From an uncultured Thermoguttaceae bacterium (GTDB lineage: Bacteria; Planctomycetota; Planctomycetia; Pirellulales; Thermoguttaceae), in contig CALFBP010000036.1 of NCBI GenBank assembly GCA_937951625.1, positions 1-55,120 of the forward strand: DNA of 55,120 nucleotides. The letters are read 5' to 3'. The position numbers and the translations under genes were made by a program. Of the stretch, positions 1 to 55,120 are shown piece by piece. Within the stretch, counting starts at the first letter, position 1; every line of letters begins with the position of its first letter. The notes under the pieces were generated by a model that was not told the origin of the DNA, made no database searches, and was given only the letters and a program-made list of their open reading frames with translations.

Positions 1-1
1 G

Positions 2-2293
2 GAGCGCCGGGTGGCCCGCTTGCGCCGGCTGCGGCAAGCCGTAGGCGGCCTGGAGGTCCCCCGAGGTCAACCGTATCGACTGGAGATCACGGAGCGGGGC
101 CAGTTGGACAACGTGGCGCTGCGGCCCATGGCTCGACAAACGCCAGGCCCCGGGCAGATCGAAATCAAGGTGCGGGCCAGCGGGCTCAATTTCCGCGACG
201 TGTTGAATGTGTTGAATCTCTACCCTGGCGATCCGGGGCCGTTAGGCGGCGAATGCGCGGGCGAGATCGTCGCCGTGGGGCCGGGCGTGGAACATTTACG
301 GCCCGGCGACGAAGTGTTGGCCTTGGCCCCCGCGAGTTTCGCCAGCTATGCCACCACGTTGGCCGAATTCGCCGCGTTGAAACCGAACGGCCTGAGCTTC
401 GAACAGGCCGCCACCATTCCTATCTGTTTCCTGACCGCGCACCTTGCTTTGCGACGGCTGGGCAACATGCGACCGGGGGAGCGGGTGCTGATCCATGCGG
501 CCTCCGGTGGCGTCGGCCTCGCCGCGATCCAAATGGCGCGACGTGCCGGCGCAGAAATCTTCGCCACGGCGGGCAGTCCGAAGAAACGGGAATACCTCAA
601 GTCGCTGGGCATCGAGCACGTCATGGATTCCCGGTCCACCGACTTCGCCCGGCAGATTCTGGAAGTCACGGGCGGTGAGGGGATCGATTTGGTGCTCAAT
701 TCCTTGACCGGGGAGTCGATCGCCGCGAGCCTTTCGGTCCTCCGGCCCGGCGGACGGTTTTTGGAATTGGGCAAAACGGACCTCTGGGACCAGTCACGAG
801 TCGATGCGTTCCGTCCGGGCATTGTGTTCCACGCCATTGCCCTCGACCGGATGATGGCCGAGGAGCCGCAGACGGTAGGTCAGTTGATGCAAGAAGTGAT
901 GGCCGAGTTCACCGCCGGAAATTTGGAGCCATTGCCGCTGCGGAGTTTCCCCATGCCTCGCGTGGTCGAGGCCCTACGGCACATGGCCCGGGCCGAACAC
1001 GTCGGCAAAGTGGTGATCCAGGCCGTGGAAACCGCCGATGCTGGCGACGCCGGCCTGACGCTCCGTGCGGATGGAAGCTATCTCGTGACGGGAGGGCTTG
1101 GGGGGCTGGGGCTGAAATTGGCCCGGTGGCTCGTCGACCGGGGCGCCAAATGCCTCGTGCTCACCAGCAGGTCCGCTCCTTCCGAGGATGCCCGACAGAT
1201 CGTGGCGGAACTGGAAAGGTCGGGAGCCAAGATTGCGGTGCGGGCGTGCGATGTCAGCAAGCCTGAAGAGCTTGCCAAGGTGCTTGCCGATCTCCGGGGC
1301 GCCTTCCCACCGTTGCGCGGCGTGTTTCACCTCGCGGGCGTGTTGGACGACGGCGTGCTTCGGGAGCAGAACCGCGAACGCTTCGATCGCGTCATGGCTG
1401 CCAAGGTCCTTGGGGCCTGGAACCTGCACACGTTGACTCGGGACCAGCCGCTCGATTGGTTCGTCTTGTTTTCCTCGGCGGCGTCTCTCTTGGGCTCGCC
1501 GGGACAAGGAAATTACGCCGCGGCCAACGCCTTCCTCGACGCCTTGGCAGCCTGGCGGCGATGGCAGGGTCAGCCCGCGCTAGCCATCCAATGGGGCTCT
1601 TGGGCCGAAGTGGGCATGGCGGCCAGGCTCAAGGATGCCGAGGGGCGGCGTTGGTCGGCAACCGGTTGGGGCTGGATCGATCCCGCCCAAGGATTGCGTA
1701 CCATGGAGCAGTTGCTGCTCGAGGGCCGGGTGCTAGCGGGGGTTCTGCCCGTCGATTGGCCCAAGTTCTTCGAGCGGATCCCGGCCGGCAGCGAGCCGCC
1801 TTGGCTCCTGGAGATGGCCAAAGCGTCGCGCACCGAGGAAGCACAAGGCGGTTCGCCTGCCCTCTTGCAGACGCTCAAAAACGCCACAGCGTCCGAACGC
1901 CTCGACCTCGCCTTGGCCCAGGTGCGGCAGGCGGCTGCCCAAGTGTTGGCCATGGGCGATGGAGAACTGCCCGATCCCCGTCGTCCCCTGAATGAATTGG
2001 GTTTCGATTCGCTCACCGGCGTCGAGTTTTGCAACCGACTCGGACGGTCCATCGGCGAACATTTGAATCCGACGGTCCTCTTCGATCATCCCACCCTGGA
2101 AAGCTTGGCTGCTCACTTGGTCCGCGACATCCTCCGCTTGGAGACCGCCGTTGAACCAAGCCCGCGGCTAGATGCTTCAGACAGCGATGGCGATCAGGCC
2201 CGCGAGCAGGCCGTGGCCGAGGTCGAGTCCATGACCGAAGCGGAGATGGAGGCCTTGGTCGAGGCCCAGTTGGAAAAGCTGGGAAAACAGTAG
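2..2293 (+). CDS. Type I polyketide synthase, C-terminal part (ER-KR-ACP), 5' partial
   Basis: The frame is open to the left edge, so the GTG at 11 is probably internal and the KS/AT/DH part lies outside the window. Three domains are visible. An MDR-type enoyl reductase (about nt 70-1010) carries the NADPH-binding run ASGGVGLAA and a Tyr in NLYPG. A ketoreductase (about 1078-1620) has the Rossmann motif TGGLGGLG, an LDD motif (usually a B-type, D-hydroxy outcome) and a catalytic Ser/Tyr/Asn set in FSSAAS and GNYAAANAF. An ACP (about 1890-2130) has its phosphopantetheine Ser at 2009-2011 in LGFDSL. The ACP is followed by an acidic helical tail (EMEALVEAQLEKL) of the kind that acts as a docking segment to the next synthase. 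Together, ER and KR imply that this module makes a fully reduced unit if the missing DH is active. It lies 171 nt upstream of the hybrid PKS-NRPS, its likely acceptor. Family is certain; product unknown. Confidence 0.9.
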   Translation, partial: ERRVARLRRLRQAVGGLEVPRGQPYRLEITERGQLDNVALRPMARQTPGPGQIEIKVRASGLNFRDVLNVLNLYPGDPGPLGGECAGEIVAVGPGVEHLRPGDEVLALAPASFASYATTLAEFAALKPNGLSFEQAATIPICFLTAHLALRRLGNMRPGERVLIHAASGGVGLAAIQMARRAGAEIFATAGSPKKREYLKSLGIEHVMDSRSTDFARQILEVTGGEGIDLVLNSLTGESIAASLSVLRPGGRFLELGKTDLWDQSRVDAFRPGIVFHAIALDRMMAEEPQTVGQLMQEVMAEFTAGNLEPLPLRSFPMPRVVEALRHMARAEHVGKVVIQAVETADAGDAGLTLRADGSYLVTGGLGGLGLKLARWLVDRGAKCLVLTSRSAPSEDARQIVAELERSGAKIAVRACDVSKPEELAKVLADLRGAFPPLRGVFHLAGVLDDGVLREQNRERFDRVMAAKVLGAWNLHTLTRDQPLDWFVLFSSAASLLGSPGQGNYAAANAFLDALAAWRRWQGQPALAIQWGSWAEVGMAARLKDAEGRRWSATGWGWIDPAQGLRTMEQLLLEGRVLAGVLPVDWPKFFERIPAGSEPPWLLEMAKASRTEEAQGGSPALLQTLKNATASERLDLALAQVRQAAAQVLAMGDGELPDPRRPLNELGFDSLTGVEFCNRLGRSIGEHLNPTVLFDHPTLESLAAHLVRDILRLETAVEPSPRLDASDSDGDQAREQAVAEVESMTEAEMEALVEAQLEKLGKQ

Positions 2294-2334
2294 GGGCGGA
2301 CGCCGGAGCGATCGTTCCATGGCAGCTAGCGGAT

Positions 2335-2452
2335 CTCGCATGGGTGACACGGACACGAAACGAGTGCCTTGTAGAACAGCCAGCCCAAAGTGGGGCGTGC
2401 AGCCGAGGGCGATTGATGTTTGCCCATGGCAGACGGGTGGGCTTCGCAACCA
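2335..2452 (+). repeat. Possible interspersed non-coding repeat between the PKS genes
   Basis: The spacer between the two synthase genes contains CATGGG at its left (about 2339) and CCCATGG at its right (about 2423), around a GC-rich core. From memory, the core resembles short dispersed elements in planctomycete genomes, but no second full copy was seen here. If it is such an element, the in-frame TTG (2420) and ATG (2426) at its right edge are part of the repeat and not the true start of the next gene. Low confidence: this rests on partial inverted ends and recollection. Confidence 0.25.
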
Positions 2453-2464
2453 GGGAGGGATGCT

Positions 2465-5400
2465 TTGGTAGATTCGGTTTCCGAACGCCTGGAGCGGATG
2501 AGTCCCTTGCAGCGGGCCGTGTTCGCATTGAAGGAGACGCAGGCCCGACTGGACGCGATCGAACGGCGGCAGAACGAGCCGATCGCGATCGTGGGGATGG
2601 CGTGCCGGTTTCCCGGCGGGGCCAACGATCCCGAGTCCTTTTGGCAATTGATGTGCAACGGCGTCGAAGCGATCCGAGAAATCCCCGCGGACCGCTGGGA
2701 CGTCGATGCCTATTTCGATCCCGATCCCACGGCGCCCGGCAAAATGAACACCCGCTGGGGCGGATTCCTCGAACGGATCGACGAGTTCGACAATCATTTC
2801 TTCGGCATCTCCGATCAAGAGGCGGCGCGGATCGATCCTCAACAGCGGATGCTCTTGGAGCTTGCCTGGGAATCGCTGGAGGACGCGGGCCTGCCCCCGC
2901 GGAGCCTTCGCGGCACGCGGACCGGCGTGTTCGTCGGTATTTCGGCGAGCGATTACGCCGTGTTGATGTGTGTCGACGGTCGGCAGACCGATGGTTATGC
3001 GGCGGCCGGCACGTCGCTGTGTCTGGCGGCCAACCGTATTTCGTTCGCCTTCGATTGGCATGGCCCCAGCATGGCGATCGATACCGCCTGCTCCTCGTCG
3101 TTGGTGGCCATCCACCTGGCGTGCCAGAACATCCGCCACGGCGAATGCGACATGGCCTTGGCTGGCGGGGCCAATGTGTTGCTCTCGCCCGCCGGGACGG
3201 TCAATTTGACCAAGGCCGGCATCTCGTCGCCGGACGGCAAGGTCCGCTCCTTCGACGCCGCGGCCGCCGGCTATGTCCGCAGCGAGGGCGCTGGGATCGT
3301 CGTTTTGAAACCCCTCTCCGCGGCCTTGAAGAACAGGGATCGCATTCGGGCCGTGATCCTCGCCAGCGCGGTCAATCAGAACGGCACGAGCAACGGCCAA
3401 ACGGCCCCGAGCCGATCCGCTCAGGAACGCGTGCTCCGCGAGGCCTATGCCCGAGCCAAGGTGTCGCCTGGCCAGATCCAATTCGTCGAGACGCAAGGCA
3501 CCGCCACGCGCCTGGGAGACGCGATCGAGGCGATGGCCTTGGGCACGGTGCTGGGTGAAGGCCGTGATCCTGGCTCGCGGTGCGTGATCGGGGCGGTGAA
3601 GACGAATCTCGGCCACTTGGAAGCGGCGGCGGGCGTGGCCGGGATCATCAAGACCGCCCTCGCCTTGGAACACCGTCAAATCCCACCCAATTTGCACTTC
3701 AACACCCCCAACCCGGACATTCCCTTTGATCGCTTGCCGCTCCGCGTGCCGCGAGCCTTGGAGCCTTGGCCACGTGGGAAGGACCCGCGATTGGCGGGGG
3801 TGAGTGCTTTCGGCTTTGGCGGCAGCAACGCCCACGTCGTACTCCAAGAGGCCCCGGAAGAAGAGCTTTCGGTCGAGTCGGACCACGGCCCGAGCCTTTT
3901 GCTCCTCCCGCTTTCGGCCCGCACGGAAAAAGCCCTCGGCGACCTGGCCGTGGCGTATCGGGAACTGTTGCGGGGCAATCCCCCGCGGTGGCGCGACCTC
4001 TGCTATACCGCGGCCTGCCGACGCGACCATCACGACTGCCGCATCGCCATCCTCGCCTACTCGTGCGATCAAGCGGCGAAACTGCTGGCCGAGCTTGTCG
4101 AGCGTCAAACGGCGGGGGGGCTTGAAGGCGTCGCCACAGAACCGTGGATGCTTCCACCGCCCGGCTCGGTAGGAGCAGCAGAGCCAAGGACCGCCGGGCC
4201 GGGGGTGGCGGTGGGGCGTCGGCCCTACGGCCGTGATCTGAAGGTCGCCTTTGTTTTTGGCCATACGCCCTCGGGAGGGCCGGACCTCGTCAAACGACAA
4301 CTCGACGTGGCCGCTTGGTGGCGAAGCCTCGGAGTGGTCCCAGAGATCGTGCTAGGCTGGGGCGTGGGCGAATTGGCCGCCGCCAGCGTGGCGGGCATCT
4401 TGAGTGCGGATGAAGCGATGCAGCTTGCCGCTGATCCTTCGGTCGCCGAAGCTCTTGACCCTGCTTCCCGTACTGCGGCATTGCCTTTCGTATCCTCCGT
4501 GGACGGAAAACTGCACCGCGGCAACGACCTACCCAACGCGCACTGGCGGCGAGCGCTGGAGTCGCACGACGGCTGGAACGCCGCTATGGCTGTCCTCCGT
4601 GATCGCCGTATGGACTGCTGCATGCAAATCGGTCCAGGCCAACGGGAAATCGACGTTTCTGGTTGGACCAATGCCGAGGGGCGAGGCGTTGAGGTGCTGG
4701 CAACGTCGGCCCGTGGCGCGGACGTGGACGCGCTTTGGACGCTGGGTCGCCTCTATGCCTTGGGAGCGGACATCCGTTGGGAACATGTGGCGCCGTCGGA
4801 TGGTCGCTGTGTTCGCCTACCGACTTATCCGTGGCAGCGTCGGCGGTTGTGGGCCGTGCATCGCGACGCCCTGGCTCATGCGCGTTTGCCGAATAGGCCC
4901 GGGGCCGAGGGCCTATCAAACCAAGGCCAGGCTGCATCGGGTAAGCGAAGTGAGGCGGGCAACATCGAGGCCCACCAGCCCGCCGTCCGCCCCCGACCTG
5001 ATTTGATCGTCCCCTACGTCGCCCCGCGCAATCAGGTCGAATCGGAAATTGCCCAGGCATGGATGAGCGTCTTGCGGCTGGACCGGGTGGGCATCCACGA
5101 CAATTTCTTCGAGCTGGGCGGCGACTCGCTCCAGGTGGCGATCCTGCTCAATCGGCTTCGGGAACGGTTGGGAGTGGCCATCCCAGTGCGGGAAGTGTAT
5201 GAAACGCCCACGATCGCCCGGCTGGCGGAGTGCATCGGGTCAAGGGACATGGCGGTCCGCGATGGCGAGACGATTCCCCGCGTGCCGCGCGACGGCCTGT
5301 TGCTGCCGTCGCTGACTCAAGAAGCCCTGTGGTTCCTCGACCAGTTGGAGCGGGATCGGCCGACCTACACGATCTACTCGCCGATCCGCATTCGAGGTCC

Positions 5401-8400
5401 TTTGGACGTGGCCTTGGCCGAGCGGGCGTTGAACGAGATCGCGCGGCGGCACGAGGTGTTGCGGACCACGTTTCCCGAGATCGACGGACGTCCCGTGGCG
5501 AGGATCGCCCCGCCGGAGTTTCGCCCCTTGCCTGTCGTGGATTTGAGCCATTTGCCAGAGGCCGAGCGGCGCGAGGCGCTTCACCGCGGAATCAGTGAGG
5601 AAATGGACCGGCCGGTTGACCTCCAACGGGGCCCCTTGATTCGCATCACGCTCTTCCGCTTGGGGAACGAAGACCACGTGGCGGTCCTCAGCACGCACCA
5701 CATCATTTACGACGGCTGGTCGATGGCGGTGTTGCTGCGGGAACTGACCGCGCTGTATGGGGCCTACCTGACGGGCCAACCTTCGCCATTGTCGGAGTTG
5801 CCCATCCAATACGCCGATTTCGCGGCCTGGCAGCGGAACCAGCTCCGCGGCGAACGGTTGGAATCGTTGCGGGCGTATTGGCGTAACCAGTTGTCTGGCG
5901 TGGCGCCGCTGGCCCTCCCCACCGACCACCCCCGTCCCGCTGTCCGCTCCACGCGCGGAGCCGTCCACACCGCGCATCTTTCGGAAGCAACGGCCAAGGC
6001 CGTGGCGGAGTTTTGCCGTCGCGAGGGGGTGACGCCGTTCATGGCCTTCTTGGCCGTGCTGGAGGTCCTCTTGCACCGATGGAGTGGTCAGGACGATTTC
6101 GCCGTGGGCACGCCGGTGGCCAATCGCACTCGGCCGGAAACCGAGGCCTTGATCGGCTATTTCGTCAATGTGTTGGTCCTGCGCGGCGATCTCTCCGGTT
6201 CGCCCACGTTCCGCGAGTTACTAGCGCGGGTCCGGCAGACGACGCTGGCGGCTTACGAGCATCAGGAGATGACGCTGGATCAAGTGGTCGAGGCGGTCAA
6301 TCCGCCCCGCGACCTCGGCCGTCATCCTTTGTTCCAGGTCATGTTCGCCCTGCAAAACTTCGAGTTGGCGGCGACTGAGCAATTCGGCCTGACGCTTTCT
6401 CCCCTCGAAGACGGCCCGGTGGCGAGGCTTTCCTTCTTCGACCTGACGCTGGAATTGTGGCCCGCGGGCTCTACGTATCGGGCCGACTGGTATTTCGCCA
6501 CGGACCTGTTCACGGCTGCGACCATCGAGCGCATGGCCGCGCAGTTCGAGAACCTGGCGGCGATGGCGGTCGCCCAGCCCGATCGTTCAATCGACGAGTT
6601 GCCTTTAATTGATGAGGCCGAACGCCATCGCCTGCTGGTCGAGTGGAACCAAACGGCCAGGCAGTACCCGCAAGAACAATGCATCCACGAATTGTTCGAG
6701 GAGAAAGCAACCGCGGTGCCGGACGCCTTGGCCGTGGTGCTCGGCGATGACCGTTGGACGTATCGAGAGCTTAACGAACGTGCGAATCAACTTGCCTGGC
6801 TTCTGCGGGCCGAGGGAGTCGGTCCGGAGGTACGCGTGGGGATTTGCCTGCCCCGTTCGCCCGAGTTGTGGATGGCGGTGTGGGGGGTGCTCAAGGCGGG
6901 CGGGGCCTACGTCCCCTTGGATCCCACCCATAGCCGGGACGCGACTGAGCGATCGGCCTATATCCTTCGCGAATCGGGCGTCGCGCGGATCGTGACTTGC
7001 CAATCCGTGGTTGCGTCGCTCGACCCGGGCGGCGTTCCCACCATCGTGCTCGATGGCGAGGCAGCCGCCCGGCTCCGCGTCCAATCCACGGAGAATCCGC
7101 CCAAGACAGCGTCGGCAGAAAACCTGGCCTACATCCTGTACACCTCAGGCTCGACCGGGCGGCCCAAGGGCGTGATGGTCACGCATCGGAACCTGGTCAA
7201 CGCCTACTACGGGTGGCAGGACGCCTACGGCCTCGGGGGCGCAGCGGCCCCGGACCACGAACGGCCGCGTTCGCACCTCCAAATGGCCAGCTTCGCCTTC
7301 GACGTGTTCGTTGGCGACACGGTGCGGGCCCTTTGCTCGGGCGGAAAATTGGTCATCTGTCCTCAGGAAATGCTGCTCGATCCGGAACGGCTGATCGAAC
7401 TGATGCGCCGCGAGGAAGTGGACATCGCCGAATTCGTCCCTGTCGTCTTTCGCGAACTGATCCAGTATGCGGAACAGCACAACGAGTCGTTGGACTTCTT
7501 TCGCCTGGCGATCGTCGGCTCCGATGCCTGGTACGCCGCGGACCACCGCCGGGCACGCGCCGTCTTGGGACCGAAACCACGGCTCGTGAATTCCTATGGA
7601 TTGACCGAGACCACGATCGACAGCACGTATTTCGAGGGCGACGCGGAGGGGCTGCCCGACACGGCGATGGTGCCCATCGGTCGCCCGTTTCCCAATGTCC
7701 GGCTGTATATCCTCGATGCCCGAATGCAGCCGGTGCCGGTGGGAGTGCCCGGCGAGCTGTACATCGGCGGCGATGGCGTCTCCCGGGGCTATGTGAATCC
7801 AGAGGCCAACGCCGGGCGATTCGTGGTTGACCCCTTCGTCGGCAAGGGGGCGAAGCTGTTTCGTACCGGGGATCGGGCCCGCTGGCGAGCCGACGGACAG
7901 GTGGAGTTCCTAGGCCGGGCCGACGATCAGATCAAGATTCGGGGATTACGGATAGAACCGGGCGAGATCGAGCAGTGCCTGCGCGAGCACCCCAAGATCG
8001 CCGAGGCCGCGGTCGTGGTGCGCAATCGGGCGGCGGGAGATGCCCGGCTGGTGGCTTATGTGGTCGGTAACGACGGCCCCCCTCCCGACGTCGTCGAAAC
8101 CCGGCGGTTCCTTGGCCAACGACTGCCCGACTACATGATCCCCTCGGCCGTCGTCGCGCTGGAGGCTATGCCGTTGACCAACAGCGGGAAGATCGACCGT
8201 CGGGCCTTGCCAGAACCCGATTGGGAGCGCTCGTCGCTCTGCGGCGCATACGTGCCGCCCCGTAACGAACTCGAAGAAAAACTGGCGGCGATCTGGCGCG
8301 ACGTTTTGAATGTCCAGCAGGTAGGCGTGGAAGATAACTTTTTCGACTTGGGCGGAAGCTCGCTCTTGGCGCTTCGCTTGGCATCTCGGGTGCGGACCGA

Positions 8401-9418
8401 GTTGGGGGTGGATTTACCGCTAGTTGCCTTGTTTACCTCGCCGACCGTGGCCGGACTGGCAGCCGTGATTCAGGATTTGCCTACATCGACCGATCGCGTG
8501 GCCGAGGCACCGCCGGTCGATCCCCTGCGGTGGCTGGACGCCTTCGTATTACACGGCTACGGCGAGGCCGACGCCATGGCGGCCCTGCGGTCTTCCAACC
8601 CCGTGCAAGGTCCAGGTCGATCGCTGGTGCCCCTTCGGACCGAGGGGACTGAGCAATCTTTGTTCTGTGTTCACGGGCTGGGCGGGCACGTGGCCTGTTT
8701 CCTGCCGCTGGCGCGGGCACTTCCGCAGGGGCGACCCGTGTACGGATTTCAGGCGCTGGGGCTTGACCCCGACGAACAGCCGCACGAAACGATCGAGGCC
8801 ATGGCCACGCAGTACGTGAGCGAGATGCGGGAAATCCAGCCCCAGGGGCCATACGTGGTGTGCGGATGGTCCTTGGGCGGAGTGATTGCCTTGGAAATGG
8901 CCCAGCAGCTCGCCACCCAAGGGCAAACTGCGGCCTTAGTGGCCATGCTCGATTCGTATCTCTCGACAAAAGAGGTCGAGAGCCTCGATTGGGACGAAAG
9001 CTCGGTGCTCCGCTGGATCGCCCCGCACCTAGGTTTGGAGCTAGCGGACTTGAAGCGGCTGTCGCTCGACGAGCAATGGGAACGAATCGCGGAAGAGGCG
9101 AACGTGGCTCAAGGGATTGGGGTGGCGGAAATTCGGCGGCTGGCCGCGGTCTGCCGGACCCAACTCGCGGCGGCCAGCCGATATCGCCCCAAACCTTACG
9201 CGGGTCGGGTGGTGCTGTTCCGCGCTGGCCGGGCCAGCGGTGTGTGGGACGGTCGATGGCGGTCGCTCTGCCCGGCCTTGGAGATCGAGCACGTCCCGGG
9301 CGACCACTACAGCATCCTTCGGCGGCCCGACGTGGAAACGCTCGCCGAACGCTTGGATCGTTACCTCCGCACCGCGATGGAGATGCGGATCGCGTCCCAC
9401 GGAAATGCCACACGGTAG
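2465..9418 (+). CDS. Hybrid PKS-NRPS: KS(H-to-Q)-degenerate AT-carrier-C-A-PCP-TE
   Basis: The TTG at 2465 is preferred because GGGAGG (2453-2458) sits 6 nt upstream and the protein then opens with the usual PKS helix; in-frame ATG 2426 and TTG 2420 are alternatives. Domains by nucleotide: KS 2580-3860 (nucleophile Cys 3089-3091 in DTACSS; HGTGT is replaced by QGTAT at 3494; second His kept in NLGHLEAAAG); a shortened AT-like region 4230-4850 whose GHSxGE motif is GWGVGE (4355-4372); a carrier protein with Ser 5126-5128; a condensation domain with HHIIYDG (5696-5716); an adenylation domain about 6680-8230 with YTSGSTGRPKG and NSGKIDR; PCP Ser 8360-8362; thioesterase with GWSLGG Ser 8870-8872, Asp near 8951 and His near 9305. 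The A-domain pocket reads DVGEIGSID plus the invariant Lys, the code recalled for L-ornithine. Predicted role: load Orn, acylate it with the upstream polyketide, and release or cyclise it. Domain order is certain; substrate is inferred. Confidence 0.95.
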   Translation: MVDSVSERLERMSPLQRAVFALKETQARLDAIERRQNEPIAIVGMACRFPGGANDPESFWQLMCNGVEAIREIPADRWDVDAYFDPDPTAPGKMNTRWGGFLERIDEFDNHFFGISDQEAARIDPQQRMLLELAWESLEDAGLPPRSLRGTRTGVFVGISASDYAVLMCVDGRQTDGYAAAGTSLCLAANRISFAFDWHGPSMAIDTACSSSLVAIHLACQNIRHGECDMALAGGANVLLSPAGTVNLTKAGISSPDGKVRSFDAAAAGYVRSEGAGIVVLKPLSAALKNRDRIRAVILASAVNQNGTSNGQTAPSRSAQERVLREAYARAKVSPGQIQFVETQGTATRLGDAIEAMALGTVLGEGRDPGSRCVIGAVKTNLGHLEAAAGVAGIIKTALALEHRQIPPNLHFNTPNPDIPFDRLPLRVPRALEPWPRGKDPRLAGVSAFGFGGSNAHVVLQEAPEEELSVESDHGPSLLLLPLSARTEKALGDLAVAYRELLRGNPPRWRDLCYTAACRRDHHDCRIAILAYSCDQAAKLLAELVERQTAGGLEGVATEPWMLPPPGSVGAAEPRTAGPGVAVGRRPYGRDLKVAFVFGHTPSGGPDLVKRQLDVAAWWRSLGVVPEIVLGWGVGELAAASVAGILSADEAMQLAADPSVAEALDPASRTAALPFVSSVDGKLHRGNDLPNAHWRRALESHDGWNAAMAVLRDRRMDCCMQIGPGQREIDVSGWTNAEGRGVEVLATSARGADVDALWTLGRLYALGADIRWEHVAPSDGRCVRLPTYPWQRRRLWAVHRDALAHARLPNRPGAEGLSNQGQAASGKRSEAGNIEAHQPAVRPRPDLIVPYVAPRNQVESEIAQAWMSVLRLDRVGIHDNFFELGGDSLQVAILLNRLRERLGVAIPVREVYETPTIARLAECIGSRDMAVRDGETIPRVPRDGLLLPSLTQEALWFLDQLERDRPTYTIYSPIRIRGPLDVALAERALNEIARRHEVLRTTFPEIDGRPVARIAPPEFRPLPVVDLSHLPEAERREALHRGISEEMDRPVDLQRGPLIRITLFRLGNEDHVAVLSTHHIIYDGWSMAVLLRELTALYGAYLTGQPSPLSELPIQYADFAAWQRNQLRGERLESLRAYWRNQLSGVAPLALPTDHPRPAVRSTRGAVHTAHLSEATAKAVAEFCRREGVTPFMAFLAVLEVLLHRWSGQDDFAVGTPVANRTRPETEALIGYFVNVLVLRGDLSGSPTFRELLARVRQTTLAAYEHQEMTLDQVVEAVNPPRDLGRHPLFQVMFALQNFELAATEQFGLTLSPLEDGPVARLSFFDLTLELWPAGSTYRADWYFATDLFTAATIERMAAQFENLAAMAVAQPDRSIDELPLIDEAERHRLLVEWNQTARQYPQEQCIHELFEEKATAVPDALAVVLGDDRWTYRELNERANQLAWLLRAEGVGPEVRVGICLPRSPELWMAVWGVLKAGGAYVPLDPTHSRDATERSAYILRESGVARIVTCQSVVASLDPGGVPTIVLDGEAAARLRVQSTENPPKTASAENLAYILYTSGSTGRPKGVMVTHRNLVNAYYGWQDAYGLGGAAAPDHERPRSHLQMASFAFDVFVGDTVRALCSGGKLVICPQEMLLDPERLIELMRREEVDIAEFVPVVFRELIQYAEQHNESLDFFRLAIVGSDAWYAADHRRARAVLGPKPRLVNSYGLTETTIDSTYFEGDAEGLPDTAMVPIGRPFPNVRLYILDARMQPVPVGVPGELYIGGDGVSRGYVNPEANAGRFVVDPFVGKGAKLFRTGDRARWRADGQVEFLGRADDQIKIRGLRIEPGEIEQCLREHPKIAEAAVVVRNRAAGDARLVAYVVGNDGPPPDVVETRRFLGQRLPDYMIPSAVVALEAMPLTNSGKIDRRALPEPDWERSSLCGAYVPPRNELEEKLAAIWRDVLNVQQVGVEDNFFDLGGSSLLALRLASRVRTELGVDLPLVALFTSPTVAGLAAVIQDLPTSTDRVAEAPPVDPLRWLDAFVLHGYGEADAMAALRSSNPVQGPGRSLVPLRTEGTEQSLFCVHGLGGHVACFLPLARALPQGRPVYGFQALGLDPDEQPHETIEAMATQYVSEMREIQPQGPYVVCGWSLGGVIALEMAQQLATQGQTAALVAMLDSYLSTKEVESLDWDESSVLRWIAPHLGLELADLKRLSLDEQWERIAEEANVAQGIGVAEIRRLAAVCRTQLAAASRYRPKPYAGRVVLFRAGRASGVWDGRWRSLCPALEIEHVPGDHYSILRRPDVETLAERLDRYLRTAMEMRIASHGNATR

Positions 9419-9557
9419 GCACGGCTGCTCGAGGTTTTGCGAAAATCGTTTCGGAAAACGCCGTCCACGACAGTGGAGGCGACGGGAACAAGGACGGCTT
9501 TTCCAGTCCAAACCACGGCCAACGGAGGGCATCGGGAATTGAACACACGGTGACTTG

Positions 9558-11294
9558 ATGAAACTGATCCTCTTGTTGCTTCGGGCCTCGTGGCGGATCG
9601 TCCTGCTGGCGAGTCTGGTGGGCGCGGTCAGCGGCGTGGCCAGCATGGCGCTGATGGCCTGGATGTTCAGGGCCTTGCAGCGACCGGGCGAGTCCTCGTC
9701 GCTTGGGGTGTGGCTGTTCGCGGCTTTGTGCGGGGTGGTCTTCCTGACACGGATCGCTTCCCAAGTGCTTTTGGCCCGGCTCACGCAAAACACCGTGTCG
9801 CGGCTGCGCATGGGTTTGTGCGAACGGATTCTGGCCAGCTCCCTACGGCATTTGGAAGAGATCGGCGTGCATCGCATGCTTAGCGCGCTGACGAACGACG
9901 TCGCGGCGGTGACGAACGTCATGAACGTGGTGCCCAGCCTGGTAGTCAGCTTCGTGGTCCTCGTGTGCGGCGCGGTTTACCTGGGCTACCTGTCGTTGGG
10001 ATTGTTGGGCGGGGCGGCGGTGTTTGCCCTCTTCGGCATCGTCGTCTACGTGTATTTTGCGAAATTTGCCCGAGGATACATGCGCCGTGGCTGGCAGGCC
10101 CAGGAGCAACTGTTCCAAGCAATTCGAGAATTGCTCGGCGGGGTGAAGGAGCTTAAGACGCACGGCGAGCGGCGGCGGGCCTTCCTCGATCGGGTCTTGA
10201 GGCCGGCTGAAGCGACGGTCCGTGAAAACAAGTTTCTGGGCGATTGCCTTCACAATGCGGCCATCGCCCTGAGCCGGCTGATGTTCTTCGTAGCTCTCGG
10301 GATGCTGGTGTTCGCTTGGCCACGGATTCAAACCGTGGATGGGCCCACCCTGACCCTCTACGCCATGGTGTTCATGTTCCTCATGTCCCCGCTCGACCAA
10401 ATCATGGGCGCGTTGCCATCCATGAAATGGGCCGCTCTGGCGGTAGGAAGGATCGAACAACTCGGACTCATGCTCCACCAGGTCGCGGCCGAGCAGACCG
10501 TCGCCCAGCCCCTGGCCCCTTGGCAGACCATCGAGTTGGTTGGGGTGACGCACGCCTATCGTCGGGAGGGCCGCGAGCATGGGTTCGTGCTCGGCCCGAT
10601 CCACGCAACCATCCGTCCTGGCGAAATCCTCTTCATCGTGGGCGGTAACGGCAGCGGCAAGACGACGTTGGTGAAATTATTGACCGGCCTTTACGTTCCC
10701 GAGCAAGGCGAAGTGCGGCTCGATGGCCAGCCTGTCACCGACGAGAATCGGGAGAGCTATCGACAACTGTTTTCCGTGGTGTTCGATGATGCCGCGGTGT
10801 TCGCCAGCCTTTGGGGATTGGAATCGGCGGACTTGGACCGTCGCGCGGGCGAATACTTGCGCGAATTGGAACTCGATCACATTGTGCGCGTCGATCACGG
10901 CAAATTCTCCACGACGAACCTCTCCCGGGGGCAGCATAAACGCCTGGCCCTCCTCACTGCCTATCTCGAAGACCGGCCGGTGTACGTGTTCGACGAATGG
11001 GCGGCAGATCAAGATCCATCTTTTCGCAAAGTGTTTTATCTGCGCATTTTGCCTGAGTTGAAGCGCCGAGGCAAAGCCGTCGTAGCCGTCACGCACGACG
11101 ACCGCTATTTCCATGTAGCCGATCGCATTGTAAAACTGGAAGAAGGAAAGGTTGTCGATTCGTTCGTCCCCGAGCGGCTTTCCGATGGGACGGTTGATCC
11201 GCGTTTGCGGGGCATCGTTGGCGCCGCGGCGGAGGTCCCGTTTCACCCTGCTGTTGCTCGCGAAGAGCCGATTTCCAGCGTCGAGAAGGCGTAG
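9558..11294 (+). CDS. Cyclic peptide / siderophore-type ABC exporter (SyrD/PvdE family)
   Basis: This is a fused half-transporter of 578 residues. It has an N-terminal six-helix membrane domain (about residues 1-310) and a C-terminal ATPase with Walker A GGNGSGKTTL, signature LSRGQHKRLAL and Walker B VYVFDEWAADQDP. The DEWAADQDP form is typical of the PvdE/SyrD cyclic-peptide transporter branch, which moves NRPS products or their precursors across the inner membrane. ATG 9558 is preferred to the overlapping TTG 9555. The gene lies 139 nt after the thioesterase-containing synthase on the same strand, which supports export of that synthase's product. A general lipid or peptide exporter role cannot be excluded. 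Confidence 0.88.
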   Translation: MKLILLLLRASWRIVLLASLVGAVSGVASMALMAWMFRALQRPGESSSLGVWLFAALCGVVFLTRIASQVLLARLTQNTVSRLRMGLCERILASSLRHLEEIGVHRMLSALTNDVAAVTNVMNVVPSLVVSFVVLVCGAVYLGYLSLGLLGGAAVFALFGIVVYVYFAKFARGYMRRGWQAQEQLFQAIRELLGGVKELKTHGERRRAFLDRVLRPAEATVRENKFLGDCLHNAAIALSRLMFFVALGMLVFAWPRIQTVDGPTLTLYAMVFMFLMSPLDQIMGALPSMKWAALAVGRIEQLGLMLHQVAAEQTVAQPLAPWQTIELVGVTHAYRREGREHGFVLGPIHATIRPGEILFIVGGNGSGKTTLVKLLTGLYVPEQGEVRLDGQPVTDENRESYRQLFSVVFDDAAVFASLWGLESADLDRRAGEYLRELELDHIVRVDHGKFSTTNLSRGQHKRLALLTAYLEDRPVYVFDEWAADQDPSFRKVFYLRILPELKRRGKAVVAVTHDDRYFHVADRIVKLEEGKVVDSFVPERLSDGTVDPRLRGIVGAAAEVPFHPAVAREEPISSVEKA

Positions 11295-11386
11295 GGGAAA
11301 AACAGGAACGTTGGGCGGTCGGCGCCAGAGGCGACTCGGGTGGGACGGGGCTGTGGGGAAAGCAGCGGCCCGCGGAGCGGAGAACC

Positions 11387-12661
11387 ATGAAGAAGTCGCT
11401 GTTCTTTTTGGTGGTCGCCCTGCTGGGGATCTGGCTTGGCGTGCATTGGTGGCACACAGCTTCGGCGGACCGGCCCGAGTTTCGCACCACCCCCGTCGCA
11501 CGCGGCGATCTCGTCATTGCCGTGAGCGCGACGGGAACGGTCGAGCCGGTAGAGACGATCGACGTCGGGGCCCGCATCCCGGGCATGATCAAGAATTTCG
11601 GCCCCGATCCGAACCAGCCGGGAAAGACGATCGGACACAACTCGCGGGTCAAAAAAGGGGACATCCTCGCCCAACTCGACGACGCCCCGCACCAGGCGGA
11701 CCTCAAGAAGGCCATCGCCAACCTCAAGCTCGCCGAGGGCGAACTCGCCCGCGCCGAGGCCCGCTTGAAGCAGGCGGAGCGGGCCTATCGCCGAGCTAAA
11801 GTGCTGATCGGCACGAACTCCGACGCGGACTACGAAAACGCCGAGGCCACGTATGAAATCACCAAAGCGGAAGCTATGACGGCAGCCGCCAAACTGGAAC
11901 TAGCCAAGGCCGCCAAGGAGGAAGCGGAGATCCAACTGGGCTACACCGTGATTCGCTCGCCGGTCGACGGTATTGTGATCGACCGCCGCGTGGAGGTCGG
12001 CCGGACCGTGGTGGTCGGCCTGAACGCCCCCAGCCTTTTCCTCCTGGCCACGGACTTAAGCCACATGCAAGTTCGGGCAGCAGTCAATGAAGCGGACATT
12101 GGCGACATTCGGGTAGGCCAGCCGGTGACCTTCAAGGTCGACGCCTGTCGGGATCAAACGTTCTACGGCACCGTCTCCCAAATCCGTTTGAACGCGAGCA
12201 TGGTCCAGAATGTGGTGATGTTCGACGTGGTGGTCGACGTGGACAACACCCATCAGAAGCTCCTGCCCTATGTGACCGCCAAGCTGCAATTCGAGGTCGC
12301 CCGACGCTCCGACGTCGTGTTGGTTCCGAACCAAGCCTTGCGTTGGCAGCCCACGCTGGCCCAGGTCTCGCCCGCGGTGAGGCGCGAGCTGCCCCCCTCG
12401 GCCCTGCGCGATGCCCTGGATGCCTCGGGCGAGGCGGAGGCGAAGAAGGTGGAATTCGATACGCCCACAGTTTGGGTTGTCGCCCCCGACGGCTTCGTCC
12501 GGCCGATCCACGTCCAAACAGGGTTGTCCGACGGGATCAACACCGAGATCACCGGCGGAGACCTCCAGGTCGGCACCCCCATCGTGCTCAACGCCGTGCG
12601 CGAGGCCCAACCAGATTTCGTCAAAAGCTTCATTTCCCAAGTGATCAACGCGAAGAAATGA
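11387..12661 (+). CDS. MacA/HlyD-type periplasmic adaptor subunit
   Basis: A 424-residue membrane-fusion protein. A single N-terminal membrane anchor (about residues 3-22) is followed by a split lipoyl/barrel-sandwich region. The first half is near the GTVEPVETIDVGARIPG segment, and the second is near the GYTVIRSPVDGIV segment, where it closes. A coiled-coil hairpin rich in Ala, Glu and Lys (about residues 95-185) separates them. A beta-barrel (VRAAVNEADIGDIRVGQPV) and a C-terminal membrane-proximal domain follow. It would link the MacB-like ABC protein encoded 86 nt downstream to an outer-membrane channel; no TolC-type gene is in the window. The two genes are co-directional with the biosynthetic genes, so a tripartite route for the cluster product or for self-protection is the simplest reading. 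Confidence 0.88.
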   Translation: MKKSLFFLVVALLGIWLGVHWWHTASADRPEFRTTPVARGDLVIAVSATGTVEPVETIDVGARIPGMIKNFGPDPNQPGKTIGHNSRVKKGDILAQLDDAPHQADLKKAIANLKLAEGELARAEARLKQAERAYRRAKVLIGTNSDADYENAEATYEITKAEAMTAAAKLELAKAAKEEAEIQLGYTVIRSPVDGIVIDRRVEVGRTVVVGLNAPSLFLLATDLSHMQVRAAVNEADIGDIRVGQPVTFKVDACRDQTFYGTVSQIRLNASMVQNVVMFDVVVDVDNTHQKLLPYVTAKLQFEVARRSDVVLVPNQALRWQPTLAQVSPAVRRELPPSALRDALDASGEAEAKKVEFDTPTVWVVAPDGFVRPIHVQTGLSDGINTEITGGDLQVGTPIVLNAVREAQPDFVKSFISQVINAKK

Positions 12662-12747
12662 GCCGCAAGGCCGAGCGGGCGGTCCCCCTGTTCTGGCTGC
12701 CGTGGTAGCTGTAGCCCCTGCTCCCCTGGAAACCCTGATTCGCTTCC

Positions 12748-14868
12748 ATGCCCCTGATCGTCCTGGAGCACCTCAGTAAGACCTACCGCGTGGGTGACAT
12801 CGACCTCGTGGTTCTGAAGGATATTTCCTTGACCATCGAGCGGGGAGAATTCGTGGCATTGATGGGGGCCTCCGGTTCGGGAAAGACCACGCTGATGAAC
12901 CTGCTGGGGGGCCTGGACCAGGCGACCTCGGGATCGTACTTGTTCGACGGCGTGGAAATCACCCGCCTCTCGCCCGAGCAGTTGGCCGTGTTGCGGGGCA
13001 GTCGGATCGGGTTTGTTTTCCAGAATTTCAATCTGCTTCCCCGGGTCAGCGCGCTGGACAATGTGCTGATGCCCACCGCGTATTCCGCGCACAACGGCAG
13101 GCCACGCCAAGTATATCAACGGAGCCGCGAGCTGTTGACCACGGTCGGTCTGGAGGCCCGTCTCGACCATCCCCCCAGCAAGCTTTCTGGCGGCGAACAA
13201 CAGCGGGTGGCGATTGCCCGGGCCTTGATCAATCAGCCCACGCTGCTGTTGGCCGATGAACCGACAGGCAATCTGGATTCGCGGACGGGCAAGGAAATCC
13301 TCCAACTTTTCCGGCGGCTGAACGTGGAAAAGGGAATCACCTTGCTGCTGGTGACGCACGATCCCGAGGTCGCTCGCGCCGCGGACCGCATCGTGCGGAT
13401 TGCCGATGGGCAGATCGTGGAAGACATGCGTTTGGACGAAAAAGCCACCACGGTCACCACCCCCTCAACGCCACCCGACCCGCAGGACGGCAGCTCCCCA
13501 AAAACCAAACCGGCCTCGCCCTCTTTGCCCTCGCGTCGGGCGAGGAACACCTTTCGTGTGGCGGCAGGGGCCGTCCAGATTGCCTTGCAAGCCTTGCAGC
13601 GGAACGTGATGCGCACGGTGCTCACCATGTTGGGGGTGATTATCGGCGTGGCCGCGGTGATCGCCATGATGGAGATCAGCCAAGGGGCCTCCAAGGCCAT
13701 TCAATATACGGTGATCAACCTGGGGGCCAACACGCTGGCCGTGCAGGCGGGTGCCCCCCGGAGCGGCGCGCCCCGTTTCGGCGAACGACTCGACACGCTC
13801 ACGCCCGAGGACGTGGAGGCGATCCAGCGGGAGTGCCCGGCCGTGGTCTGCGCAGCCCCCATCGTCACCGCGCGGGCGCCGGTGGTGTTTGGGAATCGCA
13901 GTTGGGTGCCGGGGTATCTTGCGGGAACCACCGAGGCGTTTCTCGTCGCGCGGAATTGGACGGACCTGGAATTGGGCCGCATGTTCAACGAGCGCGAAGT
14001 CGCCGGCGCGGCCAAGGTGTGCGTGATCGGGCAAACCCTGGTCCGCGAATTGTTCCAAGGACGGAACCCCGTCGGCCAGGACATCCGCATCCGCAACGTG
14101 CCCTTCACGGTCATCGGCGTGCTCAGTCCCAAGGGTGCGAATCTGCTGGGGGTGGATCAAGACGATTGCCTTCTGGCCCCGTGGACAACGGTCAAATATC
14201 GACTCAGCGGGGGCGGTTCAGGCTCGGCGGTGCCCCGCGACCTGGCTCGCTCCCTGCCCGGCCGTCCGCAGGCCGAACGCCTTCCCGGCCGACCGCAGGC
14301 GATCCGTAGCGAAACGATCGGGCAGATTTTGGTGAAGGCCAAGTCGCCGCAAGCCGTTCCCGTGGCTGTGGACCAAATCACCCGACTGCTCCGCGATCGG
14401 CACCGTCTCGAAGAAGGAGAAACCGACTTTCGCATCTACGACATGGCCGAGGTGACGAACGTCTTCAAGAGGACGGTCCAAATGCTCTCCGGCCTGGCCA
14501 TGGCCATCGCGGCCGTGTCGCTGACTGTCGGCGGGGTGGGGATCATGAACATTATGCTCGTATCGGTCACCGAAAGGACCCGCGAAATCGGGCTCCGCAT
14601 GGCGGTGGGCGCCGACGCCCGCGACATCCTCCGCCAATTCCTCGTCGAGGCCGTGGTGCTCTGCCTGGTGGGCGGTTTGATCGGGATTTTCGCCGGTCGG
14701 GCTGGTTCGTTCCTCGTGGGGGCGGTGATGGGCTGGCCCACCGCGACCTCGACCAGCGCGGCAATCGTCGCCGTGGCGGTCTCGCTTACCGTGGGCATCA
14801 TCTTCGGCTACTATCCGGCATGGAAGGCCTCCCGGCTAAACCCCATCGACGCGCTCCGCTATGAATGA
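12748..14868 (+). CDS. MacB-like ABC transporter, fused ATPase and permease
   Basis: A 706-residue protein with an N-terminal ABC ATPase (Walker A GASGSGKTTL, signature LSGGEQQRVAIARAL, Walker B LLLADEPTGNLDSRTG). A Pro/Ser/Lys-rich linker (about residues 230-270) leads to the first membrane helix (TMLGVIIGVAAVIAMM), a large periplasmic MacB_PCD domain, and three C-terminal FtsX-type helices. The architecture matches MacB, which drives mechanotransmission of substrates from the periplasm through MacA. It is longer than the usual roughly 650 residues; part of the excess is the linker and a small duplicated segment (nt 14254-14300). It forms an obvious pair with the adaptor gene upstream. The substrate is inferred from the neighbourhood only. 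Confidence 0.92.
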   Translation: MPLIVLEHLSKTYRVGDIDLVVLKDISLTIERGEFVALMGASGSGKTTLMNLLGGLDQATSGSYLFDGVEITRLSPEQLAVLRGSRIGFVFQNFNLLPRVSALDNVLMPTAYSAHNGRPRQVYQRSRELLTTVGLEARLDHPPSKLSGGEQQRVAIARALINQPTLLLADEPTGNLDSRTGKEILQLFRRLNVEKGITLLLVTHDPEVARAADRIVRIADGQIVEDMRLDEKATTVTTPSTPPDPQDGSSPKTKPASPSLPSRRARNTFRVAAGAVQIALQALQRNVMRTVLTMLGVIIGVAAVIAMMEISQGASKAIQYTVINLGANTLAVQAGAPRSGAPRFGERLDTLTPEDVEAIQRECPAVVCAAPIVTARAPVVFGNRSWVPGYLAGTTEAFLVARNWTDLELGRMFNEREVAGAAKVCVIGQTLVRELFQGRNPVGQDIRIRNVPFTVIGVLSPKGANLLGVDQDDCLLAPWTTVKYRLSGGGSGSAVPRDLARSLPGRPQAERLPGRPQAIRSETIGQILVKAKSPQAVPVAVDQITRLLRDRHRLEEGETDFRIYDMAEVTNVFKRTVQMLSGLAMAIAAVSLTVGGVGIMNIMLVSVTERTREIGLRMAVGADARDILRQFLVEAVVLCLVGGLIGIFAGRAGSFLVGAVMGWPTATSTSAAIVAVAVSLTVGIIFGYYPAWKASRLNPIDALRYE
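14254..14300 (+). repeat. 20-nt direct duplication inside the macB-like gene
   Basis: Two 20-nt copies, 14254-14273 and 14281-14300, differ at two positions and are 7 nt apart. They encode LPGRPQA-ER-LPGRPQA in the periplasmic domain. The spacing keeps the frame, so the duplication adds residues without breaking the protein. MacB proteins do not usually have this Pro/Arg-rich loop. Confidence 0.8.
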
Positions 14869-14918
14869 CGACCAGGAAGCGTTGAGAAAGCTGGCCCGAT
14901 CGTCCCAAGGTTGACGCC

Positions 14919-16253
14919 ATGGCGCATTATGCTTTGCTTTGCCCTGACGAGGCAGGACATCTCTTGTCCAATGGCCAAGTGGCGCGGGAGCTGGTCCGCC
15001 GCGGACACGAGGTGACGGTCATCGGTCGGGCCAAGTCCGCCCCCGTGGTCCAACGCCTAGATCTGCCGCTTCATGCCCTGAATATTCGTGGGATTCGCTA
15101 TCCGTTTCATCCGCTGTGGTGGGCGTTGTTCACGGCGGCGGGAGCGCCTTCGTTGGCGGTGATCCGGGACTTGTTTCGCTTCTACGCCGAAGAGTATCTC
15201 CGACTCCTGCCGCAAGCCCTAGCAGAGTTGAAGGTCGATGGCGTGCTGGCCGACCATACGGTCTCAGCCGCGGGCACCGCCGCGGAGCGAGCAGGCTTGC
15301 CCTTTGTGACGATCTGCTCGGCCCTGCTTTGGCACGAAGAGCCCTGCGTCCCGCCCCCCTTCACCCTTTGGCCCTATCGGCAAACCGCCCCAGCACGGCT
15401 CCGCAACCGCTTGGGCTACGCCGGATTCCATTGGTATTTCGGGCCCGTGTTCCGAAAGATCAATCGCTGGCGCCGGGCCTGGAATCTGCCGCCTTTGCGG
15501 CATTTCGACGAGGCCTATTCACCGCTGGCCCAGATTTCCCAATTGTGTTCCGATTTCGATTTTCCCCGCAGCAATCTGCCCGACGTTTTCCATTACATCG
15601 GCTCGCTGACCACGGCCCGCGCGGACCCAGCAGACCCCGCGTTTCCTTGGGAGCAACTGGACGGTCGGCCGTTGATCTTCGCCTCGCTGGGCACGGTCGC
15701 CTTTCCTGCCAACGCCCGCGTTTACCGCATCATCGCCGAGGCCTGCGCGGGCCTCGATGCCCAGTTGGTGCTCGCCTTGGGCCGATGGAACGAGCAGCAG
15801 ACGCGATTCAAGCAGCAGCTTGGCCAATTGCCGGGCAACCCTCTGGTCGTCGAATTCGCGCCGCAATTGGCCGTGTTGGATCGGGCGGCCTTGCTGATTA
15901 CCCATGGGGGAGTGAATACCGTGCTCGAGGCCATTTGTCGCGGCGTGCCGATGGTGGTCCTCCCCCGTAACGGCGACCATTTCGGTATGGCGGCCCGCGT
16001 CCGCCACCACGGCCTTGGCCTATGCGCCTCCTTTGGCCGGACACGGGCTGACGCCTTACGATGCATGGTCCAGCAAATCTTGGCCGACGACGGCTACCAA
16101 GCGCGATCGCGAGAAATGGGAAAGTTGTTGCGGGATGCTGGAGGGGCTGCGCGGGCCGCGGAGATCGCCGAGGAAGCCCTAACCACCAAAAGGCCAGTCT
16201 TGGACAAAACCCGAAACCGAACCCGCACCTCCGCCGCGCACGCGGGGTCGTGA
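14919..16253 (+). CDS. GT1-family glycosyltransferase (UGT/MGT-like)
   Basis: A 444-residue GT-B fold enzyme. The N-terminal half opens with MAHYALLCPDEAGHLLSNGQ and contains the acceptor-side EEYLRLLPQALAELKVDGVLADH. The C-terminal half has the nucleotide-sugar binding motif: FASLGTVAF, then FAPQLAVLDRAALLITHGG and NTVLEAICRGVPMVVLP. Members of this branch (including zeaxanthin glucosyltransferase and macrolide glycosyltransferases) move a sugar from UDP- or dNDP-sugar onto lipophilic acceptors. AAGG at 14907 precedes the ATG. It is the last + strand gene of the cluster, 50 nt after the macB-like gene, so tailoring of the PKS-NRPS product is likely, but a carotenoid acceptor is possible. Confidence 0.85.
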   Translation: MAHYALLCPDEAGHLLSNGQVARELVRRGHEVTVIGRAKSAPVVQRLDLPLHALNIRGIRYPFHPLWWALFTAAGAPSLAVIRDLFRFYAEEYLRLLPQALAELKVDGVLADHTVSAAGTAAERAGLPFVTICSALLWHEEPCVPPPFTLWPYRQTAPARLRNRLGYAGFHWYFGPVFRKINRWRRAWNLPPLRHFDEAYSPLAQISQLCSDFDFPRSNLPDVFHYIGSLTTARADPADPAFPWEQLDGRPLIFASLGTVAFPANARVYRIIAEACAGLDAQLVLALGRWNEQQTRFKQQLGQLPGNPLVVEFAPQLAVLDRAALLITHGGVNTVLEAICRGVPMVVLPRNGDHFGMAARVRHHGLGLCASFGRTRADALRCMVQQILADDGYQARSREMGKLLRDAGGAARAAEIAEEALTTKRPVLDKTRNRTRTSAAHAGS

Positions 16254-16362
16254 CCTGGTTTTACGCCATTTTGCTCGGTTTTTTCTGCTGCTTCAAGGCC
16301 GCGAGGTTTGCGGAAGGCAGCCGGGTCGCAAGGCGGAGACACCCGACCCCGCACCGAACGAT

Positions 16363-17487
16363 TCACTCGGCCTCGGCTGTGCTGAAACTCGCGATCTTGG
16401 CCCGATAGAAGGCCTCGAATCGCCCCGCGGCGATCGCCGCCCGCGCTTCGGCCATGAGTCGCTGGTAATACGTAATGTTGTGAATGGAAAGCAGAATCGG
16501 GCCGAGCATCTCGCCAGCCATGAACAGGTGGCGGAGATATCCGCGGCTCCGCTGGCAAGCCACGCACGGGCATCCCGGCTCCAACGGCGCGTCGTCGCGC
16601 TGGTATTGGAGATTGCGGATCTTGATATTTCCTTGGTCGGTGAAGGCCATGGCGTTGCGTCCGTTTCGCGTGGGCACCACGCAATCGAACAAATCCACTC
16701 CGCGGCGAATGGCTTCCAGCAAGTCCCGGGGCATCCCCACGCCCATGAGATAGCGTGGTCGATCCGCTGGCATGACCGGGACGGTGACGTCGAGCGTGCG
16801 ATACATGTCCTCGGGCGGCTCGCCCACGCTCAGGCCGCCAATGGCGAAGCCGTCGAAATCGTCCTTGGCCAACTGCTGGGCGCAGCGGACGCGCAAGTCG
16901 GGATCCAAGCCACCCTGGACGATGGCGAACAGGGCCTGGCCGCGACGCCTCGCGGCGCGGAGCGAACGTCGGGCCCAACGGATCGTCCGCTCCGTGGCGT
17001 CCTGCACCGCTTCGCTCGTGTTTGGCAGGGGTACGACGTGATCGAGGACCATGGCCACGTCGCTGCCCAGGTCTTCCTGAATCGCGACCGCCTGTTCCGG
17101 CGAAAGCGTGAATTCACGCCCGTCGATGTGCGAGCGAAACACGGCCCCCTCTTCAGTGACTTGGGTGCGCTGAGCAAGGCTATAGAGTTGAAAGCCGCCG
17201 CTATCGGTAAGGATCGGCCCATCCCAGCCCGTAAAACGGTGCAATCCGCCCAGGTCGCGAACCACGTCCGCCCCGGGCCGCAAGGCGAGATGATAGGTAT
17301 TCGCCAGGATCATCCGCGTGCCGGTCGCGCGGAGTTGGTTGACTTCCAATCCCTTGACCGTGCCCTGCGTGCCAACAGGCATGAAGGCGGGCAAATCGAC
17401 GGGCCCATGAGGCGTGTTCAATACACTTCGGCGTGCCCCGCTGCACGGATCGATGCTTTGCACATGAAACGAGAAGCCTGGAACCAT
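16363..17487 (-). CDS. tgt: Queuine/preQ1 tRNA-guanine transglycosylase
   Basis: A 374-residue TIM-barrel enzyme that swaps G34 in the anticodon of GUN tRNAs for preQ1. The general catalytic Asp lies in ILTDSGGFQ, the covalent nucleophile Asp in [11 protein letters not shown], and the preQ1-binding QGG segment in [10 protein letters not shown]. The zinc site CxCxxC followed by a His (CPCVACQ ... LLSIHN) is complete near the C-terminus. Length and motif order match bacterial Tgt. The gene is convergent with the glycosyltransferase, which marks the right edge of the biosynthetic cluster. No other queuosine genes are nearby. Confidence 0.96.
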
Positions 17488-17588
17488 CGGCTATCCCTGC
17501 GCTCAGAGCAACCGCGTCGCGGCGTTACCCGGCTTCAAACCCGATGCCGCGCATCCATAGCCCTATCAAAGGGCTGTGATTGAACGCG

Positions 17589-19004
17589 CTACTCGATGAC
17601 CTCGACGCGACTCAAGCGGTACCAACCGTCCTCGCCCCGGCCGCGGATGCCGAGACGCACGACCGGGTTCGTCGAGTCGTCCACCACCGCTAAGGAGAGG
17701 GTGTAAACTCCCTTGGGAACCTCCTTCAAAGTGACCCGATCGCTCACGCGATGCACGTCGCCTTCCGGCAAGTCCGGCGGGGCTTTGAAAAACTCAGGGG
17801 TGAACAGGGGGACGGAACCGGGCAACCAGCGGTTCACGGTCAGCTTGCTGACCAACACTTTCGCGTAGCCCGACTCATTGGAAAGCCGATAGGCCAGCCG
17901 ATAGGGCCGGTAGCAGGGGGCCGAACCCGTGTTCTGCCATTGCATGGAAAGTTCGAGTGTCTGCCGGGCCTGGGCCGGATGCTTCAACTCCTTCAAAACC
18001 AGCCGATAACCAAGTCGGCGGAGGAAGCGTTCGAGTTCGGGCCGAACCTCGTCGCCCTCGGGCAGAGGGGCCGACTTGTTGTTGATGACCGACGCATGGC
18101 AAGCCAGCGCGTAGTTGAAGATGTATCGCAGCGACCAGCCTTCGCTCACCCATTTCCGCATGTCCCAGCATGTCTCCCAGGCGATGGGAGCGGACTTCCA
18201 GACGTCGTGAATGCCGGCCTCGGCGATCCAACCGGGATAGCCTTGCTTCATGTGGCACCAAGTGCGTGAGAACCCACCCATATCGCCCAGGCAATCGGCC
18301 CGCCAACCTGCGCCCCGCTCACAGGCGTAACGCAGGAACTCGCCTCCGCCGATGAGCATCAACAGCGGCGTCCGACGGAAGGCCTTCAGGTAGGCATCGA
18401 CCACCTTTTTCCGGTTCTCCGCCGTCGGCAATTTGTTCGTCTTCGCCCCCGACAAGTGCCATTCGCCCCACCAACCGATGGAGCCAAGGTCGACGTGGTC
18501 GATGTCGGGATGGCCGTCGTACTTCGCCCCCAGTCTGCGGATGAAGTCCAGGTGTCGCTTCAACACGACCGGGTCATCGAAGTCGGGAATAGGGAAAGTG
18601 GACGAACCGTAAGTGGCCATGATTTCCTTGCCACCCAACTCGACGAGCCATTTGGGATGGTAGGGGGCATTCCGATTCGTCGAACAACACATCACCCGAA
18701 AGGCGAGCTTCTGCCCAGACTCCCGAGTTTCCTTCAGCACCTTGTCGAGAAACGCCGTGTTCAAGTTTCCAGGAGTTGGCTCCAACTCTTTCCACCCCCA
18801 GCGGGCGTAATGCACCGTGGAAGGAATCCACGAGGGCAAATTCTTGTCCTGTTTCGCCGTGCGATGAAACGTCTGCCAGCCCATGCCGGGATTGGCCAGA
18901 ATCTCATCGGTCATGTCGGGAACGACGACAACCTCTTGGGCAAAAACCGAGGTCGCCGTCAAGATGAAGATCCATATCCAAGGTTTTCCGAGGCGTGCGT
19001 TCAT
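17589..19004 (-). CDS. Secreted DUF4832 (glycosidase-like TIM barrel) protein
   Basis: A 471-residue protein with an N-terminal signal peptide (MNARLGKPWIWIFILTATSVFA, cut after FAQ). The sequence after it (NPGMGWQTFHR, then VHYARWGWKELEP and KLAFRVMCCST) is typical of DUF4832 proteins, which resemble clan GH-A beta-galactosidase barrels. The acidic candidate GSIGWWGEWHLSG sits where such enzymes carry the acid/base Glu. A C-terminal beta-sandwich (residues about 340-470) resembles the DUF4832 tail. AAAGGA lies about 7 nt before the ATG. It is probably an exported carbohydrate-active enzyme; no substrate can be read from the sequence. A short hairpin (17559-17575) lies just after the stop. 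Confidence 0.8.
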   Translation of the reverse strand: MNARLGKPWIWIFILTATSVFAQEVVVVPDMTDEILANPGMGWQTFHRTAKQDKNLPSWIPSTVHYARWGWKELEPTPGNLNTAFLDKVLKETRESGQKLAFRVMCCSTNRNAPYHPKWLVELGGKEIMATYGSSTFPIPDFDDPVVLKRHLDFIRRLGAKYDGHPDIDHVDLGSIGWWGEWHLSGAKTNKLPTAENRKKVVDAYLKAFRRTPLLMLIGGGEFLRYACERGAGWRADCLGDMGGFSRTWCHMKQGYPGWIAEAGIHDVWKSAPIAWETCWDMRKWVSEGWSLRYIFNYALACHASVINNKSAPLPEGDEVRPELERFLRRLGYRLVLKELKHPAQARQTLELSMQWQNTGSAPCYRPYRLAYRLSNESGYAKVLVSKLTVNRWLPGSVPLFTPEFFKAPPDLPEGDVHRVSDRVTLKEVPKGVYTLSLAVVDDSTNPVVRLGIRGRGEDGWYRLSRVEVIE

Positions 19005-19341
19005 GGGGATCCTTTCGCATTCTGTACGGGCTACCTGGCACTCGCCCCGCGACCGTCGGAAATTGTACCGCGCGAGGATCGAAGCGCGTCAAGCAGCGGC
19101 CGAAGGAACCGAAACAACTGCCAGATCAGGTGGGATGTTTGCCGTGAGGACGGCTGGAGCCGAGATGTTTGGCGGGTCCTAAGCATCGACGGTCCCTTCA
19201 ACAAGATTCCTCGCGGGTTGCTTGAGGAGATCAAACACGCTAGATGCCGCGTCCCTTGGGCGCGTTGTTTCGCGACCAGCAATTGACCGGTGAGCGTCAC
19301 GCGACAATACTAATCCCTTACACCTTCAGCAGGACGCACGC
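19005..19341. other. Divergent intergenic region
   Basis: 337 nt separate the divergent DUF4832 gene (-) and the first of the tandem membrane-protein genes (+). It holds a ribosome binding site for each gene and one recognisable promoter on the + strand (19283-19311). The frames open here have no start/RBS or codon pattern that would support a protein. No repeat or RNA gene was seen. Confidence 0.6.
19283..19311 (+). promoter_or_regulatory. Candidate sigma-70 promoter of the tandem membrane-protein genes
   Basis: TTGACC (19283-19288), a 17-nt spacer, then AATACT (19306-19311). Transcription would begin near 19318, giving a leader of about 24 nt that contains AGGA (19331-19334) seven nt before the ATG at 19342. 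The -35 matches 5 of 6 and the -10 matches 4 of 6 consensus bases. Confidence 0.45.
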
Positions 19342-22287
19342 ATGGATAAGGATCGGCAATTCAAGCGGCCGCTGGAGCACCCCAAGCGGGCGGTGCGAGG
19401 CGCAACTGCCGGTTTGCCTCAACCGGAAGAGTCTTCCCCGCTTGCGCCGTCGCTGCGTGGCGTTTTAGCGGCCATCGCGGGTGTGACGGCAACCTGGATT
19501 GTCGCTGGCTCGGCGGGCCTCATGGCGCGGCCCTTGGCCCAAGTCCTGGGCTGGCTGGGGATCGGACTCGTCCTCAGCGCAAGTTGGCCAAGGCGGAAGG
19601 CCCAGCCCGTTGAAATTGCCTGCTTGGCGGGAAGCGCGGTAGCCGCGGCAATTCTTTTTGTTCCAAGCCCGACCGTTTTCGACGTGATCGCTATGGTGTT
19701 GGTCCTCGCGGCCGCCGCCTGGACCACGCAGGGCGCCGACCGCATCGTCCTCACGGCCGCCGCGTATGGCGCGGCAGTGTTGGCCGTGTATCGACTGGCG
19801 ATCGTCTCCGCCGCGGTGGCCTGGTCGGCGAGCAACGCGCTCGGCGAGGGCATCGGCCGGTGGCTCGGATGGGTGTTCGGGAAACCGTTGTCCATCGGGG
19901 CGACCTTTGCCGGTTTAGACTTCCTCGTGCTGATGGCCGCGATGAGCGCGGTGTGGGTGGTACAAACCACGCGCCCTTGGCGGCGTCGGGCCATCGCAGT
20001 TGCCGTGGCCGCGGTATTGGGCCATGCCGTGTACCTGTTCGCGCTGGCCCATGCCGACGACCTCCTGGCGTCTATTCCCAAGCCGCCCGTGGTGGAACCG
20101 CCGCCTTACCAATCGGACCTCTACGTGCCCCCGCCGTGGCATTGGGGTGAGGCCGTCCGCTGGTTGATTCCTTGGAACCTTCCCTTGGTGGCTGTGCTCA
20201 TCCACGCCCTGATCGCAGCGTGCATGTTTTTGGAAAAGGGGGCTCTGGCAAAGGCCGCCTCAGAGCCGAAAGAGGCGACCGGCAGCGTTGCCCCCCACCC
20301 TCGTAACGATCTGCTTTCTCCTGCCGCCATCGGTCTGGCTGCTGCGGTGCTGGCCGCCGTGATTCCAATCACGCAACTATTGTCGCTCAAGAAGCTGGAG
20401 CTGACGGGCCGGAAGATCGTGCTTTACGACCACGGCTCACTGGATTGGGGAAAACCCCAATTCGATCGCTTCGGTCAGGCGTCGGCCGGTGATTATGGCA
20501 TGCTCTCGACGTATTTGGAGCTTTTGGGAGCAGAATGCACTGAAGCGTCCAAACTGAATTCGGGCCGAGTTGCGAAACCAGGATTCCGCCGCTCCTTACC
20601 ATCGTGGAGCGGGGAGACAACGCCGATATCCGCGCTTGTCTCCGGAGCCGATGTATTCGTGGTGATCCATCCGACCCAGCCTTGGAAGCCAGAAGAGATC
20701 GACGCGGTTTGGAATTATGTTCGCAACGGAGGGGCCTTGCTTATAGTTGCCGAACCGCACGTGTGGGAACCAGGTTTCAAGAGCAGCTTCAATGAGCTTC
20801 TGGCTCCCGTGGGAATGGAAGTCCGCTTCGACACGGCGATCCCAGCAGTCAGGCACTGGCAGCATGGCTTAGAACCGGCAGTCCATCCTGTCGGCGTGGG
20901 AATCTGCGATACGTCGAATGGCTTCGGTTTGGGCCAAGGGGCCTCGATCCGCCACGGCTGGTTGGCCCAGCCGATCGTGATCGGTCGCTGGGGCTGGAGC
21001 GACCCGGGCAGCGACGCTGTCTTGACGGGCGTCGCACAATGCGATGCGTCCGAGCGTTTGGGCGACGTCGTGTTGGCTGCGGAACAAAAGGTGGGGAAAG
21101 GCCGGGTGGTGGTGCTGGCCGACGCCTCGGGTGTGAAAAACGTCGGACTACCAGGCAGTTACGAGTTTGTAGGACGATTGCTCGCCTACCTGGCCTCGCG
21201 GGCCTCTTGCCCCCAACTTCCCTTGTGGCGACAGGCCCTAGGGTTATTCACGTGCCTGGCGCTGGTGATCTTGCTGGGCTGGCGTGCAGAGCCCGCACGT
21301 TTGGCTGCCGCAATGGCGATCTTCGCCCTGTTTGCCGGGCTTTCCTTGACGAGCACAGCGGCGGGTGCGGAAATGCTCCTCGACGGCCGCCAGCAGACTC
21401 CCAATCCCGTAGTCTGCATCGACGCCTCCCACCTGCCCGCCGCCAGCGGCGATCCCTGGAGCGACGACGGCCTGGCGGGGTGGCAACTTACCCTGATGCG
21501 CAACGGTTACGTACCACTCATCCTCCGCCGGTGGAACGAGGCTCAAATCCAACGCGCTGGAATGCTGATCGCAATCGGCCCGGGCCGAGAGTTTTCCGCG
21601 GCCGAACGCGCCACGGTACGGCAATTCCTCGACAACGGGGGCACCATGCTTTGCACGGCCGGCGCGAATCATGCGAATCCCATCGAATCGCTGTTGTCCG
21701 AGTTCAATCTGCGCGTGCCGCCTTCGCCTTTATCGGCGAACGATCGGAGGAGCGAACCCAGGCCGATGGGCTATTTCCGCACCCCGTATTTGGACACCGG
21801 AAAATACCGCGTGTATATGGCGCTGTATGCCGGGTGGCCAGTAGATGGCGAGGGCCCGGGCGTTGAACTGCTGGTCCGCGGCTTTGACGACTTGCCTGTG
21901 GTCATGTCCTCCCGAGTCGGACAAGGAAAAATCTTCCTCTTCGGCGATACGTTCTTCGTGGCGAACAAGAACCTCGAAGCGGAAGACGGTCGTCGGGTAC
22001 AAGTCTTTCAAGAAAACGCCGTGTTTTGGCGGTGGTTTTTCGCCGCGCTGAATGGTCGCGAGTTCGTTCCGTCCGAACCGGCCCAGGAACCGGCGGAGAC
22101 CGACGAAACAACGTCCGAAGCTGACGTCATGGCCCCTGACAGCAGTCTTGAACAAACCACGGAGAAACAGAGTGCGAAGAACGAGGCCGTCGACAATCAG
22201 GCGGCCGAGAAACAGGCCGTCGCAAAACAGGCGCTGGAAGAACAAGACGCGGGAAAAAAGGCGGACGTTGTGCCGGGAAAACTGTAA
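19342..22287 (+). CDS. Large membrane protein with two GATase1/DUF4350-like domains, paralog A
   Basis: A 981-residue protein not assignable to a named function. Residues about 35-325 form a polytopic membrane domain with eight or so hydrophobic helices. Next comes a Rossmann-like GATase1/DUF4350 domain (IVLYDHGSLDWGKPQFDRFG; GADVFVVIHPTQPWKPEEID; NGGALLIVAEPH). After this are two further helices near 620-665 and a second domain of the same type (VVCIDASHLPA; AGMLIAIGPGREFSAAE; FLDNGGTMLCTAG; GQGKIFLFGDTFF). The C-terminal 65 residues are a disordered Gln/Glu/Lys/Ala-rich tail. The membrane part resembles exosortase/archaeosortase topology but has no Cys nucleophile, so a degenerate relative is only a suggestion. 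The domain order is repeated in the next gene, 29 nt downstream, so the two likely work together. Related domains occur in GldG-type and carbohydrate-active membrane proteins. Confidence 0.75.
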   Translation: MDKDRQFKRPLEHPKRAVRGATAGLPQPEESSPLAPSLRGVLAAIAGVTATWIVAGSAGLMARPLAQVLGWLGIGLVLSASWPRRKAQPVEIACLAGSAVAAAILFVPSPTVFDVIAMVLVLAAAAWTTQGADRIVLTAAAYGAAVLAVYRLAIVSAAVAWSASNALGEGIGRWLGWVFGKPLSIGATFAGLDFLVLMAAMSAVWVVQTTRPWRRRAIAVAVAAVLGHAVYLFALAHADDLLASIPKPPVVEPPPYQSDLYVPPPWHWGEAVRWLIPWNLPLVAVLIHALIAACMFLEKGALAKAASEPKEATGSVAPHPRNDLLSPAAIGLAAAVLAAVIPITQLLSLKKLELTGRKIVLYDHGSLDWGKPQFDRFGQASAGDYGMLSTYLELLGAECTEASKLNSGRVAKPGFRRSLPSWSGETTPISALVSGADVFVVIHPTQPWKPEEIDAVWNYVRNGGALLIVAEPHVWEPGFKSSFNELLAPVGMEVRFDTAIPAVRHWQHGLEPAVHPVGVGICDTSNGFGLGQGASIRHGWLAQPIVIGRWGWSDPGSDAVLTGVAQCDASERLGDVVLAAEQKVGKGRVVVLADASGVKNVGLPGSYEFVGRLLAYLASRASCPQLPLWRQALGLFTCLALVILLGWRAEPARLAAAMAIFALFAGLSLTSTAAGAEMLLDGRQQTPNPVVCIDASHLPAASGDPWSDDGLAGWQLTLMRNGYVPLILRRWNEAQIQRAGMLIAIGPGREFSAAERATVRQFLDNGGTMLCTAGANHANPIESLLSEFNLRVPPSPLSANDRRSEPRPMGYFRTPYLDTGKYRVYMALYAGWPVDGEGPGVELLVRGFDDLPVVMSSRVGQGKIFLFGDTFFVANKNLEAEDGRRVQVFQENAVFWRWFFAALNGREFVPSEPAQEPAETDETTSEADVMAPDSSLEQTTEKQSAKNEAVDNQAAEKQAVAKQALEEQDAGKKADVVPGKL

Positions 22288-22316
22288 GGCACCTTCACGA
22301 ACTCAAGCGAATCCCC

Positions 22317-24926
22317 ATGCGATACTGGAGCGCGGTGGCGTTGCTAGCCGGTTCATGGCTTTTCGGGTTGCATTACTATCAACCCCCGGCTCCCATCGTC
22401 TGGACTGTGTTGACTGTCCTTGGCGCGTTTTTGTTGTCGGGCTTTTCCATGCGTCTGCCCTGTCACCCCACACGGTTGCTGGCGGCGGTTCTGCTAGCCC
22501 CGGCCGTGTGGTTCTTCCCCTTGCCGCAACGGGCAGGCATGTTGCTGGCTTTGCTCGGCCTGGTGATGCAGTACCCGCACGGCCCGCGCCGTTGGCTTGC
22601 GCCGCTTGGCCGGGGCTTCGTAGCCGGTGGATTGGTGCTCATAGTGCAATCGGCTTTGATCGAACTCTACACGGCGATCACCGCCCGCAATCATGATCTG
22701 CCCTGGCCCTTCCCTGACCTGGCGGGCTGGATGGCGAAGTTGTTGGGCATGGACGCGGCCGTGGACGGAAGCACGCTGGTAGTCGGCACGCTCAGCGGGC
22801 CGCTTCGCCTGACGGTTTCCTGGGAGTGGATTTTCGACCCCGTCACATTGGCTTTTCTCGCCGGTGGCGTGACCCTTGCATCGCTGAGCGGGCACGGCCA
22901 GTCCCGCGGGGACTTCGAAGAGACTCAACCTGATGCACCTGTTTCACGCCGGGCATCGTGGCCCGTCTGGCGGCGTTTGGCCGTGGTGGTCGCGGTTTGG
23001 ATTCCGCTGCGCGCGGCCATCCTCCTGGCGGTGCTGATGCATCGGGCCATGCGTTGGGATGCGTCGCAGCCGCTGAACGTGATGGACCAGTTCCTCAGCC
23101 CCTGGCTGCATCTGGTCTTGCTGGCTGTGCCCGTCATGGGGGCCGCGTGCTTTGCTTCGCTCGGACCGATGCGGCAACCGGAAGAATCGAAAGAGAACGA
23201 GCCGGCGTCGTTCTCGCGCTCCGTAAAGTGGGCTTGGGCCGTGGCGTTGGGATCCATCGCCGCTGCGGCGGCAGTGCTGGCGTGGCTGGTGCAGTGGGAG
23301 CCGTGCGGCGCCCCTTTGGCGGGCCGGATCATGGTCGTGGAACGGCATTCCACCTGGGAGCCCACTACCCGGCCTTACGACACCACCCAGTTCGGCGAGG
23401 ATAGTTCCTACACCTACGCGGCCATCTACGATTACTGCTCGCGGTATTTCGAGATGTCGCGCTTGCTGGAGTCGGACGCGATCGACGACACCACGCTGGC
23501 TCGGTGCGACGTGCTCTTCATCAAAACGCCGACCTCCGCCTATGCGCCTGAAGAAATCGAAGCCATCCGCCGCTTTGTCGCCCGCGGTGGTGGCTTGTTG
23601 CTCGTCGGCGAGCACACCGATGTGTTCAAGTCGAGCAGTTTTCTGAATGAGATCGCCAAAGTGTTCGGTTTCAAGTTCCGCTTGGATTTGCTGTTTTGTG
23701 TAGGCAATCCCTATGTGCAGGTATACCAGCCGCCGCGCGTGCCGCATCCCATCGTGCAGCACGTTCCGCCTATGACGTTCGCAGTGTCGTGCTCGATCGA
23801 CCCGGGTAGAAGCCTGGGGCGAGCTGCCGTGCGGAGCACAGGCCTGTGGAGCCTCCCGCCCGAATACCATACCGAAAACTTCTTTCCCGAAGCCGAGTAT
23901 CGACCTGAGATGCGCTACGGGGCCTTTATTCAACTTTGGACCACGCGCTACGGGATGGGCCGCGTCGCCGCTTGGACCGATTCGACGATCTTTTCCAATT
24001 TCAGTGCCTTCGAGCCCGGCAAAACCGAATTGATGCTAGGAATGCTCGATTGGCTGAATCGTCGCAGCGTCCTGGATCGCGCGGCGGTGCGGTGGACCGT
24101 TTTCGGAGTCTTGGGCATCTTGGCGATCGGCGCGCTGGCCAGCGGGCTGCGGCTGGCCAATCGACAGGGTATCGCCGCCGTCGCCGTGGTCGGGGCAGGC
24201 CTGACGGGCATCACTGCCGGATCGGTGGCCGTGATGGCCTTCCACCGCCAAGCCATGCCCGTGCTTGAACCTGTCCGGCCGATGATTCGCATCGTGCTCG
24301 ATCGCACGGTCTCCGACGTGCCGCTTTCCCGCGGAGGGTTCACCCAGGAAGATGGGCTGGGCTACGGATTATTCGAGCAGTGGATCCCGCGCCTCGGCTA
24401 CTTCACCGCACGGCGTTCTGGAACGGCTGCTTTCCAGGGCGACGCCCTAGTGATTATTTGCCCGCAAAAGTCGGTCGGCGAAGAGTACAGAAAAGCTCTC
24501 GTAGAGTTCGTTTCCAACGGGGGAAAACTTCTGGTGCTCGATTCGCCCGAGATCTCAGGCTCTACCGCCAACAGCCTGCTTTGGCCGTTCGGCTTGGGCG
24601 TAGATCATTCCGCCAGCCGAGAGGGAAAATTGGGTCTCAAAGACGGCTGGCCAGGCATCAAGGTCCAAGCCGTGTGCGAAATTTCGGGCGGCGAGCCTTT
24701 CATGTGGGTCGATGGGCTGCCTGTCGCCAGCCGGGTTGCCTTCGGAAAGGGGCGCGTCATGGCGGTAGGTTTCGCCTCGCTGATGAATGATAGCAGCTTG
24801 GGTGGCCACTGGATGGCCGAACCCAATCCCGACATGCTTACTCGATCCGATCTGCTTTTCACGCTCGTTCGCGCCCTGATCGAGGATTCCGAAGTTCTGG
24901 CACCACCGCCCCGGAACGAAAAATAA
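22317..24926 (+). CDS. Large membrane protein with two GATase1/DUF4350-like domains, paralog B
   Basis: An 869-residue protein with the same layout as its neighbour: a membrane domain (residues 1-285), a GATase1/DUF4350-like domain (IMVVERHSTWEPTTRPYDTT; CDVLFIKTPTSAYAPEEIEA; ARGGGLLLVGEHTDVF), two helices near 600-640, then a second such domain (IRIVLDRTVSDVPLS; ALVIICPQKSVGEEY; SNGGKLLVLDSPE). In the membrane domain, WRRLAVVVAVWIPLRAAILL and a later His (SPWLHLVLL) recall the Arg and His of exosortases. The position of the catalytic Cys is occupied by VSWEWIFDP, without Cys. It would therefore not act as a canonical transpeptidase. The 29-nt spacing implies co-transcription with paralog A. 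Function unknown; possible roles are envelope polysaccharide export or sensing. Confidence 0.75.
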   Translation: MRYWSAVALLAGSWLFGLHYYQPPAPIVWTVLTVLGAFLLSGFSMRLPCHPTRLLAAVLLAPAVWFFPLPQRAGMLLALLGLVMQYPHGPRRWLAPLGRGFVAGGLVLIVQSALIELYTAITARNHDLPWPFPDLAGWMAKLLGMDAAVDGSTLVVGTLSGPLRLTVSWEWIFDPVTLAFLAGGVTLASLSGHGQSRGDFEETQPDAPVSRRASWPVWRRLAVVVAVWIPLRAAILLAVLMHRAMRWDASQPLNVMDQFLSPWLHLVLLAVPVMGAACFASLGPMRQPEESKENEPASFSRSVKWAWAVALGSIAAAAAVLAWLVQWEPCGAPLAGRIMVVERHSTWEPTTRPYDTTQFGEDSSYTYAAIYDYCSRYFEMSRLLESDAIDDTTLARCDVLFIKTPTSAYAPEEIEAIRRFVARGGGLLLVGEHTDVFKSSSFLNEIAKVFGFKFRLDLLFCVGNPYVQVYQPPRVPHPIVQHVPPMTFAVSCSIDPGRSLGRAAVRSTGLWSLPPEYHTENFFPEAEYRPEMRYGAFIQLWTTRYGMGRVAAWTDSTIFSNFSAFEPGKTELMLGMLDWLNRRSVLDRAAVRWTVFGVLGILAIGALASGLRLANRQGIAAVAVVGAGLTGITAGSVAVMAFHRQAMPVLEPVRPMIRIVLDRTVSDVPLSRGGFTQEDGLGYGLFEQWIPRLGYFTARRSGTAAFQGDALVIICPQKSVGEEYRKALVEFVSNGGKLLVLDSPEISGSTANSLLWPFGLGVDHSASREGKLGLKDGWPGIKVQAVCEISGGEPFMWVDGLPVASRVAFGKGRVMAVGFASLMNDSSLGGHWMAEPNPDMLTRSDLLFTLVRALIEDSEVLAPPPRNEK

Positions 24927-25125
24927 AAGACCGACGTTCTGTTGAATCTCTGCGACATATCGGGGCATTTGATTCATTCGCGGCGATAAAAAAAGTGAAC
25001 ATGAGGCGCCAGAGCCCCATTTTGGTGCGATCACGCGTTAAGCGCCTTTTCGTTGTTCGTGGAATGTTACCGAGCATCGTCCCCAAACCTCTCCGCGCGG
25101 GTGGCCGGATCGTGTCGGTTCCGAG

Positions 25126-25131
25126 TATAAT
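25126..25131 (+). promoter_or_regulatory. TATAAT -10 element upstream of the hemerythrin-like gene
   Basis: A perfect TATAAT at 25126-25131, 49 nt before the ATG at 25180. No convincing -35 hexamer lies at the right distance (25103-25108 is GGCCGG), so it may need an activator or be fortuitous. Confidence 0.35.
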
Positions 25132-25179
25132 GAGTTTCGTCGTTTTGAACCCGACTAAGGGCTGCTGAGGGGGATCTCC

Positions 25180-25629
25180 ATGGGCACGCAAGGCCATAGT
25201 CCAGGCAATTTTAAGCAGTTTTTCGATGAGCACGTCGCAGTCCACGCCCTGCTGGAACAGATCGACGAAGCTTTTCGTCGGCCTTCTTCGACAATGGAAG
25301 AAATCAGCGGTTTGCTGGGCCAGCTCGGCGACCGTTTGGTCTATCACTTCGCGTTCGAGGAGGAAGGCGGATATTTTGCAGAAGCCCTGCTGCACTCCCC
25401 CCAATTGATTGCAAAGGCCAACGCTCTCTTAGATCAACATCCGAAGATGCGAACACGGGCCCAACAGTTGAAAGCGGATTTGCAGCGGGAGGAAACGTCC
25501 AACGAACAATGGAAGATGCGGACTGCCGCGCTGTTTTACGCTTTTCGCGACGAGTTGCTCCACCACGAGAGGGAAGAAAATATCCTCCTTCAGGAGGCAT
25601 ATCACCGCGACATGGGGATCAATGATTAG
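25180..25629 (+). CDS. Hemerythrin-like (HHE) di-iron protein
   Basis: A 149-residue four-helix protein. Candidate iron ligands follow the hemerythrin order: His18/His22 in FFDEHVAVH, His56 and Glu60 in YHFAFEEEGGYF, His87 in LDQHPK, and His128/His129 with Glu132/Glu133 in LLHHEREEN. Such cytoplasmic single-domain proteins bind O2 or NO or sense redox state. A strong GAGGGGGA site precedes the ATG. cysK follows 74 nt downstream with its own promoter, so co-transcription is possible but not needed. Confidence 0.82.
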   Translation: MGTQGHSPGNFKQFFDEHVAVHALLEQIDEAFRRPSSTMEEISGLLGQLGDRLVYHFAFEEEGGYFAEALLHSPQLIAKANALLDQHPKMRTRAQQLKADLQREETSNEQWKMRTAALFYAFRDELLHHEREENILLQEAYHRDMGIND

Positions 25630-25632
25630 ACG

Positions 25633-25661
25633 TTGACTATCTTTGCAAACATAGATAACAT
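25633..25661 (+). promoter_or_regulatory. Sigma-70-type promoter of cysK
   Basis: TTGACT (25633-25638), exactly 17 nt, then TAACAT (25656-25661). Transcription would begin near 25668, which places the upstream in-frame start at 25665 outside the message and supports the ATG at 25704. Confidence 0.6.
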
Positions 25662-25703
25662 TGCGTGGTGCTGCGGAATGTTCCCAGGTTTGGAGTGACT
25701 CGA

Positions 25704-26663
25704 ATGTCTGGCGAGAGCGTAGGCACGATTTTTTCCGATATCACCCAGCGAATCGGCAATACCCCTCTGGTCCGTATGCGGAGGGTATCTGAAGGCTATC
25801 CAGCGACTGTCGTGGCTAAATTGGAGAACTTCAACCCCCTCTGGAGCGTCAAGGATCGCATTGCCAGGGCAATGATCGACGCTGCGGAACGCGACGGTTT
25901 GATTCGGGAAGATACCATCATCATCGAGCCGACGAGCGGGAACACCGGAATCGGTCTGGCCTTTGTTTGCGCTGCCCGCGGCTACCGACTCGCCGTCACC
26001 ATGCCAGAGAGCATGAGTTTAGAACGGCGGCGGTTGCTCAAGGCCCTGGGAGCGGAATTGATTCTCACGCCAGCGGCGGAGGGCATGCCGGGAGCCGTCC
26101 GAAAGGCCGAAGAGTTGGCCTCCAGAGACAGCAGATACTACATGCCGCAACAATTTAAGAACCCGGCCAATCCCGAAATCCATCGAAAGACGACGGCCGA
26201 GGAGATTTGGCGCGACACGGGCGGGGAGGTCGATATTTTCGTGGCAGGAGTCGGTACCGGGGGAACCATCACCGGCGTGGGCGAAGTGCTCAAGGCCCGC
26301 AAACCAAGTGTTCAGGTTGTGGCGGTCGAACCGGCAGCCAGTCCGGTGATTTCACAGCGTCGAGCTGGGGAGGAAATTCGGCCGGGAAAACACACCATTC
26401 AGGGGATCGGCGCCGGTTTCATTCCTGATGTCTTGAATTTGGACGTCATCGATGAGGTGATCCAGGTTGCCGACGAACACGCGATGGAAACTGCCCGCCG
26501 ACTCGCCAAAGAAGAAGGATGGATGGTGGGCATCAGCAGCGGGGCGGCTGCCTGGGCAGCCCTGAAAGTCGCCCGACGCGAACAAAACCGCGGCAAATTG
26601 GTGGTCGTCGTCCTTCCAGACCTCGGCGAACGATACTTGTCAACGAAACTCTTTCCCGAGTGA
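25704..26663 (+). CDS. cysK: Cysteine synthase A (O-acetylserine sulfhydrylase)
   Basis: A 319-residue fold-type II PLP enzyme that makes L-cysteine from O-acetylserine and sulfide. The PLP Lys is in [11 protein letters not shown], the substrate loop is [11 protein letters not shown], and the phosphate-binding glycine loop is [10 protein letters not shown]. The C-terminal [10 protein letters not shown] holds the Ser that contacts the pyridine nitrogen. The ATG at 25704 has GGAG 8 nt upstream and is the first start after the mapped promoter; a longer reading from 25665 adds 13 non-conserved residues. The NPLW in place of the more usual NPTG before SVKD is a mild variation. It faces the gene for a protein that is 15 percent cysteine. 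Confidence 0.95.
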
Positions 26664-26725
26664 TTTCTCGCCATCATGTTTCGCCTGCCAGGACTCGGCA
26701 GGACGTGGTTCCCGCTAGTTTCATT

Positions 26726-26764
26726 AAAAAAAGCAAGCGGCCCGGGACGAATGCCGGGCCGCTT
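26726..26764 (-). terminator. Rho-independent terminator of the Cys-rich protein gene
   Basis: A perfect 11-bp stem (26735-26745 with 26754-26764) and 8-nt loop. On the - strand it is followed by a run of seven T (26732-26726). On the + strand no T run follows, so it serves the - strand gene that ends at 26816 and only marginally cysK. Confidence 0.85.
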
Positions 26765-26815
26765 GGGAAATGTCTGTTGGACGGCTAGTCGTTCTAGCCT
26801 CTTATTTTCAAGAAC

Positions 26816-27412
26816 TCATTTCGCTTCGGGAGCCGGGGCGGCGGGAGCAGCCGCGGGGGCGGCCGCCGGGCCGCACACGTCGCAACCGACATCGGCAGCC
26901 ACTGCGCAACGCTTCGGAGCGCGGCACTTCTTGACTTTCGGGCACTTGACCTTGTAGCACCGCTCCTTCGGGCAGCGGACCTTACGGCACTTCTCCTTCA
27001 CGCAGGAGGGCTCGCAGCTCGGCTCGCAAGCGTTCACCGGAGCGCAGGCCTTGACGGGAGCGCAGGTGGCGGGGGCGCAAGCCTTCACCGGAGCGCAGGC
27101 CTTAACAGGGGCGCAGGTCGCCGGAGCGCAGGCCTTTGCCGGGGCGCACGTGGCGGGAGCGCAGGTCGCCGGAGCGCAGGTCTTGGGGGCCCGGCAGCAT
27201 CGCTCCTTCGGCTCGCGGACCTTGCAGCACTTCATCTTGACCTTCTCTTTCACCACGCAAGTCGGGGCGCAGGCCGCAGGCGCGCAGGTCGCTGGTTTCA
27301 CTTCGGCAGCGGGCGCGCAACAGCCGCCATTCAACAAACCAGCTTGGGCAGCGTTGGCCGCAAACAGCATTGCCGCAACGGCCAAAACCGCAAGTAGCAC
27401 ACGACGGTTCAT
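26816..27412 (-). CDS. Exported Cys-rich CAPxx-repeat protein
   Basis: A 198-residue protein starting at ATG 27412, with AAGGAG 8 nt upstream; the earlier GTG (27421) lies against that site and is unlikely. A signal peptide (NRRVLLAVLAVAAMLFAANAAQA) leads to a mature protein with 29 cysteines. The centre is an array of five-residue units of the form CAP-A/V-T/K-A. It is flanked by basic segments with CC and Cys-Lys/Arg motifs (KMKCCKVREPKERCC; CRKVRCPKERCYKVKC). The tail is Pro/Ala-rich (AAAPAAAPAAPAPEAK). It looks like a disulfide-crosslinked envelope protein; Cys- and Pro-rich protein walls are known in planctomycetes. Metal binding is an alternative. No enzyme motif is present. Confidence 0.85.
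   Translation of the reverse strand: MNRRVLLAVLAVAAMLFAANAAQAGLLNGGCCAPAAEVKPATCAPAACAPTCVVKEKVKMKCCKVREPKERCCRAPKTCAPATCAPATCAPAKACAPATCAPVKACAPVKACAPATCAPVKACAPVNACEPSCEPSCVKEKCRKVRCPKERCYKVKCPKVKKCRAPKRCAVAADVGCDVCGPAAAPAAAPAAPAPEAK
27031..27186 (-). repeat. 15-nt tandem repeat coding for CAPxx units
   Basis: About ten 15-nt units (five codons each) lie head to tail within the Cys-rich gene. Units alternate between CAPVKA and CAPAT forms. The period is a multiple of three, so copy number can change without a frameshift. Confidence 0.85.
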
Positions 27413-27815
27413 AGGGGACACTCCTTGTTAGGAAATACTGAGTGGGATCCTGACGCACTTTGGCGTGACCTGGGGTTTTACCTCCCAATCTAACGAAGAC
27501 TATCGTCCGGGCGGTCGCCGATTCTTTTAACCAGCCAACCCATTTCCACCAAATCTCGCAAATCCCGAAGCAGCTCGTGACGGTCATGCTGACTTTTCCG
27601 TTCGAAACGCTTGAATACCACTGCGTTGGGGGTTCGTTTCCATCTATGTAGGTGTTTCCCCCCCACCTTAAGCTGGTTGTGTTTAACTGTCGTTCCCCTC
27701 TGTTTTAAGCTAAAGTTAAGGGTAGCTCCCAAGCATGCCTCGAATTTGAACAACCTCGGATGATCAGCCGTTGACGTAACTCTTGATTTAAAAAATTTTT
27801 AGGGAAAGGATGCTT
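27413..27815. other. Divergent intergenic region with a doubtful small ORF
   Basis: Between the Cys-rich gene (-) and the Hpt gene (+). The right end (27780-27800) is AT-rich. A - strand frame of up to 87 codons (27490-27753) ends with a plausible helical segment (ERKSQHDRHELLRDLRDLVE) and genome-like codons. It has no good start or ribosome binding site, so it is kept only as a possible remnant or small protein. No promoter could be assigned with confidence to either flanking gene. Confidence 0.4.
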
Positions 27816-28142
27816 ATGGACTCAACTGCTTCGCCCTCCGCGCTGTATTCTTCTTTGGCCGACGACGAGGTTCTCCAAGACCTGGTGCAACTGTTTGTAG
27901 AGGAGATGCCCCGCCGGGTGGAGATACTAACGGGCTGCTTAGAGGCATTGCAATGGGATGAGTTGCGACGTGCCGCCCACCAACTTAAGGGGGCAGCCGG
28001 GAGCTATGGCTTCGCTCCGTTGAGTGTCGCCGCTAGCTTCGTAGAGCAAGCAATCGTCGATCGCCAGCCCGAGGAAGAAATTCGTCGCCTCACCGAGGCC
28101 CTCATCGACCTCTGCACTCGGGTAAGGTCAGGCAGCCCCTGA
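27816..28142 (+). CDS. Stand-alone Hpt (histidine phosphotransfer) domain protein
   Basis: A 108-residue protein. The phosphorylatable His lies in AAHQLKGAAGSYGF (His55 from the ATG at 27816), the standard Hpt HxLKGxxxxxG signature, inside a four-helix bundle. ATG 27816 is chosen over 27810 because the AAAGG site (27805-27809) would be too close to the first. It would relay phosphate between a hybrid kinase and a response regulator in the cytoplasm. No kinase or receiver gene is adjacent, so its partners must be elsewhere. Confidence 0.88.
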   Translation: MDSTASPSALYSSLADDEVLQDLVQLFVEEMPRRVEILTGCLEALQWDELRRAAHQLKGAAGSYGFAPLSVAASFVEQAIVDRQPEEEIRRLTEALIDLCTRVRSGSP

Positions 28143-28486
28143 TCATGCCCGAGTCGCCTGTGGCCCATGCGCAACCGACTGTGCCGAGGCCGCGCTGGTA
28201 ACTTAAACGTCAGCCCAACCTAGTCCACAAAAACCCCGACGCTATGATCCTCTGAAAGCATTGGGCCTAAGCTGACGTGCTAGGAAACTGCGATTTTTTG
28301 CCTAGCGGCTAACTGCCAGTGGCCCGCCGGTATCCCAAGCCAACGGCTACCCCAAGCTAATGGCAGTCCGGATCTGCTCCCTTACGTGAGTCATCCCCCC
28401 CCCACAGGTTGCTTGTTGGGACCGGCAGAGTTATCATCCAGTTTGGCGATTCGGGTTAGGCTCGTCACAGCTCGGGGAGGGCACTC
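28143..28486. other. Intergenic region
   Basis: 344 nt without a supported gene. ACTGCCA (about 28313) and TGGCAGT (about 28361) form a loose inverted repeat, and a run of nine C lies near 28396. GGGGAGGG just before 28487 is the ribosome binding site of the next gene. An overlapping frame (28386-28982) is a shadow of that gene. Confidence 0.5.
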
Positions 28487-31357
28487 ATGGTACATCGATA
28501 TGGCCGTATCAGGCAAGGAGCTTGGGGCTGGTTTTCCGTGGCGTTGCTCGGCTTGGCCGGCGGAAATTCGCTTTTCGCCGAGACCCTGGCCATTACTGCT
28601 TTGCAAATCGAGGCCGATTGGGTTCATCAGGACGCCAAGCGGGGTAGTCCGGCCATTTCCGTTGGACCGGTCTCAACCCAAGAAGACGCGGCCGGCGGAG
28701 TCGATGGCTTTAAGAACGGCAAGTGGGGATTCCATACGGAACTTCAGGACGATCCCTGGTGGCAAGTCGATTTGGAGCGTCCCACCGCGATCGGCCGCCT
28801 CGTGCTTTACAACCGCTGCGATCTGGCCGAGCGCAACGCCCGGATTCTTGTTTGGCTCTCCGACGACGGGAACCAGTGGCACGAGGTCTACCAGCACAAC
28901 GGTACGGTGTTTTACGGCCACACGGACAACAAGCCGTTGGTGGTCGATCTCAAAGGGCAGCGGGCCCGTTTCGTTCGGTTAGGACTTCGCGGCAAGAGCT
29001 ATTTTCATCTCGACGAGGTGGAGATTTACCCCCCCGGCCAGTCCGACAACGTGGCTCTCGGCAAGCCTGCCACGCAGAGCTCGACGAGTGCTTGGTCGGC
29101 CCGGACGGTGCGACCGGGCAAATCCGGCGGGCCCACGCGCGAGGCTGTCGTTCGCACGATGGATCGGGGACGGCGGTTGGCCGACAGCCTCCGTCGGCTA
29201 GGCGCCAAGGTCGATGCCGAACTACAGGTCTTGGACCAGGCGGCTGCGCGGCTGAAGGCCCTGGCCGACGGCGATTCGGAGGCCGATGTTCGTGAACTCT
29301 ATTTTCGCGTGCATTGGGCGGTACGGAAAATGGCACTCGCCAACCCGCTGTTGAACTTCGATTCGATCTTGTTCTGCAAGTCGGCCCCTACGCGCTTCCC
29401 GCACATGTCCGATCAGTTTTACGGCTGGTGGTCGCGGCCCGGGGGCGGCATCTTCATCCTAGATGGCTTCAAGACAGATCAGCCCAAAGTACGGTGCCTG
29501 ACATCCAACTGGGCGCCAGGTTCGTTCGTTCGACCCGAGCTTTCCTATGATGCCACGCGGGTGTTGTTCGCTTACGCGAAGCATTATCCGCACGTGCCCG
29601 ACCTCCGCGACAAGGCCAATAAGGCCAATCTTCCGGAAGACGCCTTCTATCACGTCTTCGAGATGGAACTGGCGAGCGGAAAAGTGCGTCAATTGACCCG
29701 TGGGCGGTACGACGATTTCGACGCCCGCTATCTGCCCAATGGCGACATCGTCTTCCTTTCCACCCGCAAGGGCACGGCCTTGCAAACGTGTCCGACGCGG
29801 ACTGCGGCGACCTTGGCCGCCGACTTGCCCGATAGCTACGTCCGCTGCGGCGGCGACAACTATCGGCCGGTACCCGTGTTCACACTCCATGTCATGGATG
29901 CGGATGGAAAAAACATTCGGCCGATCTCGGCGTTCGAGAATTTCGAGTGGACCCCGTCGGTGGCCAACGATGGTCGGATTCTCTACTGCCGGTGGGACTA
30001 CATCGATCGCTTCAACGGCCATTTCTTCAGCCTCTGGTCGACCAATCCTGACGGGACAAACGCCCAACTGGTGTACAAAAACTACACAGTGCGGCCCCAG
30101 GTGGCGAGCGAGGCGGTGGCGATTCCCGGCTCGCAGAAGCTAGTGTTCACGGCCTCGGCCCATCATTCGATTTTGGGTGGGTCGCTGGTGTTGCTGGATC
30201 GCCGCCGGGGCACGGAAGAGGACGCCCCGATCGTCCGGCTCACGCCCGAGGTGCCGTTTCCCGAGACCGAGGCCTGGGCCGACCACTACTACGCCAACCC
30301 TTGGCCGCTTTCGGAGGAATTCTTCCTGGTGGGCTGGGCCGACCGCCGCTTGCCGCCCCACACGCGGGTCGAGACCCAAGAGGCCAACCCGGTCAACGCC
30401 ATGGGCATCTATCTCTACGACGCTTTCGGCAACCAGGAGCTTTTGCATCGCGATCCGGAGATTTCCTCCGGCAATCCGATTCCCCTGCGCCCCAGGCCCA
30501 AACCGCCCATCTACGCTAGCCAGGTTGCCGACCGCGCTGATGAGGGCCGGTTCTTCGTTCAGGACGTTTATCTGGGGCTGGAGGGCATTCCCCGTGGCAC
30601 GGTCAAGCGGCTCCGCATCGTGGCCGTCCCGCCTAAGGTCCAACCGCATATGAACACGCCCAACCTGGGCGTCTCGACCGAGGACCCGGGCAAGTACGTC
30701 CTTGGCACCGTGCCGGTCGAGACTGACGGTTCGGCGTTTTTCCGGGTGCCCTCGGGCGTGCCCGTTTTCTTCCAGGCGTTGGATTCCGAAGGCCTGGCGG
30801 TCCAGACCATGCGCTCGCTGACCTATGTGCAGCCTCAGCAAACGCTCTCTTGTATCGGCTGCCATGAGCATCGCGATTTGGCGCCGCCGATCGGCAGGCC
30901 GCCGATGGCCGCTTCGAGGGAACCCTCGAAAATTACGCCGGGGCCGCCAGGCTCGTGGCCACTGCGATTCGACGTGCTGGTCCAGCCGGTGCTCGATCGG
31001 CATTGCGTCCGCTGCCACAGGCCGGACAGCGACGATCCCAAGGCCGCCAAGCTCGACCTCACGCCCGCCAAGGCGTATCACTCGCTCCTCACCTTCGGGG
31101 GCGAGGACCTCAAGAAGAAGGCCTTCGAGCGGGATCGCTCCATCCCGGGCGAATGCACCGCCGCCAACAGCAAGCTTTGGGCCTTGCTCACGCGAGACAC
31201 GGGACATGAGGGCGTGGTGCTCGACGCCGAGAGCCGCGAACGCCTCAGCACCTGGATGGACACCTACGCCCAAGTGCGCGGCTCCTTTAGCGAGTCGCAA
31301 GAGGAGGAATTGCGGCAAATACGCCAGAGTTGGGCCGAACTATTTTCCTTGCGGTGA
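28487..31357 (+). CDS. Secreted discoidin plus HzsA-like protein with two c-type haem motifs
   Basis: A 956-residue exported protein. It has a signal peptide (ending NSLFAE), then a discoidin/F5-8C-like domain (residues about 80-190: DPWWQVDLERPTAIGRLVLY ... YFHLDEVEIYP). A long beta-propeller-like region follows, in the style of the hydrazine synthase alpha-subunit middle domain (VLFAYAKHYPH; NGDIVFLSTRKG; GRILYCRWDYIDR). The C-terminus carries two CxxCH haem sites, CIGCH (nt 30852-30866) and CVRCH (about 31008-31022). Planctomycetes commonly encode HzsA-related proteins of this kind without making hydrazine. A periplasmic redox or sugar-binding role is likely; hydrazine chemistry should not be inferred. 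Confidence 0.8.
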   Translation: MVHRYGRIRQGAWGWFSVALLGLAGGNSLFAETLAITALQIEADWVHQDAKRGSPAISVGPVSTQEDAAGGVDGFKNGKWGFHTELQDDPWWQVDLERPTAIGRLVLYNRCDLAERNARILVWLSDDGNQWHEVYQHNGTVFYGHTDNKPLVVDLKGQRARFVRLGLRGKSYFHLDEVEIYPPGQSDNVALGKPATQSSTSAWSARTVRPGKSGGPTREAVVRTMDRGRRLADSLRRLGAKVDAELQVLDQAAARLKALADGDSEADVRELYFRVHWAVRKMALANPLLNFDSILFCKSAPTRFPHMSDQFYGWWSRPGGGIFILDGFKTDQPKVRCLTSNWAPGSFVRPELSYDATRVLFAYAKHYPHVPDLRDKANKANLPEDAFYHVFEMELASGKVRQLTRGRYDDFDARYLPNGDIVFLSTRKGTALQTCPTRTAATLAADLPDSYVRCGGDNYRPVPVFTLHVMDADGKNIRPISAFENFEWTPSVANDGRILYCRWDYIDRFNGHFFSLWSTNPDGTNAQLVYKNYTVRPQVASEAVAIPGSQKLVFTASAHHSILGGSLVLLDRRRGTEEDAPIVRLTPEVPFPETEAWADHYYANPWPLSEEFFLVGWADRRLPPHTRVETQEANPVNAMGIYLYDAFGNQELLHRDPEISSGNPIPLRPRPKPPIYASQVADRADEGRFFVQDVYLGLEGIPRGTVKRLRIVAVPPKVQPHMNTPNLGVSTEDPGKYVLGTVPVETDGSAFFRVPSGVPVFFQALDSEGLAVQTMRSLTYVQPQQTLSCIGCHEHRDLAPPIGRPPMAASREPSKITPGPPGSWPLRFDVLVQPVLDRHCVRCHRPDSDDPKAAKLDLTPAKAYHSLLTFGGEDLKKKAFERDRSIPGECTAANSKLWALLTRDTGHEGVVLDAESRERLSTWMDTYAQVRGSFSESQEEELRQIRQSWAELFSLR

Positions 31358-31378
31358 CGGGGAACTGGATGGCCGCTT

Positions 31379-33103
31379 TTAGCGGGAAGTCCCCTCGGTG
31401 AGGACGTGCAATTGATCCACGGCGACATTTTCCCAAACGTCGGTCCCGCCGCCGATCCAGCGGACCTCGATGCGATCGATTGTGGTGCGGGGTCCCAACC
31501 CGAAATGTAACCGCGTGCCGAAATGGCTTTGATACCCGCGGCCGCTATGGACCTCATCGATTTGCGTGAGGTCGCCCGCCACGACGCGGACCTGAGCCCC
31601 TATCCCATCCCGGTTGGTCTTCATGCCTCGCAAGAGGAGTTGGATCCAGTGATTACCTCCGGGCGACTCGTTGCGGAGGATGGTCGGGGGGCGGCGGGAG
31701 TTGAGGATCACCACGTCGATGCGACCGTCGTTGTCCAGATCGTCGAAGGCCGCCCCGCGGCCCACAGAACTCACCTGAAGCCCGTCACCGCTGGTAGCCG
31801 ACACGTTGACGAAGCCGCCGCGGCCATTATTTCGCAAGAGCACGGGCCGGGCATCGTAGGAAGTCGTGTCGTCGAAGTGCTCGACGAAATCTTGGAGATG
31901 CCCCAAGGCCAAGAAGATGTCCTTGTGCCCGTCGTTGTCGAAATCCACGAAGCCGCAGCCCCATTTGACATGATTGAAAGACCCTTGACCGGCGCGGGTA
32001 CGAAAGGTCACGTCTTCAAAGAGGCCAGCCCCCAGGTTCCTTAGTAGCATCACGTGTTCGGTCTGGTAGGTCGTGACGAACAGGTCGAGTCGGCCGTCGT
32101 TGTCGTAGTCGCCGCAATCCACGCCCATGTTGCCGTTCTCTTGACCGTAGACATTGTAGGCCGTGCCGTTCTGAACGCCGACTTCGCGGAATGTTCCAGA
32201 ACCATTGTTTTCGAAATAGAAATTGCGGAAGACGTCGTTGAGGACGAACACGTCGGTGTCGCCGTCGCCGTCGAAGTCGCCGCAGACCATGCCCATGCCT
32301 GGTCCGGCCAAGGCGCCGATGCCCGAGGCGAAGCTCACGTCCGTAAACGTGCCATCGCCGTTGTTGCGGAACAATTGGTCGGGCTCGGGATCGTATTCGC
32401 GCGGACCATGGTATAGCCCCCGCCCCCCCGACGAAACCGGCACGTGCAACTCGAAGCGGAACTTGACGTAATTCGACACGTAAAGGTCCAACGCGCCGTC
32501 GCGGTCGGCGTCGAGAAAGGCGACGCCCGCCCCGACTTTGTCGCCGCGGGCGACGCCGGCCCGGGCCGTTACGTCTTCGAATGTTCCGTTCCCGAGGTTT
32601 TTAAACAGGATGTTGGGGCCGAAGTTGCTGACATAGACGTCGGGCAAGCCGTCGTTATCGTAATCGGCCGCAGCCACGCCCAAGCCGTATCCGGCCCGGC
32701 CCACCCCGGCGCGGTCGGTCACGTCCTCGAACTTCCACCCGCCGAGGTTTCGGTAAAGATGATTCTTGGGCAGAATCTCCACCTTCGTTCCCAGCAACGG
32801 CTGGCCGTTGAGGAAGTAGATGTCCACCAGTCCATCGCCGTCGTAATCGAAGGTCGCTAGGCCCGACGCGACGTACTCGACGATGTAGTGGCGTCCGCTG
32901 GAACCGTCGGTGTGGCAAAAATCGATTCCCGTGTTCGGGGTCACGTTTCGCAGTTGGATTGGTCCCTGCGCATGGCACCAGCCGGGGACGGAGAACAGCA
33001 GCGACCAGCCAATCCACGAGGCAAGCGAACGCATGGCCCCGCTGGCGGAAGCGATCCATCCTCCGCGAAGAGAACGCACGATGCGGGCAGGGCTTGCAAC
33101 CAT
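31379..33103 (-). CDS. Secreted FG-GAP/VCBS repeat protein with ASPIC domain (CRTAC1 type)
   Basis: A 574-residue protein. After an N-terminal export signal (helix SLASWIGWSLLFSVPGW), seven or so integrin-type repeats carry calcium-binding motifs such as DYDGDGLVDIYF, DYDNDGLPDVYVSNFG, DADRDGALDLYVSNY and DFDGDGDTDVFVLND. The last 120 residues form an ASPIC/UnbV domain (GAQVRVVAGDLTQIDEVHSG; HFGLGPRTTIDRIEVRWIGG). ATG 33103 lies 6 nt after the stop of the TPR gene; ATG 33034 would shorten the leader to a more usual signal peptide. CRTAC1-type proteins fold as propellers and are often paired with a TPR protein in planctomycetes; the job is unknown. Confidence 0.88.
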   Translation of the reverse strand: MVASPARIVRSLRGGWIASASGAMRSLASWIGWSLLFSVPGWCHAQGPIQLRNVTPNTGIDFCHTDGSSGRHYIVEYVASGLATFDYDGDGLVDIYFLNGQPLLGTKVEILPKNHLYRNLGGWKFEDVTDRAGVGRAGYGLGVAAADYDNDGLPDVYVSNFGPNILFKNLGNGTFEDVTARAGVARGDKVGAGVAFLDADRDGALDLYVSNYVKFRFELHVPVSSGGRGLYHGPREYDPEPDQLFRNNGDGTFTDVSFASGIGALAGPGMGMVCGDFDGDGDTDVFVLNDVFRNFYFENNGSGTFREVGVQNGTAYNVYGQENGNMGVDCGDYDNDGRLDLFVTTYQTEHVMLLRNLGAGLFEDVTFRTRAGQGSFNHVKWGCGFVDFDNDGHKDIFLALGHLQDFVEHFDDTTSYDARPVLLRNNGRGGFVNVSATSGDGLQVSSVGRGAAFDDLDNDGRIDVVILNSRRPPTILRNESPGGNHWIQLLLRGMKTNRDGIGAQVRVVAGDLTQIDEVHSGRGYQSHFGTRLHFGLGPRTTIDRIEVRWIGGGTDVWENVAVDQLHVLTEGTSR

Positions 33104-33108
33104 GGCGA

Positions 33109-34605
33109 TCAGGGACGATTTCTCAGCGCCTCATAAGCCTCGCGGCAGGGTTGGTTGTCCGGCTCCAGCTCCACGGCGCGGCGCAGGGCGGCCAAAGCCT
33201 GTTCCCGGCTCCCGGATCGTTCATGCACCATGCCCAACAGATAGTAGTGCGCCGCCACCGGTTCCAATTCCAAGGCCCTAAGCGCCCAACGCAGCGTTTC
33301 TTCGCGGCCGCGACCCGTGTGGAGATAAAGTTGCGCCAACGCCGCGGCCGGCCGCGACCACTGCGGCAAACGTTGACAGAGGGCCAGCAACCGCTTCTCC
33401 GCCGCAGCAACTTGATCCAGCCGCATTTGTTGTTGGGCAACTCCCAGTTCGTAGCCTGGGTCATCGGGCGCCATCGCGTGGAGCTCTTGATACATCGCCA
33501 AGGCCTCGGCGGGCCGCATTTGCCGTTCGTAGAATCGGGCCAGGGCCTCGCGGCAACGAAGGCCTTGCGGATCGCATTGCAAACCGCGCCGCCAGATCGC
33601 CTCGGCCATGTTTGGCTTTCCGTGCCGAAGATACACATTGCCCGCTGTAGCATAGATCGATGCCGCGCCGCGGCGAAGTAAGGGCAACGCTTTGGGATCG
33701 CGCATCAGTACCCGCTCACTGTCCTGCTCTTGTTGCTTCAGCGCGTTGAACCTTTCCCGATGCGATCGCGCACTGTCTGCATCCCCCAATCGTTCGCATG
33801 CCGTCGCAAGGCCGTAGTAGGCGTGGGTGTACCTGGGCGACAAGGTCACTGCTTGTTGGAACGCCTCCCTCGCGTCGTGGAAGGCCTGCTTCTGAAGATA
33901 GGATTGGCCCAGCAGAAAGTAACTGACGGCTGAAAATGGATTTGCCCGCAAGTTGATTTTCAAAACCTCAAGAGCCTCGTCCACTTCCCCAAGGTTGAGC
34001 AAACTGTCGGCCAGGAAGCGGGCAGCTTCGTCATGCGATGGATCGAGGCTGCATGTCCGGCGAGCCAGCCGCACCGCTTCCTCGAAGTCTCCCCTCTGTC
34101 GCGCGAGCTGCGCCAAGCCGAAATACGCTTCGGGATAGTTGGCGTCGAGCGAGGCAGCCTTTTTCCAGAACTCCTCCGCTTCGGCCGACTTTCCGCGAAA
34201 AGCCCGCTCCATGGCGCCGACGGCCATGGCTTCGGGCCTCGTGGGAAAGTCGGCTAGGATCCGCTTGGAAAGCTGCTCCAACCCGCGGTACAGAAAATCC
34301 TCGGTCCATGCGGCAGGAAGGGGAGAGGCCCAGAATTCTTCCGCCGCATCAAGTAAAGGATTTTGCGGCGCGGGCCGACTCTGCCGGGACACAACCTGGT
34401 CTGCGTTGCGCTGGTCCAGCGTAATTGGCGGCCCCGCCGAGTCGGGCCACCGCGATCGCAGAAACAACAACGCGATGACGAAAATCGCCCCGCTCGCTAT
34501 GAAAGCCGCCTTTCGCCGTCCGCGGCGCGTCCCCCGGCTCCCATGATTTCCTGGAGAACCTGCGACCACGTTCCCTCGCGATGAGCGGGAATGATGGCCT
34601 TTCAT
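33109..34605 (-). CDS. Membrane-anchored TPR-repeat protein
   Basis: A 498-residue protein taken from ATG 34605; an upstream in-frame start at 34677 would add 24 residues. A basic N-terminus and one membrane helix (KAAFIASGAIFVIALLFLRS) are followed by eight or more tetratricopeptide repeats with the usual W-LG-Y-F-A-P spacing (for example YPEAYFGLAQLARQRGDFEE, PRYTHAYYGLATACERLGDA). It would scaffold protein contacts at the envelope. It ends 5 nt before the CRTAC1-type gene starts, so the two are almost surely co-translated. Confidence 0.88.
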   Translation of the reverse strand: MKGHHSRSSRGNVVAGSPGNHGSRGTRRGRRKAAFIASGAIFVIALLFLRSRWPDSAGPPITLDQRNADQVVSRQSRPAPQNPLLDAAEEFWASPLPAAWTEDFLYRGLEQLSKRILADFPTRPEAMAVGAMERAFRGKSAEAEEFWKKAASLDANYPEAYFGLAQLARQRGDFEEAVRLARRTCSLDPSHDEAARFLADSLLNLGEVDEALEVLKINLRANPFSAVSYFLLGQSYLQKQAFHDAREAFQQAVTLSPRYTHAYYGLATACERLGDADSARSHRERFNALKQQEQDSERVLMRDPKALPLLRRGAASIYATAGNVYLRHGKPNMAEAIWRRGLQCDPQGLRCREALARFYERQMRPAEALAMYQELHAMAPDDPGYELGVAQQQMRLDQVAAAEKRLLALCQRLPQWSRPAAALAQLYLHTGRGREETLRWALRALELEPVAAHYYLLGMVHERSGSREQALAALRRAVELEPDNQPCREAYEALRNRP

Positions 34606-34699
34606 GGCTTGCAGATGAAACGCCGTAGCGCGTCTCGACAAGGGCCCTCCAGCGGGCAAGGCGCCCTGCTGCTGCACGCCTCGCGTTGAGGGCCTCGCC

Positions 34700-35173
34700 T
34701 CACTCGAGCGTGAAATCGATCTTGTTGCTGCTTTCCTTGACCGTGGCGGTCAACCCAGAGGTTTCGGGCGAGGCATACTTTTCTGGCAGCAGATTCTTAG
34801 CCACGGGAGCCGGCTTGTTGGGATCGGGAGGGGCATAATTCGGGTCGGAGATGTCGGCGGCGGCGACCTGGCCCGCATCAAATTTCGTGATGGCCACCTT
34901 GTATTGACCGGCCACGGCCCCATCGCCGGACTTGGTGGTGGTCAGTGTGTAACGTCCGCTGGCATCGGTCTTCCCCGTCGCGCTTTTTTTGCCGTCCGTG
35001 GAGACAAACAGGATCGTTGCCCCATCGACCGGTTTGCCGCCCTGGGTCACGGTCCCAGAGACCGGATAGGTTTTCGGCCCGGTCGCGGATCCGCCCGCTC
35101 CACCACAACCGGATAAGCCTCCGAGCGCCAACACAACGACCATCATCCCGACCACCAAGTTGCTCTTCCTCAT
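34700..35173 (-). CDS. Lipoprotein with carboxypeptidase-regulatory-like fold
   Basis: A 157-residue lipoprotein with lipobox LSGCGG and start ATG 35173, which has GGAAGG 6 nt upstream (TTG 35179 is the alternative). The mature part has a transthyretin-like beta-sandwich signature (YPVSGTVTQGGKPVDGATIL; KTDASGRYTLTT; AGQYKVAITKF) and a C-terminal strand ending DFTLE. Small lipoproteins of this type follow DUF1559 genes very often in planctomycetes, which is the arrangement here. They may anchor to or assist the prepilin-like surface proteins. Function is not established. Confidence 0.85.
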   Translation of the reverse strand: MRKSNLVVGMMVVVLALGGLSGCGGAGGSATGPKTYPVSGTVTQGGKPVDGATILFVSTDGKKSATGKTDASGRYTLTTTKSGDGAVAGQYKVAITKFDAGQVAAADISDPNYAPPDPNKPAPVAKNLLPEKYASPETSGLTATVKESSNKIDFTLE

Positions 35174-35211
35174 GGCCAACCTTCCGTCTGAATGGGTTTC
35201 AAGCGATCAAG

Positions 35212-35262
35212 GGAAAAAGATCAAGACGACTTCCGCCGTCCGCCAAGACCGCGGAAGTCGTC
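35212..35262 (-). terminator. Hairpin with T-rich tail between the DUF1559 and lipoprotein genes
   Basis: A perfect 12-bp stem (35225-35236 with 35251-35262) and 14-nt loop. On the - strand the stem is followed by TTGATCTTTTT. A second pairing (35221-35228 with 35271-35278, 8 bp) shares part of the lower arm, so the two stems are mutually exclusive. It may act as an attenuator or RNA-end stabiliser between the highly expressed upstream gene and the lipoprotein. Confidence 0.65.
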
Positions 35263-35332
35263 AACACGGACGTCTTGAGACGGCAGCAAGGTCGCCCCTG
35301 CGGCTGTCACCTTCGGAACAATTGTGGTTAGA

Positions 35333-36457
35333 CTACGGCGATTGCGTGGACTCCCCACCGGCCTTGCTGCCCAGCGCCCCCCAGACCCCATAAGGACTTG
35401 CTCCCGAAGGGCCCGTTGGCGGCGCCGCGGCCAGATTGCCGCTGTCAATCGTCTCGGAAATAAATCGCACCGAGGCGTCAGCCATGAGGACATTCACGCC
35501 ACCGGGGTGGCGACTGGCGGGCGGAATAATCAGGCCGTTGGACGAATAACCGCTGTCGGCATTGGGGTTGGCATCGCTGGCGCAACCGGGCGAATTCGGC
35601 GGCAAGACCGTGTTGAAGCCGACCCGTTCGGGCTGTCCGTCCGTCCACAGGGTGCCAAAGCGGACCTTGACCTGAGTACCCGCGGCCCAATACTGCCCCG
35701 CCACCACCGACCGACAAGTGATCGGCGAGGTGTTGACGGTAGGAACGATCGCCGTGCCCAATTTGGACTCCAGTTCGCCCGCCGCGACGTTCCATAAACC
35801 GCGATCGCCCTTGAGCCGTTCGCTCATCATCACGGTGTTGCTGCTGCCGTCACGGATGTCGGCGAAACTGAAGGTGGTAAACACTGCGTACAACCCCCGG
35901 GACCAAGTGGTATTGCCCGGCAGGCCAACCACGCCGTCGCCGTAGGAAAATGCGTAATTGTTCTGCGCTGTCGTAACCAAGCCGTAAGGTGTCGGATCGG
36001 AGGGGCAGTTCAAGGCCGCCGGGGCCACACTCCACCCGGCCCAACCGCGATTCCACCCCACGGGCCCGCCCGGCAGGGCGTTGACGCCATCCCCGGCCTG
36101 GATTTGGTCGTACATCGGCTTTTGCTCGATATAGGGGAGCAAGGGGATGAAGCCGCTCACGCGGCCACAGTTGTTCGTCGGAGCCGTGCTGATGCACGGC
36201 CCCGCCGCGTTTCCCGTGCCCGTGCCGCCTTTGCCGAAGGGAAACGTCTTATGCACATCGTGATAGTTGTGGTTTGCCAGCCCCAACTGCTTCAAATTGT
36301 TGGTGCATTGGGAACGACGCGCCGCTTCGCGTGCGGCCTGAACCGCGGGTAGAAGCAAGGCAATGAGAATTCCGATGATCGCGATGACCACCAGGAGTTC
36401 GACGAGCGTGAAACCCGACTTCAACGCTCGCCATCGCTGATTGAAACCCTTTTTCAT
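35333..36457 (-). CDS. DUF1559 type II prepilin-like surface protein
   Basis: A 374-residue protein from ATG 36457 (GGAGGG about 6 nt upstream; the longer frame to 36592 lacks a site). The N-terminus is a prepilin signal, [20 protein letters not shown], with the cleavage Gly before Phe-Thr and Glu at +5. It leads into the DUF1559 body with [20 protein letters not shown]. The C-terminal motif [13 protein letters not shown] is the H-x9-DG tag, here with Ala in place of the Gly. Planctomycetes carry dozens of such paralogs, probably processed by a prepilin peptidase and displayed at the envelope. Its nearness to tadABC may be coincidental. Confidence 0.93.
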
Positions 36458-36973
36458 GAGTAACCCTCCAAAAAAGTCCACGAACGAAACCGATAAGCCG
36501 TAAGCACGATTGGCCGATCTAGCCCGTTCAACTTCGGCCAACTTTGCCCGCGCGGTGATGGGCGTTATCACGCGACATGGATACCCCAGCACAAGTCTCG
36601 TGCAACAACAGCCCGAGAAGACGCGTGGTGACCGACCTGATAGAGCCCTCCCACCCCTCGATTTTGCGCTCCTCCCGAACTTGGCCCCATACAGCGATTT
36701 AACCTACACCAATCAATAAGATAATGTCAACTATTTTTTAACAATTTGCGTTACCCTCTCATTAAAAATAAAACCAATGGTGTAGTTGTCAACCCCCAGG
36801 AACGAGCCTCGATCAGTTGAATTGTGGTCGGGCGGAATCGTCGGAAGTGAATTCGGCAACGGGGGGCCTTGCGAAAAACAGTGTCCAGCGATCGCAACAC
36901 CGCGCCAACCGTAAGCTATGCTTGTCACGGAATTCTTGATTGTCGCAACGGTTGTGTCGGCAGGTGAACTAAG
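36458..36973. other. Divergent intergenic region, AT-rich core
   Basis: 516 nt between the DUF1559 gene (-) and tadA (+). The core (about 36695-36795) is far more AT-rich than the rest of the window. It holds CTACACCA (36704-36711) and TGGTGTAG (36778-36785) as an inverted pair, and two TGTCAA boxes (36725-36730 and 36787-36792) that read TTGACA on the - strand. No gene or RNA was recognised. The - strand leader from the promoter below is about 300 nt long. Confidence 0.55.
36765..36792 (-). promoter_or_regulatory. Candidate sigma-70 promoter of the DUF1559 gene
   Basis: On the - strand, TTGACA (36792-36787) is followed after 16 nt by TATTTT (36770-36765), in the only strongly AT-rich stretch near this gene. 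It would give a long 5' leader. A second TTGACA at 36730-36725 has no good -10. Confidence 0.45.
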
Positions 36974-38323
36974 GTGGCTGTTGCACGCGATTTACCTTCG
37001 GCGTTGAAACCCTCAGGATTGCCTCTTCGCTCAGCGGACAGTAAAGAGACCAGCTTCGAGGAATTGAAGCAGCGGATTCACGCCAAGCTGGTGGACAAGC
37101 TCGATTTGTCGCGGGCAGGGGACATTCAAAGCGAAGTTTTCCGCCGCGAAATTCGCATGGTCGTGGAGCGGCTTTGCGACACGGAGGACACGCTGCTGAA
37201 CCGCAGCGAGCGCGATCGGCTGGTGGAAGAGGTGCTGGACGAGACGTTCGGCCTCGGTCCGCTGGAGGCCCTGCTCAAGGATCCCTCGGTGAGCGACATC
37301 CTCATCAACGGTCCGAAAAACGTTTATGTCGAGCGTCGCGGGAAAATGGAAAAGACCAACGTGACGTTCCGCAACAACGATCACTTGTTGCAGATCATCG
37401 ATCGCATCGTGTCGCGGGTTGGTCGGCGGGTGGACGAGACCTGTCCGATGGTCGACGCCCGCATGGCCGATGGATCCCGTTTCAACGCCATCATCCCTCC
37501 GCTGGCCCTGGACGGGGCTTGCGTTTCCATCCGGCGATTCGGGGCCAATCCGCTCAAGCTCGAAGATTTGCTGAACTACAAGGCCTTCACGCCGGAAATG
37601 GTGATGCTCCTGGAGGGGGCGATCAAGGCCCGGCTGAACATCATCATCTCCGGTGGAACGGGTTCCGGCAAAACGACCTTGCTGAACACACTCTCCAGCT
37701 TCATTCCCAACCACGAACGCATCGTGACCATCGAGGACGCGGCGGAATTGCAGCTCCAGCAAGACCACGTGGTGCGTTTGGAAACGCGGCCGCCGAACAT
37801 CGAGGGCAAGGGGGCGATCACCGCCACCGACTTGGTGAAGAACGCCCTCCGCATGCGGCCGGAACGGATCATCATCGGCGAATGCCGCGGCGCGGAGACG
37901 CTGGACATGCTCCAGGCCATGAACACGGGCCACGAGGGATCGATGACCACGCTCCATGCCAACTCGCCCCGCGACGCCCTGGCCCGGCTGGAAACCATGA
38001 TCATGATGGCCGGTTTCGAGCTGCCGCTGAAGGCCATGCGGAGCCAGATCGCAAGCGCCGTGGACCTGATCGTCCAGGCCAACCGGCTCCAAGGCGGCAA
38101 GCGGAAGATCACCGCGATCTGCGAAGTCGTCGGCATGGAGCAGGACACGATCGTCATGCAAGACATCTACCGCTACGAACAGGAAGGCGTCGATGAACAC
38201 GGCCGGGCCTACGGCAAGTTCATTTCGACGGGCATCCGACCGACCTTCATGCCCCGGCTCGAGGCCTGCGGCATCCGCCTGCCGGCCAGCGCCTTCCGTC
38301 AGCGCGTGATGTTGCAAGATTGA
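36974..38323 (+). CDS. tadA: TadA/CpaF-type secretion ATPase
   Basis: A 449-residue hexameric ATPase of the type II/IV secretion superfamily that powers Tad pilus assembly. Walker A is [11 protein letters not shown] (about residue 228), Walker B and the Asp box lie around [13 protein letters not shown], and the His box is in [16 protein letters not shown]. The N-terminal domain ([19 protein letters not shown]) matches CpaF. It starts at GTG 36974. tadB and tadC follow on the same strand. Length is normal for the family. Confidence 0.95.
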
Positions 38324-38431
38324 ACCCAACTCGCAGGTCCCGCGAAACGTCCGCCGCTTGAGCCTCGGCCACTGACGCAAGGAAGCAGAGGCTCCGGCGG
38401 CAATATCAAACCAACTCCATCGCGATTTTCT

Positions 38432-39397
38432 ATGAGCCCGATCCTGATTGCCATCGCGGCCTTTGTTGGCGTAACGGCCTTCGTGGCCGGCATCGCCATG
38501 TTGTTGCTCGATCGGTCCTCGGCCAAGATCGAAGACCGTCTGCAACTGCTTGCGGGGATCAACACGCCGGCAGCGAAGGAATTCGTCAAGCAGTCGGCCC
38601 TTCTCGCCGAGCCTCTGGAAAAAAAGCCAAACCTGTTGGAGACGCTGTTCAACCGATTTGGCGACGTCAATCGCTTGTTCGCCCAGGCCGATGTACAGAT
38701 CACCGTATCGCGTTTAGCGCTTTTGTGTGCAGTCCTTGCTGGGGCTGGCATGGGCGTGGGCGCGATTTACGGCCTCCACCTGGGGTTGTTGCCGGTAGTC
38801 GGCCTGGCGCTGGGCATGGTACCGATCGCCTGGCTCCTCTGGCGACGCAAGCGGCGACTGAAGACTTTCGGCGTCCAATTGCCGGAAGCGCTGGATATGC
38901 TTGCCCGGGCACTCCGCGCCGGACAAAGCCTGAATGCGGGATTCAACATGGTGGCCAATGAGATTCCCGCTCCGCTGGGCCGGGAATTCGGCCGCGTGTT
39001 CGAGGAACAAAACCTTGGGGTGAGCCTCGAGGACTCGCTCGACGCACTGACCGAGCGGGTTCCCAACACCGACTTGCGGTTCTTCGCTACGGCCGTGGTC
39101 TTGCAACGCCAGACCGGCGGCGACCTGGCCGAGATCCTCGACAAGATCAGCCACCTGATCCGTGAACGCTTCCAGATCTGGGGACAGATTCAGGCATTGA
39201 CCGGCGAAGGTCGCCTCTCGGGCATCGTGCTGTTGGCACTTCCGGTGGTGTTGTTCTTCGTCATGCTCCGCCTGAACTACGATTATGTCATGGTGCTATT
39301 CAATGATCCCATGGGCAAAAAGATGCTCCTTGGGGCGATCGTGCTTCAGGTGCTTGGGGCCTTGGTCATTCGCAAGATCGTGAATATCAGAGTCTAG
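38432..39397 (+). CDS. tadB: TadB-type inner-membrane platform protein
   Basis: A 321-residue T2SSF-domain protein. It has an N-terminal membrane helix (ILIAIAAFVGVTAFVAGIAM), two helices near residues 90-130, a cytoplasmic T2SSF helical bundle (LPEALDMLARALRAGQSLNAG; TGGDLAEILDKISHLIRERF) and C-terminal helices. It forms the pilus assembly platform with TadC and docks the ATPase. It lies 108 nt after tadA and 9 nt before tadC. Confidence 0.92.
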   Translation: MSPILIAIAAFVGVTAFVAGIAMLLLDRSSAKIEDRLQLLAGINTPAAKEFVKQSALLAEPLEKKPNLLETLFNRFGDVNRLFAQADVQITVSRLALLCAVLAGAGMGVGAIYGLHLGLLPVVGLALGMVPIAWLLWRRKRRLKTFGVQLPEALDMLARALRAGQSLNAGFNMVANEIPAPLGREFGRVFEEQNLGVSLEDSLDALTERVPNTDLRFFATAVVLQRQTGGDLAEILDKISHLIRERFQIWGQIQALTGEGRLSGIVLLALPVVLFFVMLRLNYDYVMVLFNDPMGKKMLLGAIVLQVLGALVIRKIVNIRV

Positions 39398-39406
39398 TCG
39401 ACCGTC

Positions 39407-40378
39407 ATGTTCACCGAAGTGTCGTTGCTGGAAACCCTGACTCCTTTCGCGCTGTTCGGGATGTTCGCCGCGCTGACGTGGTGGATCCTGGACTGGGTGG
39501 CGACGGCCAAGCCCCGGGCCCTAGAACGTCTCGATGAACTGAATCGCCCACGTTCGCGGGCGAACCCCGACGGCTTGCCCTCCAAAAAAACCGACGCGGT
39601 CACCAAGGTGTTGGAAAAAGCGACCCCCGCTTTGGCCAAACCGCTGGAACCAAAAAGTGAAGAAGAACTAAGCCGCTTGAAACTCAAATTGGCCGCGGCC
39701 GGTTTCCGCTCCGACACGGCCAGCAAGGCATTCTTGGGCTTGAAGTTCGTGGGCCTCGTAGCGGGGCTTTTGCTCGGCGGGGGAACGTTCTTCCCTTTCT
39801 TCGGCGCGACCCAGCAAACCATGGTCATGACGATCGGTCTGGCCGGCGGACTATTCTACCTGCCCGACCTGGCCCTTTGGCTAATCGCCAGGAGTCGGCA
39901 AAAGGCCATCTTTTTGGGGCTCCCGGATGCCTTGGACTTGTTGGTGGTCTGCGTGGAAGCCGGGCTAGGGCTGGATCAGGCCTTGCGGCGAGTGGCCGAA
40001 GAGACCCGAAAAACCTGCCGGGCTTTGGCCGACGAGCTGAATCTAGTGAATTTCCAGCTCCAAATGGGGCGACCGAGAGCTGAGGTTTTGCGAGAGCTGG
40101 GGGAGCGGACTGGAGTAGCCGACCTCCGCACCCTAGCCGCAGTGCTTATCCAGGCAGAAAAGTTCGGCTCCAGCGTGGCGCAGGCCCTACGCACGCAAAG
40201 CGACGCCATGCGAATCCGCCGCCGCCAAATCGCTGAAGAAAAAGCAGCCAAAACCGCTGTCCAGTTGATCTTCCCCCTGGTGCTGTTCATCTTCCCGGGA
40301 ATCTTCGTGGTTCTGGTCGGACCGGCGGCAATCACCATGGTGAGGGAAATGTTTCCCATCATGTCAGGTGGGAAATAG
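39407..40378 (+). CDS. tadC: TadC-type inner-membrane platform protein
   Basis: A 323-residue partner of TadB with the same T2SSF core (LPDALDLLVVCVEAGLGLDQA; FGSSVAQALRTQSDAMRIRR) and C-terminal helices (VQLIFPLVLFIFPGIFVVLV). The 9-nt spacing to tadB implies translational coupling. Secretin, CpaB and pilin genes of a full Tad locus are not in this window; they may precede or lie elsewhere. Confidence 0.92.
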   Translation: MFTEVSLLETLTPFALFGMFAALTWWILDWVATAKPRALERLDELNRPRSRANPDGLPSKKTDAVTKVLEKATPALAKPLEPKSEEELSRLKLKLAAAGFRSDTASKAFLGLKFVGLVAGLLLGGGTFFPFFGATQQTMVMTIGLAGGLFYLPDLALWLIARSRQKAIFLGLPDALDLLVVCVEAGLGLDQALRRVAEETRKTCRALADELNLVNFQLQMGRPRAEVLRELGERTGVADLRTLAAVLIQAEKFGSSVAQALRTQSDAMRIRRRQIAEEKAAKTAVQLIFPLVLFIFPGIFVVLVGPAAITMVREMFPIMSGGK

Positions 40379-40614
40379 AACTTGCTGAATTTTCCGGCCT
40401 TTGGGGACAGGAGCCAACGCTTCGCTATTACACGAAGCCCCGGTGCGGGCTTTGCCCAACTTATCCTGAACACCATAATCCCCTCATGAAGGGCTGTATT
40501 GGCTGCATATCGAGTAGCATTTTGGGTTTCTGTTCCGCTTAAACCACGCGATTGGTCGATGATCAACGAAGGGTGTCTTGAGCGGAATGATTGGAGCGAT
40601 TGGGGGGGTCGAGG

Positions 40615-41169
40615 ATGTCCACCCGAGTTTCAGTGGTAGCCACTTGTGCCCTGACCGTGGCGATCACATCCCCGGTTCGAGGGGAATTTTTCAGGGCCCT
40701 CGTTCGCGATTTTCAAGAGGTGAATCGCTGGCCTTGTCCCTATCACTGCTGGGACAGGGAGTCGGTCAGGTCGGCGTATCCCAGCATGATTCAAGCCGGC
40801 TGGCGTCGTCAGAACCTTCTGTCGGACAGCCACTTCACCGCCAACGGTAAAGAATTGTCGCCAGCCGGGCAGTTCAAAGTCCGCTGGATTCTCAACGAAG
40901 CCTCACCTGACCACCGGGTAATACTAGTCCGTAGGGCCGAGACGCCAGAAGAGACGGCCGCGAGGATTCTGGCCGTACAAAACTACGCGGCCAAAATAGC
41001 GCCCGATTCTGAACCTCCAGCTATCGAGGAATCCGACTTGAGTCCGCCAGGTTACCCCGCCGGTTGGCCGACCCCCAAGGACGAATCCACCACCCGAAAG
41101 TTCCAGCCTCAAATCCCCGAAAATCTCTATCTGCCCGAGCGAGGGGGACCAGGGGGCGGCATAAAGTAA
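40615..41169 (+). CDS. Small exported protein of unknown function
   Basis: A 184-residue protein taken from ATG 40615, preceded by a run of seven G (about 40602-40608); an in-frame start at 40591 adds eight residues. The N-terminus (STRVSVVATCALTVAITSPV) is a signal peptide. The centre has a conserved-looking block, AGWRRQNLLSDSHFTANGKE, then LSPAGQFKVRWILNEASPDH and ETAARILAVQNYAAK, followed by a Pro-rich tail. The block is reminiscent of planctomycete-specific hypothetical proteins that I recall only in outline. It lies downstream of tadC with its own 236-nt gap, so a link to the pilus is unproven. Confidence 0.75.
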   Translation: MSTRVSVVATCALTVAITSPVRGEFFRALVRDFQEVNRWPCPYHCWDRESVRSAYPSMIQAGWRRQNLLSDSHFTANGKELSPAGQFKVRWILNEASPDHRVILVRRAETPEETAARILAVQNYAAKIAPDSEPPAIEESDLSPPGYPAGWPTPKDESTTRKFQPQIPENLYLPERGGPGGGIK

Positions 41170-41175
41170 ACAATT

Positions 41176-42237
41176 TTAGGGGGTAAAATCCTCGTCGTAG
41201 CTTAGGCTTTCGCAGAAGCGGGCCAGAAGCGTGGCGCAGTAATCGATGTCGTCCAGGGAGATCATCTCCACTGGGCTGTGCATGTAACGGTTGGGAATGC
41301 TCACCAGTCCGGTTGCCACGCCTGCACGGTTGACTTGAATCGAGTTGGCGTCCGTGCCCGTCGCCTTGCCCGACGCGGCCATCTGAAAGGGAATTTTCTC
41401 CTCTTCTGCGACCTTCACGAGCCGCCGCACCACCTTGGGGTTCATGTTCGGTCCGCGTTCGATGACCGGCCCCTTGCCTAAGGCGACGTCACCCTCCTCT
41501 TTTTTTTCGACGGTCGGGCAATCGGTAGCATGGGTCACGTCCACAGCCACGCCGACCTCGGGATCGATCCCGAAGGCACTAGTGCGGGCACCGCGCAGGC
41601 CCACCTCCTCTTGGACGGTAGAAACAGCGTAGACCGCCCAGCCCAACTTTTTCGCATCGATCCTCCGCAGCGCTTCCATCACCACCCAAAGACCGCACTT
41701 ATCGTCCATTGCGGAAGAAATCGCCCGTCCGTTGCGGAGTTCTCGAAACGCCAATTCCACGGTCACCGGGTCGCCAATCTTGACGAGCTTTTCCGTTTCT
41801 TCCTTGTTCTTCGCGCCGATGTCGACCCAAAGGTCCTTGAGTTTGGGTACCTGTTTGCGTTCTTCCTCAGTCAGCAAGTGAATGGGCTTTCTCCCGATCA
41901 CGCCCGGGATCGGCCCACTCTCCGTCCAAACCGTGGTCCGCTGACCGACCAAAATCTGCGGATCCCAGCCGCCAATCGACTGAATATAGATGAATCCTTC
42001 ATTGTCGATGTACTGCACAATTAGGGCGATCTGGTCGCAGTGCCCAGCCAACATCACACGCCGCTGGCCTTGGGGATTGCGGACCGCCATCACGTTGCCG
42101 TGGACATCGGTCCTCACCTCGTCGGCAAAACTCGAGGCGAATCGACGAACCACTTCCTGAAGCGGGCTTTCATAACCTGAAGGGCTGGGCGTTTCCAGTA
42201 TCGTTTTGAAAAAATCAAGCGAAGTCGACTCGATCAT
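41176..42237 (-). CDS. M42-family metallo-aminopeptidase
   Basis: A 353-residue cytosolic enzyme of the glutamyl-aminopeptidase/TET type. Metal ligands appear in order: AGHCDQIALIV (His, with Asp), AISSAMDDKCG (bridging Asp), VQEEVGLRGAR (Glu-Glu), AVDVTHATD (Asp) and RYMHSPVEMI (His). The family forms dodecamers that trim peptides released by proteolysis. AAAGGA precedes the ATG. The more common HMDEIG is HCDQIA here, which keeps both ligands. It converges with the small exported protein (7 nt between stops). Confidence 0.92.
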   Translation of the reverse strand: MIESTSLDFFKTILETPSPSGYESPLQEVVRRFASSFADEVRTDVHGNVMAVRNPQGQRRVMLAGHCDQIALIVQYIDNEGFIYIQSIGGWDPQILVGQRTTVWTESGPIPGVIGRKPIHLLTEEERKQVPKLKDLWVDIGAKNKEETEKLVKIGDPVTVELAFRELRNGRAISSAMDDKCGLWVVMEALRRIDAKKLGWAVYAVSTVQEEVGLRGARTSAFGIDPEVGVAVDVTHATDCPTVEKKEEGDVALGKGPVIERGPNMNPKVVRRLVKVAEEEKIPFQMAASGKATGTDANSIQVNRAGVATGLVSIPNRYMHSPVEMISLDDIDYCATLLARFCESLSYDEDFTP

Positions 42238-42262
42238 GGGGAAATCCTTTCGTGGCGCTCGC

Positions 42263-42291
42263 TATTGTGGCGGTATTCCATCGCGCGTCAA
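42263..42291 (-). promoter_or_regulatory. Weak candidate promoter of the M42 peptidase gene
   Basis: On the - strand, TTGACG (42291-42286), 17 nt, ACAATA (42268-42263), giving a leader of about 20 nt before the ATG at 42237. The -10 match is weak. Confidence 0.3.
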
Positions 42292-42360
42292 CTACACCCT
42301 CCACGAGGCAGATCCCGGGCAATCGCAATCGCGGGCTATCGCCCTTGGGCCGGCGTCACC

Positions 42361-42390
42361 TTGACGAATTCCCTTTGAGCTGCCTAGGAT
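42361..42390 (+). promoter_or_regulatory. Candidate sigma-70 promoter of the hom operon
   Basis: TTGACG (42361-42366), an 18-nt spacer and TAGGAT (42385-42390). Transcription would begin near 42397, 40 nt before the ATG of hom, leaving room for GGGGGAA as the ribosome binding site. No attenuator with Thr codons was seen. Confidence 0.45.
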
Positions 42391-42436
42391 TACGGCTTCG
42401 CGGTCCTAGGCGATCCACAGGGGTTGGGGGAACTCG

Positions 42437-43738
42437 ATGGACACAGTAAAGGTTGGGCTGGTGGGATTCGGCACCATCGGAACGGGGGTTTGCAAAATCC
42501 TCCTCGAAGCTGGGGATCGCGTCGCCCGACGTGCGGGAAGACGTGTGCAGCTTGCGAAAGTGGTGGATACCGATCTGGTTCGACCTCGTGATATCACCCT
42601 TCCCGAGGGGGTCCTCACGAGCGATCTGTCGCAAATTACCCGCGACGAGGAAATCAAGGTCGCGATCGAGTTGATCGGGGGGCTGGAACCCGCTCGGACA
42701 ATTGTTCTTCAGCTCCTTGAAAGCGGCAAGGACGTGGTAACCGCCAACAAGGCGCTTTTGGCAGAGCATGGCCCGGAATTGTTCAACCGCGCAAGAAAAT
42801 TGGGGCGGTCGATTGCGTTCGAGGCATCCGTGGGCGGGGGGATTCCGATCATCGCCGCAATCGGGCAGTGCCTCTCGGCCAATCAGATCCGCTCCATCCA
42901 CGGTATCCTGAATGGCACGAGCAACTACATCCTCACCCAGATGGAAGACCAGGCATCGAGCTACGAGACGGCGTTGGCCAATGCCCAGAAGCTTGGCTAC
43001 GCCGAAGCCAATCCGACCATGGACGTGGACGGGAGCGATGCCGCTCAAAAGCTGGCCATTCTGGCTCACCTGGCATTTGGGGCCCGCGTGCATTGGAAGA
43101 ACATCGCCCGGGTCGGGATCACTTCCGTGGATCTGGCCGACATCCGCTACGCGCGAGAACTTGGCTACCGAATCAAACTTCTAGCCGTGGCGGAGTTGGT
43201 TCCCGAGGGCTTGGAACTTCACGTGTCGCCGACCTTGGTGCGTCATGGCACGCCGCTGGCCGAGGTCCGCGAGAACTACAATGCAATCCGCGTGGTAGGC
43301 GATGCCGTGGGCGGGGTGTTTTTCCATGGCCAGGGGGCGGGGCAAATGCCCACCGCTTCAGCCGTCGTGGCCGATGTGATCGATACGGTGCTGGGCCGAG
43401 CAGCGATCACCTTTCGCACGCTGGAGCTTTGGTCCGATCACCGCGAGGCCCCCGTCTCGGCCCGAGATTGGGCCAAGGTCGCCGGCCGCTACTATCTCCG
43501 CTTGATGGTCGCGGATCGCCCTGGCGTGCTCGCGGAGATCGCGGGAATCTTGGGCAAACACGAAATCTCCATCGCCTCGGTGATTCAACACGAGACTGAG
43601 GAAGAGACGGAGGGCATGGTGCCGCTGGTGATCATGACCCATCACGCGACCGAAGGCGCTATGAGTAAGGCCATCGCGGCCATCGACAAGTTGCCGGTCG
43701 TGCGTCCGAAGAGCGTACGGTTGAGGGTGCGAGAATGA
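42437..43738 (+). CDS. hom: Homoserine dehydrogenase
   Basis: A 433-residue enzyme reducing aspartate semialdehyde to homoserine. It has a Rossmann domain (VGLVGFGTIGTGVCKIL), catalytic-domain motifs (VTANKALLAEHG; HGILNGTSNYILTQM; KLGYAEANPTMDVDG) and a C-terminal ACT domain (LMVADRPGVLAEIAGIL) that usually gives threonine feedback. It overlaps the next gene by 4 nt (ATGA), so the two are translationally coupled. Confidence 0.96.
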   Translation: MDTVKVGLVGFGTIGTGVCKILLEAGDRVARRAGRRVQLAKVVDTDLVRPRDITLPEGVLTSDLSQITRDEEIKVAIELIGGLEPARTIVLQLLESGKDVVTANKALLAEHGPELFNRARKLGRSIAFEASVGGGIPIIAAIGQCLSANQIRSIHGILNGTSNYILTQMEDQASSYETALANAQKLGYAEANPTMDVDGSDAAQKLAILAHLAFGARVHWKNIARVGITSVDLADIRYARELGYRIKLLAVAELVPEGLELHVSPTLVRHGTPLAEVRENYNAIRVVGDAVGGVFFHGQGAGQMPTASAVVADVIDTVLGRAAITFRTLELWSDHREAPVSARDWAKVAGRYYLRLMVADRPGVLAEIAGILGKHEISIASVIQHETEEETEGMVPLVIMTHHATEGAMSKAIAAIDKLPVVRPKSVRLRVRE

Positions 43739-44952
43739 AATATGCCATTGTGATCCCGGACGGCTGTGCCGATGAACCCCAGGCATCCCTTGGCGGGAAG
43801 ACGCCGCTGGAGGCTGCCCGGGTGCCGGCCATGGACGCGGTGGCCGCCGCCGGAGTGGTAGGCCGGGCCTGTCATACGCCCGAGGCCCTGCCCCCCGGCT
43901 CCGATGTGGCCAACCTCAGCCTGTTCGGCTACAACCCCTTGGAACACTTCACCGGCCGCGCCCCGTTGGAGGCCGCCGCCCAGGGCATCGAATTGGGGCC
44001 TGACGATTGGGCCGTGCGTTGCAATTTGGTGACCGTCGAAAACCAGATCATGGTGGACTTCACCGCTGGGCATATCTCCAGTGAAGAAGGGGCCGAATTG
44101 ATCCGCGCGCTCCAAGAGCGGCTTGGCTCGGAACGATTGAGTTTTCATGCGGGCGTCAGTTATCGGAACTTGCTGATCTATCGCGGCGGCGGCACTGCCG
44201 CGCCCTTCTCCGAGGACACGCGGACCACCCCTCCTCATGACTTGACGGATAAGTCGGTGATCGACAGTTATCCCCGTGGCCCGGGCAGCGACCTGTTGAA
44301 CCAGCTCATGACCGAGAGCATTGCGATCTTCGCCAACCACCCGGTCAATGCCAAACGGCGTCAAGCGGGCAAACTGCCAGCCACGAACATTTGGCTTTGG
44401 GGTCAAGGCAGCGCCCCCCGGCTCGAACCGTTCGCGGCGCGGTTCGGCATTCAGGGTGTGATGATCACCGCGGTGGACCTGCTCCGCGGTTTGGCCAAAC
44501 TCCTCGGCTGGAAGCGGATCGACGTGCCCGGCGCCACCGGCTACACCGACACCGATTACGCGGCCAAGGGACGTTACGCGGTGGAGGCCTTGAAAGAGGC
44601 CGACCTGGTGTGTGTCCATGTCGAAGCGACCGACGAGGCCTCGCACGAGGGCGATGCGGCGGCGAAGATCCAGGCCCTGGAAGCCATCGACCAGAACATC
44701 GTCGCCCCAGTGTTCGAGGCCCTGAAGAAGCACGGCGACTACCGGATGCTCGTCACCCCCGACCATCCCACGCCGCTGCGGACCAAGACCCATAGCCACG
44801 GTTGGGTGCCTTGGGCCATGGCAGGCTCGGACATCGAGCCCGATGCCGCCACCCAATATAACGAAACAACATCCGCCGCCTCGCCCCGCGTCTTCGCGGA
44901 AGGGTGGAAATTGATGGAGTTTTTCTTGGGGACCGGCCGCTGGAGCGAATGA
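43735..44952 (+). CDS. ApgM-like phosphotransferase, probable homoserine kinase
   Basis: A 405-residue member of the alkaline-phosphatase superfamily, related to archaeal 2,3-bisphosphoglycerate-independent phosphoglycerate mutase. The metal-binding start IPDGCADEP and the nucleophile Ser in PPGSDVANLSLFGY are intact, as is the C-terminal metal site (LVTPDHPTPLRTKTHSHG). A subfamily next to homoserine dehydrogenase genes has been proposed to replace ThrB as homoserine kinase. The 4-nt overlap with hom, and the absence of thrB here, fit that. A phosphoglycerate mutase role remains the alternative; the sequence alone does not decide. Confidence 0.82.
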   Translation: MKYAIVIPDGCADEPQASLGGKTPLEAARVPAMDAVAAAGVVGRACHTPEALPPGSDVANLSLFGYNPLEHFTGRAPLEAAAQGIELGPDDWAVRCNLVTVENQIMVDFTAGHISSEEGAELIRALQERLGSERLSFHAGVSYRNLLIYRGGGTAAPFSEDTRTTPPHDLTDKSVIDSYPRGPGSDLLNQLMTESIAIFANHPVNAKRRQAGKLPATNIWLWGQGSAPRLEPFAARFGIQGVMITAVDLLRGLAKLLGWKRIDVPGATGYTDTDYAAKGRYAVEALKEADLVCVHVEATDEASHEGDAAAKIQALEAIDQNIVAPVFEALKKHGDYRMLVTPDHPTPLRTKTHSHGWVPWAMAGSDIEPDAATQYNETTSAASPRVFAEGWKLMEFFLGTGRWSE

Positions 44953-45009
44953 AACATTGAATCACGCGGGGGTCTCCGGCGTGTGGGCAACCACGCCGGG
45001 AGAGCAGTC

Positions 45010-46314
45010 ATGTTGAGACGGGTCAAAATCCAGGGCTACAAGTCGCTGGCCAACGTCGAGGTCGCGATCCGGCCGCTCTCCGTCTTGATCGGCCCCAATG
45101 CCGCGGGAAAAAGCAATTTCCTCGATGCCCTTCAGCTTCTTTCCCGCATGACGACTAGTCGAACGCTGAAGGACGCTTTCGAACCGCCTTACCGCGGAAA
45201 ACCGTTGGAATCCTTCACCTTCGGGCCTGGCGGCCTGCAATCGCTTCTAGAAAAAGAGCACGTATCGTTCTCCATCGAGGTCGATGTCGAGTTATCGCCG
45301 ACGGTGATTGCCGCGGTGGAACGACAGATTCGGGAAATGAAAAAAGGCAAGTTGAGCGACGGTACCTCGGAGGGCGACCAGGAGTCTTCGGGGCTGGTGC
45401 GTGAAAAACGACTGCGGTATCGCATCGAAGTCGAAATTTTGCCGAAATCCGGGATTTTGCGGGTGGTGGATGAGCACCTGACCGCGCTTACGGAGAAGGG
45501 CGAACCAACCAAGGCCAGAAGGCCGTTTCTGGAAAGGGTTAGGAATCGGCTGCACCTTCGCATGGAGGGGCAGGCCCATCCGACTTACTACGAGCAATAC
45601 TTGGATCATAGCCTGCTCTCACTGCCACTCTACCCGCCGCATTACCCGCATCTGGTGGCGTTGAAGCAAGAATTGTCGCGCTGGCTGTTTTTCTATTTCG
45701 AGCCGCGCGAGCGGATGCGCGCTCCAAGTCCGGTAAAGGAGGTCCGCCATATTGGCGTCATGGGCGAAGAGCTTGCTGCTTTCTTGAACACCTTGAAAGC
45801 GATGGACCTTCGGCAATTCAAGGCTGTGGAGAAGTCCCTGCGCATGCTCGTTCCCTCGGTGACGAGCATCGACGTGGAAATCAACAGTCTCGGCGAAGTC
45901 GATTTGTGGGTTTTGGAAAACGACATTCGCGTCCCTGCGCGGGTCGTGTCCGAGGGGACGCTCCGCATTTTGGGGCTGCTGGCTTTGAGTGGCGCCAAGG
46001 AACCTCCTTCTCTTATCGGTTTCGAGGAACCGGAGAACGGGATTCACCCACGGCGACTGCGGATGGTCGCTGAAGTCCTAAAAACTCGGGCCACGACGGG
46101 CGACACGCAACTCATTGTCACGACCCATTCGCCGATCCTCCCGGATTTAGTCCCTGACGATTGTTTGTTCATTTGTCGAAAGGAGGGCACGCATACCGAG
46201 ATCACTCCTTTGCAGACGTGGGGGCCTCTTGGGCGTCGCAAAACCGTGGAGCAGGCTCTTGATGAGCAGCTCGTCCCGTCGCAGCGAATCCTGCGAGGCG
46301 ATTTCGATGCGTAA
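45010..46314 (+). CDS. OLD-like AAA/ABC-type ATPase of a putative two-gene defence module
   Basis: A 434-residue protein that starts at ATG 45010 (GGGAG 7 nt upstream). The head opens with MLRRVKIQGYKSLANVEVAI and Walker A GPNAAGKSNFLDAL. After a helical, coiled-coil-like middle (residues about 85-290) come the ABC-like signature SEGTLRILGLLALSG, Walker B IGFEEPENGIHP and the switch His in LIVTTHSPILPDL. This is the AAA15/AAA21 (OLD, RecF-like) ATPase arrangement, but no TOPRIM domain is fused at the C-terminus. A TOPRIM-like protein is instead encoded by the next gene, overlapping by 8 nt. This matches split systems such as PARIS (AriA/AriB) and RloA/RloB. Defence function is inferred from architecture only. 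Confidence 0.88.
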   Translation: MLRRVKIQGYKSLANVEVAIRPLSVLIGPNAAGKSNFLDALQLLSRMTTSRTLKDAFEPPYRGKPLESFTFGPGGLQSLLEKEHVSFSIEVDVELSPTVIAAVERQIREMKKGKLSDGTSEGDQESSGLVREKRLRYRIEVEILPKSGILRVVDEHLTALTEKGEPTKARRPFLERVRNRLHLRMEGQAHPTYYEQYLDHSLLSLPLYPPHYPHLVALKQELSRWLFFYFEPRERMRAPSPVKEVRHIGVMGEELAAFLNTLKAMDLRQFKAVEKSLRMLVPSVTSIDVEINSLGEVDLWVLENDIRVPARVVSEGTLRILGLLALSGAKEPPSLIGFEEPENGIHPRRLRMVAEVLKTRATTGDTQLIVTTHSPILPDLVPDDCLFICRKEGTHTEITPLQTWGPLGRRKTVEQALDEQLVPSQRILRGDFDA

Positions 46315-46900
46315 GGTGAGCCTGTTTACTGAGGATTTCGGGCACGAGGAGTTTCTTCGATCGCTGCTCCAACGACTTGCAAGAGAACAGAAGATTAAAA
46401 TCGACATTCACGGCTATTCCGTGCGCGGGGGATTTGGCGCTGTGGTCACCGAGCTGAAACAATACGTGGAGGATTTGCTTCGTTACCGCGAAGATCTGCC
46501 TGACTTGGTGGTTGTGGCAGCAGACGCCAATTGCCAAGGATTCGGCAAGCGCCGCCGTCAATTGCAAGAGGCGGCTGATTCGATCAAGGATCGGGTTGCG
46601 TTTGCCGTCCCGGATCCCCACGTGGAACGATGGCTTTTGCTCGACGCCAGTGCTTTTAAACGGGTGTTGGGACGGGCGTGCGAGAAACCCGACTTGAAAT
46701 GTGCCCGCGATCGATACAAGGATTGGCTGACCCAAGCAGTGGTGAAAAGCGGCGCGACGCCGCTTTTGGGCGGTTTCGAGTATGCTGAGGAAATCGTGGC
46801 GGCCATGGACCTCGAGCGCGTTCGCAAAGAGGATCGATCCCTTGGCGCTTTGTTGGAGGATTTGACTCAACGGTTCCGACTTTGGCAAACTGCCCCGTAG
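46307..46900 (+). CDS. TOPRIM/DUF4276-like partner of the AAA ATPase
   Basis: A 197-residue protein from ATG 46307, which overlaps the ATPase gene by 8 nt; an earlier in-frame start (46229) would run deep inside that gene. Elements of a TOPRIM-type fold are visible: an N-terminal strand with acidic residues (VSLFTEDFGHEEFL, Glu9), a hydrophobic strand ending in an Asp (DLVVVAADANCQG, Asp73, followed by Asn rather than the usual second Asp) and a VPDPHVERWLLLDAS block that resembles the IExWLLAD motif of DUF4276/RloB-type proteins. It would be the effector nuclease or toxin released or activated by the ATPase. The exact family was not identified, and catalytic competence is uncertain given D-x-N. 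Confidence 0.75.
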   Translation: MRKVSLFTEDFGHEEFLRSLLQRLAREQKIKIDIHGYSVRGGFGAVVTELKQYVEDLLRYREDLPDLVVVAADANCQGFGKRRRQLQEAADSIKDRVAFAVPDPHVERWLLLDASAFKRVLGRACEKPDLKCARDRYKDWLTQAVVKSGATPLLGGFEYAEEIVAAMDLERVRKEDRSLGALLEDLTQRFRLWQTAP

Positions 46901-47039
46901 AGCCTCTTCCAACACCATGAAAAGATAGGGGATTTGACCTAGGAAACAGGCGTTGAAACCTTCGGCAAACCAGGTTTGGCAATAGGCTTTTAGTCCTAGC
47001 CCACACATTTGACAGTTCCTTTGATTTCGGCGAAAGCGT

Positions 47040-48815
47040 ATGTCCATCATTGTTCAGAAATTCGGCGGTACGAGTGTTGCAGACAGTCAGAAAATCCTTG
47101 CGGCGGCTCGAAAGGCGATCCGCGCCAAAAAGGAGGGCCATCAGGTGGTGACCGTGGTCAGCGCCATGGGCCACACCACCGACCAGCTCATCGATCTGGC
47201 CAAGCAGATCACCGCGCAGCCCCCGGCGAGAGAGATGGATATGCTTCTCTCGACCGGCGAACAGGTGAGCGTGGCCTTGATGGCCATGGCGATCCACTCG
47301 CTGGGCGACCAGGCGATCAGCATGACGGGGGCCCAGATGGGCATCATCACCGATAGCACCCACACCAAGGCCCGCATCCGCTCGATTTCGGCCGATCGCA
47401 TTCGCAAGGCGTTGGACGAAGGCAATATCGTGATCGCGGCGGGCTTTCAAGGCATCAGTCCCACGGCCGACATCACGACCTTGGGCCGCGGGGGGAGCGA
47501 TACCACGGCCGTGGCCTTGGCGGCCGCCCTGCACGCCGAGACCTGCGAAATCTACACCGACGTGGACGGCGTCTACACCACCGATCCGCGGCTCGTGCCC
47601 GAGGCCCGCCGCCTCAAGCAAATCAGTTACGACGAGATGCTGGAATTGGCCAGCGCTGGGGCGGGCGTAATGCACAACCGCTCGATCGAATTCGCCAAGA
47701 AGTTCTCCGTGCCCGTCCACGTGCGATCCAGCTTCAGCGATCAGCCGGGCACGATGATCTGCGAAGAGCCGGAATCGCCGGATCAGCCGGTTTGCGGGGC
47801 GGCGATGATCAAGGACGAGGCCCGGGTGACGGTGCTCGGCGTTCCCGATCGGCCGGGCGCAGCGCTCGCCATCTTCTCCAAGATCGCGGCGAGGAACGTT
47901 CCGATCGATATGATTGTGCAGAATGTGGCTGCCGACGGCCGGGCCGATATCTCCTTCACCGTGGTCCGCGACGAACTGCCCGCCACGCTCAAGGCCGTCG
48001 AGGAGGCGAGCCGGGCCTTGGGGGCCGAAGGCTACACCTACGACGACAATGTGGCCAAGATTTCCGTGGTGGGGCTGGGGATGAAAAAACAGCCGGGCGT
48101 CGCGCGGCGGATGTTCCGCGCCTTGGCCGACAAGGGGATCAACATCCTCATGATCACCACCAGCGAGATCAAGATCTCGGTGCTGGTGGATCGGAACGAG
48201 GCCTTGGAATCGCTACGCACCGTGCATGCCGCCTTCGAGCTGGAGAAGGAGCCTGCCAGCGTAGCGCCACGTGGCGCCGTTGCGGCATCTCCGGCCAACA
48301 ATGGGACCGCCGACGCCGTCGCCCGCATGCAAAATATGGAAGACTTGCTCATCGACGACATCACGCTCGACGAATCGCAGGCCCGGGTCACCGTTTCCCG
48401 CGTTCCCGACAAGCCAGGCATCGCCGCGCAGATTTTCGAGGAGATCGCCGCGGCGGGGATCGTGGTCGACATGATCGTGCAGAGCGTCGGTCGCGAAGAG
48501 TTGGCGAACCTGAGTTTCACGGTCCCCCAGAAAGACCTTGGCAAAAGCTTGGAATTGCTGAGCAAGCTCGCGGCGCGGCTAGGCTGCCCGCCGCCCACCA
48601 GTTGTCCGGCCGTCGCCAAGCTGACCGTCTTCGGCACAGGGATGCGGAGCCATACCGGCGTGGCCAGCCGTTTGTTCCGTTGCTTGGCCGACGTAGGAAT
48701 CAACGTGGACATGATCAACACCAGCGAAGTCCGCGTGAGCGTGGTCGTCGAGGGTGGCCAAGGCCGCAAAGCCTTGGACGCCCTCAAGGCGGAATTCGCC
48801 GACGTTTTAGTCTGA
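47040..48815 (+). CDS. lysC: Aspartokinase with two tandem ACT-domain pairs
   Basis: A 591-residue enzyme, longer than the usual roughly 410-residue class. The kinase domain starts VQKFGGTSVADSQ and includes LGRGGSDTTAVALAAAL and EIYTDVDGVYTTDPRLV. Two regulatory ACT pairs follow: residues about 255-410 (VTVLGVPDRPGAALAIFSKI; ISVVGLGMKKQPGVARRMF) and about 445-590 (VTVSRVPDKPGIAAQIFEEI; LTVFGTGMRSHTGVASRLF). They are joined by an Ala/Asn-rich linker. The two pairs are clear repeats of each other, as in some cyanobacterial LysC. It makes aspartyl phosphate for Thr, Met and Lys and is probably inhibited by Thr or Lys. It follows the defence-like pair by 139 nt. Confidence 0.95.
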   Translation: MSIIVQKFGGTSVADSQKILAAARKAIRAKKEGHQVVTVVSAMGHTTDQLIDLAKQITAQPPAREMDMLLSTGEQVSVALMAMAIHSLGDQAISMTGAQMGIITDSTHTKARIRSISADRIRKALDEGNIVIAAGFQGISPTADITTLGRGGSDTTAVALAAALHAETCEIYTDVDGVYTTDPRLVPEARRLKQISYDEMLELASAGAGVMHNRSIEFAKKFSVPVHVRSSFSDQPGTMICEEPESPDQPVCGAAMIKDEARVTVLGVPDRPGAALAIFSKIAARNVPIDMIVQNVAADGRADISFTVVRDELPATLKAVEEASRALGAEGYTYDDNVAKISVVGLGMKKQPGVARRMFRALADKGINILMITTSEIKISVLVDRNEALESLRTVHAAFELEKEPASVAPRGAVAASPANNGTADAVARMQNMEDLLIDDITLDESQARVTVSRVPDKPGIAAQIFEEIAAAGIVVDMIVQSVGREELANLSFTVPQKDLGKSLELLSKLAARLGCPPPTSCPAVAKLTVFGTGMRSHTGVASRLFRCLADVGINVDMINTSEVRVSVVVEGGQGRKALDALKAEFADVLV

Positions 48816-49092
48816 ACCACCGGTTGGTGTGAGCCATGGGCCCCAGGCAACCAGCGCGTGCCTGCAACCGCATTGGTTGGCGGTAGGGTCAGGCAGCGGT
48901 CGAGGTGTTGAAATAACAAGCGATCCCCGAGCCTTCGGCTAGCGATGCGTGCCTTCGGTCCGCCAACAACGCGGCGATTGCGCCGCGGGGCCCGAGGCCT
49001 TATCGTCTCGGGCCGAGCCGAGAAAACGTCGCGGGAGAGCAAAAATGCAAGAGTCAACGGGAGCCGCGGACTTCCCTGGCGGCGCAGGCTGA

Positions 49093-50052
49093 ATGACGCG
49101 GCTCGAACGGTATCAGATCTCGGTCTATTTCACGGCTTTATTTCTCGGCTTGGTCCTGGGGGTATTTTTCCCGGCCCTGGCATCCGGGCTGGAAGCGGCA
49201 CTTTGGCCCTTGGTAGGCGTTTTGCTCTACGTCACCTTTCTTCAGGTGCCCTTGCTGGAATTCCGCCAGGCGCTATCCGATGTGCGATTTTTCGCTGCCC
49301 TGTTGACCGCCAACTTCGTTTTCGTGCCGTTGGTCGTTTGGGGGCTCCTTTGGGGCCTGCCAGCGTCAGCGCCAATCCACCTCGGGGTGGCCTTAGTGCT
49401 TTTGACACCGTGTACCGACTGGATGAACACCTTTACGCTCCTGGGCCAAGGCGATGCCCAGCGGACATTGGCAGCGACGCCGTTGTTGTTGGTCGTTCAG
49501 ATAGTGTTGTTGCCGTTGTTTCTGTGGCTTTTGCTGGACAGCGACGTGAGCCAAATGGTGGCGACCGCCCCTTTTTGGCAAGCATTTTTCGGCCTGGTCA
49601 TGCTGCCCCTGGCGCTGGCGTGGCTGACCGAGTGGCAGGGACGACGTAGTCGCGGGTTCGTCGCCTGGTTGAGCATGTCGCGTCCGTTATCGGTCCTTTT
49701 GTTGGCGCTGGTGGTTTGCGTGATCGCTGCTTCGCAGATTCGATCGGTTTTGGACCACCTCAGGCACCTGAGTCAGGTGACCTTGATTTTCGTGCTCTAC
49801 GTGGCCCTCGCCGTGGTCATCGGCAAGCTGACGATTCGGCTGTATCGCTTGCCGCCCAGAGCGGGCCGAGGCTTGATCTTCAGTGTTGGCACGCGGAACT
49901 CCTTTGTGGTTCTGCCACTGGCCCTCGCCTTGCCCGCCGAGTGGCAACTCGCCGTGTCCGTGATCGTCGTCCAGGCCTTCGTCGAGATGGTGGGGATGCT
50001 CGTGTTGATCCGTCTGGCGCCAAGCTGCTTGGTGCGGGAACCACCCGGCTGA
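49093..50052 (+). CDS. ACR3-like arsenite/bile-acid symporter family transporter
   Basis: A 319-residue polytopic protein with ten predicted helices. VLLTPCTDWMNTFTLLG contains the PCT Cys of the ACR3 arsenite-efflux branch of the BASS superfamily, and GTRNSFVVLPLALALP fits the second broken-helix repeat. It would export arsenite by proton exchange if a true ACR3. No arsR, arsC or arsM gene is adjacent, so substrate is uncertain and an anion or bile-acid-type transporter remains possible. It starts at ATG 49093. Confidence 0.75.
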   Translation: MTRLERYQISVYFTALFLGLVLGVFFPALASGLEAALWPLVGVLLYVTFLQVPLLEFRQALSDVRFFAALLTANFVFVPLVVWGLLWGLPASAPIHLGVALVLLTPCTDWMNTFTLLGQGDAQRTLAATPLLLVVQIVLLPLFLWLLLDSDVSQMVATAPFWQAFFGLVMLPLALAWLTEWQGRRSRGFVAWLSMSRPLSVLLLALVVCVIAASQIRSVLDHLRHLSQVTLIFVLYVALAVVIGKLTIRLYRLPPRAGRGLIFSVGTRNSFVVLPLALALPAEWQLAVSVIVVQAFVEMVGMLVLIRLAPSCLVREPPG

Positions 50053-50478
50053 GAGGGGCGGGGCGAGGTCGTGCGAGCGGGGGCCTTTTTTCCAAGGCAC
50101 TGCGGCGGTAAGATAAAAAGCACGGTTCGGCCGTTTTTTTGGCGTTGTTTTGGCGACTGCCTTGCCGGCCAATCGTGCGTGCGGCCTTCTATCATGCGCG
50201 TGTTGTCGGTGCGGTTACTTTGGGGAGCCGATACTTTGCCCGTTGGGTGCCGATTGTTTGGTCTCGGCCGCGTGTATAGCCGCAGACCCGCTCTTTCGAG
50301 TTGGCCGCGGATCACACAACCCGAGTCCTAGGCGCCCCCTTTGTGGTAACGGGCTCTCAGAAACGCATCGCCACGGCATTGCGGTGGAAGGCCTCCTTTA
50401 TTTACCGAAGGCCAGTCGACGCCGCTTTTTGCCTTTTCTGGCTTGGTATCTACAATTGGCAAAAAACTTGAAGCGAAC
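50053..50478. other. Intergenic region without a supported gene
   Basis: 426 nt between the transporter and larE. A short hairpin and T run (50122-50140) lies 70 nt after the transporter stop. Small + frames here (for example 50071-50331) are Arg/Cys/Trp-rich without a start site and look non-coding. No tRNA or riboswitch pattern was recognised. Confidence 0.5.
50122..50140 (+). terminator. Weak terminator after the transporter gene
   Basis: ACGG (50122-50125), loop TTCGG, CCGT (50131-50134), then six further T. The stem is only 4 bp, so it is a weak call. Confidence 0.3.
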
Positions 50479-51330
50479 ATGAACGAACTTGCTCCGGAAC
50501 TCGTGCGGAAACGCGATCGGCTGTTGGACTTGCTTCGCGGCTTCGGGAGCTGTGCGGTTGCATTTTCGGGTGGATTGGACAGCACCGTGCTGGCGAAGGC
50601 AGCCCAGTTGGCGTTGGGCGACCGGGCCGTTGCCGTAACGGGCGTGAGCGAGAGTTTGGCGAGCGGCGAATTGGACGAGTGCCGCGAGCTGGCCAGGCTC
50701 ATCGGAATCCGGCACGAGATCATGCGCACCGAGGAACTGTCCAATCCCGACTATCAGAAAAACCGCGCCGACCGCTGTTACCATTGCAAAACCGAATTGT
50801 TCACGAAATTGGAATCGATCGCGGAGCGGTTGAACGTGGCCGTGGTCGCCGACGGATCGAATCGCGACGACCACGGGGAACATCGGCCGGGTCTTCAGGC
50901 GGCGCGGGATCGTCGGGTGCGGAGCCCGTTGGCCGAATGTGGGCTGACGAAAGCAGAAATCCGCGCACTGGCCGCCCACTGGGATTTGCCCACGTGGGAC
51001 AAGCCCGCCAGCCCCTGCCTGAGCAGCCGCATCGCTTACGGCGAGGAAGTCACGGCCGAGCGCCTGGCGATGATCGATCGTTCGGAGCGGTTCTTGCGAC
51101 AGCATGGTTTCCAGCCCCTCCGGGTCCGTTACCACAAGGGCGACATGGCGCGGATCGAGGTCGCTGCGGATAGCATTGCACGATTCCTCGAGCCGGAATT
51201 TCGCGCCCAAGTGGTCCGGGAACTCAAGGCGGCTGGTTTCAAGTACGTCTCACTCGATTTGGAGGGCTTCCGCTCCGGCAGCCTGAATGCGGTACTCTCG
51301 CCCGACAGTTTGACCATTCTCGGTCAATAA
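50479..51330 (+). CDS. larE: LarE-type ATP-dependent sacrificial sulfur transferase
   Basis: A 283-residue PP-loop enzyme that adenylylates and thiolates the pincer-cofactor precursor of lactate racemase. The ATP loop is AFSGGLDSTVLAK (about residues 28-40). The sulfur-donating Cys is the one in KPASPCLSSRIAYG. The DRCYHCKTELFTKL block is typical of the family. ATG 50479 is preferred; an in-frame TTG (50443) adds 12 residues. No larA, larB or larC gene is close, so the cofactor pathway must be completed elsewhere or the enzyme serves another thiolation. Confidence 0.9.
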   Translation: MNELAPELVRKRDRLLDLLRGFGSCAVAFSGGLDSTVLAKAAQLALGDRAVAVTGVSESLASGELDECRELARLIGIRHEIMRTEELSNPDYQKNRADRCYHCKTELFTKLESIAERLNVAVVADGSNRDDHGEHRPGLQAARDRRVRSPLAECGLTKAEIRALAAHWDLPTWDKPASPCLSSRIAYGEEVTAERLAMIDRSERFLRQHGFQPLRVRYHKGDMARIEVAADSIARFLEPEFRAQVVRELKAAGFKYVSLDLEGFRSGSLNAVLSPDSLTILGQ

Positions 51331-51441
51331 GCCCGCCAGCCTGGCTAGCCGCGCTGGGCAAGATGCCGTCAACGCCTTCGCGTTGTTCATGCCGCCGCCG
51401 GAAGTCGTCTAGGCTGGTCTTCTCGATATCCCTTCAGTTTG

Positions 51442-51457
51442 CGGCACACGAGTTGCT
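51442..51457 (+). promoter_or_regulatory. Candidate sigma-54 promoter of the ZraP-like gene
   Basis: CGGCACACGAGTTGCT, with GG at 51443-51444 and GC at 51455-51456 separated by exactly 10 nt. It matches the sigma-54 (-24/-12) consensus TGGCACG-N4-TTGCW except for the first T and one G. Transcription would begin near 51468, about 135 nt before the ATG. An NtrC-type activator is encoded two genes downstream, which makes the match more credible. Confidence 0.6.
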
Positions 51458-51547
51458 CATTAGAGTTTCTGCACGTGATGAACGGGGCTTGCGTAGGGCG
51501 CAGGCCATCGCGTGTGGCAGAAATGTGCCGAGTCGCAGGTGGAAAGG

Positions 51548-51564
51548 TGTGCAATTTCTGCACA
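51548..51564. promoter_or_regulatory. Palindromic operator-like site upstream of the ZraP-like gene
   Basis: TGTGCA (51548-51553), five nt, TGCACA (51559-51564). Its core reads GCAGAAA on the - strand. The same core occurs at about 51517-51523 (+) and 51466-51472 (-). Three copies in 100 nt suggest regulator binding, perhaps by the NtrC-type protein, although they lie downstream of the sigma-54 match, where activator sites are unusual. Confidence 0.4.
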
Positions 51565-51602
51565 AGGTAACTTGAAGGGTTTTCTGACACGAGGAGTTAG
51601 CG

Positions 51603-52094
51603 ATGAAGACCAAATTGACGGTGACGGCAGTGGCTCTTTTATGGTGCGGTCTGCTCGGCGTTGGCTATGCCGCCGAGGGAAATGCCGGGAGTCCCCCCGG
51701 AACTAAAGACAATGCGGCGACTCCCGCCGCGACGCTGGCAGAACTTCGGGCACAAATCCATCGCACGATGGCGGCCCTGATCGAGGCCCAATCCGCCAAG
51801 GAGCCGGATGCGGCGAAAATCGAGGCCCTGACGAAGGAACTTCAGCGGCTTCGGGCGGAGTGCTGGGCGCAAGGCGCTCCCGGCGCAGGAATGGGTCCAT
51901 GGGCAGGACGGGGCATGGGTTGCGGCCGCGGAGCCGGCTGGGGTATGGGGGGCGGTCGAGGTTGGGGCGGCGGTCGGGGATTCGGACCCGGCGCTGGCCG
52001 CGGCTTGCCCCCAGGCGGTCCCGCCTTCGTCGATGAAAACAAAAACGGCGTCTGCGATTGGTTCGAGCTTCGGACTGGTGCAGGCCGCCAGTAA
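51603..52094 (+). CDS. ZraP-like exported Gly-rich metal-stress protein
   Basis: A 163-residue protein with a signal peptide (KLTVTAVALLWCGLLGVGYA), then a helical segment with heptad-like spacing (AELRAQIHRTMAALIEAQSA). A Gly/Arg/Trp-rich stretch (residues about 98-145) and a C-terminal acidic motif FVDENKNGVCDWFE, which resembles short metal-binding tails in ZraP/Spy-type chaperones, complete it. The gene order with a membrane kinase and an NtrC-type regulator mirrors zraP-zraS-zraR. It would be a periplasmic zinc-responsive chaperone. The family match is by pattern and context, not full-length identity. Confidence 0.75.
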   Translation: MKTKLTVTAVALLWCGLLGVGYAAEGNAGSPPGTKDNAATPAATLAELRAQIHRTMAALIEAQSAKEPDAAKIEALTKELQRLRAECWAQGAPGAGMGPWAGRGMGCGRGAGWGMGGGRGWGGGRGFGPGAGRGLPPGGPAFVDENKNGVCDWFELRTGAGRQ

Positions 52095-52171
52095 TCCCCC
52101 CGGCAACCTGAGACGCTGGGCCGAGAAGATGTCCTTGGAATGGCCCGCCCTGCGCGCCACAATAACCCTGT

Positions 52172-53506
52172 ATGCCATGGCAACGCCTGATGACTTGGAT
52201 CGCCCTGCTGGCCGCGCTCGTCGCGCTCGGCTTCTGGCAGTGGCACGAGTACCGCCATGAGTGTGCGTTGGCCCGGCAGAGTGTCGTCCGTTTCGCTGAA
52301 TCGGTGATGAATGCCCTGATCGGCGGCTTGCGATCGCATCGCCGATTAGGGTTTTTTTTCACCGAACAAGTTCAGGGCGTGCTCGACGAATTGGTTCAAT
52401 CGGAGGACGTCTTGGCAGCGGCCTTGATTTCAGGGGATGGATCGTCAACGTTGAGCGCAGGGCGGGTAGAACAGTTGGATTTGCGAGCGGCGCCAGCATC
52501 GACCGAGGCCTGGCGAGACGCAGGCTATCGTTTGGCCCGCACGTTTCGTCTCCCGTTGGAGGCCGGCGGACCGGGGGCTGGGCATGGCGGCATGGGCGGC
52601 GGCCGGGGCTGGGAACGCCGGCGACAAATGATGTCGCAGGAGTCGACTCAAGCCTTCGCGCCGGGCACCGAGGCGACCGCCGTGCTGCTTGTGGACCGGG
52701 CGCGGGCAGATGAGGCCTGTCGCCGGGCCGCAATCAGCCGCATCTCCGTGGCAACAGCCGGCTGGCTTCTCGTCGCTTGCGTGGCCTTCGCCTGGAGAAT
52801 GACCGTGCGTTTGGCCGAGGCCCGCGGCCACGCGCGATCGTTGGAGGCCGAGGCCCGATACCTTCGCGACCTCGGCCAGGCCGCTGCTGGTCTGGCGCAT
52901 GAAACCCGGAATCCCTTGGGCCTGATCCGCGGTTGGGCCCAGCGGCTGGCCAGCTCCGCTGCCAATGTCGAGGACGCGAGCCAGGCCCGAACGTTGGTCG
53001 AGGAATGCGATCGTGTTACCGCCCGAATCAACCAGTTCCTGGCCTTCGCCCGACCTAGTGATCCACGCCCAGAACACCTCGATCCGGCGGACCTGATCGC
53101 CGAGTTGACGGCCTTGCTGGAGCCGGACCTGGCGGCCCGCCGTGTCGCCCTTCGCGGCTTGGACCCTGGCGAGTCTGTGCTCGCCGATCGGGAAATGCTG
53201 CGTCAGGCGTTATTCAATTTGCTTCAGAACGCGATTCAGGCCTCGGGCGAGGGCGGGGTCGTTGAGACTCGGCTGCACCGCAATCGCGATGGCAGCTTCC
53301 GGCTGGAAGTCGCCGACCGAGGTCCCGGCGTGGCAGAGGCCCACGTTTCCCGATTGTTTACCCCCTATTTCACGACCCGCCCGGACGGCACCGGCCTCGG
53401 TCTGGCCATTGTCCGCCGCATTGCGGCGGCGCACGGCTGGGAGGCGGGTTACCAACCAAGGCCCGGCGGCGGCGCCATCTTCTGGCTGGATGGGATCCAT
53501 GGCTGA
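52172..53506 (+). CDS. Membrane sensor histidine kinase (ZraS/NtrB-like)
   Basis: A 444-residue kinase. Two membrane helices ([34 protein letters not shown]) bracket a periplasmic sensor of about 170 residues. That sensor contains a Gly-rich insert, [15 protein letters not shown] in context, echoing the ZraP-like neighbour. The phospho-acceptor is [16 protein letters not shown], followed by N ([13 protein letters not shown]), G1 (VADRGPGV) and G2 (GTGLGLAI) boxes. It overlaps the response regulator by 8 nt, so the two are made together. The signal is likely a periplasmic metal or envelope stress. Confidence 0.93.
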
Positions 53507-54851
53507 GCACCCCCCCGCCACGATTCTCGTGGTCGACGACGAGGCCGAACAGCGCCGTCTTCTCACTGGGTTTATCGCCTCGCTGGGCTTCCGCACGGAA
53601 GAGGCCGCGTCGGCCGAAGAGGCCCTGTCGCGCATCGCCCACCGCCGACCCGACATGGTGCTGCTCGATGTCCGACTCCCGGGGATGAACGGGATCGAGG
53701 CCTTAAGCGAGATTCGTAAGCTGGCCGCCGACCTGCCCGTGCTCCTCATCACCGCCTATGCCGATCTCCGCCAAGCGGTTTCGGCCATGAAAAGCGGGGC
53801 GGACGACTATCTCGCCAAGCCCGTCGATCTGGATGAGCTGGAGGCGGCGATTTTCGACGCCCTCGGGCAAGAGGGAAAGCGAGCCGAGGACCGCGCCGCG
53901 TTGAGTTTGCCGCCGTGGTTTGTTTGCCACAGCGTCGCCATGCGTCGCGTCGCCGAGACGGTGGCGGTGGTGGCCCCGTCCAACGCCCCGGTGCTGATTT
54001 TGGGCCAAAGTGGCGTGGGCAAGGAATTGGTCGCCCGATTGATCCACGAGTGGAGCCCCCGCGCCGCCGGACCGCTGGTGGCCGCCAATTGCGCGGGTCT
54101 TCCGGAAAGCCTCTTGGAAAGCGAATTGTTCGGCCACACGAAAGGGGCCTTTACGGGCGCTAGCCAAAGCCGTTTGGGGTATTTCCGCGCAGCCCACGGC
54201 GGCACGCTATTTCTCGACGAAATCGGCGAACTGCCGCTGCACGTGCAGCCCAAGTTGCTACGGGCGTTGGAATCGGGCGAAATTACGCCCGTGGGAAGCG
54301 ATGTGCCCCTGCAAGTCGATACCCGGTTGATCGCCGCGACGAATCGCGATTTGGCCCGGGAGGTCGAGGCGGGCCGATTCCGCGAAGACCTCTACTACCG
54401 CATCAACGTGATCGAGCTGCTCGTCCCGCCGTTGGCCGAACGCCAGGACGATGTCCTCCCCTTGGCCAAACGCTTCGCCGCCGAATTCGCCGGGGGGCCG
54501 GTGCGGCTCTCGCCTCAGGCGGTGCAATGCCTGTTGGCATACGCCTGGCCGGGAAATGTCCGCGAGTTGCGCAACGCGATTCAACGGGCATGCCTTCTGT
54601 GTCGCGGCGACGTGATCTTGCCGGAACATTTGCCGCCTAAAGTGGCCGCCCTGGCCGCTGGCGGCACGGCCCCACCGAACACTGGCCGGCTGTCGCAGGT
54701 CGAGCGGGCGACCATCCTAGCCACGCTGGCCGAGTGCGGCGGCAACCGCACCCAAGCCGCGAAGAAACTCGGCATCAGCCGCCGCGCGCTGATCTACAAG
54801 CTCCGCGCTATCGAGGCGGAACAATCGGGGAGCGACCCGAATCGGCCGTGA
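53499..54851 (+). CDS. Sigma-54-dependent NtrC-family response regulator (ZraR-like)
   Basis: A 450-residue regulator from ATG 53499; upstream in-frame starts belong to the kinase coding region. The receiver has its phospho-Asp in [10 protein letters not shown], an acidic pair in VVDDEAEQ and Lys in DDYLAKPVD. The AAA+ domain has Walker [14 protein letters not shown] and the sigma-54 contact loop GAFTGA. A C-terminal Fis-type helix-turn-helix ([20 protein letters not shown]) binds DNA. The Walker A opens GQSGVGKE where most members have GESGTGKE. It would activate the sigma-54 promoter upstream of the ZraP-like gene. Confidence 0.95.
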
Positions 54852-54980
54852 AGGTCGCCACACCTCGCGGCGACGAAAAGCAGCGTGCTCATTACGTCGA
54901 TCGTGGTTCCGTCCCCCTTGGCGAGCCTTCCCGGTGGTCATTTCTGCAAGTTCCGCTGCACTGGGCGCTTTCGCTAAAAC

Positions 54981-55120
54981 TTACGCCCACTTGAGCACCG
55001 CGCCAGTGTCGGCACTGGTGGCCATCGAGGCGTATTTCGCCAAGATGCCGGTCTTGAAGCGAGGCTCGATCGGCTTCCACTGCTGGCGCCGTCGTGCCAG
55101 CTCCTCTTCGCTCAACCGGA
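54981..55120 (-). CDS. ilvD: Dihydroxy-acid dehydratase, C-terminal end (5' partial)
   Basis: Reading the - strand from the window edge gives 46 codons ending at TAA (54983-54981). The peptide [20 protein letters not shown], then [20 protein letters not shown], matches the C-terminal tail of IlvD, which converts dihydroxy acids to 2-keto acids in branched-chain amino-acid synthesis. Only the last segment lies in the window; catalytic Cys ligands are outside. The gene converges with the response regulator, with 129 nt between the stops. Confidence 0.85.

Follow-up and report, generated by a model that had tools for sequence, protein, structure and literature searches.

A putative non-elongating ketosynthase with a co-decayed acyltransferase at a PKS-NRPS junction in planctomycetes

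The function of non-elongating ketosynthases (KS0s) is known mainly from trans-acyltransferase (trans-AT) polyketide synthases (PKSs). A KS0 is a ketosynthase (KS) without the first catalytic His (PMC5764310). Decarboxylative condensation is described as needing the His of the HGTGT motif (PMC4661987), and loss of this His ends condensation while the active-site Cys still transfers the chain (PMC8456789, PMC5764310, PMC4661987). HtmA1 KS3 of the hangtaimycin pathway has Cys-Asn-His and acts as a transacylase without elongating (PMC8456789); like KS9 and KS11 of the phthoxazolin pathway (PMC5764310), it keeps the Cys, has lost the first His, and passes its chain to a downstream carrier. The terminal KS0s of the chlorophyte MicPKS2, OluPKS3, and OtaPKS1, which have also lost the HGTGT His, are expected to be non-elongating and have been proposed to act in release or transfer (PMC4661987). 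CalA3, the chain-release module of calcimycin, combines a non-condensing KS with a cis AT in which Ser is replaced by Gly (PMC10006239).

Here, we describe a KS that carries Gln in place of the HGTGT His, designated KS(Q), from a window of 55,120 nucleotides (the whole stretch of planctomycete DNA analyzed) that begins at base 1 of contig C36 in an assembly of 4.6 Mb and 105 contigs. Judged from its sequence and those of its relatives, KS(Q) is with high likelihood a KS0 that lies where a PKS meets an NRPS; its cis AT has decayed as well, and the unit is conserved in one genome group. It shares the kept Cys and lost first His with HtmA1 KS3 and with phthoxazolin KS9 and KS11, although HtmA1 KS3 has Asn at the position of the Gln; and unlike the trans-AT KS0s, which have no cis AT, KS(Q) groups with the KSs of AT-bearing modules and is followed by the wreck of a cis AT. 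The chlorophyte KS0s differ in having Ser for His, a shifted Cys motif, and a position before a hydrolase-like domain (PMC4661987). CalA3 is the nearest analogue for the decay of the AT, yet it keeps Cys-His-His where the first His of KS(Q) is Gln, has no ACP, and itself makes a C-N bond; both subdomains are present in the CalA3 AT, whereas the AT of the KS(Q) module, judging by its length, lacks much of one (PMC10006239).

The KS-AT didomains of CurL (4mz0) and DEBS are among the closest solved sequence relatives of KS(Q). The CurL and DEBS modules condense, whereas the KS(Q) module has lost both the His and the AT. In the KSQ loading domains of PikA1 (7uwr) and GfsA, too, a KS with a substituted Gln is followed by an AT; in our alignment, however, the Gln of PikA1, whose KSQ role is decarboxylating, replaces the Cys, whereas KS(Q) keeps the Cys and has lost the His. 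We rejected a KSQ loading domain because the active-site Cys is present in KS(Q). A structure prediction based on six close sequences was poor (mean pLDDT, 46.2; pTM, 0.42), with the KS below 50 and the AT remnant mostly at 70 to 90 pLDDT, and a fold search with this model, which returned KS-AT didomains, including those of CurL and DEBS, at TM-scores of about 0.3, was given no weight.

Catalytic residues and gene context

The hybrid gene (2465..9418, + strand; Pfam, open reading frame, and relatives) has the architecture KS(Q)-psiAT-PCP-C-A-PCP-TE. Its frame is open from a TTG at 2420 and is 2,332 residues long; the TTG at 2465 is likely the start codon, as relatives show Met there. An uninterrupted KS containing DTACSSSLV, VETQGTAT, and NLGHLEAAAG is encoded at 2579..3859 (+; Pfam ketoacyl-synt N and C). 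The codons of the active-site Cys (TGC, 3089..3091, +) and the second catalytic His (CAC, 3614..3616, +) are retained, and a Gln codon, CAA, lies at 3494..3496 (+). In a HMMER alignment with the three solved sequences that matched best, 7zma (two KS domains), 4mz0, and 7uwr, the Gln falls beneath the HGTGT His and the motif is free of gaps. Translation, codons, and alignment together confirm an earlier note, made from the sequence of the window, that this is a KS whose first His has become Gln and whose Cys and second His are kept; the HGTGT His is replaced and the Cys retained, as in a KS0 in the broad sense. The same note had also pointed to a Gly-to-Ala change beside the Gln. That change is present (QGTAT), although it does not belong to the KS0 hallmark: it is private to the window, with QGTGT in all eight other Gln-bearing relatives, and since HGTAT occurs in His-bearing KSs as well (L027 to L030 and L048), the Ala carries little weight and we rejected a meaning for it.

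Behind the KS lies a shortened, inactive AT remnant (4241..4642, +), for which the Pfam AT match covers positions 70 to 114 of 319 and is below the cut-off. A functional cis-AT extension module has the GHSxGE Ser and a full-length AT, and the window has neither; the motif reads GWGVGE at 4355 to 4372. The post-AT linker motif, LPTYPWQRRRLW, is retained (4817..4852, +). Next come a carrier, PCP1 (LGGDSL with intact Ser; 5015..5242, +), the presumed acceptor of the transferred chain; an NRPS condensation (C) domain (5312..6637, +) with an intact HHIIYDG at 5696 to 5716; an adenylation (A) domain (6695..8191, +); a second carrier, PCP2 (LGGSSL; 8249..8473, +); and a thioesterase (TE; 8657..9358, +) with GWSLGG at 8864 to 8881, all recognized by Pfam.

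In the gene neighborhood, an ABC transporter (9555..11294, +) adjoins the assembly line, and an ABC transporter gene is likewise found 3' of the hybrid gene in the related locus L039. HlyD-like, MacB-like, and UDP-glycosyltransferase-like genes follow (11387..16253, +). The UDP-glycosyltransferase-like gene, at 14919 to 16253 beside the export genes, suggests a glycosylated product, and both export and glycosylation are predictions from the gene content. Farther downstream (19342 to 24926), two adjacent large DUF4350/ABC_transp_aux proteins are apparently unrelated to the cluster.

Upstream, the 3' part of a reducing PKS (ER-KR-ACP) occupies 2..2293 (+; Pfam KR, ADH, and PP-binding, and alignment to L039). 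This gene is split by a contig break (window position 1 and L079:12788-17032): its 5' part ends contig C1, its 3' part starts C36, and alignment with the L039 orthologue indicates that about 30 residues are missing between them. At 8 of 9 loci, KS(Q) is preceded by a gene for a FAAL-like AMP-binding protein with carrier and by a PKS gene in which KS and AT motifs were recognized; in L043, neither FAAL nor PKS was found within 10 kb upstream, and L044, in the same bin, has both. The full KS-AT-DH-ER-KR-ACP order was scanned in L039 and its last third in the window; five other upstream PKSs match L039 in length (2,192 to 2,291 residues), and part of that of L132/L133 lay within the stretch examined. 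An N-terminal docking-like helix, RLERMSPLQRAVFALKETQARLDAIERRQNE (2486..2578, +), is recognizable in all nine KS(Q) proteins with the pattern RLxx(M/L)(S/T)P(L/M)QRA...LK(E/Q)TQxRL, and V(E/Q)xM(S/T)xxE(M/I)xA occurs at the C termini of the seven upstream PKSs shown. The two look like a docking pair on the basis of these patterns, and we take the helices to resemble class 2 docking domains.

Distribution, phylogeny, and conservation

We gathered KS domains by homology from 40 related loci and from those genome-search matches that came with a locus, which merged to 118 unique domains after identical sequences were collapsed and at least about 330 aligned residues were required. The HGTGT site is Gln in 9 of these and His in 109. 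The second His is His in all 118, and the Cys site is Cys in 117, including all nine Gln KSs, and Ser in one, L037. The latter, another planctomycete KS (L037:1501-2769), keeps the first His beside a degenerate AT (GFGTGE). The nine Gln KSs (the window, L039, L040, L041, L042, L043, L044, L132, and L134) come from eight genomes, one bin containing both L043 and L044, and encode the Gln by CAA or CAG; several carry multiple locus ids, and the identities G1088 = G460 and G1108 = G754 were inferred from identical coordinates. We also observed that the KS(Q) gene of L042 (L042:9869-13928) is divided between two overlapping frames, perhaps by an assembly frameshift.

Clade members occur in at least 2 of 99 relatives and 2 of 397 genomes of the class, in at least 1 of 288 genomes from the phylum of G458, and in at least 4 of 149 genomes from the family of G459 and 4 of 396 from the order. 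The window's own genome is counted in the samples that included it, and the counts are lower bounds because genomes recur between samples and scoring was limited to a few candidates per genome. The unit thus looks rare and patchy. A DNA pattern for E[T/A]QGT[G/A]T, used to look for convergent Gln in 397 genomes that represent part of the class, matched in 28, among which the only KS-frame loci were those of the window and of G242, itself a clade member; the pattern is blind to other flanking residues. L043 and L044 are two distinct KS(Q) modules in one MAG labeled Verrucomicrobiia, which may reflect either horizontal transfer or mis-binned planctomycete contigs. In the literature searched, which left subscription journals mostly outside, "QGTGT" with ketosynthase gave no match, and the KAS I mutant H298Q was not found among the matches listed.

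For the phylogeny, 5 of the 118 domains, with less than 40% identity or too short, were excluded, leaving 113, and residues around the first His were masked; the tree was midpoint rooted. The nine Gln KSs form one group (ultrafast bootstrap, 100; SH-aLRT, 100), Gln arises by one change on the tree, and the nine-member grouping appears in 100% of 200 bootstrap trees; the nine share a common origin. A 14-row set (99/90) adds L125, L107, L108, L013, and L015, all five with His. The earlier note had suggested a phylogenetic placement; in this tree, which has several long branches and includes no named trans-AT KS0, the nine group with KSs of AT-bearing modules (99/90). KS(Q) looks like a product of the cis-AT lineage, separate from the trans-AT KS0s. 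The KSs of eight upstream PKS genes form a separate group (100/99), so KS(Q) is not a recent copy of its neighbor, and we rejected that origin.

The decay of the AT extends across the clade. Gly replaces the GHSxGE Ser in 8 of 9 Gln modules (the window, L039 to L044, and L132), and one, L130/L134, keeps the Ser (GESAGE). Pfam AT matches are confined to parts between positions 17 and 121 in L039 to L043, to a weak 67-111 in L044, and to 32-104 in L134, where the stretch ended; L132 has none at 1e-5. The distance from the AT motif to PxYPW is 134 to 161 residues in the six Gln modules that could be measured (the window, with 159, L039, L040 [as L080], L041, L043, and L044) and 250 to 255 residues in eight intact-AT modules in which both motifs were found; the AT is thus about 90 to 120 residues short in 6 of 9 Gln modules. 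The missing stretch, as we presume from AT anatomy, holds the catalytic His. With the AT gone, the case for non-elongation is stronger than from loss of the KS His alone. AT loss by itself is no proof of non-elongation because L107 and L125 keep the KS His beside an AT that is shortened and has Ser replaced by Gly; judged by sequence, a trans-acting AT might also supply malonate. These two dead, short ATs lie in L136:6265-15981 (G253) and L137:6721-10650 (G581), and the modules are possibly half-way stages or AT-less extension modules. L013 and L015 have an intact AT and the KS His; the AT of L108 is not readable.

KS(Q) is gap-free over 425 columns in eight sequences, with a mean identity of 0.70 (0.697) versus 0.43 for the linker and AT remnant; in the intact upstream counterparts, the KS identity is 0.743 and that of the AT region 0.602, so that conservation of KS(Q) falls somewhat short of that of the working KS (0.697 versus 0.743). 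By the Nei-Gojobori method, KS(Q) has a dN of 0.19 to 0.26 and a dS of 1.2 to 1.5 (window pairs, one saturated), and the upstream KS has 0.17 to 0.20 and 1.2 to 2.7, respectively; the ratios are rough because synonymous sites are near saturation. These values point to clear purifying selection on KS(Q), slightly weaker than on the working upstream KS. Invariance of the Gln is weak evidence alone, as 179 of the 425 KS columns are also invariant in eight members.

Proposed route of the acyl chain and competing explanations

The most probable reading by a wide measure is that KS(Q) is a non-elongating KS0 in a dead-AT module that hands acyl chains from the PKS to a PCP and on to the NRPS. We infer acyl transfer, the lack of condensation, the direction of flow, and the product from sequence. 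The FAAL with its carrier and then the KS-AT-DH-ER-KR-ACP PKS would assemble a reduced acyl chain tethered to the ACP of the PKS; the docking helices would bring this ACP to KS(Q), whose Cys would accept the chain. As KS(Q) lacks the HGTGT His and the module has no working AT for malonate loading, decarboxylative condensation would not follow; the chain would move from the KS(Q) Cys to the module's own PCP1, the C domain would transfer it to the nitrogen of the A-domain amino acid, perhaps an ornithine-like one, and the TE would release the product. The earlier note had proposed a non-elongating gatekeeper that passes chains from the upstream ACP to the NRPS half. This proposal gains support from the Gln in 9 of 9 sequences, a cis AT that is both dead and shortened, a KS under purifying selection, the intact PCP Ser, the intact HHxxxDG C domain, and the conserved docking helix. 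Its route toward the NRPS stands with one refinement: the acceptor probably lies in the same module as the KS, namely its PCP, and this PCP would feed the C domain.

KS(Q)-psiAT may instead be only a scaffold for dimerization and docking, the chain reaching PCP1 or the C domain without passing through the KS Cys. The module has lost two catalytic functions, and CalA3 shows that dead domains can be kept for structure (PMC10006239), yet all nine sequences retain the Cys and the second His, and conservation of the KS greatly exceeds that of the dead AT (0.70 versus 0.43), which makes this unlikely. Fainter still is the prospect that KS(Q) elongates, with Gln replacing His in function and malonate supplied by a trans-acting AT. 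Neighboring dead-AT modules that keep the His leave room for AT-less extension in this lineage, but the His, which decarboxylative condensation is described as needing (PMC4661987), is absent in 9 of 9.

We give a similarly slim chance to a CalA3-like KS(Q) that itself forms an amide or hydrolyzes the chain. The CalA3 AT also has Ser changed to Gly and its module does not condense, the H332A variant of CalA3 increases hydrolysis 3.4-fold (PMC10006239), so that hydrolysis by a His-less KS is conceivable, and CalA3 entries were among the matches of the poor structure model. CalA3 chemistry is nevertheless unlikely here because CalA3 keeps Cys-His-His and H332A loses amidation (PMC10006239); moreover, the protein of the window comes with a C domain (HHIIYDG) and a TE of its own. 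Least credible of all is a sequencing error or decaying pseudogene. CAA is one base from CAC or CAT, and the window alone would be insufficient to exclude an error, but the Gln recurs in nine sequences with two codons, under purifying selection and, in the window, within the long open frame. Nine concordant sequences from eight genomes led us to reject an error at 3494.

Possible origin and use of the putative hand-over module

What follows KS(Q) varies among the members. The AT remnant and a carrier with intact Ser come first and lead, in the window and L039, into C-A-PCP-TE. Additional C domains lie 3' of the KS(Q) carrier in L040, L044 (incomplete), and L132, and L041 has a separate NRPS gene after the KS(Q) module. 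A sulfotransferase domain follows the carrier in L042, L043, and L134/L135, which form a supported subgroup of the tree (99/96); Sulfotransfer_3 was observed directly after the carrier at L042:11340-13928, L043:9716-13942, and L135:1-2064. The window A-domain pocket, read by eye against GrsA positions, is D-V-G-E-A-V-S-I-D. The type D-V-G-E-x-x-S-I-D, which we take to be near ornithine codes, is common to A domains of the window, L039, L040, L132, and L135, and the pockets of L044, L041, and L043 differ from it. Our guess from these readings is that the product is an N-acyl amino acid lipid, perhaps glycosylated. Among the matches listed for literature on non-elongating or inactive KS and AT modules or on planctomycete PKS/NRPS clusters, a search that left subscription journals mostly outside, the KS0-psiAT-PCP architecture was not recognized.

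We lean, by a modest margin, toward the broader proposal that planctomycetes (and the bin labeled Verrucomicrobiia) turned an extension module of the cis-AT type into a dedicated PKS-to-NRPS adapter, KS0-psiAT-PCP, independently of the trans-AT KS0s. In this proposal, the adapter acts as a portable acyl-handover unit that later gained varied partners downstream, among them several sorts of NRPS module and a sulfotransferase. It is possible that loss of the AT preceded loss of the His, and neighbors with a dead AT plus His or an intact AT plus His offer a natural series for the order of function loss. Annotation in which each KS stands for an elongation step would overshoot the products of these clusters by two carbons. 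If true, a natural and conserved acyl-handover module derived from a cis-AT system would be useful for connecting PKS with NRPS lines.
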